From Pseudomonadota bacterium (GTDB taxonomy: Bacteria; Pseudomonadota; Alphaproteobacteria; UBA8366): a stretch of 45,694 bases of DNA. The notes beneath the pieces were generated by a model. That model had not been told where the DNA came from, ran no database searches, and saw only the letters and a list, made by a program, of their open reading frames with translations. A program made the position numbers and the translations under genes. Position 1 is the stretch's first letter. Each line of letters starts with the position of its first letter. The stretch covers positions 1-45,694 of the forward strand of contig JAYZAS010000016.1 in assembly GCA_036339585.1 (NCBI GenBank). The letters run 5' to 3'. This document shows positions 1-45,694 of the stretch, in pieces.

Positions 1-33
1 AACCGCATAAGTTTGAGAATATTTATCTCCAGT

Positions 34-110
34 CGGGGCGTAGCGCAGCCTGGTAGCGCATCTGCTTTGGGAGCAGAGGGTCGTATGTTCGAATCATACC
101 GCCCCGACCA
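34..110 (+). tRNA. tRNA-Pro (anticodon TGG)
   Basis: A complete 77-nt cloverleaf with encoded CCA. The acceptor arms CGGGGCG (34-40) and CGCCCCG (100-106) pair perfectly, followed by discriminator A and CCA. The anticodon stem CTGCT/AGCAG encloses the loop TTTGGGA, giving anticodon TGG (Pro). A canonical T-loop TTCGAAT is present. No clear intrinsic terminator follows. Confidence 0.96.
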
Positions 111-413
111 TATAATCACATGAGTGATGCATCATGAAAAATATTGATAACTAGTTTTAAAGTACACCGTTCTTGGCATCATAATTTTTTTCACGCTAAT
201 GTTTTGCAGATATTCTTTATATTAGTGCCTCGCTGGGTAATCTAGTGAATTACTAAATTTGATCGCTGAAATGACCAATCAAAATATACATTCATGGATT
301 TGTTGACGTATTCGATCGAACTAACGGTGCTTAATTCTAAAAATTTCTTTTACAGACTTCATACTTAAATTTGTTTTGGCAATCTTCGGTTACTGGGAAC
401 AACGGAGAATAAA
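111..413. other. Intergenic region without a recognised gene
   Basis: About 300 nt of AT-rich sequence between tRNA-Pro and the carboxymuconolactone decarboxylase-like gene. I see no convincing small ORF, RNA or strong hairpin. The GGAG-type ribosome binding site of the downstream gene lies at its right edge (about 403-406). Any promoter for that gene must be here, but none matches consensus well. Confidence 0.6.
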
Positions 414-836
414 ATGGTTTATTTAGATAAGAACGAGCAATTTAAAAAAGGGTTAGCAGTACGCACTGCTGTTCTTGACTCAGATCGGGTTAATAAAGGA
501 ATTACCGACGCTGATAATGACCCCTTTATGGCTGCTTTCCAACAAGCTGCAACGGAATGGGGCTGGGGTATGGTCTGGGCGCGGCCTGGACTCGACAGAA
601 AAATTAAGAGTATGCTAAGCGTTTGTTTGCTTGCTGCCCTCGATAAGCCGGTTGAGTTAGAGCACCACATTGATGGGGCTCTTAGAAACGGTTGCACGCC
701 GGAGGAAATTCGCGAGGTTTTGCTTCACGTAAGTGTTTATGCAGGAATGCCTGCAGGTCTTAGTGCAGCGCGGGTGGCGAAAAAATATTTTGATGAAAAT
801 AAAACTCAGATGGCCGCTGGATCGAAAGAAAGATAA
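414..836 (+). CDS. Carboxymuconolactone decarboxylase family protein (PcaC-like)
   Basis: A 140-aa protein with one CMD-family alpha-helical domain over roughly residues 45-125. Visible hallmarks are the RPGLDRKIKSM segment, an EHHIDGALRNG segment and the EVLLHVSVYAGMPAGL helix, which resemble gamma-carboxymuconolactone decarboxylase (protocatechuate branch of the beta-ketoadipate pathway). The CxxC redox motif of the AhpD branch is absent, so a peroxidase role is unlikely. The start is supported by GGAG about 7 nt upstream of the ATG. No other pca genes are nearby, so the true substrate is uncertain; many stand-alone CMD proteins act in other pathways. It is probably cytoplasmic, as no signal peptide is seen. 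Confidence 0.85.
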   Translation: MVYLDKNEQFKKGLAVRTAVLDSDRVNKGITDADNDPFMAAFQQAATEWGWGMVWARPGLDRKIKSMLSVCLLAALDKPVELEHHIDGALRNGCTPEEIREVLLHVSVYAGMPAGLSAARVAKKYFDENKTQMAAGSKER

Positions 837-1046
837 AAAATATTCACCAATTATTCCCATTTATTTAAATGTCTTATTTCACGTGGTTTGACTTTTCGTT
901 TATTCTGATGAACCGGAGGAAAGGGTCGTGTGTTAGACTATAAGATTCAAGACACAAAGTTACGATAGGGGTTTTTTACACTAGTCTTCCGACTTAAATA
1001 TAAATCGTGCAAATGTTTCGTTGCATTAATTTTGAAAGGATACCTA

Positions 1047-1352
1047 ATGCACGTTCGCATATATAAACCTTCAAAAACTGCAATGCAGTCAGGGCGTGCA
1101 AAAACTAAAGATTGGTGCTTAGTTTTTGAACCCCAGGATCCAGTGGCGCCAGACCCGATTATGGGGTGGAATGGGTCGAGTGATACAAGTCGTCAGGTAA
1201 AGCTTGAGTTTGAAAGTCAAGAAGATGCGGTAGAGTATGCTGAGAAACAGGGTTATACTTACACTGTTACGCCTGCAAATGAACGACGAATAAAACCCAA
1301 GGCGTATGCGGATAATTTTGCCTATGATCGTCGTCGGCCGTGGACACATTAA
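1047..1352 (+). CDS. NDUFS4-like NADH dehydrogenase (complex I) accessory subunit
   Basis: A 101-aa protein of the ETC complex I conserved-region family, the alphaproteobacterial counterpart of mitochondrial NDUFS4. It shows the family features in order: an N-terminal VRIYKPSKTAMQSG, then W-x-L-x-FE, MGWNGSSDT, a central DAVEYAEKQG helix, and the invariant C-terminal YADNFAYDRRRPWTH. NDUFS4 binds the peripheral arm of complex I near the FMN subunit. A longer reading from a TTG at 1032 is possible, but AAAGGA at 1035-1040 sits at proper spacing before ATG 1047, and homologues begin with M-x-V-R-I-Y. It stands alone, away from any nuo operon, as is usual. It is a good lineage marker for Alphaproteobacteria. 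Confidence 0.93.
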   Translation: MHVRIYKPSKTAMQSGRAKTKDWCLVFEPQDPVAPDPIMGWNGSSDTSRQVKLEFESQEDAVEYAEKQGYTYTVTPANERRIKPKAYADNFAYDRRRPWTH

Positions 1353-1388
1353 GTTCGCCATTCTGCGGCTGGCGCTAAAAAATTGAGA

Positions 1389-1465
1389 GGCTCCGTAGCT
1401 CAACCGGATAGAGCACCGGCCTTCTAAGCCGGGGGTTGCAGGTTCGAGTCCTGCCGGGGTCGCCA
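1389..1465 (+). tRNA. tRNA-Arg (anticodon TCT)
   Basis: A 77-nt tRNA with encoded CCA. The acceptor arms GGCTCCG (1389-1395) and CGGGGTC (1455-1461) pair with two G-U wobbles, with discriminator G. The anticodon loop CTTCTAA gives TCT (Arg, AGA codons). The T-loop is TTCGAGT. It lies 36 nt after the NDUFS4-like gene. Confidence 0.96.
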
Positions 1466-1474
1466 ATTTTTCCC

Positions 1475-1500
1475 AACCCGATTACGGGTTTAACTTTCTT
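1475..1500 (+). terminator. Probable intrinsic terminator of tRNA-Arg
   Basis: Inverted repeat AACCCG (1475-1480) - ATTA - CGGGTT (1485-1490), followed by a T-rich but interrupted tail (TAACTTTCTT). It lies 10 nt after the tRNA CCA end. The stem is short (6 bp), so confidence is moderate. Confidence 0.5.
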
Positions 1501-1531
1501 GTATCGTTTAAATTTTGGGCATAATTGGCAT

Positions 1532-2173
1532 CTAATTTGCCAATACCGGTTCAGCACCTACCATCTTTGGATCATCTACGGCAGACGCTATAAAGTCAGC
1601 TACCGCTGACCGCGATATAATACCATTGCGCCATTCTGACGGGTGAAGGCGAATAGTGTATGGCTTGCTTAACTTTTGATTGGTAAGAACGCCGGGGCGA
1701 ATTATCGTCCAATCTAGACTAGAATTTTTAATAAGGGACTCTTGAATCGACTTATCCCTATAAGCTACTCCAAAGCATATTTGGAATGGAACTTTCTGAA
1801 AACAATTTATACTTTGAAAGCTACGTCCTGCACCAAAGCCCGTGACTGAAATTAGTCGCCGTACGTTTGCATGCTTCATCGCATCTATCAGTATTCTGGT
1901 CGATTTAGAAAAAAGATCAATTGGACCTGTTAAAAGTTTGAGATTTAAGGGCACTCCAAGTGTTTGTACAACTACTTGATTAGGCTCAATAACCGCACAG
2001 ACATCAGTTTGGTTGCACGCGTCGCCGGCTACATGCCTGAAATTCGGATTGCCGTCGCCAAAATCAAGGGAGCTTCGAGAAAACGCTGTCACCTGATGTC
2101 CTCGCTCAAGCAGCGCTTTTACTGTTTCGAGCCCTATACCTCGCGACCCACCCATTACTACTATTTTGCTCAT
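1532..2173 (-). CDS. NAD(P)-binding NmrA/SDR-like oxidoreductase
   Basis: A 213-aa atypical short-chain dehydrogenase of the NAD(P)H-binding (NmrA-like) type. The N-terminal Rossmann motif GGSRGIG (residues 8-14) directly follows the first beta strand (SKIVVMG). A middle DAMKHANVRRLISVTGFGAG segment is the usual strand leading to the active-site region, and SSLDWTIIRPGVL is the typical C-terminal family signature. Length fits compact NmrA-like proteins (about 200-220 aa). The start has GAGG about 10 nt upstream. It faces the tRNA-Arg and is divergent from the Nei gene. The substrate is unknown; some relatives are redox sensors rather than enzymes. Confidence 0.82.
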   Translation of the reverse strand: MSKIVVMGGSRGIGLETVKALLERGHQVTAFSRSSLDFGDGNPNFRHVAGDACNQTDVCAVIEPNQVVVQTLGVPLNLKLLTGPIDLFSKSTRILIDAMKHANVRRLISVTGFGAGRSFQSINCFQKVPFQICFGVAYRDKSIQESLIKNSSLDWTIIRPGVLTNQKLSKPYTIRLHPSEWRNGIISRSAVADFIASAVDDPKMVGAEPVLAN

Positions 2174-2379
2174 CTATTATTTACCTCGCAAAAAAACATA
2201 CAGACTAACTGTTGCATTTTTTCTCATTGATTCTCAACATTTATAAATTAACGGCGTACCGTTGTTTTTTTCTAAGGCAATTACAACGATTAACCACCTT
2301 TGTTTATTATTGAAATCGAACACATTTGCGCTACCATTTATTAGCAGTAAGAATGGTTTTAGGTGGGTTCTCTAATCAA

Positions 2380-3156
2380 ATGCCTGAGGGACACACAATC
2401 CATCGCGCAGCTCGCGACCATAGAAAAGCTCTGATTGGTCATAGAATTAATGTGTCATCGCCACAAGGGCGCTTTTCCGATGGTGCAAACATACTCGACA
2501 AGCAAGTATGCTCCTCCATCGAGGCATTTGGCAAGCATCTCTTTTATAAGTTCACCTGTGAAATGTACCTTCATATACACCTTGGCCTATTTGGCCGTAT
2601 ACGAAAGACAAAAGTTCCAGCGATGGCGCCCCGTGGTCAAGTTCGGGTTCGTTTAGTAGGTGGTGATTGTTGCGTGGACATAAGTGGACCAACTATTTGT
2701 TCGGTTCGTAATCAAGAGGATTTTGATAGATTAATCTTGCGCATAGGTCCTGACCTGCTTCGTGATGACGCTGACCCATGTTATTTTTTTAAAAGGGTAA
2801 AACGCAGCAGGGCTAGGATTGGAACACTATTGATGGATCAATCCGTTGTGGCTGGTATCGGAAATATCTACCGGACAGAAATACTTTGGCGTCAAAAAAT
2901 ACATCCCTGCACTTTAGGAATGGATTTAAGCGACACCCAGTTAAAGAAAATATGGGATGACGCTAAGGTTCTTTTGCACATGGGAATGCAAAAAAACAGA
3001 ATAGTTACTACCACAATGGATGTTAAAGGTAGGACCGCAGAAAGATTAAATATTTATAATAAAACTCATTGCCCACATTGTTATGAGAACATTGAAAAAA
3101 TTGAAATTAATGGCCGGTCGGCATTCCTCTGCCCTAATTGTCAACCCATCGGATAG
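2380..3156 (+). CDS. Fpg/Nei-family DNA glycosylase / AP lyase (Nei-like)
   Basis: A 258-aa base-excision repair enzyme that removes oxidised bases and nicks the abasic site. The family requires a processed N-terminal Pro; the protein begins MPEGHTIHR, so ATG 2380 must be the true start although the frame is open further upstream. Catalytic Pro2 and Glu3, the conserved Lys52 (FGKH), the helix-two-turn-helix segment MDQSVVAGIGNIYRTE and a C-terminal zinc finger (C231-x2-C234, C251-x2-C254) are all visible. The PEGHTIHR start is typical of the endonuclease VIII (Nei) branch rather than MutM. An AGGTGG sequence about 13 nt upstream is a weak ribosome site. It stands alone between unrelated genes. 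Confidence 0.93.
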   Translation: MPEGHTIHRAARDHRKALIGHRINVSSPQGRFSDGANILDKQVCSSIEAFGKHLFYKFTCEMYLHIHLGLFGRIRKTKVPAMAPRGQVRVRLVGGDCCVDISGPTICSVRNQEDFDRLILRIGPDLLRDDADPCYFFKRVKRSRARIGTLLMDQSVVAGIGNIYRTEILWRQKIHPCTLGMDLSDTQLKKIWDDAKVLLHMGMQKNRIVTTTMDVKGRTAERLNIYNKTHCPHCYENIEKIEINGRSAFLCPNCQPIG

Positions 3157-3244
3157 CATTACTTTTTTAAAGTTACACGTTATGTAATCAAAAATTTTTT
3201 CATGGTCGTTTATCATCCGTAAGCCATGTAGATGCCCACGTTGC

Positions 3245-4807
3245 TTATTTAATGGATTGAATAACAAGCTCAGGTGCTTTCGCTTTTTGTATTTGGCGTT
3301 CTTTCTCTAACTCCTCTCTTAACCCAATCGCACGCTTATAAAAACCGACTGCCTCTTTATAATCACCTAAATCAGTTAAAACTTTTGCTGCCTTTTCGCA
3401 GATTTCCGGAGAGTGCTGCCCAAATTCTACTGCCTTTCCCATAGCACCTTTAGCTTGGCTTTCTTCACCTTTAAGTAACAAAAGTTCTGCTATCTGAGCA
3501 TGGGCATCTGCATCTTTATCATCGATTAATATTACTTTGGTGAATGCCTGCAAAGCCTCCGCATGACGACTTGTTCGCCGATATAAGGTGCCGAGGTTGA
3601 CGAAAAAACTTGATTTAGTTCCATCGAGATTTATTGCGCGTTGCATCATCTTTTCAGCAACGTCAAATTGTTCAGCCTTAAAAGCTATGAGTCCAATTAG
3701 CTGCCACGCATCTGGATTTTCGGGGTATGATTGAAGGTATTTCTTTACTACTGACGTGGCCTCTTCAAAACGCCCTGTAAGGAAAAACTGTTGTGCTAAT
3801 GTAAGTGAGGACCTTTCTGTGCGTGGTTGTGTTGGCTGAACGTTATCATCATTCATCACGTCTGTAAGTTTTTGAAATTCTCGTACTATAGTCTCTGATT
3901 TATCTGTCTCCCAAACAAGCCGTTGCGTTGGGCTAGCGATGGATAAATCGGAGTTGGGTGTAAGGCCCATTGATGCCAACATTGCAAGGCTACTATTTTC
4001 TACATTGGAGGTGATCATCCGAAACATAATGTAGGAAGCGATTTCGCTCAGCCAGCATAAAACGCCGGGCCCATTGAGTACCAGCAAATTAGTTTGGCAT
4101 AATTCATAGAGCGCTAGGCGCAGGTCCAGGTTTACTTCGGCTTGGGGGCAATGGCTGAAGTCCTTTAAAAGTGGATTAATAATATTGAAAGAATTCTCTG
4201 TATCTCTCAAAATAATTGGATGAAAGCCGAGGCTTGATATTTTCTTTGCTGCTTTAGCCCATTCAACAATATTACTATTTCGTTCGGGTTTGTGACTGCT
4301 TTCTCGGAGTGTAATTGTTACAGGCCGAATCTCTGTGCCAAGGGAAGATAGCCATTGGGCCATGTAACTTTTCCCTTGCGCGGTTGCGCGGAGACGCGGA
4401 ATTTCTTCGCCTGTTGCTGCAGCGGCGGCTATTCCAGCCCAAAGGAAGTCCCCGCGAGGTGATTTTGGGTGATATTCCGGGGGGAAGATGTTTTCTGAAA
4501 GTAAATCGAATTGTTCATTTAGGTCGGAGCGTTGTCTGCATATTGTTAGACGCACTTGATTTGGCATCAACCAACATGCAGGAACAGCAATTTGTTCGAG
4601 GCGCCAAATTTTATTTGAGGTGTTAAAGGCTGCATCGTCATCGCGGAAACCCTCATTTGAGCCAGGCACAATGGTTATATGTAAATCTTTAAGTTTACGG
4701 CGGCGTTTTTCTAATTCAGCAAGAATTAAAAAATTAACGAAGTCGAAGGTAATCGGACATACCTCAAGGTCGTAGAACGCGTTGAGTGTTTGGCCCATGG
4801 TTTGCAT
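3245..4807 (-). CDS. Uncharacterised glycosyltransferase-like domain fused to C-terminal TPRs
   Basis: A 520-aa protein. Residues 1-320 form a domain I cannot name. It opens with AFYDLEVCPITFDFVNFL, then LHITIVPG..GFRDDD, then VTITLRESSHKPERNSN (163-179), PIILRDTENSF and LDLRLALYE..LLVLNGP (227-247). The alternating strands and helices, and the RES..NSN and DLRLA..E blocks, look like a GT-B-style nucleotide-sugar transferase, but this is inference. Residues about 337-500 are tetratricopeptide repeats (AWQLIGLIAFKAEQF, FFVNLGTLYRRTSRH). The same N-terminal domain recurs at 14495-17659. AAGG lies 6 nt upstream of the ATG. It is divergent from the methyltransferase gene at 4874, and no membrane segment is seen. 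A surface-glycan role is suggested only by context. Confidence 0.75.
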   Translation of the reverse strand: MQTMGQTLNAFYDLEVCPITFDFVNFLILAELEKRRRKLKDLHITIVPGSNEGFRDDDAAFNTSNKIWRLEQIAVPACWLMPNQVRLTICRQRSDLNEQFDLLSENIFPPEYHPKSPRGDFLWAGIAAAAATGEEIPRLRATAQGKSYMAQWLSSLGTEIRPVTITLRESSHKPERNSNIVEWAKAAKKISSLGFHPIILRDTENSFNIINPLLKDFSHCPQAEVNLDLRLALYELCQTNLLVLNGPGVLCWLSEIASYIMFRMITSNVENSSLAMLASMGLTPNSDLSIASPTQRLVWETDKSETIVREFQKLTDVMNDDNVQPTQPRTERSSLTLAQQFFLTGRFEEATSVVKKYLQSYPENPDAWQLIGLIAFKAEQFDVAEKMMQRAINLDGTKSSFFVNLGTLYRRTSRHAEALQAFTKVILIDDKDADAHAQIAELLLLKGEESQAKGAMGKAVEFGQHSPEICEKAAKVLTDLGDYKEAVGFYKRAIGLREELEKERQIQKAKAPELVIQSIK

Positions 4808-4873
4808 CGCATCCTTAATAGTTATTTATTAATATGCCTAGAAGAACTAGTCCATTAGAACAAAGAGTTTGCC

Positions 4874-5569
4874 ATGACTAATCCCAAAGCCCAATGGGAA
4901 AAAGTAACAGCACTGAATATCGATCAGAATCTTAAGCTTGGTCCGATCTATAGTTATTTTCTTCTAAAAGATCCGAAATGTTTCACATTTGTGCTTTCGC
5001 GGTACAAATTTGCGTCCAAAATGCTCAAGAATAAAAAACGTATCATTGAGGTTGGCTGCGGTGAGGGTATAGGTGCTTTAATGTTGGCGGGAGAGACCAA
5101 CGCACAAGTTGTAGGCTACGATTTTGATGAATCCCAGATAACATATGCACGGGAAAATTTATTAATACCATTTGAGGAGCAGAATCCACACGATCGAGGG
5201 CGCCTCTCCTACGAAGCGCGTGACTTTTCTAAAGACAGTGAGGCACAGAGTGCCTTCGATGGTTTGGTCTGTTTAGATGTAATCGAGCATCTCCCGAGGG
5301 GCGAGGAGGAGTTGGCATTTCTAAAAAATTGTAGAGGGTGTTTGAATGAAGGGGGAGTCGCAATTATTGGCACTCCCAGTTTGCATGCAAGTGACTATGC
5401 GTCGGAACGTAGCCAGATTGGGCACATCAATCTTTTCTCTCCTGATCGGCTCGTTCCAACTTTAGAGAATCATTTTAGCAATGTTTTTATGTTTTCAATG
5501 AACGACGAGGTTGTTCATACCGGTTTTGACAAAATGGCTCATTATTTGATTACATTATGTGTAGCATAG
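4874..5569 (+). CDS. Class I SAM-dependent methyltransferase
   Basis: A 231-aa protein with a Rossmann-type methyltransferase fold. Motif I is RIIEVGCGEGIG (57-67), followed by the acidic end of strand 2 (VGYDFDES), then GLVCLDVIEHLPRGEEE (motif IV/post-motif region) and a GGVAIIGTPS strand. Polysaccharide- and lipid-linked methyltransferases of the UbiE/Methyltransf_23 group look like this, but the substrate is not readable. Residues after PSLHASDYASERSQIGHINLFSPDRL are typical of methyltransferases in O-antigen clusters. AAAGAG about 7 nt upstream supports the start. It probably shares a 66-bp divergent promoter region with the TPR protein on the other strand. Confidence 0.87.
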   Translation: MTNPKAQWEKVTALNIDQNLKLGPIYSYFLLKDPKCFTFVLSRYKFASKMLKNKKRIIEVGCGEGIGALMLAGETNAQVVGYDFDESQITYARENLLIPFEEQNPHDRGRLSYEARDFSKDSEAQSAFDGLVCLDVIEHLPRGEEELAFLKNCRGCLNEGGVAIIGTPSLHASDYASERSQIGHINLFSPDRLVPTLENHFSNVFMFSMNDEVVHTGFDKMAHYLITLCVA

Positions 5570-5777
5570 ATCGTTTGTACAAAATAAGCGAAATAGAAGT
5601 CGCAATATAAACAGATTGATTTTCGGGAAATATTTTGGTTTCGAATTTTATGTACCGGTGAAGTAATAGGCTATATTAAGTTGAGAAGACGCTGAGTATG
5701 AAATCTCTAAAGTTTTAGGGGTTTTAGTTTTTTTGATATCTGACGAGGTTTTGGCTGCTTGTTGATGGAGAGGCTTT

Positions 5778-6905
5778 ATGCAGGAACGCGATAGTTATAA
5801 TATGGATGGTCACAAGTTGATGTGGCACCTAGATCGTGTCTCTCAGTGGCAGGCTGGAGAGAGAGTTGCGCCCCTCCACGTTGATATGGGTATAAGTGCC
5901 GGCTGTAATATGGCTTGCACCTACTGTTATGGTGTCATCCAAGGGCGGACAGGTTTCGGAACTGATATAAAAGGACGTTTCAACATGCCTGAAGCTGCAA
6001 TCTTGCGTTTCTTTAGAGACGCAAAAGATATTGGAATACGCTCAATTGCGTTAATAGGCGAGGGTGAAAACACTCTGAATCCAGCACTCTGCAGGTCGGT
6101 TGATTATGCAAAAAGGATCGGGCTTGATTTAGGTCTTGCCACCAATGGAATTCGAATACCGAGGGATCCAGTTGAGCTTGAAAGCCTTTTGACTGGTTTG
6201 ACGTGGCTAAGAATAAATATCAGTGCGGGCACTAAAGAGGCCTTCGAAAAAATACACCAAGTCCCACAATATGACCGTGTTTTGGATAATATTGATCGTA
6301 TGGTTAAAGCAAAGAAAAAATATGGTTATCCGTGCACAATTGGCTTGCAGATGGTGATGACCAAAGAAAATTTCGATCAGGTAGTTCCTCTTGCTGAGCT
6401 GGGTAATCAGCTTGATGCTGATTATTTTGTTATTAAGCCATGCTCTGATACGTCGGACTATAAACTCGATTCCCCAAAGGAAGAATACATAGATAATTGG
6501 GGCGTTTTCATGGAGGCAAAGAAATTCTCTAAGCCGGGTTATGAGGTTATACCAAAAGTCGTGAAGTTAGGGAATTTAGGTCATAAAGATTATAATGTCT
6601 GTTTCGGCACCCAATTCTTAATTGCTGTTAGTGGCACGGGCAACGTTTTTCCTTGCGGTCATTGGTTCGATGTGCGCCAAGAGGAATTTTTAATGGGCAA
6701 TATTATTGAACAATCATTTAAAGAAATCTTTGAGTCAGAACGGTATTGGGAAGTGCAGCAGCGTGTGCAAGCGGTAAACGTCAACAAAGATTGTGAGAGC
6801 AATTGCCGGCAACATTATTTGAATAGATTTCTGTCAGATCTTAATGGCCAGCCGAGAAACCTCAAAGAGCCGGATTTTACCCCGCAGCATGTAAACTTTA
6901 TTTAG
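5778..6905 (+). CDS. Radical SAM protein with SPASM-like C-terminus
   Basis: A 375-aa radical SAM enzyme. The 4Fe-4S/SAM site is C43-x3-C47-x2-C50 in SAGCNMACTYC, followed by the family's GEGENTLNP glycine-rich strand and an ATNGI strand. The C-terminal third has Cys residues in CFGTQFLIAVSGTGNVFPCGHW and DCESNCRQHYL, resembling a SPASM/twitch auxiliary cluster domain that often marks enzymes acting on peptides or complex glycans. GGAGAGG at 5767-5773 gives a strong ribosome site. It lies between a methyltransferase and a C-methyltransferase-like gene in the glycan island; the substrate is unknown. It is not closely similar to the paralogue pair at 9171 and 13165. Confidence 0.88.
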   Translation: MQERDSYNMDGHKLMWHLDRVSQWQAGERVAPLHVDMGISAGCNMACTYCYGVIQGRTGFGTDIKGRFNMPEAAILRFFRDAKDIGIRSIALIGEGENTLNPALCRSVDYAKRIGLDLGLATNGIRIPRDPVELESLLTGLTWLRINISAGTKEAFEKIHQVPQYDRVLDNIDRMVKAKKKYGYPCTIGLQMVMTKENFDQVVPLAELGNQLDADYFVIKPCSDTSDYKLDSPKEEYIDNWGVFMEAKKFSKPGYEVIPKVVKLGNLGHKDYNVCFGTQFLIAVSGTGNVFPCGHWFDVRQEEFLMGNIIEQSFKEIFESERYWEVQQRVQAVNVNKDCESNCRQHYLNRFLSDLNGQPRNLKEPDFTPQHVNFI

Positions 6906-6917
6906 TCAGTCTTAAGT

Positions 6918-8111
6918 CTAAAAAAATTGAACAGGAGTTGTAATGTATGCGGGGCCAAAATCCCGCAGGCGTCTAGTGATGGGGCGAACTGCATCCAATG
7001 CGGTTATTATCACTGTCGCATCATGAATATCGTTAATTTCCTCCGGTCGTTTTATGCGCACTGGGATATGAGGGTATGTAAGGCCAGGTCGAAATTTACA
7101 GTCATCAAGTATACCATTCAAAAATGCGAGATTGCTCTCCATATGATATGCAAGCGTTGGTAGCATTTGGGCTGCCCCATAGGCGTACACAGGGCCCTCA
7201 AGGGCCACAATGGTGTGGGTAAAGTCTAACATTTTTCGCTTGAATAAGTTGAATTGCTTTTTAACTCTCTCTGCGGTGACAGCCTTAGTCTGCGGCACTT
7301 TTACGCCATTAGGTTTTTTTGTAAATGCTACAGCGATAGTACCGCCCCAGTTTCCTGGATGGATCCGGTGGCTGAAATAATAACCACCTGCCTCTTCCAA
7401 CATTTTGAGGAAGGTCGAAATATTGAAATAATGAATGTGCTGGTGAAAAACTTGATCAAATCGAAGATTGCGAACCATGATTTCGCTGTCGGGTACTTCA
7501 ATCAGAAATATTGAATCATCGTCTGCGGCATCCAAAAGGCGGCGAATTTGCAACACTGGTTCCTCGATATGTTCAAGATTATGGGTTGAGATTACGATGT
7601 CTGGAGCGATAGTGAGTTCCTTTGATAGCTGAACTTTTTCTAAATAATTTCCAATCACTCTCATATTTGCAGCTTTTTCAGGATCATCTTCTTTCCCGAT
7701 CCAGATAGGGTCTATGCCGACAACCTGGTCTGCCATTTTTGACAATTTTGTGAGGAGCATAAGATCGTTGCATCCAATTTCTAAAATTGATCGAAAGCGT
7801 TGGTCTGGTCTCAGTTCATTCAAATATTTAAGGACATCGGAAAATGCAGTAGGGGTGATATGGCTCGCGCTTGAGCGATGCGTGTAATCATCACCGTACA
7901 GTTGTGCCGGCGGAATAATATGAGATAATTGCATGTGCAAGCAATCGCAACACATCAGTAGGGTCTGGTCAAAACCTTGTATAGGTCCTGGGACGCTTTC
8001 ACTCACAAAAACCCCGGTAATTGGAAAATTTGGCAGCTTTATGACTGCTTCAAGGCTCTTACTTCCGCATATTCCGCAGCGATAGTTTTCTCTGATTTTA
8101 GTGTTGGACAT
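6918..8111 (-). CDS. SAM-dependent C-methyltransferase-like sugar-modifying enzyme
   Basis: A 397-aa protein with the three-part build of sugar C-methyltransferases (TylCIII/NovU type). The N-terminal zinc-binding module has C12-x2-C15 and C54/C55/C57. The central SAM domain has SILEIGCNDLMLL and STHNLEHIEEPVLQIRRLL. The C-terminal domain contains VYAYGAAQMLPTLAYH and a VIITALDAV strand near the end. Such enzymes usually methylate C-3 or C-5 of NDP-4-keto-6-deoxysugars, although in surface-polysaccharide loci many relatives have untested roles. It starts 5 nt after the stop of the RmlD-like gene at 8117-8956, so the two are co-transcribed. CAGG about 8 nt upstream of the ATG is a weak ribosome site. 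Confidence 0.87.
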   Translation of the reverse strand: MSNTKIRENYRCGICGSKSLEAVIKLPNFPITGVFVSESVPGPIQGFDQTLLMCCDCLHMQLSHIIPPAQLYGDDYTHRSSASHITPTAFSDVLKYLNELRPDQRFRSILEIGCNDLMLLTKLSKMADQVVGIDPIWIGKEDDPEKAANMRVIGNYLEKVQLSKELTIAPDIVISTHNLEHIEEPVLQIRRLLDAADDDSIFLIEVPDSEIMVRNLRFDQVFHQHIHYFNISTFLKMLEEAGGYYFSHRIHPGNWGGTIAVAFTKKPNGVKVPQTKAVTAERVKKQFNLFKRKMLDFTHTIVALEGPVYAYGAAQMLPTLAYHMESNLAFLNGILDDCKFRPGLTYPHIPVRIKRPEEINDIHDATVIITALDAVRPITRRLRDFGPAYITTPVQFF

Positions 8112-8116
8112 TTAAC

Positions 8117-8956
8117 TTACCTGTAGATTTTTGAATATTCTTGCAAAGCTTCTTGCCATGGTCGGAGTGCAGGCCGTTTTTCTGAAGAAATAGCAAGGCG
8201 GAGTGGTTTTGGTGGTCTCGCTATAAACTCTTTATCCTTTGCAGCTTCTATGCCGCTCGGGCTATTCAAAATTTTTGCCAATTTAGCAATGAAATCGAAA
8301 TAGCTGACAGCACCGTGATTAGCGACATGATAAAGGCCGAAGTTAGCGCGACTAACAACTATTTCGGCCACTTCGTGTGCGGCGTCTTCCGACCACGTTG
8401 GGCAATCCATGCGATCATCAGCGATCCTAAGAGGATCACCAGCTATTAATTTTGTGATCATTTTCTCAACAAAACCAGATTTTTCATTGCGTCGATGGCC
8501 AAAAAGAGTTGGAAAACGTACTACATAACTTTTAGGATTTCGAGTTAGTGCATAATGCTCGCTTACAAGCTTGGTTGCCGCATACACAGTGTTTGGCGAT
8601 GGAAGGTCGTACTCGGTATAGGGTTGGTGACTTTTACCGTCGAAAACCAGATGCGTGCTGGTCTGAACTAGTGCGATCTTTTTTTCTGCTGTCGCTTCAG
8701 CAAGGGATAGCGCAGCTTGCGCATTCACTTTATACGCATCTAATGGAGATGTTTCGCATTCACCTATGTCTATAATTCCAGTGGAATTAACGACAGCATC
8801 TGGTGCTTCTGCCGAAAGCGCGCAGGATATCTTCTGAGGTTGCGTTACATCTAATTCCGAGTGGCTAGGAGCAATACATTCTATCCCCCGCATTCTGCAT
8901 ATTTTTTCGAATGCAGTACCAAACTGACCGCGGTTTCCGAGTAATAAGATTTTCAT
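8117..8956 (-). CDS. RmlD-like NDP-sugar reductase (dTDP-4-dehydrorhamnose reductase family)
   Basis: A 279-aa extended SDR of the RmlD substrate-binding family. The N-terminus MKILLLGNRGQFG carries the NAD(P)H-binding glycine motif. VNSTGIIDIGECE, STHLVFDGKSHQPYTE and the catalytic Y-x3-K (YAATKLVSE) are conserved family blocks, as is the late GLYHVANHGAVSYFDF segment. RmlD reduces dTDP-4-keto-L-rhamnose; the nearby C-methyltransferase-like gene suggests a different 4-keto sugar may be the substrate here. I start at ATG 8956, which has GAGGAAAG about 8 nt upstream, rather than at 8995. It is the first gene of a two-gene minus-strand unit. No rmlA, rmlB or rmlC gene is in the window. Confidence 0.86.
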   Translation of the reverse strand: MKILLLGNRGQFGTAFEKICRMRGIECIAPSHSELDVTQPQKISCALSAEAPDAVVNSTGIIDIGECETSPLDAYKVNAQAALSLAEATAEKKIALVQTSTHLVFDGKSHQPYTEYDLPSPNTVYAATKLVSEHYALTRNPKSYVVRFPTLFGHRRNEKSGFVEKMITKLIAGDPLRIADDRMDCPTWSEDAAHEVAEIVVSRANFGLYHVANHGAVSYFDFIAKLAKILNSPSGIEAAKDKEFIARPPKPLRLAISSEKRPALRPWQEALQEYSKIYR

Positions 8957-9170
8957 GGAGCTTTCCTCTACCAAATAACCTTCTGTAGTATGCATACAAA
9001 ATTTTATATAGATCCTCCTACTTGGTGTGAAATTTGCAAGCTTTAATACAGTTTCGTCGGGACATTAAAAGGGTAACCTATTCAGGTTGCTCTTCTCCCC
9101 GTTGCGGATCTGGTGCCTATCGGCTGCCAAGGTGGCTATTTATCGATCAATAAGCCGGAGACAACTGCAT

Positions 9171-11174
9171 ATGTCATATCAAAATGTTGCAGAAATAATC
9201 ACTGAAACGGATAGCAATAGGACCGCCGACCTCTGTGGTTCGACCGAAGAAAAAACTGAAAGAGAGATGGTTTCTGAGATAACATCAAGCTCTAGTGAAA
9301 TTGACCGAATAGCCAAGGCGCGGGAGTATTTAGAAAAGGGTATTTTAGACAAAGCATTTCATTTGATGACTGAGATTATTAAAGCGTCATTGGAACCTGA
9401 TACGTTAATAAAAGCAGCGATCATTTCTCTTGAGTTAGGGCAGATCAAGCTTTCTCTCAAAGCACTCGATAAAGCCCGTGAACAAGGGCGAGGTATTTCG
9501 ACTGAATACGAAGAAATCGCAAAGCCTCTTTACCAATGGTTTGGCAGCGAAAAAAAATGCGTGGACTACTGCGTAAATCAACACAACATACTTTTGAAGA
9601 AGCTTCCAAGCCTTGCCGAAACTTATTGTGTGATTGGTATTTTCGCAGCTGAGTGTGATTACGTGCGCTTAGCCCTTAAGAATCTTGAAACCGCACAATT
9701 CATAGACTCAGATGTTTTCAATAATTTTGACCTGCCTAAGGACACCATTGCGGCCCATTTGATTGACTGTATCTTAAGCATCCGCAAAAACCCCTATTTG
9801 ACGGATTTGGCAAGGGAAACCCCAGCTTTTCAGCAGCCACAGCTACCTATCTTTGAGGTGATTAACCCTCCTGAGTTAAATTATCGAGATCAGGATGCAC
9901 ATCTGGCAATCGCACATTTATATGGTCAGGCTGCTGATGACATTGTTCAATGGGCAATGACTGCTCAAAATCTTTATGCATCAGCCGCCATAAGGGAGGC
10001 CATCACGGCGTTTGAGCGGGTGGTCGAATTACAACCTAATAATGATTTGGCGACCCGTGCTCTATGGCACTTGCCAAAATTAGATAATTCGGAACTCGAC
10101 CGATTATTGTCTGTTCGGTTCGACGCTCATAAAATGGAGCGGTTGCGGGAAAAGTACTATGCTGCGCGGCAAGCAGACTTTTACTACAACATTGATATTG
10201 TTGGTACTTGTAATCTACGGTGCCCCTCATGCCCTGTTGGAAACTTTGATGATAGTGGGATTCCAAAGGGATTTATGGACCTGAATAAATATGAGAAGAT
10301 CTTAGCGAAGATAAAAAAATCTCATGATCCATGTGTTAGTATAGCGATAGATATACATAACTGGGGGGAATCGCTGCTCCATCCAAAGTTGCCCGAATTC
10401 ATAAAAAAAACCCGTGAATATGGCTTCCTTGTCGGTTTGTCTAGCAATTTGAACCATAATTTGAGCCGAAAAAAGCTAGAGGAAATTATCCGGGCGGAGC
10501 CAGATGCCCTGAGAATATCGCTGTCGGGATTTAGCAATGAAACTCATATGCAAACTCATACCCGTGGTGACATCAATATTGTAAAATCGAATATGCATCT
10601 GTTGCGTCATGTCTTAGACCGGACCAAATCGAAAACGGCAATTGAAATTGGGTATATGGTATACAAGCATAATTTTTCAGATGATTTCGTGCGAATGCGT
10701 CTATTGGCAGAAGAACTTGATTTTCATTTCGATTGGATCTTCGCTGTTTACATGCCAGTCGAAAAAACCATCACAGCCATTCGCGGAGAATATGACCAAG
10801 CTGATAAAGAAATTTTCGAAAATTTACCTGTAGATCCCCGTGAATGGAAAGAGCTGGTTGATGCGTCAGGTGCCTTCCGCAAGAATGTTCCGGGTGAATG
10901 CCACTTAAAAAAGCATAGAATGGCAATTAACTTTGACGGTACAGTTCCTATTTGCTGCGCGTCGTATTCTTACGACAATATTACAGTTAAAGATTTTCTT
11001 GAAGTATCGCACGATGACATACAGAAATGCCGCTCCGATCACAGTCTTTGTGGAGATTGTATGGAGTCAAACGCCTATTTCTTTTATTCAGGTGTTCACC
11101 CAGAAATGGGTGAAAGGAAAGCATATGAGACACTATCTGAAAAAGGTGCGTTTGTTGGGAAAGATGGCCGTTGA
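9171..11174 (+). CDS. TPR-like N-terminus fused to radical SAM/SPASM enzyme
   Basis: A 667-aa fusion. Residues about 35-330 are helical and TPR-like (AREYLEKGILDKAFHLMTEI; AITAFERVVELQPNNDLATRAL). The C-terminal half is a radical SAM domain with C347-x3-C351-x2-C354 (TCNLRCPSCPVGN), then HNWGESLLHPKLPEF, LSSNLNHNL and ISLSGFSNETHMQTH. A SPASM-like tail has CHLKKHRMAINFDGTVPICC and CGDCM and ends in GAFVGKDGR. The same radical SAM module recurs at 13165-14343. ATG 9171 is chosen because GGAG at 9157-9160 precedes it; the open frame upstream begins only with a TTG. It is 42 nt upstream of the OGT-like gene, probably in one operon. TPRs may dock a protein substrate (inference). Confidence 0.85.
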   Translation: MSYQNVAEIITETDSNRTADLCGSTEEKTEREMVSEITSSSSEIDRIAKAREYLEKGILDKAFHLMTEIIKASLEPDTLIKAAIISLELGQIKLSLKALDKAREQGRGISTEYEEIAKPLYQWFGSEKKCVDYCVNQHNILLKKLPSLAETYCVIGIFAAECDYVRLALKNLETAQFIDSDVFNNFDLPKDTIAAHLIDCILSIRKNPYLTDLARETPAFQQPQLPIFEVINPPELNYRDQDAHLAIAHLYGQAADDIVQWAMTAQNLYASAAIREAITAFERVVELQPNNDLATRALWHLPKLDNSELDRLLSVRFDAHKMERLREKYYAARQADFYYNIDIVGTCNLRCPSCPVGNFDDSGIPKGFMDLNKYEKILAKIKKSHDPCVSIAIDIHNWGESLLHPKLPEFIKKTREYGFLVGLSSNLNHNLSRKKLEEIIRAEPDALRISLSGFSNETHMQTHTRGDINIVKSNMHLLRHVLDRTKSKTAIEIGYMVYKHNFSDDFVRMRLLAEELDFHFDWIFAVYMPVEKTITAIRGEYDQADKEIFENLPVDPREWKELVDASGAFRKNVPGECHLKKHRMAINFDGTVPICCASYSYDNITVKDFLEVSHDDIQKCRSDHSLCGDCMESNAYFFYSGVHPEMGERKAYETLSEKGAFVGKDGR

Positions 11175-11216
11175 TCTCATAAAAAAAATGCTCACAATGC
11201 CGCGCGAGCAATTTAT

Positions 11217-13028
11217 ATGAATGATCAGCTTTCAAAAATAGAATCGGCTATAAAATATCAGAAAGCAGGAAAACTTGATGTCGCAGAGGTTTTGTTGCTG
11301 GACGTTCTATCATCTGAACCAAGTCAGGCCCAAGCGCTATTGTTGATTGGATTAATTTATCTGCAAAAGCAGCACCCAACAAAAGCAGAAGGCTATTTCG
11401 AAAAGATTTGTACTCAACAACCTCAGAACACAGATTCGCTTGCATTAAGATTTTGGTTTGATTCACTCTTAATGCAAGGAAAGTTTTCAGCCGCTTGCTT
11501 TGTACTAAAAAGGCATGCGACTCAGGGCAATGACTTATCATATTTTCACGACAAGTTAGTTGGTGTTCTCGCTACGCTTTTACATCAGGGGAATATTGAA
11601 GTAGCCCTTAATGGAGCAAAGCATTTTCTTGCTATGCAAGATTCGGAATTGGATGCACTTCGATTTCGTATTGCATATGCTGTTCTTACTCGTGGTTTCC
11701 ATAGTGAGGGTATGGATTTACTCGAGCCTCTCATTAAGAGGCCTGAGGCGTCTCCTGAAGCATTATATTTTCACTTTGCCGAGACCTCATTGCGGTCTCC
11801 AGAGCAATCAAATCATTTTTCCGGATTAGAAAATCTCCAAAAGTATAATTACGGCGTTGTGCCGGACTTTGACTATGCGACTGTTAAAAAAGCGAAGGAC
11901 AGACGACTGCGCATTGGTTTTTTGCCGCTTGAATTAGTTGACGCAAATACATTGCTCTACATCTGGGGGGCATGGTTTTACGGCTATGATAAAAATAATT
12001 TCGAATTATTTGGGTATATTGACGGCGACGTTTGCTTTGGCACTGTTTCTGATTTTACGGATGTTTTTGATCACCAATATCAAATTTCTAACCTTACTGA
12101 TGAGGAAGTTCTATCTAAGGTGAGAGAGGATAAAATTGATATTCTTATTCATCTAGGGGCAATCGGCGATCGTCCTCGCGTGCGGGTGTATGCAGGCCGA
12201 GCTGCTCCAATCCAAGTCGAGGCCGCGAGTTTACCTTTAGGGACCAGTGAATTTGATTATTTCTGGTTTGATCGCAGTGTTGTTCCAAAGGAAACCTTCC
12301 ATGCGTACGATGGCGCTATGGTGTTGGCTGATGGGCCATATTTTTGTTGGACGTCCCCAAGTAATGGTAAGAATGTGTCAGACTTGCCATTCGATAGCCA
12401 GGGCTTCATAACTTTTGGTAGCCTCAATAGATTCGTAAAAGTTACGCCGCTTTGTTTAGAGGCCTGGTCCGATGTGTTGGCATCCGTGCCCAATTCTCGA
12501 TTGATCCTAAAAGGAGGCCAATTTGATGAAACCCTAATTCAACAGAGGGTTTTGTCTTTTTTCTCTAAAAAGAATATTGCAGCTGACCGTCTATCTTTCT
12601 TCGGTCAAACCGACCAGACTTCACACTTAGATATTTATCATAAAATTGATATAGCACTCGACACGATACCTGAGCAGGGGGGGTGTACCACTCTGGAAGC
12701 TCTCTGCCATGGAGTTCCAGTTATAAATTGGTGTTACGATAATAGGATAGTATCTCGAACAGGCAGAACGATTTATGAAGCAATTAATCTTGAAGAGTTT
12801 TCAACAAATTCAGTTGAAGAATATATAAATCTGGCAACGAGCCTTGCTAAGAAACCGCATACGCTTCGTAAGTTAAGGAAAAAATTACCGTCAAAAACAG
12901 AGTGTTCTCGTCTTTGTGATGCGGACCATTTTTCGCGCACGGTGCAGATAGGACTAAAAAAAATGTGGGAGTTATTCTGTGAAGGTTCTAGTGTCTCGGT
13001 TTTAGATTTGGCTGATAAGAGCCTTTGA
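11217..13028 (+). CDS. TPR protein with O-GlcNAc transferase-like (GT41) domain
   Basis: A 603-aa protein. Residues about 1-200 form degenerate TPRs (AIKYQKAGKLDVAEVLLLDVL; AQALLLIGLIYLQKQHPTKAEGYF). Residues about 225-600 match the GT41/SPINDLY catalytic region: LRIGFLPLEL, DILIHLGAIGDRPRVRVYAGRAAPIQVE, then ITFGSLNRFVKVTPLCLEAWSDVLASVPNSRLILK and ALDTIPEQGGCTTLEALCHGVPVI (around residue 488), the UDP-sugar-binding loop. Eukaryotic OGT adds GlcNAc to Ser/Thr; bacterial relatives modify proteins or surface structures, and the donor is often unknown. It is downstream of, and probably co-transcribed with, the TPR-radical SAM gene. An AT-rich terminator follows at 13030-13063. Confidence 0.88.
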   Translation: MNDQLSKIESAIKYQKAGKLDVAEVLLLDVLSSEPSQAQALLLIGLIYLQKQHPTKAEGYFEKICTQQPQNTDSLALRFWFDSLLMQGKFSAACFVLKRHATQGNDLSYFHDKLVGVLATLLHQGNIEVALNGAKHFLAMQDSELDALRFRIAYAVLTRGFHSEGMDLLEPLIKRPEASPEALYFHFAETSLRSPEQSNHFSGLENLQKYNYGVVPDFDYATVKKAKDRRLRIGFLPLELVDANTLLYIWGAWFYGYDKNNFELFGYIDGDVCFGTVSDFTDVFDHQYQISNLTDEEVLSKVREDKIDILIHLGAIGDRPRVRVYAGRAAPIQVEAASLPLGTSEFDYFWFDRSVVPKETFHAYDGAMVLADGPYFCWTSPSNGKNVSDLPFDSQGFITFGSLNRFVKVTPLCLEAWSDVLASVPNSRLILKGGQFDETLIQQRVLSFFSKKNIAADRLSFFGQTDQTSHLDIYHKIDIALDTIPEQGGCTTLEALCHGVPVINWCYDNRIVSRTGRTIYEAINLEEFSTNSVEEYINLATSLAKKPHTLRKLRKKLPSKTECSRLCDADHFSRTVQIGLKKMWELFCEGSSVSVLDLADKSL

Positions 13029-13029
13029 A

Positions 13030-13063
13030 TCCTAAATATCAATTCATTTAGGAAATTTTTTAT
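13030..13063 (+). terminator. Intrinsic terminator after the OGT-like gene
   Basis: Perfect 8-bp inverted repeat TCCTAAAT (13030-13037) / ATTTAGGA (13046-13053) with an 8-nt loop, followed by AATTTTTTAT. It lies 1 nt after the stop codon. The stem is AT-rich and therefore weak, but its position and T-tract are right. Confidence 0.6.
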
Positions 13064-13164
13064 ACCTTTCGCAAATACCCTTAAATTGCAGTTAATAAAT
13101 GAATGCCATCTCTTGTCCTATAACCGTGTTACGGACTGCAAATATTCAACGTGCTGCGGTTGTC

Positions 13165-14343
13165 TTAACGTCCATTTTTTCCCGTAAACGTTCCTAATTT
13201 GCTTAATTCTTTATACGCATAATCATCTACTTCGGGCGGTCTCACACATGTAAACATATGGTCAACCATGTTTTCCATACACTTTGCGCACAGATCGTTT
13301 TCATATTTCTTTTTCTGTAAATCATTATGCGAGATTTTTAAAAAGTCTTGCGCAATATAATTTTCAGGTAAATATGTACCGCAACACAAAGGTACTGATT
13401 TATCGAAGTTTATCACTGTGCGATTGGGCCTCATATCACATTCTTTGAAGTAATCGCGATATTGCAGTGTTAGCTCCTTCCACTTGGCAGGATTGATGAC
13501 TAGTAAATCATTAATTTTTTCTACATTCTTTGGTATTTTCCCTTCGGCTATTTTGATTGCAGTCTCGACCGGCATCATTACTGAAAATGTCCAATTGAAA
13601 GAAAAATGTAATTGATCGCATAGATGTTTGATCGCTATGAAATCCTCATCAAAATTATGACGGTAAACTAAATAACCAATTTCTACCTTTGTGACGTCAA
13701 GTCCGTAGCTATCCATAGTAGCGCGAAGTAAATGTAGATTAGCTTTAACATTATTAACATCGCCACCTCTGTGGGTCTGTTGATAGGTTTCGTTCTTAAA
13801 ACCTGATATCGACACTCTTAAATAGTCGGGCTTTGCCTTGACTAATCCACGCATATCCCGAACGTGATTCAAATTGTTCGAGAGGCCGCAGATGAATCCT
13901 CGGTTTTTGACTGCTGCTATAAATTTTGGCAAGTCAGGGTGTAATGCCGACTCTCCCCAATTGTAGAGCTCAATTGATGTACGCGCGCCTGGGCTTTCAA
14001 TTTTAATTTTGTCTAATACCTCTTCAAAAGTCTCGATGCTCATCATTCCCTTGGGGGTTGGAGCATCAGCAGAGTTCCCGACCGGGCATGAAGGGCATTG
14101 GACTGAGCACGTACCTACGATATCGATGTTATAATAATAGTCAGCTGCTCGCGCTACCGCATAATCATCGGCTAACTTATGTTGTAACTCGGTATTAAAT
14201 TTTTCTGCTTGGATTTGGTTTTCAGATATATATTGGCGAAGGATTTGATTTTCACGAGAGAGATTTTTTTGCGTTTCAGTAAGGGCAGAAATCTTTTTTT
14301 GAATTTCTGCAAACAAATTCTGTTCTTGCTGTCTCATCTGCAT
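13165..14343 (-). CDS. Coiled-coil radical SAM/SPASM enzyme, paralogue of the 9171-11174 protein
   Basis: A 392-aa radical SAM protein. Residues about 5-58 are Gln/Glu/Lys-rich and predicted to form a coiled coil. The radical SAM site is C79-x3-C83-x2-C86 (TCSVQCPSCPVGN). It shares long blocks with the C-terminal half of the 9171 protein: YYNIDIVGT, YNWGESALHPDLP, SNNLNHV, VSISGFKNETYQQTH, EIGYLVYRHNF, a CCGTY..CAKCM SPASM-like tail and a final FTGKNGR. ATG 14343 is chosen because GGTG lies about 7 nt upstream; a TTG at 14355 is the only longer option. It sits inverted, on the far side of the OGT-like gene, and is divergent from the 1054-aa protein. The substrate is unknown. Confidence 0.86.
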   Translation of the reverse strand: MQMRQQEQNLFAEIQKKISALTETQKNLSRENQILRQYISENQIQAEKFNTELQHKLADDYAVARAADYYYNIDIVGTCSVQCPSCPVGNSADAPTPKGMMSIETFEEVLDKIKIESPGARTSIELYNWGESALHPDLPKFIAAVKNRGFICGLSNNLNHVRDMRGLVKAKPDYLRVSISGFKNETYQQTHRGGDVNNVKANLHLLRATMDSYGLDVTKVEIGYLVYRHNFDEDFIAIKHLCDQLHFSFNWTFSVMMPVETAIKIAEGKIPKNVEKINDLLVINPAKWKELTLQYRDYFKECDMRPNRTVINFDKSVPLCCGTYLPENYIAQDFLKISHNDLQKKKYENDLCAKCMENMVDHMFTCVRPPEVDDYAYKELSKLGTFTGKNGR

Positions 14344-14494
14344 CTGAATCACCAAATAGCTATTTTACAGGTTGCAACCATGCAAAAAGCATTCCATCAT
14401 GTAATCAAGAGCGAATGATTTTTCAATCACGGTTCTTACTATCATTTTTAAGATCGATATACTTTAGTCATGCCTCAGGTTAAGGCTTGGTCAC

Positions 14495-17400
14495 ATGAAA
14501 AATATTCAAAATAGCAACAGTGTTCTTTACGCCTTTTACGATTTGCAAATATGCACTGTGACCTTTGACTTCTTAAGCTTTCTTCTTCGCGCAGAAATGC
14601 ATCGCATTCAAAGTAACTTTAAATCATTACATATAGTATTTGTCCCGGGGGACGATGACGGTTTTCGTATGATGCATTTGACAGGTGATGTTAGTCGTTG
14701 GCGATTACAAAATATGCATATAGCTGCTTGCTCCTTCCTTTCTTCGATTGAAGGAATCACAGTTTGCCCCACACGGGCACAGGCAACTTCTATAGAGGAT
14801 AATTTAGCATCGAATATCTTTCCGGTTGATTACACCACGCACATTTTTGACTCGCAAAAAGCTATTCAGGCGTCAATTGATGCATTTATGTTTGCTGGGG
14901 TTGTTATCAGGCACTTAAAAGGCGATGAAGTCCCAGTTTTAACTCCGACGCTCCGAGCACAACAATATGTTAGGGAGTGGTATGAGAAACATGCAAACGG
15001 GCGCAAGGTAATTGCTATCACTTTACGGGAGTCGCCTAATGATCCTGCTCGCAATAGTAACCTTGATGCTTGGGCACGCTTTGCAGCGACCATTGATGAA
15101 AATGAATTTCTTCCCGTTATAATTCGTGACACAGATGCAGTATTTTTACCTGTTCCTGAAGAATTGAAGGGCTTGTGCCATTTTAATGAGGCAGCGATTG
15201 ACCTAGACCTGCGCCTAGCATTTTACGAGTCCGCATTTCTCAACATGTTGGTTAACAATGGTCCGTTACAGATTTGCTACCTTAATCCAAAAATTCGATA
15301 TCTAGCCTACAAGATGTTTAATGCAACAAACGAAGCAGATGAGAGAGCAACATGTGGTGTTTATGGTATCCCTATTGGTGGCCAGTTACCCATGGCAACA
15401 CCATTTCAGCGAATAATATGGAATGATGATTGTTACGAGACATTGGTGGATTCTTTCGCAAATGCTTCTTGCGCCGTAAACTATGCAATAGAGCGCGGTG
15501 ATTTGGACAAAATCGAAAATCGACCAATATTTGGACGCGACGAAAGTTATCGTTTTGCTGTAACCTTGCATCAGGTAGGTAGATGTACGCACGCTTTGGA
15601 TATCTACGATCACCTTTTGTCTCTTGATCAAGATGATTTTGATGCCGCTGTGATGCGAGGCCTAGCACTTCTTCATCTTGCACGCCCCACGGAAGCGAAA
15701 AAAGCTTTAAAATTTTGTTTAGATCGTCAACCCCATTCGCCGCAGTGCATTTTCAACTTGGCACTTGCAGAAAAATCTTTGGGGAATGCCACCGTGGCGT
15801 TAGATTTGTTAGAAAATTTAAGAAAATCTGATTGTAAATTAAATGGCATATCAGGCCTTCTTGCTAAACTGTACCTCTCACAGGGACACATTAGTAAAGC
15901 TGCGGATGAATTTGCGATTGAGGTTGAAAGGGATCGTTCGAACTGGCGAGCAAAGCTGGATTTAGCATCTTGTCATGAGAGGTTAGGAAAGAATAAGACG
16001 GCTGCAAGGATGTACAATTCTTTTGTAGTATCACACAAAAAGCAGAAACAGAAGTTAGATGAGGCAAAGGAAACCTTATTTCCAAGACGAAGGACCATAT
16101 TAAAGGGACGGCATAAGCACCTCGTACTGCCCTTAGTTGGTTCTACGCAAACAATGGAGATCTGGGAAAACGAATTTGGAAAGCCTAAGGAATTAAATCA
16201 ACCGGTTGTCTTTGTTGAGTATGATTTAGAAAAAAATGATGATTTGGAATGTGAAGATCCGCTTGAAAACTTTGTGAAGTTTGCGAGTGGTGTACCTGAA
16301 CAGCCCAATCATATTTGTATTGTTCCAAAAAACATAAAGAGTATGTCGGTAGGTGGGCATATTCCATTGCAATTGGTAATGAAGTGGATTCCTTTGGTGC
16401 GCAAGAACAGGGGGTTTTCTTTCTTTATATGCCGCAATAGAGCCTTGGAATTTTTAGCTATCCAAAATAATACAAATAGTCAGTCGCTGGTGAATGACGA
16501 GAGCTATCAACAACCGGCAATGTTGCCGCCCTTTGAGAGGAAACAGAAATTTCCTATGAAGGCAACTATACAAGCTGCAGCCTACATTAATGTGTGGAGA
16601 TCTTCGCAAGGTGAAAATTTAGCTTTAACGGTTATACTTTTGGGCTCTGAATCTTCTCAGAGATTAATCAAAGATGATGCATACGGAGACAAATTTCTAA
16701 GGTTGATAAGAGATAATAGGCAGGCTGGGTCAAAAACTGCTTTAGTGATACCGTTTGATAGTTGTGCCATTTTTTCCACAACGGAGGCTTATAAATTTGG
16801 CATCCATTTACCGGCGTCTTTGCATTTTGATTTGCAGTTAGCCTTGGTAGAGGCTGCAAACACAGTGTACTGCCTGGACTGTGTGCCCATTCAATATCAC
16901 GAATGTATTCGCGAGGTTCACGATGTTGAATCCTTGCTAGGGAAAACCGGACACGAGAATAATATTTCTGTAAATCACTTGCCGGGCGCAAATAAAACTG
17001 AATTGAAGATAGACGCAGCATTTAAATTAGGCGTTCGTTTATTCTGTGGTGGAATTACAACATTCAACAAGGGGGTGCAGGTATTTCAGCAGATCCTCCG
17101 AGTGACTCCCGACCATGCAAATACAATAGGAATGCTGGGTGTCGCGGCTAACATATTTCGAAAACATTCTGATGCAATTGATCTTTTTGAGAATGCGATA
17201 GCCCTTAAAAGAGATGAGCCTGCTTTCCTTTTTAATTTGGGAATTGCGCTTTATGAAGAGGGGAATCTCCAAGAAGCTATAAAAGCATTTGAAACCTCAG
17301 CCACCCAAGATCCGATACTTTATGAGCCTTGGGACTATATGGGAGACGCATATAGAAAAATGGGAAAGCTTGAAAAAGCAATATGTTCCTATGGAAAAGG

Positions 17401-17659
17401 AATATCTTTAGGAGGCAAGAGTTTTGATACTTTTGTTCGACTAGCTAACTGTCACGAAATTTTGGGTAATGTCTCATTGGCGTTAGAAAATTATAGGGCT
17501 GCGGGAGAGGTGGTAAGAAAATTTGATGATAAGGAGCAAGCCTGCACAACGATGATCTGGCCATGGAGACCAAAACTTATCCGACCTGAAGATGGTGAAT
17601 TCATAGGTGGCTATCTTGATCCCCAAATACCTAGTGTGCCCGAATCTCCTTTGTCGTAA
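14495..17659 (+). CDS. Large uncharacterised protein: two glycosyltransferase-like domains alternating with TPRs
   Basis: A 1054-aa protein. Residues 1-340 match the N-terminal domain of the 3245-4807 protein: YAFYDLQICTVTFDFLSFL, LHIVFVPG..GFR, VIAITLRESPNDPARNSN (about 171-188), PVIIRDTDAVF and LDLRLAFYE..MLVNNGP (about 235-256). TPRs follow (about 348-520). Residues about 535-830 look like a decayed second copy: LTVILLGS at about 705 and FDLQLALVEAANTVYCLDCVP at about 777 align with the ITLRES and LDLRLAFYE blocks but lack the RES..NSN residues. A second TPR set runs from about 842 to 1030. No signal peptide or membrane segment is evident. It is upstream of the TPR-GT9-like gene (84-nt gap) on the same strand. 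Function is unknown; glycan transfer is inference. Confidence 0.78.
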   Translation: MKNIQNSNSVLYAFYDLQICTVTFDFLSFLLRAEMHRIQSNFKSLHIVFVPGDDDGFRMMHLTGDVSRWRLQNMHIAACSFLSSIEGITVCPTRAQATSIEDNLASNIFPVDYTTHIFDSQKAIQASIDAFMFAGVVIRHLKGDEVPVLTPTLRAQQYVREWYEKHANGRKVIAITLRESPNDPARNSNLDAWARFAATIDENEFLPVIIRDTDAVFLPVPEELKGLCHFNEAAIDLDLRLAFYESAFLNMLVNNGPLQICYLNPKIRYLAYKMFNATNEADERATCGVYGIPIGGQLPMATPFQRIIWNDDCYETLVDSFANASCAVNYAIERGDLDKIENRPIFGRDESYRFAVTLHQVGRCTHALDIYDHLLSLDQDDFDAAVMRGLALLHLARPTEAKKALKFCLDRQPHSPQCIFNLALAEKSLGNATVALDLLENLRKSDCKLNGISGLLAKLYLSQGHISKAADEFAIEVERDRSNWRAKLDLASCHERLGKNKTAARMYNSFVVSHKKQKQKLDEAKETLFPRRRTILKGRHKHLVLPLVGSTQTMEIWENEFGKPKELNQPVVFVEYDLEKNDDLECEDPLENFVKFASGVPEQPNHICIVPKNIKSMSVGGHIPLQLVMKWIPLVRKNRGFSFFICRNRALEFLAIQNNTNSQSLVNDESYQQPAMLPPFERKQKFPMKATIQAAAYINVWRSSQGENLALTVILLGSESSQRLIKDDAYGDKFLRLIRDNRQAGSKTALVIPFDSCAIFSTTEAYKFGIHLPASLHFDLQLALVEAANTVYCLDCVPIQYHECIREVHDVESLLGKTGHENNISVNHLPGANKTELKIDAAFKLGVRLFCGGITTFNKGVQVFQQILRVTPDHANTIGMLGVAANIFRKHSDAIDLFENAIALKRDEPAFLFNLGIALYEEGNLQEAIKAFETSATQDPILYEPWDYMGDAYRKMGKLEKAICSYGKGISLGGKSFDTFVRLANCHEILGNVSLALENYRAAGEVVRKFDDKEQACTTMIWPWRPKLIRPEDGEFIGGYLDPQIPSVPESPLS

Positions 17660-17743
17660 TTTTATCTTTGCAAATTGGGAAAGCCTCTACGTTGATTAAA
17701 GATTACAGTAAAGGTTAATCTTCAATTGGGAATAGGTGCGTTT

Positions 17744-19255
17744 GTGACTTCAGATATTATGAATGCCGCGGTTAAATTACACCAATCGGGTGACTTCAAT
17801 GCTGCGCGAAAGCTTTACGAATCCATTCTTAATCTGGATGTACACAATACGGATGCACTCAACCTTTTAGGGCTTGTCAATCACCAACTCAAAGATAATG
17901 AGCAGGCATTAATTTACATAGAAAAAGCAATCGTTCTTAATCCAGATATTCCGGAATATTCAAATAATTTGGGACTAGTGCTCAGTACGCTTGGACGGTT
18001 GGATGAAGCAGAATCCGCATATTTATGCGCACTATCTCAGGCTCCTGAATACGCCGATGCTCATTATAATCTCGGCCTTCTAGAGAATAAGCGTAGTCGT
18101 TACCAAGTGGCTCTTAGACACTTCCAGAAATGTCAATTGTATGCTCCGTGGCACGCGAAAGTTCGCAATGGTCTTGCACTCGCTTTGATGCGTTTGGACC
18201 GTATTCCGGAAGCACTGAAAGAAATTGAAGAACAGATAGAAAAAGACTCTGAGGATGTTGACGCGTATAATAACTTATGTGTAGCAAGAGGATTGAGAGG
18301 TGAATATGCTTTGGCACGTGAGGCCACGGCAAGGGCTCTTGAATTGAATCCTGAGCATGTTTACGCGCGTGTTAATCGTGCACAACTTTTGCTTTTAGAT
18401 GGTGATTTCATAAATGGCTTTGCAGAACATGAATGGCGTCTGCAGAGAAAAGACTACCGGCAAAAATTTAGTGTGCCATTTTGGGAGGGTGAATGTCGGC
18501 CTAATGAGACAATCATTCTGTGGGCGGAGCAGGGTCATGGCGACGCGATTCAATTCATCCGTTATGCTCAGTTAGTGAAAGAGCGAGTGGGCAGGGTCGT
18601 GATAAGCTGTCGTCAGTCGCTTCTAAGGCTTTTTTCATGCGTTGACGGTGTGGACGAAGTTACAGTGGGTGATAAACCCTTGCATGCCGATTGCCATGCG
18701 CCATTAATGAGCTTACCGTACATTTTTAAAACGCAATTGCAAACGATACCCTCTCAAGTCCCATATATTTCAGTGAAAAAAAAATGTCGTTTTCCCGCAA
18801 ACACTCAGGTACTGAAGGTCGGTCTCGTTTGGGCCGGAAACCCGGATCATGCACGCGATCATAGGCGAAGCCTACCACTTCAGGCATTTGAGCCAATCTT
18901 CTCTATCTCAGGCGTTACATTCTTTAGTTTTCAAATGGGGGCCGCTGCCGAGCAACTTTCAGATATTAAGACACCGTTACTAAATATAAGCGATGGGTTC
19001 GATGATTTTTATGATACCGCATGCGCACTCTCCAACGTGGATCTTTTGATCACCGTAGACACATCGGTTGCTCATTTAGCTGGGGCGCTGGGTGTACCGA
19101 CTTGGGTGATACTTGATTGTGTACCCGACTGGCGGTGGCAATTAGAACGTGAGGACACACCATGGTATCCAAGTCTGCGTTTATTTCGTTCTAGGGGCGA
19201 ATTTAGTGAACTAATGGGCCGCATAGCAAAAGCCTTGGTTGATTTGGCGTGCTAA
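17744..19255 (+). CDS. TPR protein with C-terminal GT9-like glycosyltransferase domain
   Basis: About 503 aa. The first 230 residues are clear TPRs (ALNLLGLVNHQLKDNEQAL; SNNLGLVLSTLGRLDEAE; AHYNLGLLENKRSRYQVAL). The C-terminal half has WAEQGHGDAIQFIRY, LKVGLVWAGNPDHARDHRRS, FFSFQMG and the DLLITVDTSVAHLAGALGVPTWVIL block shared with heptosyltransferase-like (GT9-fold) domains in bacterial TPR proteins. The start is ambiguous: TTG 17726, GTG 17744 and ATG 17759 are in frame. I prefer GTG 17744, which has AATAGG about 7 nt upstream. Substrates are unknown; relatives occur in glycan and flagellar-glycosylation loci. It is followed after 59 nt by the B12-type radical SAM gene. Confidence 0.85.
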   Translation: MTSDIMNAAVKLHQSGDFNAARKLYESILNLDVHNTDALNLLGLVNHQLKDNEQALIYIEKAIVLNPDIPEYSNNLGLVLSTLGRLDEAESAYLCALSQAPEYADAHYNLGLLENKRSRYQVALRHFQKCQLYAPWHAKVRNGLALALMRLDRIPEALKEIEEQIEKDSEDVDAYNNLCVARGLRGEYALAREATARALELNPEHVYARVNRAQLLLLDGDFINGFAEHEWRLQRKDYRQKFSVPFWEGECRPNETIILWAEQGHGDAIQFIRYAQLVKERVGRVVISCRQSLLRLFSCVDGVDEVTVGDKPLHADCHAPLMSLPYIFKTQLQTIPSQVPYISVKKKCRFPANTQVLKVGLVWAGNPDHARDHRRSLPLQAFEPIFSISGVTFFSFQMGAAAEQLSDIKTPLLNISDGFDDFYDTACALSNVDLLITVDTSVAHLAGALGVPTWVILDCVPDWRWQLEREDTPWYPSLRLFRSRGEFSELMGRIAKALVDLAC

Positions 19256-19314
19256 TTGCAGTGTGATCGGATAAAACCTAGAAGCCTATCCTTTTTGAAC
19301 GAGTTTTTAGCAGA

Positions 19315-20895
19315 ATGCATAAAGTCCATCGCGTTATGTTGATACAGCCACCAGGCCGTTGCCTGATTGGTAAAGATGGCACAATTACAGAGCGCAAGCA
19401 TTGTCACCCTCCACTCGGGTTAGCCTATCTAGCCGCTGCGGCTCGAGAAGCTGGTTATCTGGTAGATGTGCTGGATATGCTGGCTGAAGGCTATAATCAG
19501 GAGCGTTATACCGAACAATTTGTTTACTATGGATTAGATGTCGAGGAGGCCCTATCTCGCATAAAAAGATCTGATCCCGACCTTATTGGGATCAGTATTC
19601 TTTTTTCTAATCTAGCAGCGGAAAGTTTTCGTTTGGTGGAAGCTATTAAAATGCAGTTTCCAAAGAAAATTATTGTGTTAGGGGGCCATCATCCTTCAGC
19701 AATGCCAATAAAAGTCATGAAACGGCCTGAAGTAGATTTCGTTCTGACGGGGGAAGCGGATGAAACTTTTGTTGAGCTATGCAACGCACTAAATGGTACG
19801 CAGGACTTGCGTGATATACGCGGTTTATTTCATCGCAATGGAAAAGAAATCATAGATAATCAGGCGAATATAAAGCCGGCCGTAGAGGGCGAGGATTTCA
19901 AGTACTACTTCCGTAAGGACGGTCCTAATCCGGGATCCCTTGCGAAACTTCCGCTGCCAGCTTGGGACATGTTTCCAATGGAGGCCTACTGGACTTCTGA
20001 AGTTCGGGCAGGTGGGGGTGATGTTCAAGCGGAGCGACACGCGGTGATGGTATCAACCCGAGGCTGCCCTCATGTTTGCTTTTATTGCACTTCTCCTTTG
20101 ATGGGTGGTTTTAAGGGTTACCGCAAGCGCACAAATGATGATGTGGTTAAGGAAATTCGATGGTTGCGTGATGAATTTGGTGTGGAAGAAATTCAGTTTC
20201 TAGACGATAATTTTTTTGTTTCCGGTCCAAGAGTTAAAGACCTTTGTCGCGAGCTCGCTGCAAATTTTCCTGACATGGTGTTTAGCGTTCCGGCGGGTAC
20301 TGAGATAAATGCTTTGGATAAAGAGATGATTGATCTCCTTGCTGAAGCTAATTTCTATCGCCTTACGCTTGCAATTGAGTCTGCAAACCAGGATATTCAA
20401 GATGAACGAATTGACAAAAGAGTCGATTTAGCACGCGTTCCTGAAATTATACAGTATGCGAAATCAAAAAATATCGAGGTCAGAGGCTTTTTAATGATTG
20501 GTTTCCCGGACGAAACGAAACAATCAATTCTTCATACAGCCGATTATGCAATGTCTTTAGAATTAGATGACTTTGCCCTATCCGTTGTAACTCCTCTTCC
20601 GGGCACTCCAGTTTATGACGAGGCCATTGATAGAGGTTTGTTGTCTGAATCTTTTGATCCTGATGACATTAGGTATTCTGTTTCTTCTATTCGTATAGAG
20701 GGCATGACGCAGGAGGAAATCGAAGATGTTCGAAGAACTACCTGGAGGAAACACCAAGAATTAAAGAAAAAACGAAAATCCAAATCTGAAAGAGCACACA
20801 AAACCTTTATGAATGCTGCGGAATACGCGACAGCAGGTTTTTCGAAAAAAGAACAGATCGGGTTTAGCGGATTTTCAAGCGATGGAAAGGCCTAA
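19315..20895 (+). CDS. B12-binding-domain radical SAM protein
   Basis: A 526-aa protein with an N-terminal cobalamin-binding Rossmann domain (VMLIQPPG; HPPLGLAYLAAAAREAGYLVDVLD; DLIGISILFSN; IIVLGGHHPSAMP; DFVLTGEADETF) and a radical SAM domain with C251-x3-C255-x2-C258 (STRGCPHVCFYC). IQFLDDNFFV, the RLTLAIESANQDI strand and GFLMIGFPDET follow, as in the BchE/methyltransferase class. Such enzymes often C-methylate or rearrange unactivated carbons, here perhaps on a lipid or sugar. The tail is Lys-rich. There is no good Shine-Dalgarno before ATG 19315, suggesting weak or coupled translation. It is the last gene of the plus-strand run and converges on gmhA. Confidence 0.87.
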   Translation: MHKVHRVMLIQPPGRCLIGKDGTITERKHCHPPLGLAYLAAAAREAGYLVDVLDMLAEGYNQERYTEQFVYYGLDVEEALSRIKRSDPDLIGISILFSNLAAESFRLVEAIKMQFPKKIIVLGGHHPSAMPIKVMKRPEVDFVLTGEADETFVELCNALNGTQDLRDIRGLFHRNGKEIIDNQANIKPAVEGEDFKYYFRKDGPNPGSLAKLPLPAWDMFPMEAYWTSEVRAGGGDVQAERHAVMVSTRGCPHVCFYCTSPLMGGFKGYRKRTNDDVVKEIRWLRDEFGVEEIQFLDDNFFVSGPRVKDLCRELAANFPDMVFSVPAGTEINALDKEMIDLLAEANFYRLTLAIESANQDIQDERIDKRVDLARVPEIIQYAKSKNIEVRGFLMIGFPDETKQSILHTADYAMSLELDDFALSVVTPLPGTPVYDEAIDRGLLSESFDPDDIRYSVSSIRIEGMTQEEIEDVRRTTWRKHQELKKKRKSKSERAHKTFMNAAEYATAGFSKKEQIGFSGFSSDGKA

Positions 20896-20912
20896 CGCCC
20901 TTAGACCGCTTT
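20889..20912. terminator. Possible weak bidirectional terminator between convergent genes
   Basis: Short stem GGCCTAA (20889-20895) / TTAGACC (20901-20907) with one G-U pair, lying across both stop codons. Pyrimidine-rich CTTTCTTTCC follows on the plus strand and TTTCC on the minus strand. The stem is short and the U-tracts poor. Confidence 0.3.
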
Positions 20913-21488
20913 CTTTCCTAGTATTAAATCAAGCAATGCATGGCATAAGGTAAGATGCGTAATTTCCACGGCACCATAACGAGTTGATGGGACATGAAAA
21001 TTTATATTTCCTTCCTTTATGAGTAAGTTAGCTTCATCAAAACCGCTAAGTGTTATAACTTTTATAGGAATTGACTGCGCCGCTTTCACAGCGTTAATTA
21101 TATTATGTGACTGTCCCGAACTGCTGATTGCTACAAGAACATCATTGGGTTTTGCAAGCATTCGAATCGGTTGAGAAAACACCTCTTCATACCCCAGATC
21201 GTTGGTGAGGCAGGTTAATGCCACGGCGTCGTTGAAACAAACTGCTGGCATCCCGCCGTTTTTTGAAAAGTCAATAGCCATATGGCTTGCAATCGCTGCG
21301 CTGCCGCCGTTGCCTATAAATATTATTTTTCCTCCATCCTGTGATGCACACCTAATTAACGCTATAGATTGTTTTGTGGCATCGGCGAGTGAAAGTATTG
21401 CTCCTGCACTATTCCTCGCTGTGATCTTGTGTCTAAGAGCTGAAATATTTTCGAGATATTGGTCAATTGTTGCAGGGTATTCCGTCAT
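20901..21488 (-). CDS. gmhA: Phosphoheptose isomerase-like SIS-domain protein (GmhA)
   Basis: A 195-aa SIS-domain protein. IIFIGNGGSAAIASHMAIDFSKNG and VLVAISSSGQSHNIINAVKAA are the two sugar-phosphate-binding Ser/Gly loops of GmhA, and the C-terminal EITHLTLCHALLDLI helix carries the family Glu and His. GmhA converts sedoheptulose 7-phosphate to D-glycero-D-manno-heptose 7-phosphate, the first step of ADP- or GDP-heptose synthesis. Its ATG overlaps the stop of the upstream HldE-like gene by 4 nt (ATGA), showing translational coupling. The length matches E. coli GmhA (192 aa). No GmhB phosphatase gene is in the window. Confidence 0.9.
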   Translation of the reverse strand: MTEYPATIDQYLENISALRHKITARNSAGAILSLADATKQSIALIRCASQDGGKIIFIGNGGSAAIASHMAIDFSKNGGMPAVCFNDAVALTCLTNDLGYEEVFSQPIRMLAKPNDVLVAISSSGQSHNIINAVKAAQSIPIKVITLSGFDEANLLIKEGNINFHVPSTRYGAVEITHLTLCHALLDLILGKKAV

Positions 21489-23065
21489 TTAAGTAGGCCT
21501 GTAATAGATTTCATTAACTTGGCTGCATCGATTGAACTCCGATGGCCTACAATACCTACTTTGATAGCGCCGGCTATATTACCCATGAAACCAACATCTC
21601 GCATCGAGGCGCCAACTGCGACAAAAGGGGCTGCTACAGCAAGAAAGGCATCGCCAGCACCGACAAGGTCTACGACAGAGGTTGCGAAAGCTGGAACAGT
21701 TTGGACGCTTTTACCTTTCTCCCATGTTGTACAGCCACCTGCCCCAAGAGTTAATACAAATCTGTCGCATTGCATCCTTGTCGGCAGCACTTTTGACACC
21801 ACGGTCGCAGGATCAGTAGTTTTATTACCGACCGCAAGCTGGGCCTCTGGCGTATCAATGAAGACAACATCAGCTCGTGGATAGCGCGTTATTAGATTAA
21901 ATCCAAAATTGGCGCTGTTTGATTGGGCGTTTACTGCTAAGAACTTCGAATTCTTTGTTAAGATTGTTATTGTCCCTGCTGCGATAAGTCCATGCCCAAA
22001 GTCATTCACAATTACGATATCATAATCTGCTATTTTCTCCTTAATCATCTGATCAAATTGCGTTTGTAACGGCTGAGGAAGAGCCGCGTCATCGAAATCA
22101 TAAACCTCGAATAGTTTGCGGAAATAATATCGATCAATGAAACGTGTCTTGCGTGTAGTCGGAGCGCCGCGGCGTCGGATAGGTAAAAGTTGGACATTTT
22201 GAGCGAGGCCCGACATGATAATTTCTTCGTCCTCGTGTCCGCTATCTCCTTCCTTATCACCTAGGCACGTCATGATATCGACGTGGGCACATATTCCCGC
22301 TATGTGATTAGCGGTTGCAATGGCGCCGCCTGCAAAGACCTCATTTTCTTCGAACTTAGTGGCAATCATATTTTCTTTTGGTGATTTTCCAAGTGGTGCT
22401 ACGTATCTGTATTCATCAATAATTGCATCCCCAACCACTAAAACTCTCATTTGAGCAAGCTGTTCCAAATGTTTGTTTAAGCGCTCAAGCGCCCCATTTA
22501 GACGCATATGTGATAAGAAATCACGCACCGGTTGGTCGAACACATCAAAATGACGATTGAGTAGTTCAGAGGAACTAAATGTTATATCATCTGTTATAGC
22601 CAGCTTTCCGCCATAGGATTCGGCTTTTTTTTGCTCCACATTAATTTTGCCGGTAATGTCATTTTTAGCGTCGGAGTAATCTGAACCCTTTGCATAGAAA
22701 TCTGGTTTGATAGCGTCGATGACAGGTAAAGCATCGGGGGCATCATTGACTGTTACCCAGTCAACACATGAGAGAGCCGCAAGCATTTCGGCGCGCAGGC
22801 CCTGAGAAAAAACGGGCTTACCCGGTCCTTTATTTACAAAAGCATCCGCAGTAATCGATACAATAAGGAGATCCCCCATTGCTCGCGCTTCTTGAAAGTG
22901 TCGAACGTGCCCCATGTGTAATAAATCAAAAACTCCGTGACATAGAACAACCTTGGAGCTAGCCATTCGCCGTGTGCTTAGTAATTTCTTCAGCTCAGGA
23001 ATTGTTACAATTTTCGAAAGCACATCGCTTTTATTTTTAGCAGGTGGTAAGACCCGGTGATTCAT
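21485..23065 (-). CDS. HldE-like bifunctional heptose kinase/nucleotidyltransferase with reversed domain order
   Basis: A 526-aa fusion. Residues 38-175 are a cytidylyltransferase-like domain with the nucleotide-binding HxGH motif (CHGVFDLLHMGH, 42-53) and a late SSSELLNRHF segment. Residues 206-526 are a PfkB/ribokinase-type kinase: MRVLVVGDAIIDEY, FAGGAIATANHIAG, and the catalytic GAGD at 469-472 (Asp472 as base). E. coli HldE has the kinase first and the adenylyltransferase second, so the order here is swapped. The expected activities are heptose-7-phosphate kinase and heptose-1-phosphate adenylyltransferase, with specificity inferred from the coupled gmhA. GGGA about 7 nt upstream supports the start. 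It is the first gene of a two-gene minus-strand unit. Confidence 0.88.
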   Translation of the reverse strand: MNHRVLPPAKNKSDVLSKIVTIPELKKLLSTRRMASSKVVLCHGVFDLLHMGHVRHFQEARAMGDLLIVSITADAFVNKGPGKPVFSQGLRAEMLAALSCVDWVTVNDAPDALPVIDAIKPDFYAKGSDYSDAKNDITGKINVEQKKAESYGGKLAITDDITFSSSELLNRHFDVFDQPVRDFLSHMRLNGALERLNKHLEQLAQMRVLVVGDAIIDEYRYVAPLGKSPKENMIATKFEENEVFAGGAIATANHIAGICAHVDIMTCLGDKEGDSGHEDEEIIMSGLAQNVQLLPIRRRGAPTTRKTRFIDRYYFRKLFEVYDFDDAALPQPLQTQFDQMIKEKIADYDIVIVNDFGHGLIAAGTITILTKNSKFLAVNAQSNSANFGFNLITRYPRADVVFIDTPEAQLAVGNKTTDPATVVSKVLPTRMQCDRFVLTLGAGGCTTWEKGKSVQTVPAFATSVVDLVGAGDAFLAVAAPFVAVGASMRDVGFMGNIAGAIKVGIVGHRSSIDAAKLMKSITGLLK

Positions 23066-23240
23066 AGTTGTCCCAACTTGCTGAAAAGTTAATGACTTAA
23101 TAAATGAAGAGTTAAGGCCATGGGACGTAAAAATGCAAATTTCTAGTCCAGTTTTACCGAGGAGCGTGGTGTGAAATCCTTTGCGGTAAAAATTGCCGGG
23201 CAGAAAGTTCTTCTAGGTAACTTTTTCATAGTAGAGTTTG

Positions 23241-24401
23241 TCATGTAGCTAATCTTCGAAGCCCGTCTTCAAGATCAGCTATTAAATCTTCCGGGTCTTC
23301 TAATCCTACATGAATGCGCATCGTTTGTCCGTTAGGTTCCCATTTGGTTACTGACCGGTTTTCATTCGGAAATGTTGGGATCAATAAGCTTTCGTATCCC
23401 CCCCAGCTTGACCCCATGCCAAATAACCTCATCCCATCTAAGAAAGCAGCGACTCTGGTTTGGTCAGTTTCACTGATGATAAAACCAAAGAGGCTTGCCG
23501 CGCCAGTGAAGTCGCGTCTCCAAATATGATGCCCACGGTCGCTCTCAAGGGCTGGATGCATAACCTTCTTAACCAGTGGATGCGCCTCTAACCACTTCGC
23601 TATTTTAATGCCATTTGTGTGCTGGCGCCTCATTCGCACGCTCAAAGTTCGCAAACCTCTTAGTGTAAGATATACATCGTCTGGTGCAGCGAAGTTCCCA
23701 AATAGGTCTGTGGTTTCTTTAACTTTTTTATAAGTGGCTTCATTACAAATTATTGCGCCCATCATCACGTCCGAGTGACCGCTTATATATTTTGTAGAGG
23801 CGTGAATGGATACATCTATGCCATTTTCGATTGCTTTGAAAAAATAACCCGATGACCAAGTATTATCTATCATGGAAATGACACCAGCTTGGCGAGCAAT
23901 ATCTGCGATGACTGGTATATCCTGCATTTCAAAGGTTTGCGAACCAGGTGACTCAGTCCAAATTAACTTTGTGTTTTGACGTAAAAGATCTTTTACACCT
24001 TCACCGATGAGCGGATCATAGTATTCAGTAGTAACTCCAAAGCGGGAAAGGAAATTATCGCAGAAAGAACGGCAGGGGGCATATGTATTATCAGTTACAA
24101 GAATGTGATCTCCGGGCTCAACAAATGCCATAAAAGCCATTGTAATTGCCTGTAAACCCGATGGATTTAAAATTGTTCCAGCACCAGACTCAAGTTCAGT
24201 AAGCGCATCTTCCAGGGCAAATGACGTCGGCGTGCCACGTAATCCGTAACGCACCTTCACATTGGGGTCAGTCCCCCGGGATAGGTATTGCGCCATTGTC
24301 GGAAATAAAATCGTTGAGGCGTGGTAAACGGGTGTGTTTACGGCGCCATAATGATCAAAAGGGGCTCGGCCTGAGTGAATTATTTTAGTATCGTCCTTCA
24401 T
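23241..24401 (-). CDS. Cystathionine beta-lyase-like PLP enzyme (MetC type)
   Basis: A 386-aa Cys/Met-metabolism PLP enzyme. Conserved blocks are NTPVYHASTILFP, YGLRGTPTSFALEDALTELE, a LNPSGLQAI segment, SMIDNTWSSGYFFKAIENG, the PLP-lysine region HASTKYISGHSD and the C-terminal MRIHVGLEDPEDLIADLEDGL. This pattern fits proteobacterial MetC, which cleaves cystathionine to homocysteine, pyruvate and ammonia. The start is ATG 24401: GGAG lies 6 nt upstream, and the protein then begins MKDDTKIIHSGR as in relatives; the longer ATG 24449 has no ribosome site. It is divergent from the FAD oxidoreductase, with 107 nt between starts. A gamma-lyase activity cannot be excluded. Confidence 0.9.
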   Translation of the reverse strand: MKDDTKIIHSGRAPFDHYGAVNTPVYHASTILFPTMAQYLSRGTDPNVKVRYGLRGTPTSFALEDALTELESGAGTILNPSGLQAITMAFMAFVEPGDHILVTDNTYAPCRSFCDNFLSRFGVTTEYYDPLIGEGVKDLLRQNTKLIWTESPGSQTFEMQDIPVIADIARQAGVISMIDNTWSSGYFFKAIENGIDVSIHASTKYISGHSDVMMGAIICNEATYKKVKETTDLFGNFAAPDDVYLTLRGLRTLSVRMRRQHTNGIKIAKWLEAHPLVKKVMHPALESDRGHHIWRRDFTGAASLFGFIISETDQTRVAAFLDGMRLFGMGSSWGGYESLLIPTFPNENRSVTKWEPNGQTMRIHVGLEDPEDLIADLEDGLRRLAT

Positions 24402-24508
24402 ATCATCTCCGAATTCGGTTATATGCTCTTTCCAAAGGGGTGTTGACATAAATTGGGGTGGGATTTCTCACTCTAACAGATTTTACGCAATTGGTGCATA
24501 AGGAAACT

Positions 24509-25627
24509 ATGGATATGGCTGAACGGATTGAATATGCAGTGATAGGTGCCGGGGTGGTGGGATTAGCCGTAGCCCGTTCTCTTTCTCTCCGTGGCTGTGA
24601 GGTGATCGTTTTAGAGAGTGAAAATGCGATAGGCACTGGAACCAGTTCGCGTAATTCTGAGGTCATACATGCTGGCATTTATTATGAGCCTGGTTCACTA
24701 AAGGCCAGCGTCTGCGTCGAAGGGAAAATAATGCTTTACCAGTACTGTGAAGAAAGAGGCATTCCTTACCGTAACTGTGGGAAGTTGATTGTTGCTACTG
24801 ATGAAGCTCAGCTCGAATTATTGCAAGGTATACAAGAAAAAGCTTCAATGAATGGTGTGCCACTCGATCTTATTCGTGCCAATGAGGCTATAGCGATGGA
24901 ACCCGAATTGCGTTGCGTTGGGGCACTTCATTCTCCGACTACCGGTATAATTGATAGTCATTCATTAATGCTTTCGTTACAGGGCGATGCAGAGGAGAGG
25001 GGAGCTGTTATAGCATTCCTTAGCCCGGTTTTGTCTGGGAATGTCAAATCCAATTATATAGAGCTCTCTGTCGGTGGTGAGATGCCAATGGATTTGCATT
25101 GCAACGGTGTAATAAATTGCGCTGGTTTAAAAGCACCGGCTCTGGCAAGAAAAATTAACGGATTAGAGGCAGCGAGTGTTCCAAAGGAATATTTTGCTAA
25201 AGGAAACTATTACGGCCTATCGTGTAAGGCGCCGTTTTCGAAACTTGTGTACCCCATTCCCCGCGATGGGGGGCTTGGTGTTCACATTACCGTTGACATG
25301 GGTGGGAGAGCACGATTTGGGCCAGATGTTGAGTGGCTTGAAGGTAGCTCTGATTTTAATTATGAGGTTGACCCATCTCGGTGCCAGGGATTTTACGATG
25401 CAATACGTACCTACTGGCCAGGGTTGCCAGATGACTCTCTCAGTCCAGACTATGCCGGCATTAGGCCAAAAATACACGGTCCAGGAACCGCACTACCTGA
25501 CTTTATGGTTTCGGGACCAAAAGATCACGGCATTGACGGATTAGTTAATATGTTCGGAATTGAGTCACCTGGGATTACCAGCTCTATGGCACTTGGTGAA
25601 TATGTTTCCGACCTATTAGGAGTTTAA
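24509..25627 (+). CDS. L-2-hydroxyglutarate oxidase/dehydrogenase-like FAD oxidoreductase
   Basis: A 372-aa DAO-family flavoprotein. The dinucleotide motif YAVIGAGVVGLAVARSL starts at residue 6. GTGTSSRNSEVIHAGIYYEPGSLKA is the highly conserved LhgO block, with the His used near the flavin. A KGNYYGLS strand, YPIPRDGGLGVHITVDMGGRARFGPD, AGIRPKI and the final NMFGIESPGITSSMALGEYV also fit LhgO/L2HGDH. The predicted reaction oxidises L-2-hydroxyglutarate to 2-oxoglutarate. AGGA about 5 nt before ATG 24509 fixes the start; upstream in-frame codons are not needed. It converges closely (4-nt gap) with the GNAT gene. Confidence 0.9.
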   Translation: MDMAERIEYAVIGAGVVGLAVARSLSLRGCEVIVLESENAIGTGTSSRNSEVIHAGIYYEPGSLKASVCVEGKIMLYQYCEERGIPYRNCGKLIVATDEAQLELLQGIQEKASMNGVPLDLIRANEAIAMEPELRCVGALHSPTTGIIDSHSLMLSLQGDAEERGAVIAFLSPVLSGNVKSNYIELSVGGEMPMDLHCNGVINCAGLKAPALARKINGLEAASVPKEYFAKGNYYGLSCKAPFSKLVYPIPRDGGLGVHITVDMGGRARFGPDVEWLEGSSDFNYEVDPSRCQGFYDAIRTYWPGLPDDSLSPDYAGIRPKIHGPGTALPDFMVSGPKDHGIDGLVNMFGIESPGITSSMALGEYVSDLLGV

Positions 25628-25631
25628 TTTT

Positions 25632-26216
25632 TTAAATCGTTTGCACTTTTGGTATGAGATCACGCGTGCGAGGATCTTCAATAACACAGGTTTCACGGCC
25701 GTATATTACAAATCCTGCTTTTAGATAAGTTGGCAGAGCAGCAGGGTGGTCTAAAGAGCAAGTCCTCAGCCAAATTCGGCGTATATCCTTAGCCCAGGCT
25801 ATATCAACAATTGAGGCTATGAAGAAAGTGCCAAGGCCACGCCCTAAATATCCACTGGCTAAGCCGAAGTATGCTAGGTGTATATCTCGCAAGTCGTGAT
25901 TTGGTGGTTGTCTCGAATCGAGTTCTGCGAAGCCAGCGGCTTCTCCGTCAACGTAGAGAACATATATTTCGACCCGATCGTCAGATATTATCTTAAAAAG
26001 CTCTTCATCTGTCATCTCAGTGCGCTCATACCAGAGCCAAGGAAGTCCCACTTCAGCGTAGATATTACGATAGAAGTCGATGGACGGCTTCTCAACCCTA
26101 CTAAGTTTAACTTCAGAGTTTAAGTCAGGTGTTGGTTGAGGGATACCATTTGGGCGGGAAGTCATTTTTAGGTACGTGACCTGAACCGTAAGACTATTTG
26201 TTACACCACCTACCAT
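25632..26216 (-). CDS. GNAT-family N-acetyltransferase
   Basis: A 194-aa protein with the GNAT fold: strands VEIYVLYVDGEAAGFAELD (beta2-beta3), IHLAYFGLASGYLGRGLGTFFIASIVD with the acetyl-CoA pyrophosphate loop GYLGRGLG, and a late ALPTYLKAGFVIYGRETCVI. The acceptor is unknown. The N-terminus SLTVQVTYLKMTSRP resembles other alphaproteobacterial GNATs of this size. It follows the sulfurtransferase gene by 14 nt on the minus strand, so the two are probably co-transcribed. There is no strong Shine-Dalgarno, suggesting coupling. Confidence 0.87.
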   Translation of the reverse strand: MVGGVTNSLTVQVTYLKMTSRPNGIPQPTPDLNSEVKLSRVEKPSIDFYRNIYAEVGLPWLWYERTEMTDEELFKIISDDRVEIYVLYVDGEAAGFAELDSRQPPNHDLRDIHLAYFGLASGYLGRGLGTFFIASIVDIAWAKDIRRIWLRTCSLDHPAALPTYLKAGFVIYGRETCVIEDPRTRDLIPKVQTI

Positions 26217-26230
26217 TGTTAAAGATCAGA

Positions 26231-27100
26231 TCAAGATTGACTAGTGGCTACTGGGGCACCTGCTGTGCTTCCCCACTCGGTCCACGACCCATCATAAACG
26301 GGTGCTATCTTTCCAGTTACTAGAAAACTTATGAAAGAAAGAGCGGCAGCTGCAACTCCGGAACCACATGTCATAGCCATGGGTTCCTCTGGATCAATAC
26401 CTGCTTTAACAAAAACATTACGTAATTCACTTTTTGAGAGTAACGCTCCGGTTTCAGCATTCATAAAAAGGGTAGGCATTAGATTAACTGAGCCTGGGAT
26501 ATGACCACAAGCAAGACCCGGCCGTGGCTCCTCTTCCTCACCAGAAAATCGGCCAGCAGGCCTTCCGTCAATTACTAATTCCTCATTGGTGTCTAAATTT
26601 GCTCTAATTTGGTCAAATGTCCGCAAAAATTTTGTATTCAAATGGGCGGTAAAATGCCCATCTTTTGGTGAATATTTTTGATCAGTGACCGGTAATTTTT
26701 CCCTAAGCCATTTTGGGAGCCCGCCGTCGAGGATAGCTATATTTTCATGGCCGAAGAGCTGAAAGGTCCACCATATTCGTGGCGACGAAAAAACACCCAG
26801 CCTGTCATAGACGACGATATAGTCACTATCGCTGATCCCCATCTTTCTGACCCTTGAAGAAAAAATTTCGGCCGGTGGTATCATGTGAGGTAACGTGTCT
26901 TGCGGATCGCTTATGTCATCAATATCAAAAAAACAGGCTCCGGGTATATGCTCGGCCTCATATTCAATAGCTGCGTTACGCCGAGTATTTGGAAGGAAAT
27001 ATGTGCCATCAATGATGCGCACATTATCTGCTTCAAGATGAGCATTTAGCCAGGTTGTGGAAACAAGCGGGGCTGAGAAATTAATATTGTCTTCATTCAT
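26231..27100 (-). CDS. SseA-like sulfurtransferase (3-mercaptopyruvate/thiosulfate type)
   Basis: A 289-aa protein with tandem rhodanese domains. The N-terminal, inactive domain has VRIIDGTYFLP, HIPGACFFDIDDISD and YIVVYDRLGVFSSPRIWWTFQLFG. The C-terminal domain has VIDGRPAGRFSG, CGHIPGSVNLM and the active-site loop CGSGVAA with nucleophile Cys245. CGSG is the loop type of 3-mercaptopyruvate sulfurtransferase, as opposed to CRKGVT of classical rhodanese. It transfers sulfane sulfur to cyanide or thiols in the cytoplasm. The length matches E. coli SseA (about 281 aa). It is the first gene of a unit with the GNAT gene. It is probably unrelated to the retinal operon upstream. Confidence 0.92.
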   Translation of the reverse strand: MNEDNINFSAPLVSTTWLNAHLEADNVRIIDGTYFLPNTRRNAAIEYEAEHIPGACFFDIDDISDPQDTLPHMIPPAEIFSSRVRKMGISDSDYIVVYDRLGVFSSPRIWWTFQLFGHENIAILDGGLPKWLREKLPVTDQKYSPKDGHFTAHLNTKFLRTFDQIRANLDTNEELVIDGRPAGRFSGEEEEPRPGLACGHIPGSVNLMPTLFMNAETGALLSKSELRNVFVKAGIDPEEPMAMTCGSGVAAAALSFISFLVTGKIAPVYDGSWTEWGSTAGAPVATSQS

Positions 27101-27244
27101 AACAAAATCGATTCATTAGCAAACTCCAATATTTGTGACAGGTGCTGGTATGTATCAAATAGAGATGAACAAGCAGGGTCAAGTAGCTTGGGGTTGTTAC
27201 ATTCTCGGATGGTTTCAAGGCGTTATGGACGAATCATACGAGAT

Positions 27245-28030
27245 TTAATTGAATTTAGCTGGGGTGACTTTAACTCGAAGCATTCGTAACAATTCAATTA
27301 AAAGCATATGAGGCACCGTTATTGCCGCCAAGCCAATAAATAGTATTTTGAAGTGCAGATCAGTCAAATCTTCATTTGAGGAAAACCAGCCGTAAGCTAG
27401 TAGTGCGAGCAGTAATGTTAGCCCTGAATAAGTAACCATATTTTTGACGGCCACGTACTGTGTTCCTTTATCCAGGAGGGTAAATTCGTGTTTGATGTGT
27501 CGCGCGCTGTGAATAAAAACAAAATAGAGGGAAAAATATATTAGAGGGGGAAAAAAAACTGCGAAACACAATAATATAAGTAGATCAAATAATATTTGTG
27601 AATTCCAATTTTTGATCTCAAGAAGTAAGGATAAGACAGCTATATAGCCAGCAAAATGGATTACTGTAATAATATAGTTAGGATCTTCTCCGAAAATTAA
27701 ACCTCTAAAAATTTGTTCTACCTCGGTAGGCCAAAACCAGACTGTCAGCGCTAGTATAAGTGTGGCATATGGAATACCATGCATTAAAGAAATTTGGTCT
27801 CTGCTAAAATGATAAACCGATATAAGAATGAACAAACTCAGTCCTATAAAAGGTAACTTTAGCCAGAAAAGTGTTGTCAATATACCTATGAATGAATAGG
27901 CGCAGATAAAGATTATGAACCCATATTTAGTGGTATAAATACGGGCATTTTTTGCCAGAACAGGATCTAGCGCGCCATGCGGTAGTCCGCCAAGGATAAT
28001 CAGTGCTATTGCTGTATATTCCCAATACAT
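27245..28030 (-). CDS. blh: Beta-carotene 15,15'-dioxygenase (Brp/Blh family)
   Basis: A 261-aa integral membrane protein that cleaves beta-carotene into two retinal molecules. The family hallmark GGLPHGALDP is at residues 13-22, with further membrane His residues in SVYHFSRDQ, VIHFAGY, FIHSARHIKHE and the C-terminal TVPHMLLIEL that are likely iron ligands. Several hydrophobic segments fit six or seven membrane helices. It is the last gene of the opsin/pigment operon. Its ATG shares one nucleotide with the crtY stop (TAATG-type coupling). No terminator is evident downstream. Confidence 0.93.
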   Translation of the reverse strand: MYWEYTAIALIILGGLPHGALDPVLAKNARIYTTKYGFIIFICAYSFIGILTTLFWLKLPFIGLSLFILISVYHFSRDQISLMHGIPYATLILALTVWFWPTEVEQIFRGLIFGEDPNYIITVIHFAGYIAVLSLLLEIKNWNSQILFDLLILLCFAVFFPPLIYFSLYFVFIHSARHIKHEFTLLDKGTQYVAVKNMVTYSGLTLLLALLAYGWFSSNEDLTDLHFKILFIGLAAITVPHMLLIELLRMLRVKVTPAKFN

Positions 28031-29088
28031 TATTTCTCTTTAATCATTTGCATAATTGATTTTAAGAATGGCTTTGCTGGTGCGCTAGTAATTACCTGCA
28101 GGGCATTGAGGGGGCGGGCTTTGGTCAAGAATGAAGCAAAGTCATCGCCCTTTGTTTTTTGTGCTATATCTAAAAAAATTTTTGGCAGATGATGGGGATG
28201 CTCTTGTATGATCTTTATAAGTTGTAGGTCCATCCAGGTTTCAAGCAAAGGCGGCCGATATTTTGTTATTGGTTTTCCAGCCGTAAGTGTTTTGGCTGTT
28301 ATTTTTGCCCAGGAACGCATGTTCATAAAGCCATAGCCACTAGAGGCACGGGTCATTCCTCCACGAGCCCCTATTGGAATACCCCAATCATCATTGGTGC
28401 TAGGGCGAAGTCCCATTGGAATATGCGCCTTCTCTTTTCGAATAATTTTTCCTGTAAGATTATTGTTTTTGATCCATTCTAGCGAATTTTTTTCAAGATT
28501 TTTTATATTTCCTGGCATTGCACCAAAATAGGTACTTTCAATAAGCAAACTTGTATTAGTTATTGGCAACATGTACTCAAAATATAATCCGGAGTCCTCT
28601 GCTCTCATATTTGTCATAAGTAGTGCGACATCCTTGGCAAAATTGTGCTCACAGTTAATTTCTATTCCCACGAAACTTTGATAGGCACGAAAGCGATCTG
28701 TTGAGGGGGGACGGCTGTCGAATACATACTTTGCCGAAGGTTTTGAAACTAACGTGTCCCTATTGAGGAAGCATTGGGGATGGCGTTCAATAACCTTCTT
28801 GCATTTTTCGTAAAAGGCGCGACCCGAAATTCTATAATAGTGCCAATTTTTGCCAGTCTGCGTTACACTTCTATTCTCTGAAGAGACCACCCATTTTGAA
28901 TACTGGCTTGTCCCAGGCAAGAAATTTGAATGATCACGGTCGGACCAGAAGCTGTAGGTACGATCATCTCGAGCATTAAAATTTGGATCACTAACAACAA
29001 CTGAGCCAGGTAGAATCTTATGCTTCGAAAGCTCACTTGCTAACGACAGCCCTGCAACACCACCACCTACGATATGTATCCAGACCAT
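28030..29088 (-). CDS. crtY: Lycopene beta-cyclase
   Basis: A 352-aa flavoprotein-like cyclase that converts lycopene to beta-carotene. The N-terminal NAD/FAD-binding motif IHIVGGGVAGLSLASELS is followed by DDRTYSFWSDRDH, the CrtY signature, and by IPMGLRPSTNDDWGIPIGARGGMTRASSGYGFMNM, another strong family block. I start at ATG 29088; the codon before it is a TTG. It begins 9 nt after the crtB stop and is coupled to blh at its end. The length is slightly short of the 380-aa family norm. Confidence 0.94.
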   Translation of the reverse strand: MVWIHIVGGGVAGLSLASELSKHKILPGSVVVSDPNFNARDDRTYSFWSDRDHSNFLPGTSQYSKWVVSSENRSVTQTGKNWHYYRISGRAFYEKCKKVIERHPQCFLNRDTLVSKPSAKYVFDSRPPSTDRFRAYQSFVGIEINCEHNFAKDVALLMTNMRAEDSGLYFEYMLPITNTSLLIESTYFGAMPGNIKNLEKNSLEWIKNNNLTGKIIRKEKAHIPMGLRPSTNDDWGIPIGARGGMTRASSGYGFMNMRSWAKITAKTLTAGKPITKYRPPLLETWMDLQLIKIIQEHPHHLPKIFLDIAQKTKGDDFASFLTKARPLNALQVITSAPAKPFLKSIMQMIKEK

Positions 29089-29097
29089 CAAATAAAT

Positions 29098-30006
29098 TTA
29101 TCCCTCAGTATTGGCTCCCGGGTATCCTCTCAAAGCCTCATGTAAAGTACTGTTGTGGCCTGTTTTATAACACCGTATTGATGGAGCGGCAGAACATATA
29201 AAGCTAGAAACTATCAGCTCGATTAGTTTTTCCATTTTAGTCGTGTAGATGCGCTCGCCCCAAACATTGAACTTAGATTTCCGAATCTTGGCGCCTATCC
29301 TCCGATAAACTCGACCGGCTACCAGCACTACGAATCGCACTCGAAAGCTCAAAAATGGAAGGCCAACAAAGCCCGAAGCATAATATTTTTCTGCTAAAAC
29401 AAGTAATCGTTCTACAGCGGTTTGTATGAGAATCTCTTGTTCGTCTGAGGGGGATAAGATCTCAGCAGCCTTACAACTATTCACCCATGTTGCCGGAAGA
29501 TAGCGGCGTCCAATCTTTGCGTCATCGCTGACATCACGAGCAATATTAGTTAATTGCATTGCAATACCCAAGTCGATTGCATGTGCTAATGCCCGCGGGT
29601 CATTTACTTTGAGAACATTACACATCATCAAACCCACCGTGCCTGCTACTTGGTAACAATATTGTAAAAGTTCTTTTTCATCTGATACAGCCACTGGTTG
29701 GGTGTCGCTTCTTACACCCAATAATAAATGAGTAAATATTTCAGCATCGACTGGTGGGTAAATAGACGATAAATGTTCGACGTATTCATTGGTAATGTCT
29801 TTTGCTTGGATGCTTTCGATGACATGAGTGAGTTGCTTGAACGCTTTACTTTTTGAGACACCATCGTCAGCTATATCGTCTACCTTTCTGCACAATGCGT
29901 ATAGTGCGGATACTGACTTAAAATCCTTGGCGCCTAGCCAGAAGCTGGCAAAATAAAATGAACTTGCATGGGTGCGAAAGATATTTTCGTTAATGGTTTC
30001 GTTCAT
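29098..30006 (-). CDS. crtB: Phytoene synthase
   Basis: A 302-aa squalene/phytoene synthase family enzyme that condenses two GGPP into phytoene. Two Asp-rich Mg-diphosphate motifs are seen: RKVDDIADDG near residue 40 and NIARDVSDDAKIGRRYLP near residue 160. The N-terminal HASSFYFASFWLG is the substrate-binding Ser-rich block. It begins 3 nt after the crtI stop and ends 9 nt before crtY. It probably associates with the membrane only peripherally. Confidence 0.95.
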   Translation of the reverse strand: MNETINENIFRTHASSFYFASFWLGAKDFKSVSALYALCRKVDDIADDGVSKSKAFKQLTHVIESIQAKDITNEYVEHLSSIYPPVDAEIFTHLLLGVRSDTQPVAVSDEKELLQYCYQVAGTVGLMMCNVLKVNDPRALAHAIDLGIAMQLTNIARDVSDDAKIGRRYLPATWVNSCKAAEILSPSDEQEILIQTAVERLLVLAEKYYASGFVGLPFLSFRVRFVVLVAGRVYRRIGAKIRKSKFNVWGERIYTTKMEKLIELIVSSFICSAAPSIRCYKTGHNSTLHEALRGYPGANTEG

Positions 30007-30009
30007 CTT

Positions 30010-31482
30010 TTATTTTGACTGAGGTATCATTTTATCTACTACCTTTGCAGAGCTAATGACCCCTGGCAATCCTGCCCCCGGGTGGGTTCCGGCTCCCACT
30101 AAAAATAAATTCTTCGGGCCCTCTGCTTTATTATGAAACCGAAACCAAGCAGATTGTTTAAATGTTGGCGCTACAGAAAACCCACTCCCATATGCAGTGA
30201 GATAGTTATCCTTAAAATCTTCTGGTGTCATGAAAAAAGTCGAGCAAATCGTTGATGCAAGATCGGGAAGAATGGTATTACCAAGTGCGTTAACGATTCT
30301 TTCTTGGAGAAGTGGCCCCTCGATTTCCCAATCTACTGAACCAAGAAGATTTGGGACAGGACACAGAACGTAAAATGAATCACACCCTGCAGGTGCAAAA
30401 TTAGGATCTGTAGCTGTAGGACGATGAAGGTAAAGTGAAAAATCATCCGCTAAAATTTTGCGATCAAAAATATCCTTTAACAGCTCTTTGTAGCGGGTCC
30501 CCATCCAAATAGTGTGATGCGCTACATCTGAGTAGGTCCGACGTGTTCCGAAGTATAATACGTAAAGACCCATCGAAACTTTCGATAATCTGTGCTTGGC
30601 GCGTGCTGTTATTGATTGGTCGCTCCTTGATATCATGCTGCCATACATGTGCATTGGGTCAGCATTTGAAACAACTATATCCGCACCAACTTTATTGCCT
30701 GAGTTATTTATAACTCCTGTGGTTGTTTGATTTTCAACGATAATTTTTTCAATCGTAGTATTAGTGGTGATTTTTATGCCTTCCTCGTCCATTAATTTTT
30801 TTAAGGCTTGCACTAAAGCGCCAGTGCCACCGATCGGAAAATAAATACCCCATTTGCGCTCGAGAAAATGGATCAAGGAATAAATACACGTTGTATCAAA
30901 TGGGCTCCCACCAAGAAGAAGTGGTTGTATAGAAAACGCCTGGCGTAATTTTTCATTTTTCAGATAGGTACTTACTAACTGCCAAACTGTCTTGTAGGAC
31001 TTAAGCTTTACTAATGAGGGAGTTGTTTTAAACAGCAAGCTAAATTCATGGAATGGCTGGTCGGATAATTCATCAAAAGCAACCTCAAATATTTGTTTTG
31101 AATGGTTGAGAAGTTTCAGATACCCCTCGGTATCACCTGGCTCAAATTTTCGTATCTCGGAAAGTGTGTCCTCCAATGTTCCACCATAATTAAACTGTGT
31201 TTCATCAGGGAAATAAAAGCGGTACCAGGGATTGACAGGTACAAGGGTGATGTAATCCGACAGTTTCTTTCCGAAGAGATTGAAAAGTTCTTCAAATAAA
31301 AATGGGGCGGTTATTACCGTAGGGCCGGCATCATGTGTGAATCCGTCCAATTTAAAAACTTGAGCTCTGCCGCCTATTTCTGCGTTACGTTCAAAAAGCT
31401 CAACACTATAGCCCTTCGCCCTTAGCCTCAAAGATGCGGCAATACCGCCAAAACCTCCACCAATTACAACAGCATCCTTCAT
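30010..31482 (-). CDS. crtI: Phytoene desaturase (lycopene-forming)
   Basis: A 490-aa FAD enzyme. The N-terminal dinucleotide motif AVVIGGGFGGIAASLRLRAKGYSVELFERN is followed by GGRAQVFKLDGFTHDAGPTVI, and the C-terminal NLFLVGAGTHPGAGLPGVISSAKVV is the diagnostic carotenoid dehydrogenase signature. It carries out four desaturations from phytoene to lycopene, giving the substrate of the adjacent CrtY. Its ATG overlaps the crtE stop by 4 nt (ATGA), so translation is coupled. The length is usual for bacterial CrtI (about 490-500). Confidence 0.96.
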   Translation of the reverse strand: MKDAVVIGGGFGGIAASLRLRAKGYSVELFERNAEIGGRAQVFKLDGFTHDAGPTVITAPFLFEELFNLFGKKLSDYITLVPVNPWYRFYFPDETQFNYGGTLEDTLSEIRKFEPGDTEGYLKLLNHSKQIFEVAFDELSDQPFHEFSLLFKTTPSLVKLKSYKTVWQLVSTYLKNEKLRQAFSIQPLLLGGSPFDTTCIYSLIHFLERKWGIYFPIGGTGALVQALKKLMDEEGIKITTNTTIEKIIVENQTTTGVINNSGNKVGADIVVSNADPMHMYGSMISRSDQSITARAKHRLSKVSMGLYVLYFGTRRTYSDVAHHTIWMGTRYKELLKDIFDRKILADDFSLYLHRPTATDPNFAPAGCDSFYVLCPVPNLLGSVDWEIEGPLLQERIVNALGNTILPDLASTICSTFFMTPEDFKDNYLTAYGSGFSVAPTFKQSAWFRFHNKAEGPKNLFLVGAGTHPGAGLPGVISSAKVVDKMIPQSK

Positions 31483-32381
31483 TGTCTCTTAGTTAGAAAA
31501 TGACAATACCGTGTCAAGGTATCATGGCATGATGAGGGCAATTCCTCGGCTTCTTTGAGTGCTAATTGCAATAATTGATTTAATCTTTCGGTAGATCGGC
31601 TTATTGCATCTTTAGTGACAGTCCCTTCACCGAAAATTAACACCGCATTCAATCGAACTTGATCGTCCTCAAAGCGTTGGTCCAAGTCAATGTCATTGAT
31701 GTCGTCGGCGATTTGATATGCTATCGCATAATAATTTAATGCTCTCCTACATGCTTCAATTTTGTCGTTATGACCGGCAACGATTAAAGGTAATTCCATT
31801 GGCATGCTTAATAGAGGCCCTGACTTGGCTGCTGCTATTTGCTCATAGATGTTCAGCTCTTTGGGCTTATGTACCTGTGCATAGAGATCTGCGGATTGTC
31901 CATAAATGGTTCTAGATACGCTACTATGGACGGTTTGTATAAAATTTGCCGAATTAGTAGTTCTTTTGAGGCTTGCGCTGGCAGCATAGGCAGCTGATAT
32001 CAGCAGGTCTCCAACACAAATGGCAATTGGTTCACCAAACTTTGCCCATACACTAGGTGCTCCCCTGCGCATTTCATCTCTGTCTTGCAAATCGTCATGT
32101 ACTAGAGATGCATTGTGAAGTAATTCAACTGTTGCACCTATCGCGATTGTATCATCTGAGTCTAGGTCCAGCGCGAAACTACTATCGATAGCTAACTGCG
32201 CCCGTATTCTCCTGCCTTCGCCGTTCAGGTGGTAGTGTACGGCAGTTTTTATATCTGAATGCAGGTCATCAGCGCATGACACGAGTTCAAGCATTCTGTT
32301 TTCAATACTGGACAGAGCAGACACTCTTTCACTCGTATCGAACATACTAGTATCGGAATGGCGTAAGGCATGAACCATCAT
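31479..32381 (-). CDS. crtE: Geranylgeranyl diphosphate synthase
   Basis: A 300-aa trans-prenyltransferase. The first Asp-rich motif is HDDLQDRDEMRRG, spaced DDxxD rather than the longer DDxxxxD of many CrtE proteins; the second is QIADDINDID. VELLHNASLVHDD is the usual preceding helix. It makes the C20 diphosphate used by CrtB. Two adjacent ATG codons (32381 and 32378) are possible. The only Shine-Dalgarno-like sequence, GGAG (plus-strand 32394-32397), overlaps the base of the strong hairpin at 32395-32425, so initiation may be regulated. It is the second gene of the operon, 66 nt after the opsin stop. Confidence 0.94.
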   Translation of the reverse strand: MMVHALRHSDTSMFDTSERVSALSSIENRMLELVSCADDLHSDIKTAVHYHLNGEGRRIRAQLAIDSSFALDLDSDDTIAIGATVELLHNASLVHDDLQDRDEMRRGAPSVWAKFGEPIAICVGDLLISAAYAASASLKRTTNSANFIQTVHSSVSRTIYGQSADLYAQVHKPKELNIYEQIAAAKSGPLLSMPMELPLIVAGHNDKIEACRRALNYYAIAYQIADDINDIDLDQRFEDDQVRLNAVLIFGEGTVTKDAISRSTERLNQLLQLALKEAEELPSSCHDTLTRYCHFLTKRQ

Positions 32382-32394
32382 AAAGCCATAAAGC

Positions 32395-32425
32395 TCCGGG
32401 CTGGCTTTGAAAAAGCCAGCCCGGA
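32395..32425 (-). promoter_or_regulatory. Strong hairpin between opsin gene and crtE
   Basis: A near-perfect inverted repeat: arms CCGGGCTGGCTTT (32396-32408) and AAAGCCAGCCCGG (32412-32424) with a 3-nt loop, plus one closing T-A pair. On the transcribed strand it is followed by AGCTTTATGGCTTTAT, not a run of T, so it is not a classical full terminator. It could act as an attenuator, an RNA-processing or stability element that keeps opsin mRNA above pigment mRNA, or a block on the crtE ribosome site that its base overlaps. Confidence 0.7.
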
Positions 32426-32447
32426 CTAGTTAGGTTTAGTGCCTTAT

Positions 32448-33158
32448 TTACTTCTTGGACGAAGTAGCTGCCCAGATCGATCCGGTAGCCGCCGCCCAAA
32501 TTACAACCCCAAATGCGATCTTGTTAACAAAATCTGCGAGGTTATAAATTATGTTGAGGCTGGCAACATCTGGAGTTGCCGCAGCATACCCATAGATGTA
32601 ACCGAGTGGGTAAATTGCCCAACCAACGGTAACGATTATGCGGAGCGCAGCAAATGCTTGCTGGCTTGCTTTCGTTCCCTTACTGGCATTTATTTGGCTA
32701 GCCTCACCCGCGAACACTTCGTAGATGATGTAGAGCCAACCAGCCATGCCCACAGCGAAGCCACCCCAGACGCTAACGGCACCTATTTCGCCAAGATACC
32801 CAGCTATCAGCATCACTAAGGACGCAATAAGCAAACGCCAGAACACCGAGGCTGCAACAAGTGTGATCGCTGCAAGTATGAGATAGAACTCAATAATTTG
32901 CAGTGGCACTGTGAGTAACCAATCAACATATCTGAATACGGTTGGGCTTTGGCCAGTATTGACCCAAACTTCCCGCATATAAAAATAATGGATGGCTGCA
33001 ATACCCGTAACCATTGCGGCTACGGTCAAAGAAGTCTTCCACTTACCTTCGGCCCGATCTCTTTCAACCCAAAAGAAAAAGGTTGCTGCCACCATAGCAG
33101 CAGAAATAATCCAAAACGATACCCCTACTAAATCTGCGGGGTCTAGTCCCTTACCCAT
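32448..33158 (-). CDS. Proteorhodopsin, blue-type light-driven proton pump
   Basis: A 236-aa seven-helix opsin. Helix C reads RYVDWLLTVPLQIIEFYLIL: Asp79 (proton acceptor, Asp97 in the reference green protein), Gln87 (tuning residue 105, Gln for blue) and Glu90 (proton donor, Glu108). His57 matches His75 and the retinal Lys213 (NLADFVNKIAFG) matches Lys231. The DTE-type triad indicates outward H+ pumping. The protein begins MGKGLDPADLVGVSFW, so it lacks the cleaved N-terminal signal of the SAR86 reference. AGGAG about 9 nt upstream of the ATG is a good ribosome site. It is the first gene of the operon and is followed by a hairpin before crtE. Confidence 0.97.
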   Translation of the reverse strand: MGKGLDPADLVGVSFWIISAAMVAATFFFWVERDRAEGKWKTSLTVAAMVTGIAAIHYFYMREVWVNTGQSPTVFRYVDWLLTVPLQIIEFYLILAAITLVAASVFWRLLIASLVMLIAGYLGEIGAVSVWGGFAVGMAGWLYIIYEVFAGEASQINASKGTKASQQAFAALRIIVTVGWAIYPLGYIYGYAAATPDVASLNIIYNLADFVNKIAFGVVIWAAATGSIWAATSSKK

Positions 33159-33210
33159 ATCATAATCTCCTGTACGTTAATCCCTAACTATTACGGAAAA
33201 CCATAACTGT

Positions 33211-33240
33211 GGTCCGTTGCGATGGCCCCTACAACGGACC
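33211..33240 (-). promoter_or_regulatory. Inverted repeat in the opsin 5' leader
   Basis: Perfect 9-bp inverted repeat GGTCCGTTG (33211-33219) / CAACGGACC (33232-33240) around a 12-nt loop, 53-82 nt upstream of the opsin ATG. It may be an operator or a leader-RNA stem-loop. No well-matched -35/-10 pair was found to place it relative to the transcription start. Confidence 0.5.
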
Positions 33241-33866
33241 GTCCAGAGTTCTTTAGCACATTTTTCGTATTTTAAACTAGGGCGTCGTGCAAATAATAAT
33301 TTTTTTAAAAATATGCTGTATTTTAGATGTATCGTTGGAAAGTTCCCTTGGTAGGCTTTGAAACACTGGTTCGACTGAAAAAATTGACAGGCCAAACGGA
33401 CATAAAATTCCTTATTTGAGAGGGTTGGTACCAAGCCAATTTCTTTTTTCGAAATACGCTTTGTGCAGCCGATTAATGGATCTATAAGAGACGTGCGCAG
33501 ACGGTTCAAAAGGCACTGTGCGCGCCAACTAATCCGCCATAATAAAATTTAAAAGGACCCTAAATCATTGAAAGTTAATGAATAAACATTCATGTCCACA
33601 GGAATGATTTGGCCTTTTATGGCTTTTGGGTAGCTCAATTTTTATCTTGGGAAACTAATGTGCCTTGGTTGCTCAGGTAGTCTGAGTAACAAGCTCGCGA
33701 CCCTTTTATTTGCATACGCTACGGACGTGCCGGAAACTAAAACATAAAGTGCTTATACGATGTGGTTTATTTGACTTTGTTAGCGCATCATAAAGGCATG
33801 GTATCAAAAAATTTAAAAGACAAAAAAAATATATATCTGACATTTATATTTAATTTTTCTTACACC

Positions 33867-33893
33867 TTGGATTAACTAATAATCCGTTATAAA
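33867..33893 (+). promoter_or_regulatory. Possible promoter/operator upstream of the aminotransferase gene
   Basis: TTGGAT (33867-33872) and TATAAA (33888-33893) resemble -35 and -10 boxes with a short 15-nt spacer. An inverted repeat GGATTA-ACTAA-TAATCC (33869-33885) overlaps them, the usual place for a repressor operator. The gene starts 75 nt downstream. Low confidence, since AT-rich DNA gives such matches by chance. Confidence 0.3.
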
Positions 33894-33967
33894 CACAATA
33901 TAAGGCTGCGGAGTCGCATTTAGGTCCAAAACAATTTTTTCACTGAAGTACTGGTCGAGAGAGGTAT

Positions 33968-35350
33968 ATGATGGCAGATAATTTTTTAACAAACTCAAGA
34001 ATTGTAGCGGCTTACAAAGAGAAGACACCGCTTTCCGCAGTGTGTGCAAAGGAAGCTAACGAACACTTCCCGAGTGGTTTGACGCATGACTCACGTCATT
34101 TGCGCCCGTATGGACTTTACGTTGATAAGGCTCAGGGTTCGCGAAAGTGGGATGTTGATGGCAATGAGTATGTAGATTTTTTTGGGGGGCATGGTGCGCT
34201 TCTTTTAGGACATAATCATCCAGTTGTTACAGCTGCAGTGCACGAACAAATTGATAAAGGGACTCATTATGGGGCTGGCCATCGGCTCGAAATAGCATGG
34301 GGAAGTCTGGTAAAAGATCTCATTGCGTGCGCAGAAGAGGTAAGGTTTCTCTCATCTGGTACAGAGGCCAATCTTATGGCACTACGCTTAGCTCGAGCGC
34401 ATACAGGGCGCGAGAAACTGCTGCGCTTCAAAGGGCACTATCATGGCTGGCAGGACCATGTTGCCTTTGGGGTATCAAATCACTTCGATGGCTCACCCAC
34501 GCCGGGAGTCCTTAATGGAATTGCCGAGAATGTTGTGATGGCGCCTCCTGATGATATTGATGAGACAAAACGTATTATTGAAGCTCATGATGACATTGCG
34601 GCGGTAATAATTGAACCAACCGGGTCAGCCTTCGGCAAAACACCAGTGACTGGCAGGTTTTTATGTGGGCTTCGAGAAATCACAAAAAAGCACGGTATAG
34701 TTCTTATTTTTGATGAGGTTGTTTCAGGTTTTCGTGCCGCACCCGGCGGAGCGCAACAGGTTCACAATGTAATTCCTGACCTAACAAGCCTTGCAAAAAT
34801 TGTTGCTGGTGGTCTTCCTGGTGGAGCAATCTGCGGTAGCACTGAGTTGCTTGATCAGCTTGATTTTGATGTCGCGGAAGCAAAAGGTTTTGAAAAAATT
34901 GGACACCAGGGAACCTTTAATGCCAATCCTCTCTCTGCATCTGCTGGAGTAGCAATGCTGCGGAAAGTACGGGACGAGAGCCCAACGCAGGACGCAATCG
35001 ATACTGCCCGTAATATTCGTGCCAAAGTTAATAAAGTATTCGTTGAAGAAGATATTCGTTGGGCTTGTTACGGACAATTCTCAGAACTTCATTTTTTTAC
35101 CAACCCAGATAACGTAGCTCTCGATCCTGAGAACTTCGAATTCATGGAAAAAAAGTGCGACTTCTTCAAAAGTGATCAAGAAGTCACAACTAAATTCAGG
35201 CTTGCCTTGATGGTTAACGGAATTGACATTAATGGTAAATTAGCCGGCAAAGTCTCTGCGGTGCACTCCGAAGCTGATGCTGATCGCACGGCAGATGCAG
35301 TTAGGGGCGCAATTGATATGATGCGATCCGAAGGTGCATTCCGCCACTGA
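33968..35350 (+). CDS. Class III PLP aminotransferase, glutamate-1-semialdehyde aminomutase-like
   Basis: A 460-aa protein. Family blocks include FPSGLTHDSRHLRPYGLYVDKAQG, a VDGNEYVDFFGGHGALLLGHNHP strand pair, FLSSGTEANLMALRLARAHTGREK, KGHYHGWQDHVAFG, the LIFDEVVSGFR block binding the PLP ring, and SLAKIVAGGLPGGAICG with the PLP lysine. This is the GSA-aminomutase (HemL) branch, but the protein is about 30 aa longer than HemL and sits in an operon with a CoA-transferase and an old yellow enzyme, so it is more likely a catabolic or biosynthetic transaminase than the tetrapyrrole enzyme. GAGAGAGG precedes the tandem ATGs at 33968/33971. The next gene starts 21 nt after its stop. Confidence 0.85.
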   Translation: MMADNFLTNSRIVAAYKEKTPLSAVCAKEANEHFPSGLTHDSRHLRPYGLYVDKAQGSRKWDVDGNEYVDFFGGHGALLLGHNHPVVTAAVHEQIDKGTHYGAGHRLEIAWGSLVKDLIACAEEVRFLSSGTEANLMALRLARAHTGREKLLRFKGHYHGWQDHVAFGVSNHFDGSPTPGVLNGIAENVVMAPPDDIDETKRIIEAHDDIAAVIIEPTGSAFGKTPVTGRFLCGLREITKKHGIVLIFDEVVSGFRAAPGGAQQVHNVIPDLTSLAKIVAGGLPGGAICGSTELLDQLDFDVAEAKGFEKIGHQGTFNANPLSASAGVAMLRKVRDESPTQDAIDTARNIRAKVNKVFVEEDIRWACYGQFSELHFFTNPDNVALDPENFEFMEKKCDFFKSDQEVTTKFRLALMVNGIDINGKLAGKVSAVHSEADADRTADAVRGAIDMMRSEGAFRH

Positions 35351-35371
35351 TTCGCCCGGTTGGGAGGAATT

Positions 35372-36583
35372 ATGTCATACAATCAAGACAAACCCTTACC
35401 TTTGGCAGGATTGAAGGTAGTAGAATTCTGTCAAATCATCATGGGTCCCTCCTGTGGAGTGGTTTTGGCTGACCTTGGAGCAGATGTGATTAAGGTTGAG
35501 CTCGCCCCCTCAGGAGATAAAACACGAAAGCTTGCGGGATTTGCAGCAGGATTTTTTTCTACGTTTAATCGGAATCGACGGTCCATAGCGGTAAATTTGA
35601 AAACGGCTGAAGGACTTGAGATTGCCCATAAGCTTATTTCTGAAGCCGATGTGCTCACGGAAAACTTTGCGCCCGGAACGATGGAGCGACTTGGTTGCGG
35701 ATTTAACACAGCTATTAAAATTAACCCCGCGTTAGTCTATTGCGCGTTGAAAGGTTTTCTTAGTGGGCCTTATGCAAAACGTCAGGCTCTCGACGAAGTT
35801 GTACAATTCATGGGAGGGCTTGCATACATGACAGGCCCTCCTGGCCAGCCTTTGCGTGCCGGAGCATCTGTCATTGACATTATGGGCGGTACCTTTGGAG
35901 TGGTTGGAATTCTAGCAGCACTGCGCGAGCGCGATAAAACTGGTGAAGGCCAACTAGTTAAAAGCGCACTATTTGAAAATGTTGCTCATCTTATGGGTTC
36001 CCACATGTCCGGTGAAGCGATTCAACAAAGGGAGGTTCCTCCGATGCCTGCACGTTGGAGTGCGTGGGCCATCTACGAGGTTATGGAGACTAATGATCGT
36101 GAACAAGTATTTATAGGTATTACCAGTGATAATCATTGGCGACGTTTTTGTGAGAGATTTGAAAGGTATGATCTGCTAAATGATCCTGCTTTTAAAACGA
36201 ATGAAGATCGTGTCTCAGCTCAGGAGCGGCTGAAACCTATCGTCCGTAAAATCATAAAATCCCTCAGTAAAGATGAAATACTTGCTGTTTGCGAAGAAAT
36301 TAACATTCCTTTCGCGCCAGTTGCGGAAACCAAAGACCTCTTCGATGACCCGCAGCTGAATTATAAAGGACGAATGCTTGAAACATGCTTGCCTGATGGG
36401 CGAACAACTAAGCTCCCGAGGTTACCTATTGAAATTGGTGATCATGATATTGGCCTCAGAATGCAACCTCCGACAGTCGGCCAGCATACGCGAGAGATAT
36501 TAAGTGAGCTTGGTTATGACAAGGAGCGAATGAATGAGCTAGAAACAAACAAAATCATAACATGCTTTGAAGATGGAAAATGA
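35372..36583 (+). CDS. CaiB/BaiF family (class III) CoA-transferase
   Basis: A 403-aa protein. LPLAGLKVVEFCQIIMGPSCGVVLADLGADVIKVE is the diagnostic N-terminus, followed by FNRNRRSIAVNLKTAEG, ADVLTENFAPGTMERLG and RQALDEVVQFMGGLAYMTGPPGQPLRAG, with the region of the catalytic Asp. Class III enzymes move CoA between carboxylic acids (formyl-, succinyl- or carnitine-CoA types); the acid here is unknown. A strong GGGAGG ribosome site at 35362-35367 picks ATG 35372 over the TTG at 35360. It lies between the aminotransferase (21-nt gap) and the interrupted old-yellow-enzyme gene (4-nt gap), forming a three-gene operon. Confidence 0.92.
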   Translation: MSYNQDKPLPLAGLKVVEFCQIIMGPSCGVVLADLGADVIKVELAPSGDKTRKLAGFAAGFFSTFNRNRRSIAVNLKTAEGLEIAHKLISEADVLTENFAPGTMERLGCGFNTAIKINPALVYCALKGFLSGPYAKRQALDEVVQFMGGLAYMTGPPGQPLRAGASVIDIMGGTFGVVGILAALRERDKTGEGQLVKSALFENVAHLMGSHMSGEAIQQREVPPMPARWSAWAIYEVMETNDREQVFIGITSDNHWRRFCERFERYDLLNDPAFKTNEDRVSAQERLKPIVRKIIKSLSKDEILAVCEEINIPFAPVAETKDLFDDPQLNYKGRMLETCLPDGRTTKLPRLPIEIGDHDIGLRMQPPTVGQHTREILSELGYDKERMNELETNKIITCFEDGK

Positions 36584-36587
36584 TAAA

Positions 36588-37679
36588 ATGAGGGCACCAC
36601 TATTCACGCCGATGACACCTCGGGAATTAAATCTTGATAATCGAATCGTGGTGTCTCCAATGTGCCAATAAAGTGCACACGAGGGTAATGCTACTGATTG
36701 GCATTTAATGCACCTTGGTAATTTTGCATTGTCCGGTGCGGGTATGCTTATCCATGAGGCTACGGCAGTTTTGCCAGAAGGCCGAATAAACCACGGCTGT
36801 TTAGGGCTTTATTCTGATGAAAATGAGGCTGCTTTAGCCCGTGTCTTGAAATTCATTAGACAAGTAAGCAAGGTCCCCATTGGGATGCAACTCTGTCATG
36901 CTGGTAGAAAAGGTTCCTGTCAGCGGCCATGGGAGGGCAGGGGGCCTCTAATAGGTCCTTATGCTTGGGAAACAGAAGCTCCTTCGGCATTGGCAATGGC
37001 AGACAATTGGCCAACGCCAAATATGTTGTCGCTGGATATCATAGGGGCGATTAAATCGGCCTTCATTCATTCGGCAGAGCGCGCAGAGATCCTTGGTTAT
37101 GGCCTGATAGAATTACACTATGCGCACGGGTATCTTCTTCATGAATTTCTTTCACCGCTCGCAAATATGCGTGACGATAAGTACGGTGGTGATTTAAATG
37201 GCCGTATTAGTTTTCCCTTGGAACTATTTGAATCAGTGAGAGACGTTTGGCCAGCTAAGAAGACATTAGGAGTTCGTATATCCGCGTTAGATTTCAATCA
37301 GAGAGGATGGAGTATCGAAGACTCAATAGTTTTGAGTCATAAATTGAAAGCATTGGGCTGTGATTACGTAACCTGTTCGGGTGGCGGTGTAACTTTTGAT
37401 CAAAGTATTGCTCTCGAGCCTGGCTATCAGGTACTCGGTGCTGAGCAGTTAAAATCCGAGGTCGATATACCAGTGATGGCGGTAGGCATGATACGCGAAC
37501 CAAAATTTGCAAATGCTATCGTTGAGGATGGGAAAGCCGATATGGTGGCATTGGCAAGGGGTCTATACGAACCTCGATGGACTTGGAGGGCGGCTTATGA
37601 ACTTGGGGTCGAGATGGTTTATCCCCCACAATATCAGCGGGCCATGCCATCTGCGTGGCCGGAAGCGTTTCCAAAATAG
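36588..37679 (+). pseudogene. Old yellow enzyme (NADH:flavin oxidoreductase), interrupted by in-frame TAA at codon 28
   Basis: The frame from ATG 36588 encodes a normal old-yellow-enzyme N-terminus, LFTPMTPRELNLDNRIVVSPMCQ, but codon 28 (36669-36671) is TAA where family members have Tyr. The frame then continues with SAHEGNATDWHLMHLGNFALSGAGMLIHEATAV and stays open to 37679. Later hallmarks are intact: QLCHAGRKG, IELHYAHGYLLHEFLSPLAN, YGGDLNGR and the VGMIREP/DMVALARGLYEP phosphate-binding region. Full length would be 364 aa, like YqjM-type ene-reductases, in which Cys26 and Tyr28 are active-site residues. A single-base change (TAT or TAC to TAA) explains the stop. It may be a recent pseudogene, a sequencing error or a readthrough site. 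The part after the stop could start at ATG 36708 but would lack the N-terminal strand. Confidence 0.85.
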
Positions 37680-37697
37680 ATTGGGAACCAATAGATC

Positions 37698-38726
37698 TTA
37701 TAGTTTTAAAACCACCTCATTCCCATCGATCGAAAATCTAGTATCATACGGTTCTGAACTTGCATATATAGACTCAAGTTCCGTTGCTTCATCAGCCGGC
37801 GAAACGAAATACGTTTCGTTTTTTTGGTTGTGTCTCACGAGAGCAAACCGTGCTTCAACGATTCCATTACCACTACCGGTTAATATCGGCATCATGCCAA
37901 TCCAATCCGGATGTTTTTTTGCACCATGACCAGTATGAAAAGAGAAACTTCCCAGGCTGTAAAATATGGGTTTATTTTTATAGACTTCTATGCCTAATGG
38001 AAAATGTGGGCCATGCCCCATAACGACATCTGCTCCAGCGTCAATAGCAGCGCGACCAGCTTGCTCCATATACTGAAGGATATCGTGATCACAACCCCAA
38101 TGATTAGAGCAAATCAATATATCACACGAACTTCGCAATTCTGAGATATCGTCACAGAAATTTTTCAAAGAATCAGGTTCGCACCAAGTAATGATTTCAG
38201 GTGCGTGGCCGGGCCGTGTTAGAGTACGTGTTTCTGAGACTCGTGGTTTGTATGCAGTATGTGCCTCTAGAACTGCAATTCCGGGGAATTCTGCCGTAGC
38301 TTCGTGTCCTCCATGGGACCAGTAAACGGAACTTCTTTGCAAGAACCCATATTTTATGCCATCGCGCTCGACAATTACAGAGGCGTAAGCGCTTTTTCGG
38401 TCTATACCAGCACCGGCGTGGGGAATGCCAAGTTCATCTAGCCTAGCACAAGAGCTTCTGATTGCTGGCCCACCAAAGTTCACATTATTTGCATTACCAA
38501 TTATTCCTATACCGGCATCGATAAGAGCCTCACCCGCTGCAAGGTCTGCGTAAAAACCTTCTTCGTATATTGAACGTTCCCTATCAGGTTCGTAAAGACA
38601 ACATTCAAAGTTTGATATTACAAGATCCGCCGCCAGGAGGGTTTGCCTTACTCTGGCAAAGGGTGTTTTGGGGTCCTTAACGCCTAAAAGGTTGATATCC
38701 CCAGTAAGGATAATCTGGTGTGGCAT
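37698..38726 (-). CDS. CapA/PgsA-like metallophosphatase-fold protein
   Basis: A 342-aa protein of the bacterial capsule-synthesis CapA family (calcineurin-like fold). Metal-binding blocks are LTGDINLLG near the N-terminus, ADLVISNFECCL, IGNANNVNFGG, ICSNHWGCDHD and VMGHGPHFPLGIEVYKNKPIFYSLGSFSFH. CapA proteins take part in poly-gamma-glutamate or capsule export, but stand-alone cytosolic members may act as hydrolases. No signal peptide or membrane anchor is present when started at ATG 38726, which has GGGAGG about 9 nt upstream; the open frame to 38798 is unlikely to be used. It converges with the old-yellow-enzyme gene. No capB or capC gene is nearby. Confidence 0.85.
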   Translation of the reverse strand: MPHQIILTGDINLLGVKDPKTPFARVRQTLLAADLVISNFECCLYEPDRERSIYEEGFYADLAAGEALIDAGIGIIGNANNVNFGGPAIRSSCARLDELGIPHAGAGIDRKSAYASVIVERDGIKYGFLQRSSVYWSHGGHEATAEFPGIAVLEAHTAYKPRVSETRTLTRPGHAPEIITWCEPDSLKNFCDDISELRSSCDILICSNHWGCDHDILQYMEQAGRAAIDAGADVVMGHGPHFPLGIEVYKNKPIFYSLGSFSFHTGHGAKKHPDWIGMMPILTGSGNGIVEARFALVRHNQKNETYFVSPADEATELESIYASSEPYDTRFSIDGNEVVLKL

Positions 38727-39080
38727 AAACGCATCCTCCCTGTCATTATAACTTGTCGAGATAATAGTGCAAAAATAGCACAAGGCGTGGACAGGCACGA
38801 TCCCTTAATTTTGAATGTTGGTATTAAACGACCCGGATAGAAGTTTTAACAAAAATTAGGATAATACCTAATCACGACGAACCCTTCCAAAGAATAGATA
38901 TTGTGCGCATATTTCACGTTATTGCCTCAAACCCGCCTAATTAGTGTCACAAAGCACAGAGATTTTTCAAACTCGTTTTTTATTTTGTCGAATAAGTTTA
39001 ACGCCGAGGAAATTACAAGGCCCGTGGATTATTTGGGATTTGTGTTTTTTTACGTCTTTTAGCAAACAAGAGTGAGTAAA
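38727..39080. other. Intergenic region without a recognised gene
   Basis: About 350 nt between the divergent CapA-like and Sel1-like genes. It must contain both promoters, but I see no well-spaced consensus pair, strong hairpin or small ORF with a ribosome site. Confidence 0.55.
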
Positions 39081-39443
39081 ATGAGGTCTTTTTTAAAAGT
39101 GATTTTTTTCCTAGCGACTATGCTGCCGTCTATTTCATTTGCTGGCTTTGAGAAAGGGCGGGAAGCCTTTTTGAGAGAAGATTGGGATGTCGTCAGAAAA
39201 GAGATGAAACCCCTTGCAGAGCAAAGGGATGCAAGGGCGCAAATTGCAATGGGGTTGCTGTTTGCTAGAGGCCTTGGTGTGGAGCAGAATTGGGATAATG
39301 CGGCATTCTGGTTTTCCGAAGCTATTGACTGCGCAGAGTTGCTTAAGGGGCGACCACAGCAAATTGTAGTCCGGATACTTGCCCGCGAGAATTATGCCTA
39401 CAGCTTGGAGCAAGCATTTGAAATAGCCCTGTTTGAGCAATAA
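39081..39443 (+). CDS. Small secreted Sel1-repeat-like protein
   Basis: A 120-aa protein. Residues 1-21 (MRSFLKVIFFLATMLPSISFA) are a typical Sec signal peptide with a cleavage site after the ISFA segment. The mature part has a helical pair (GREAFLREDWDVVRKEMKPLAEQRDARAQIAMGLLFARGLGVEQNWDNAAFWFSEA) matching a Sel1/TPR-like repeat. It probably acts in the periplasm as a protein-binding adaptor; the partner is unknown. ATG 39081 is preferred over GTG 39072 because a GAGTGAG sequence lies just upstream. It precedes the sulfotransferase by about 116 nt. Confidence 0.75.
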   Translation: MRSFLKVIFFLATMLPSISFAGFEKGREAFLREDWDVVRKEMKPLAEQRDARAQIAMGLLFARGLGVEQNWDNAAFWFSEAIDCAELLKGRPQQIVVRILARENYAYSLEQAFEIALFEQ

Positions 39444-39559
39444 GACTAAGATATGCGCCGGTGGTCAGAGATGCCTTCAAGTGTTAAAGAGCATATCTGT
39501 TGGCAAAAAAGGTTGCCTGCTGGTTAGCTAATCTTGATTCGGTTTTACGACGGGGCACT

Positions 39560-40450
39560 ATGGTTTATCGAACAATGTATGAGGGTTTGTGTATTGCCCG
39601 AAGGGTAGGTTTCCCATTTTGTTATCCATTCTTGCCGCGATTTAAAAGGAAAGCCTACAAGTTTCGTACTCGCATGATGGAGGGGGTTATGCGAGCTGAC
39701 GCAGTCATCTTATCATATCCAAAGAGCGGTAGAACGTGGGTTGAGGTGATGCTTTCGCGCTTGTTCCAAAAGCGTTTATGTTTGCCTGAAAATGAAATTA
39801 TTGATTTCACCCATGCTTATCGAACATTTTCTGAACTTCCTAGGTTATTCTTTACCCACGATGATGCTCATGTTTTGGCTGGCAATGAATTTTTGCCTGA
39901 GGGAGGGCAAAAGGGTTATTTTGCGGGCTCTAGAACCGTGCTCTTGATTCGGCACCCATTAGACACAGCAGTTTCGATGTTTTTTCAGCAAAGTAAAAGA
40001 AGTGGTTATTTGGAGAGCGCAGATATTCATGATTTTGTTGTTGGGGCTTCTGGTTTGCGAGGTGGATTGCCGACAATTATCCGTTTTATGAACCATTGGG
40101 CTCAGGCTATTTCAATATGCGATGATCACATTATTTCTCGCTATGAGGATCTTAGAAAGGATCCTTTTGAAGGTTTTAAGAATATCATTAAATTTTTGAA
40201 TTTGGATTTCGCTGATTTTGAAATTGCTGAAGCTGTTAAATTTACTGACTTTGCAAGTATGAAAAAACGTGAAGCGCAAAATTTCTATAAGGGTGATTTC
40301 CGAGTAAGCACTGATGACCCAAAAGACGAAAATACTTACAAGACTAGGAGAGGTCTAATTGGAGGTTACACAGACTACTTTACAGAGGCTCAGACTGCCA
40401 ATTTAGAGCGAACAGTGTCTGAAAATCTCAACCCAGTTTTTGGTTACTGA
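39560..40450 (+). CDS. Sulfotransferase family protein
   Basis: About 296 aa. The 5'-phosphosulfate-binding loop is ILSYPKSGRTWVEVML (residues 50-65). TVLLIRHPLDTAVSMFFQQSKRSG is the 3'-phosphate-binding strand, and TRRGLIGGYTDYFT near the C-terminus matches the RxGxxGxW-type PAPS contact. It transfers sulfate from PAPS to an unknown acceptor, possibly a surface glycan or small molecule. The start is unsure: the frame is open back to 39491 with a TTG at 39500, but ATG 39560 has GGGG 5 nt upstream. It is followed after 64 nt by mnmH on the same strand. Confidence 0.85.
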   Translation: MVYRTMYEGLCIARRVGFPFCYPFLPRFKRKAYKFRTRMMEGVMRADAVILSYPKSGRTWVEVMLSRLFQKRLCLPENEIIDFTHAYRTFSELPRLFFTHDDAHVLAGNEFLPEGGQKGYFAGSRTVLLIRHPLDTAVSMFFQQSKRSGYLESADIHDFVVGASGLRGGLPTIIRFMNHWAQAISICDDHIISRYEDLRKDPFEGFKNIIKFLNLDFADFEIAEAVKFTDFASMKKREAQNFYKGDFRVSTDDPKDENTYKTRRGLIGGYTDYFTEAQTANLERTVSENLNPVFGY

Positions 40451-40514
40451 ACATGGAAATAATACGCCTGTAAGATTTCGGAAACTCTTAAAAAATATTA
40501 ATTATACTGACGAA

Positions 40515-41564
40515 ATGACACTGTATATCGACCAAAAAAAGATAGAAAATATTGGTGACTGCGATGCAGTCATCGATGTTAGGTCACCTAAGGAATTTCA
40601 TGAAGACCATATAATCGGGGCTATAAATCTGCCGGTTTTGAAAAATAACGAGCACGAAAAAGTCGGTACCATCTACAAGAACACCTCACCATTTGAAGCA
40701 AAAAAAATCGGTGCGAGATTGGTGTCATTAAATATTGCTTCTCACTTGCAAACATTTTTCCGCGATAAGAAAAAATCATTCAAACCTCTGTTTTATTGTG
40801 CGAGGGGAGGGCAGCGTTCGAATTCGTTTGCAACGATATGTGCATCTATTGGGTGGAAATGTGCTGTGCTGGACGGGGGTTATAAAACATATCGGAAATC
40901 AGTAATTCGTGAGATCGAACAATTCTCAAAGGCTTGCACGCTAATCGTAATTAGCGGGAGAACTGGAAATGGTAAGACAGAAATTCTTTCACATATCTCG
41001 TCTTTGGGTGGAAATATACTTGATTTAGAGGGATTGGCTTCTCATCGGGGTTCGATGTTAGGTGGTTTTCCAGGCACGGAGCAACCGAGGCAAAAGTACT
41101 TTGAAACACTGTTAATGGAACAAATCAGAAAATTAGATTTGTCCAAACCCGTCTTCTTAGAGGCTGAAAGCAACAAAATTGGCAATGTTAATATACCATC
41201 GGAACTTTTCAAAAAAATGCATCACTCTGGGTGTATCGTCGTAGAAAATTCAAGGCAAAACCGAGTTAGGTTTCTGGTGGAGCGTTACTCAAACGTGTTC
41301 GAGGATACGAGTGTTGTTGAAAGATTTTTTCAGTTTTTAGCCTCTCGTCACCCTGCGAACGTTTCAGAGAAAGCAAAATATTTATTGAGTTTAAAAGATT
41401 GGAATGCCCTGGCAAGTCATCTGTTGGATTATCATTATGACCCATCCTACGAACGCTCTATGGGCCTGAAAGACCGAAAAATACTTCTACATGCGAAATG
41501 TAACGGCAATATTGAAAGTACCGCTCGTGATTTAGCCTGTAATATCATGTCCAAGTATGAATAG
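40515..41564 (+). CDS. mnmH: tRNA 2-selenouridine/geranyl-2-thiouridine synthase
   Basis: A 349-aa protein with an N-terminal rhodanese domain (AVIDVRSPKEFHEDHIIGAINLPV; catalytic Cys95 in YCARGGQRS) and a C-terminal P-loop domain (GRTGNGKT at 148-155, then DLEGLASHRGSMLGG). This is the MnmH/SelU architecture; E. coli uses Cys97. It acts on 2-thiouridine at the wobble position of tRNA Lys, Glu and Gln, through a geranylated intermediate to selenouridine. Homologues start close to IDVR, so ATG 40515 is chosen rather than the TTG at 40440, which would overlap the sulfotransferase. There is no strong Shine-Dalgarno. selD is not in the window, so selenation in this organism is unproven. Confidence 0.92.
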   Translation: MTLYIDQKKIENIGDCDAVIDVRSPKEFHEDHIIGAINLPVLKNNEHEKVGTIYKNTSPFEAKKIGARLVSLNIASHLQTFFRDKKKSFKPLFYCARGGQRSNSFATICASIGWKCAVLDGGYKTYRKSVIREIEQFSKACTLIVISGRTGNGKTEILSHISSLGGNILDLEGLASHRGSMLGGFPGTEQPRQKYFETLLMEQIRKLDLSKPVFLEAESNKIGNVNIPSELFKKMHHSGCIVVENSRQNRVRFLVERYSNVFEDTSVVERFFQFLASRHPANVSEKAKYLLSLKDWNALASHLLDYHYDPSYERSMGLKDRKILLHAKCNGNIESTARDLACNIMSKYE

Positions 41565-41673
41565 TTGAAAGAATAAATTATTTACAGGTTTCCCTCTCAG
41601 CACTCAAATAGCTGGGTTGCTTCAAGCAACTAAAAAATCTTTCGTAACCTTAAGCGGCTGAAAATAACAGTGT

Positions 41674-43086
41674 CTACTCTGCCGCTAAATTCTTTCGTTT
41701 ATCACGTTTTCCAAGAGCATCATATGTCGCGTATTTATACATCTCGCTAAGGGTGGGATAATTATAGCAAGTTTGAATGAATAACTCGGCACCTGCTCCG
41801 ACCAAAAGTGCGGTTAAGCCTACATGAACCAATTCACTGGCCGTTTCGCCTATTGCATGCACGCCTAAGAGCTTCATGTCTTCTTCTCTGAACAGCAACT
41901 TTAAAAAGCCGTCTTGGTCGCCGATGATTTGTCCCCGCGCATTGTTTTGGTATGTTGCGCGACCTGTAACGTAGGCGATGTTGTCTCTTTGAAGGTCCTC
42001 TTCTGAGGAGCCTGCCATCGAACATTCAGGGATGGTGTATATTCCGTAGGGCAGGATATTGGCTAGTTCCGTTTTATATTCCAGATCAAAAGCATGAACC
42101 ATGGCTACACGCGCTTGTTCCATTGAAGTTGATGCTAATGCGGGGAAACCAATTACGTCACCCACCGCATAGATGTTAGGCAAAGTAGTTTGATAAGTGT
42201 TATTTACTTTCAATTGCCCTCGAGACTCAGTCTTTAATTCTATATTTTCTAGGCCAAGATCACCGGTATTGCCGTTACGGCCAGTGGCTGCCAGAAGTGC
42301 ATCCACTTTTATAGAGCGCCCGGTTTTGAGGTTAACCGTTAGATCTCCCGTTGTCTCTACGCTTTCAATTTCTTCTGGCATGCACAGTTCTACGCCCATA
42401 TTGCGCATACAACTGGTTAGTGTGTCAGCAATTTCAAAGTCCATAAAACTTAATAATTGCTCGCGCCCCTCAACCAGCGAAACATCAATGCCAAGCGCCG
42501 AAAACATGCACGCGTACTCGCATCCAATCACTCCACCACCCGCTATCAACATAGTGGAAGGAAGTTTGTCCAGCCCGAGAATAGTGTCGGAGTCGTAAAC
42601 GCGCGGATCATCGAACGGAAATACTGGAGGGTGATAAGGGCTAGAGCCAGTGGCAATAAGGATCACATCGCCCCTTATAGAAATTTCAGCTTCCTTTGAT
42701 GCTTTGATTCTTACGGTATGTTGGTCGACAAAAGAAGCATTTCCTTCAAAATATGTTATGCTATGTCTTTCAATGTTTTCGCTTATCCGCCGATGTTCGC
42801 TTTGGACCACAAAACGTTCATGGAAAAGAAAGTCGCGGGCTGTAACGGTCCTTTTGAGTTGAGTATCTACGCCATGCAGTTCTCTTTGTCGAAAGCCAGA
42901 CAGATAGAGGGCTGACTCGCGTAATGTTTTGGAAGGGAGTGTTCCCGTGTTCGCGGCAGCTCCGCCCGGAACAACCTCTCTTTCAATAATGGCAACACTT
43001 TTACCAAAGTATGCAGCTTGAGCAGCACCCTTCTCTCCGCCGGGCCCAGATCCGATCACGATCAAATCAAAATTTTCATTGCTCAT
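41674..43086 (-). CDS. sthA: SthA-like soluble pyridine nucleotide transhydrogenase
   Basis: A 470-aa flavoprotein disulfide reductase family member. FAD motif LIVIGSGPGGEKGAAQAA (8-25) and NAD motif MLIAGGGVIGCEYACMFSALG are clear, as are ATGSSPYHPPVFPFDDPRVYDSD, RGQLKVNNTYQT..NIYAVGDVIGFPALASTSMEQ and the C-terminal YNYPTLSEMYKYATYDAL, all strongly like E. coli SthA. SthA balances NADPH and NADH. The usual redox CxxxxC is fully lost here (Ala44 and Thr49 in GGAAANTGTLPSK); E. coli SthA keeps the first Cys, so this is not a disulfide reductase. It converges with mnmH. Confidence 0.9.
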   Translation of the reverse strand: MSNENFDLIVIGSGPGGEKGAAQAAYFGKSVAIIEREVVPGGAAANTGTLPSKTLRESALYLSGFRQRELHGVDTQLKRTVTARDFLFHERFVVQSEHRRISENIERHSITYFEGNASFVDQHTVRIKASKEAEISIRGDVILIATGSSPYHPPVFPFDDPRVYDSDTILGLDKLPSTMLIAGGGVIGCEYACMFSALGIDVSLVEGREQLLSFMDFEIADTLTSCMRNMGVELCMPEEIESVETTGDLTVNLKTGRSIKVDALLAATGRNGNTGDLGLENIELKTESRGQLKVNNTYQTTLPNIYAVGDVIGFPALASTSMEQARVAMVHAFDLEYKTELANILPYGIYTIPECSMAGSSEEDLQRDNIAYVTGRATYQNNARGQIIGDQDGFLKLLFREEDMKLLGVHAIGETASELVHVGLTALLVGAGAELFIQTCYNYPTLSEMYKYATYDALGKRDKRKNLAAE

Positions 43087-43247
43087 ATTTTCCCCTCATG
43101 GCGTTCGCTATTTGCAACGAGATGTCCCACTACGCGTATTGTGTCCAGCATAATCTCCTTGCTGCGAAAAAATAATAAAGCGTAAAATTCAATAACATTA
43201 AACCAATTATCAGTTTTACAGGATCCATTCTACCAGATGGTGATATA

Positions 43248-43877
43248 TTAGGCCGGATGTGTCTTTGCGCTAACTACGAACAACGGATCTCCCTTGCCTT
43301 CAATTGGCGTAATATCCCGAACAGTGTAAGGCTGGAATTTTTGGGTAGCATCAAAATATTGACCAACGAGTTTGGCGTGGCCTGTATTCGTGAGTTGGTG
43401 CCAAATAGCGACAGCCTTTGTTGGGAAGCAGCGATTTGAAAAGGAGATGATGCATGGACTGTCCGGGATTAATATGCGCGCAATCTCATTAAAAATCGTA
43501 ATAGGATGAATGAGATATTGCACTGAGACTGTTATCAAGCAGATGTTGAAAGAGTCGTTTTGGAAAGGCAGTTTAGTGTTTGTAGCGAGGTTTTGGACAA
43601 TCCTGCCTGTAAGTTGAGGATTGCTGTTTAACTCGGTTTGATTCATTCCAAGACCGATTACATTTTTGTAGCTCATGTCTACAGGTAAATGAGACGCATA
43701 ACTCGACATCAAATCTAGAACTTGGCTGTTTGGAGGCAGTACCGTACTCAAATATGTGGTTAATGCTTTACAGGCTGCTTCATCGATGTGCTTGACTAGC
43801 CTTGGTTCACTATAGAAAATTGTATCATCCGACTCATCTATTCGCTTAAAAGCTTCTGAGGGTACAGCGTAATCCAT
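43248..43877 (-). CDS. Class I methyltransferase-like protein
   Basis: About 209 aa. It shows a degenerate SAM-binding fold: PPNSQVLDLMSSYASHLP replaces the usual VLDxGxGxG loop, followed by VIGLGMNQTEL, NDSFNICLITVSVQYLIHPITIFNEIARIL (methyltransferase type 11 pattern) and PCIISFSNRCFPTKAVAIW. The missing glycine-rich loop makes SAM binding uncertain, though the LDLMSSY variant is a consistent feature of some related proteins. The start is ambiguous: ATG 43877 is chosen, but TTG 43913 and GTG 43904 are in frame and none has a good ribosome site. It is divergent from the MFS gene. Confidence 0.75.
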   Translation of the reverse strand: MDYAVPSEAFKRIDESDDTIFYSEPRLVKHIDEAACKALTTYLSTVLPPNSQVLDLMSSYASHLPVDMSYKNVIGLGMNQTELNSNPQLTGRIVQNLATNTKLPFQNDSFNICLITVSVQYLIHPITIFNEIARILIPDSPCIISFSNRCFPTKAVAIWHQLTNTGHAKLVGQYFDATQKFQPYTVRDITPIEGKGDPLFVVSAKTHPA

Positions 43878-44223
43878 AAGCAAAGAGGTGGTTTTAGGAT
43901 ACACAATTGTCAAGGGGCATATTAATTCAGGCCCAACTGACCATTACTCTCGAAAATGAATGGGCACTTTTTCTTTTTCAGGCCATCGATACCTAAAAAA
44001 TAATGCTGATCAATATTTCGAAACCAGATACTCCGCGTTAGGACAGTCCAAAATCAAAGACAGCACTGTCATTCCAGAAAATGATTCTGTACAGCACTTA
44101 TTTCTGATTTTTGGATCCTCACAGTATGAATTAATCTTGGCATTTTCGTGTATTGTGAGAAAAGGTGCTGTCACAAATTGCCTGTACGAAGTTTTGGCAA
44201 ATAATCAAAAGAATTTTAAATTA
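43878..44223. other. Divergent intergenic region, partly open in the MFS frame
   Basis: About 346 nt between the methyltransferase-like and MFS genes. The 264 nt from 43960 are open in frame with the MFS gene, but the encoded 88 residues are not membrane-like and resemble no known domain. I treat the region as non-coding, holding both promoters. Confidence 0.5.
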
Positions 44224-45423
44224 ATGGAGAAAAAACAACTCTTACCAACTAACACCTCTGGGTTGTACGCTACATATTCGCTGGGACTATTTTCTGGCGG
44301 CCAGTGGGATATGATGGGCTTAATTATTCCACTTTTTTCGGTATTTGTGGGCCTCAACCCCAGTGAAATAGGTTTTGTGGTGGCAACGCGTTCTGCGTTA
44401 CCAGTGCTTTTTTCTATTCATGGCGGCATTTTAATGGACCGTTTGGGTGTCCGGTTCGTTGGGTTTTGGGTAGGAGTTGCAGCAGCGGCTTTGCCATTGT
44501 TTTACCCATTTTCAGGATGGTTCTGGGGTTTGGTGGTTTTACAATTGCTAAGTGGCTTGATTACTACCCTTGCAATGGCTAGCGGACAAACGGTTATAAA
44601 TCAACTGTCGAAAGGCGATCCGGCAGTGTTGGGACAATACAGTTTTGTAACCCGGCTTGGTAATTTTTTTGGTCCTTTTATTATAGGCGTTATTTGGCAT
44701 AATTTTGGTAGTGAACCTACCTTCATCACTATTAGTTTGTGGGGAGTGCTTACTGTTGTTTCGGTTTTATTCATTCCGTCGGAGGCGCGAACAAAACAAG
44801 GGGGCAGAATATTATGCTCAGAGCTTCTGCCACGTCGGAGTGAATACACTAAGGCTCTTTCGTTAGCCGCTATTCCAACCGTTGTTTTCATTTTGCTTTT
44901 AACGGCATTCCGAAATTGTCCGGGTGCTATCCAAGCTTCATTTTTTGTCGTTTACCTTGATCAAATCGGGATTTCAGGAACGACAATTGGCTTTTTAACG
45001 GGACTATCAGAAGTATTCGTCGGTATTGGTGGTCTCACTGCCGGCTGGTTTGCGGCTCGCGGTAAAGTATATTGGATAGTGATTGTGTTTGTTGCGAGTG
45101 CTATATTGCTCATTTGTTTGACACCGTTGATTGCTGGGTTTATGTCGTTGCTCATTATAGCTACAGCCGTGCGCGGTTTTGCTCAGGGTGTAAATCAGCC
45201 ACTTATTTTTTCAATTTTGTCTCGTGCGGTTAATGAAAATCAGCAGGGTGCAGCGGTAGGACTTCGCAATACTGTAAACCGCTTTTCGAATATCATTGTG
45301 CCGATTGGGATGGGGTTTATGGCGGAATGGTGGGGAATAGAGGAGAGTTTTACAATAATTGCGGTTTTATTTATCGGTGCTTGCGTGATTGTTGCTGCCA
45401 AAATTCGGCATTTCGGGTTTTAG
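44224..45423 (+). CDS. Major facilitator superfamily transporter
   Basis: About 399 aa with roughly 12 hydrophobic helices in two halves. After helix 1 (LYATYSLGLFSGGQWDMMGLIIPLFSVFVGL) comes the MFS loop 2-3 signature GGILMDRLGVRFVGFW (G-x3-D-R-x-G-x-R type). The second half starts near LAAIPTVVFILLLTAFRN and has GGLTAGWFAARGKVYW. The substrate is unknown; drug or small-metabolite export is common in this group. The frame is open back to 43960, but ATG 44224 gives the usual MFS length and puts the first membrane helix near the N-terminus. The ribosome site is weak. A 7-bp inverted repeat (45414-45420/45433-45439) spans its stop. Confidence 0.85.
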   Translation: MEKKQLLPTNTSGLYATYSLGLFSGGQWDMMGLIIPLFSVFVGLNPSEIGFVVATRSALPVLFSIHGGILMDRLGVRFVGFWVGVAAAALPLFYPFSGWFWGLVVLQLLSGLITTLAMASGQTVINQLSKGDPAVLGQYSFVTRLGNFFGPFIIGVIWHNFGSEPTFITISLWGVLTVVSVLFIPSEARTKQGGRILCSELLPRRSEYTKALSLAAIPTVVFILLLTAFRNCPGAIQASFFVVYLDQIGISGTTIGFLTGLSEVFVGIGGLTAGWFAARGKVYWIVIVFVASAILLICLTPLIAGFMSLLIIATAVRGFAQGVNQPLIFSILSRAVNENQQGAAVGLRNTVNRFSNIIVPIGMGFMAEWWGIEESFTIIAVLFIGACVIVAAKIRHFGF

Positions 45424-45473
45424 CGGGTGAGGAAACCCGTATTGGTCTTAAAGTAGATAAACAAAAGTGAACC

Positions 45474-45493
45474 CACGGGCCGGTGCGCCCGTG
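45474..45493. repeat. GC-rich stem-loop downstream of the MFS gene
   Basis: Perfect 7-bp inverted repeat CACGGGC (45474-45480) / GCCCGTG (45487-45493) with a 6-nt loop, unusually GC-rich for this region. It has no T-tract on either side, so a simple terminator role is uncertain. It lies about 65 nt from the tRNA-like fragment. Confidence 0.45.
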
Positions 45494-45557
45494 CTACCCC
45501 GATGATGCCCCATCAAAAAAGTACTCAGTACATTTAACGCTAAGTATATGAGCTTAT

Positions 45558-45590
45558 TGGCTCCGCGGTCAGGACTCGAACCTGTGACAA
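45558..45590 (-). pseudogene. 3' fragment resembling tRNA-Asn (possible integration-site remnant)
   Basis: On the minus strand, GTCACAGG, T-loop TTCGAGT, CCTGA, acceptor strand CCGCGGA, discriminator G and CCA match the 3' end of bacterial tRNA-Asn. The T-stem has one A-A mismatch (positions 49-65). The required 5' strand TCCGCGG, the D-arm and a GTT anticodon are not found upstream, so it is not a functional tRNA as seen. Such 3' tRNA ends are commonly left at the distal boundary of integrated elements. Confidence 0.55.
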
Positions 45591-45694
45591 GGCGCGTGAC
45601 CTCTTGCTGACGGTTGGCTATGATCTTTTCTACTCCGCCGTCGCAGTTGAATCCCATGCAGAGATAAAACCTTCACTCTTTACTAATGTCCGTT

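Follow-up and report, generated by a model that had tools for sequence, protein, structure and literature searches.

A TPR-rich island with two twitch-like radical SAM enzymes and a GT41 glycosyltransferase: a candidate system for tailoring protein-linked sugars

What might two paralogous radical SAM enzymes do on either side of a TPR-containing glycosyltransferase? The question is raised by the window, a stretch of 45,694 nucleotides of alphaproteobacterial DNA (contig JAYZAS010000016.1), in which the genes for rSAM_A, a GT41 enzyme and rSAM_B form the middle of a 20-kb island (3245-23065). The island encodes four TPR proteins besides rSAM_A and two radical SAM enzymes besides rSAM_A and rSAM_B, together with GmhA-like and domain-swapped HldE-like enzymes, an RmlD-like reductase, and methyltransferases. 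It was found in all three genomes of the genus that were examined, one locus of which (G421) has no rSAM_B. The host is a marine bacterium. The reading frames of the central trio were confirmed (9087-11174, plus strand, with the ATG at 9171; 11217-13028, plus strand; 13165-14355, minus strand, with the ATG at 14343). The 13 island ORFs are as follows:

3245..4807, minus strand: 520-aa protein, N-domain of no assigned family followed by TPRs; paralogue of the first half of 14495-17659
4874..5569, plus strand: class I methyltransferase
5778..6905, plus strand: third radical SAM protein (PF13186 above cut-off)
6918..8111, minus strand: methyltransferase with sugar C-methyltransferase architecture (Methyltransf_13/23/14)
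8117..8995, minus strand: RmlD-like reductase (PF04321, 5.4e-59)
9171..11174, plus strand: rSAM_A, TPR-like helical N-terminus, radical SAM core, twitch-like C-terminus
11217..13028, plus strand: TPR-GT41 of the OGT/SPINDLY type (PF13844, SPINDLY similarity)
13165..14343, minus strand: rSAM_B, putative coiled-coil N-terminus, radical SAM core, twitch-like C-terminus
14495..17659, plus strand: 1054-aa protein, N-domain of no assigned family, TPRs, a second part, and TPRs again
17726..19255, plus strand: TPR-glycosyltransferase with a weak GT9-like C-terminus
19315..20895, plus strand: B12-binding radical SAM enzyme (PF02310, 7.2e-23; PF04055, 1.2e-22)
20901..21488, minus strand: GmhA-like SIS isomerase
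21485..23065, minus strand: HldE-like enzyme in swapped order, nucleotidyltransferase first and PfkB kinase second

The third radical SAM protein is only distantly related to rSAM_A (23% over 212 columns), and the best NCBIfam model for the B12-binding enzyme scored far under its cut-off. The 520-aa protein shares 30% identity over 481 columns with the first half of the 1054-aa protein, which in turn is 81-96% identical to its G421 copy over residues 1-300 and 27-64% identical over the rest. A structure model covering the N-domain that these two proteins have in common had a pLDDT of 52.8 and was not confident in the N-domain. Promoter-like and terminator-like sites were not commoner than in shuffled sequences (6 versus 15.0 and 5 versus 4.9, respectively).

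Architecture of the radical SAM pair

The preliminary description of this DNA saw two radical SAM/SPASM paralogues in opposite orientation around an OGT-like gene. The paralogy is borne out: rSAM_A (plus strand) and rSAM_B (minus strand) are 41% identical over 411 columns (E 3e-111), and all of the motifs named there (CxxxCPSCPVGN, WGES..HP, SGF.NET..TH, GY.VY.HNF, and GKxGR) are invariant between them. In the tree of the module that had been called for (25 rows), they form one clade (bootstrap 98, SH-aLRT 92), and a clade that also includes the sister lineage G123 has support of 97/95, with G306 outside; the outgroup consists of three distant rows on long branches, two of which join (flagged by the program). 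The radical SAM assignment holds as well, since PF04055 (cut-off, 29.5 bits) is passed by both rSAM_A (35.5) and rSAM_B (37.4). The radical SAM motif of rSAM_A is CNLRCPSC (residues 347-354), and all 19 aligned members keep CX3CX2C, one truncated Smac51 sequence having been left out of the alignment.

The SPASM assignment, however, did not survive. In the available text of PMC6231123, SPASM is a seven-cysteine motif with two auxiliary clusters, and twitch is a truncated SPASM with ligands for one cluster. Only four C-terminal cysteines are invariant in the 19 aligned members; in rSAM_A these are C577, C595/596, C627, and C630 (C-x17-CC-x30-CxxC). PF13186 (SPASM) reached 20.1 bits with rSAM_A against a cut-off of 21.5 and gave no match with rSAM_B at an E of ≤0.01. 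Instead, rSAM_A has the twitch-type pattern CX12GX4C-gap-CX2C, and rSAM_B has the same cysteines with a Lys replacing that Gly. Judged by sequence, the pair would thus belong to the twitch (BtrN) type.

Of the fusions proposed for the two proteins, one to TPRs and the other to a coiled coil, the first stands in a weaker form. The N-terminus of rSAM_A (~ residues 1-330) is helical and TPR-like, but its one TPR match (TPR_2) stays under the Pfam cut-off (24.5 versus 27 bits). An AlphaFold2 model, of low confidence and poor outside the core, has TPR-spaced helices at residues 43-104. No significant similarity was found between this part and the other proteins of the window or the G306 stretch. 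The coiled coil in rSAM_B (~ residues 1-55) is plausible only, from a heptad count; the TSC22 leucine zipper model gave 18.6 bits (cut-off, 30). Among the relatives, the G306 protein has a clear TPR (TPR_19, 55.3 versus 25 bits) and the G123 protein a possible C-terminal one (17.8 versus 27 bits), and with the N-domains of the proteins from G228 and G373 there was no match in Pfam (E ≤1) or in the PDB (E ≤0.1).

A profile search of solved structures returned 15 matches, including 8wm2 (AbmM), GDGT synthase, BtrN, BlsE, 7wzv (SpeY), and DesII; BtrN, SpeY, BlsE, AbmM, and DesII are radical SAM enzymes of the sugar, cyclitol or nucleoside type. BtrN, whose kind of dehydrogenase oxidizes sugar-like alcohols, matched with an E of 9e-9 over 76 profile positions, and the four cysteines align with its twitch arrangement in a second stretch, which scores 1.9 bits only. 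Good alignment with BtrN, SpeY, BlsE, AbmM, and DesII is limited to the first part of the core, and the pair differs from all five in its N-terminal TPR-like or coiled-coil parts and in its glycosyltransferase-island setting. BtrN is a dehydrogenase, and in this enzyme group function cannot be read from sequence clusters (PMC6231123, available text). Structure comparison did not single out these relatives either: among the matches listed for rSAM_A, SuiB, BlsE, anSME, ChlB, and MoaA stood level (Z 15.2-15.5), and BtrN (13.7), AbmM (13.1), and SpeY (11.1) were lower. Foldseek with the rSAM_A model ranked DesII, anSME, viperin, and BlsE together, with low whole-model TM-scores. Since sugar and peptide enzymes came out level, the fold was not used for the choice of a substrate. 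The N-terminal part of distant members matched nucleotide-sugar-handling proteins weakly (4m9c, E 6e-4; 3nkl, E 1.3e-3); as sole query, the N-terminus of one distant member matched no solved structure.

Glycosyltransferases and heptose-type genes of the island

The gene between rSAM_A and rSAM_B is OGT-like and TPR-containing, as first described. Its product scored 72.5 bits with PF13844 (cut-off, 25), it matched SPINDLY (4e-40) and the bacterial TPR protein 5djs (3.7e-37), and TPR_14 passes (25.4 versus 23.5 bits), with other TPR models under their cut-offs. Furthermore, K408 and N404 align with the essential K665 and with N661 of SPINDLY. By its Glyco_transf_41 domain, N-terminal TPR, and essential lysine, this protein is a GT41 enzyme. 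Unlike SPINDLY, it has Cys490 in place of T748 and Glu486 in place of Y744 (counted by hand in the alignment), and therefore its donor probably differs from that of SPINDLY.

The 17726-19255 protein has clear TPRs and a weak GT9-like end (TIGR02193, E 0.0026) and may be likened to FlmG of Caulobacter, in which a TPR N-terminus precedes a GT-B C-terminus. According to the available text on FlmG, a soluble transferase can be guided to flagellin by such a TPR N-terminus (PMC7591256). However, FlmG uses pseudaminic acid, whereas the sugar genes of the island are of the heptose type and flagellin is not close by; the term "radical SAM" is absent from the FlmG paper. Neither flagellin nor another recognizable acceptor protein is encoded in the window. 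The flagellin genes of the organism are on another contig (C19), where FlgK, flagellins, FlbT, FlaF, two TPR proteins of the 17726 kind, and two TPR-GT41 genes lie together. The two TPR proteins are 32% identical to 17726-19255, and from these homologues we infer flagellin as its possible target.

Both heptose-type proteins missed the NCBIfam equivalog cut-offs (HldE-like, 181.9 versus 521 bits; GmhA-like, TIGR00441, 102.9 versus 209.45 bits) and are relatives of the ADP-heptose pathway enzymes. A kinase-first homologue of the HldE-like enzyme is encoded elsewhere in the genome (contig C4). In the sister lineage G123, HldE-like (49%) and GmhA-like (46%) genes are 2-4 kb from the radical SAM gene, and no GT41 gene is beside it.

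Distribution of the subfamily and its flagellin-linked form

Members of the radical SAM subfamily occur in few genomes of the class (5 of 385). A general link to GT41 genes, as first suggested, was not borne out by the co-occurrence search: a GT41 gene is near in 2 of 13 strict lineages (the own genus and G306; stretches of about 13 to 40 kb) and at 3 of 20 looser loci, which were taken from 28 matches outside the own genome and four strict class genomes. The strict set omits seven weak phylum genomes (E 5e-20 to 7e-16), one of which (G493) had no GT41 gene in the stretch read. Short contigs (G473, with 12.9 kb, G344, G292, and G316) could miss a farther GT41 gene, and in G452 such a gene lies ~10 kb past the last copy and was scored as not near. 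Anywhere in the genome, GT41 was present in 4 of 5 strict class genomes versus 90 of 240, a weak enrichment. The preliminary description had itself named occurrence without TPR-glycosyltransferases as the finding that would count against it, and by this standard the family as a whole loses the link; only its TPR-fused forms, which adjoin GT41 genes in both the own genus and G306, keep it. The broader idea of TPR-guided glycosylation combined with radical enzymes keeps this local coupling and a sugar-locus context, clear sugar genes (by reading of the loci) adjoining the subfamily in 7 of 13 strict lineages.

The G306 locus is telling. There, the TPR-radical SAM gene is found among five GT41 genes beside flagellin. 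Flagellin and one of the GT41 genes come first, followed by genes for a hexapeptide transferase, a DegT aminotransferase, and a pair of TylF methyltransferases; the TPR-radical SAM gene is next, and after it lie the other four GT41 genes and another hexapeptide transferase gene.

Possible roles of the pair

We propose, at about even confidence, that rSAM_A and rSAM_B are sugar-tailoring enzymes of a TPR-guided cytoplasmic protein-glycosylation island. In our model, a nucleotide-activated heptose-type sugar would come from the GmhA-like and domain-swapped HldE-like enzymes. This sugar would be changed by the RmlD-like reductase, the B12-radical SAM enzyme, and the methyltransferases, and also by rSAM_A and rSAM_B through hydrogen abstraction (e.g., oxidation, epimerization or deoxygenation). 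The glycosyltransferases 11217 and 17726, perhaps with 14495 and 3245, would bind the acceptor protein via their TPRs and attach the sugar, and the TPR-like part of rSAM_A may keep this enzyme close to that acceptor or to one of the TPR-transferases. The tailored, unusual sugar would probably be carried by surface proteins such as the flagellum. What we observed is the make-up of the island, the families of its proteins, its recurrence within the genus, the G306 fusion amid GT41 genes beside flagellin, and kindred TPR-glycosyltransferases at the organism's own flagellin locus; the identity of the sugar, the reaction, its timing before or after transfer, and the protein nature of the acceptor we infer. 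The G123 heptose-type neighbors, the profile matches, the FlmG precedent, and an Azospirillum gene row (below) also speak for the proposal. Against it count the lack of a recognized acceptor in the window, the few lineages with a GT41 gene close by, members in polysaccharide-type loci, the level structure comparison, and the scores under cut-off for the TPR of rSAM_A and for the heptose-type enzymes. The order put forward earlier, glycosylation first and radical modification second, is not supported; tailoring of the sugar ahead of its transfer is at least as good a fit, given that the solved relatives include sugar- and nucleoside-type enzymes and that G123 has heptose-type genes with no GT41 gene alongside.

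It is possible, though rather doubtful, that the island is an ordinary surface-polysaccharide locus in which the pair tailors a nucleotide sugar or a lipid-linked O-antigen or capsule glycan, the TPRs merely hold enzymes together, and no protein is glycosylated. In 11 strict lineages no GT41 gene is near, and in five of these (G123, G373, G587, Methylocystis, and Smac51) the radical SAM gene is clearly amid nucleotide-sugar or polysaccharide genes, the Methylocystis locus with MurJ- and O-antigen-ligase-type genes like those of an ordinary surface-polysaccharide locus. A plasmid of Brachyspira hyodysenteriae likewise has several radical SAM genes adjoining glycosyltransferase, epimerase, and rhamnose-type (rfbC) genes; this block was compared by gene content alone, and the available text on it does not mention TPR fusion (PMC4267127). 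On the other hand, the 13 island ORFs gave no match to flippase, polymerase or ligase families (the N-domains of two ORFs having no family), the island transferases carry TPRs like the protein-acting GT41 enzymes and FlmG, and the same design is tied to flagellin in G306.

Unlikely, in our view, is a TPR-guided radical edit, in which rSAM_A docks via its TPRs on a protein, glycosylated or unglycosylated, and alters the attached sugar or a side chain, with rSAM_B performing a second step with a partner bound by the coiled coil. It would agree with the fusions beside GT41 genes, TPR-like and under the cut-off in the own genus but a TPR above it in G306, and with the possible TPR in G123, but the TPR part of rSAM_A resembles the TPRs of neither the island proteins nor G306 significantly, and members without recognized TPRs are found in sugar loci too. 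By analogy to FlmG, it is imaginable, with low probability, that rSAM_A is aimed by its TPRs at flagellin or a different surface protein that a TPR-glycosyltransferase has already modified, and there edits the attached sugar or the polypeptide itself; this estimate combines the editing alternative with the small share of our proposal in which rSAM_A acts after transfer.

That the pair are peptide (RiPP) or metalloenzyme maturases placed in the island by chance is very improbable: among NCBIfam models, that of a tungsten-enzyme maturase (W_rSAM_matur) fits them best, at scores far under its cut-off (rSAM_A, 58.9; rSAM_B, 51.2; cut-off, 380), and SuiB, anSME, and ChlB, which act on peptides, tie with the top structural match, but none of the small ORFs in the three gaps adjoining rSAM_A and rSAM_B was a convincing precursor by eye, the sugar-gene context recurs, and the C-terminal cysteines number four, not seven, an argument softened by the sactipeptide enzyme SkfB, also of the twitch type (PMC6231123, available text).

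Our proposal makes the island a plausible twist on known bacterial protein glycosylation, in which TPR-guided glycosyltransferases choose the cytoplasmic proteins that receive sugar. If true, a radical SAM enzyme with a TPR-type guide would extend protein glycosylation to chemistry at unactivated carbons. Among the literature matches listed (titles and abstract starts, with subscription journals mostly outside), none reported TPRs fused to a radical SAM enzyme or such an enzyme taking part in the glycosylation of flagellin. More modestly, rSAM_A and rSAM_B are uncharacterized twitch-like enzymes in a telling context of heptose-type genes and TPR-transferases, which makes their substrate testable.

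A viral or mobile origin was considered and rejected, with no sign of a phage system; the mobile-element search returned one viral contig and one weak phage record, as well as plasmid records, eight with rSAM_A and three with rSAM_B. On a plasmid of Azospirillum B510, which was kept apart from the strict lineages (25% identity), a TPR gene, a radical SAM gene, and a GT41 gene are consecutive.

Radical SAM paralogues within a putative glycosylation island

The preliminary description placed two radical SAM genes, A and B, on either side of a TPR-GT41 (OGT/SPINDLY-like) gene, and the open reading frames bear out this arrangement. The window, 45,694 bases long, is an entire contig (G000:C16) from a genome of 2.79 Mb, whose named Rhodospirillaceae relatives suggest that it is alphaproteobacterial. 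The three genes lie in a 20-kb island (3245-23065) of 13 ORFs, situated between a DNA-glycosylase-like gene (2326-3156, judged by eye) and position 23065.

3245-4807 and 14495-17659: two related proteins with an unassigned N-terminal domain and TPRs (30% identity over 481 columns)
5778-6905: third radical SAM protein
9171-11174 (+): A, radical SAM protein with a TPR-like helical N-terminus
11217-13028 (+): TPR-GT41 protein
13165-14343 (-): B, radical SAM paralogue
17726-19255: TPR-glycosyltransferase
21485-23065: HldE-like enzyme, domain order swapped
Further island ORFs: GmhA-like isomerase, B12-radical SAM protein, sugar-type C-methyltransferase, second methyltransferase, RmlD-like reductase

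A and B are 41% identical (411 columns, E 3e-111), and both score above the PF04055 cut-off. Exactly three radical SAM matches were found in the genome with B as the query (E ≤ 0.001), namely A, B and the protein at 5778-6905, which is distant from A (23% over 212 columns). At the C-terminus, A and B both carry C-x17-CC-x30-CxxC; four C-terminal cysteines are invariant in all 19 aligned members, and the second Cys of the CC pair is not kept by all. SPASM domains require seven cysteines and the twitch domain is a truncated form with one cluster, according to PMC6231123; hence, the C-termini are twitch-like, and the label SPASM used earlier is replaced.

A kinase-first homologue of the HldE-like enzyme is encoded elsewhere in the genome (contig C4), and therefore, the island copy may represent a second, dedicated set. 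Both the HldE-like and the GmhA-like protein score under the respective equivalog cut-offs. The swapped-order enzyme also occurs in the sister lineage G123 (49%), adjoining a GmhA-like gene; the two are perhaps a separate heptose-type nucleotide-sugar pathway.

Distribution and gene neighbourhoods

The island is present in all three genomes of the genus examined. At E ≤ 1e-15, the radical SAM gene was found in 3 of 43 genomes of the order, all of this genus, and not in 8 other genomes of the family or 32 others of the order. In G421, of the same genus, the locus lacks B, with the flanking matching stretches ~110 bases apart, and no second copy was found in that genome (84% complete). Its homologue of the 14495 protein is 81-96% identical in residues 1 to 300 and, after an abrupt change, 27-64% beyond. 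Thus, in this one genome pair, B and the larger part of 14495 (13165-17659) look like a cassette that varies between species.

Strict members of the subfamily occur in 5 of 385 genomes of the class (1e-20). Across the phylum, 12 of 398 genomes match at 1e-15, five of them better than 1e-30, and a 19-member profile matches 30 of the 385 class genomes with a gap from 1e-115 (five genomes) to 4e-36 (the next). Thirteen strict lineages were compared: our genus, G123, G228, G306, G373, G452, G473, G550, G587, a Methylococcales MAG, a viral contig, a Methylocystis plasmid and the Smac51 plasmid. In the stretches read, GT41 genes lie nearby in two of them (our genus and G306) and in 3 of 20 loci of the more distant tier; anywhere in the genome, they occur in 4 of 5 strict class genomes versus 90 of 240 (p ~0.07, hand binomial). 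The family-wide link to GT41 genes suggested earlier is therefore not upheld, and where the two kinds of gene do meet, a preference of both for glycan islands alone could partly explain it. By our own reading, sugar genes clearly adjoin the radical SAM gene in seven lineages (our genus, G306, G123, G373, G587, Methylocystis and Smac51); the context is weak in G452 and G473, the few neighbours tested in G228 and G550 included no sugar genes, and the neighbours in the Methylococcales MAG and viral contig carry no annotation.

G452 has three adjacent copies of the subfamily (C12:23000-42900), and the 65-kb plasmid of Deltaproteobacteria bacterium Smac51 has members at six places. Plasmid pAB510f of Azospirillum sp. 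B510 encodes a TPR protein, a radical SAM/SPASM protein (25% identity) and a GT41 protein in a row, possibly a split version of the TPR fusion.

One contig of G306 encodes a flagellin (PF00669, 1.3e-33), a GT41 protein, a hexapeptide transferase and a DegT aminotransferase, followed by two TylF methyltransferases, a TPR-radical SAM protein, four further GT41 proteins (five in total) and a second hexapeptide transferase; upstream ORFs resemble FlhF, FlhA, FliG, FliF, FlgE and FlgD by eye. Pfam confirms TPRs in two of these GT41 proteins, and BLAST matches to TPR parts point to them in the other three. The TPR-radical SAM protein (TPR_19, 8e-15) has a core that is 40% identical to A over 308 columns, and its gene was found in 1 of 11 genomes of the family to which G306 belongs, G306 itself. 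It falls outside the A, B and G123 clade (97/95), its own place being open in a tree with 12 of 22 inner branches open, and its N-terminus showed no similarity to that of A on comparison. Separate origins of the two TPR fusions are therefore likely, though not proven.

Predicted donor, acceptor and function

The TPR-GT41 protein, one of six GT41 ORFs in the genome, matches PF13844 with 72.5 bits, and its closest solved structures are SPINDLY (4e-40) and the bacterial TPR protein 5djs (3.7e-37). SPINDLY is inactive without K665 (PMC9715652). The alignment pairs K665 with K408 and N661 with N404, whereas T748 is replaced by Cys490 and Y744 by Glu486 (positions counted by hand); these residues suggest that the transferase is active and uses a different donor.

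The flagellin locus of the same genome (contig C19) encodes FlgK, a further Flagellin_N protein, two flagellins, FlbT, FlaF and a DegT aminotransferase, together with two TPR-GT41 proteins and two TPR proteins that are 32% identical to the 17726 protein (over 490 and 562 columns), one of which matches GT9 (PF01075, 6.6e-7). Caulobacter FlmG binds flagellin via its TPR part and glycosylates it (PMC7591256). By analogy, the TPR-transferases of the island likely act on a protein acceptor, with flagellin as a candidate.

In sum, the best-supported reading, to which we give about an even chance, is that A and B would tailor a heptose-type sugar in an island for TPR-guided protein glycosylation; we infer the order of steps, the sugar and the acceptor. 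Solved relatives in a profile search include 8wm2 (AbmM), GDGT synthase, BtrN, BlsE, SpeY and DesII; TYW1-type proteins are also among the matches, as is 5wgg, a sactipeptide enzyme. A structural comparison with the predicted model of A, which has a mean pLDDT of 56 and a better-modelled core, placed peptide and sugar enzymes level, with BtrN, AbmM and SpeY beneath the top group, and does not decide between a sugar and a peptide substrate. A role of A and B in ordinary surface polysaccharide is less likely than the reading above, radical editing by them after sugar transfer is unlikely, and it is most improbable that the two are maturases without relation to the island. The N-terminal part of distant members matched 4m9c (E 6e-4) and 3nkl (E 1.3e-3) weakly, and that of one such member, searched alone, matched no solved structure. 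TPR-guided transferases and twitch radical SAM enzymes are each known separately, as are surface-sugar loci that contain radical SAM genes; the titles and abstract openings searched hold no description of the fusion and pairing of these parts.

Elsewhere in the window, a rhodopsin gene (PF01036) and neighbours resembling Blh, CrtY, CrtB, CrtI and CrtE form, by eye, a proteorhodopsin-carotenoid cassette (27245-33158). At 39500-41564, a sulfotransferase (PF00685) precedes a rhodanese-domain protein (PF00581) that resembles tRNA 2-selenouridine synthase by eye.
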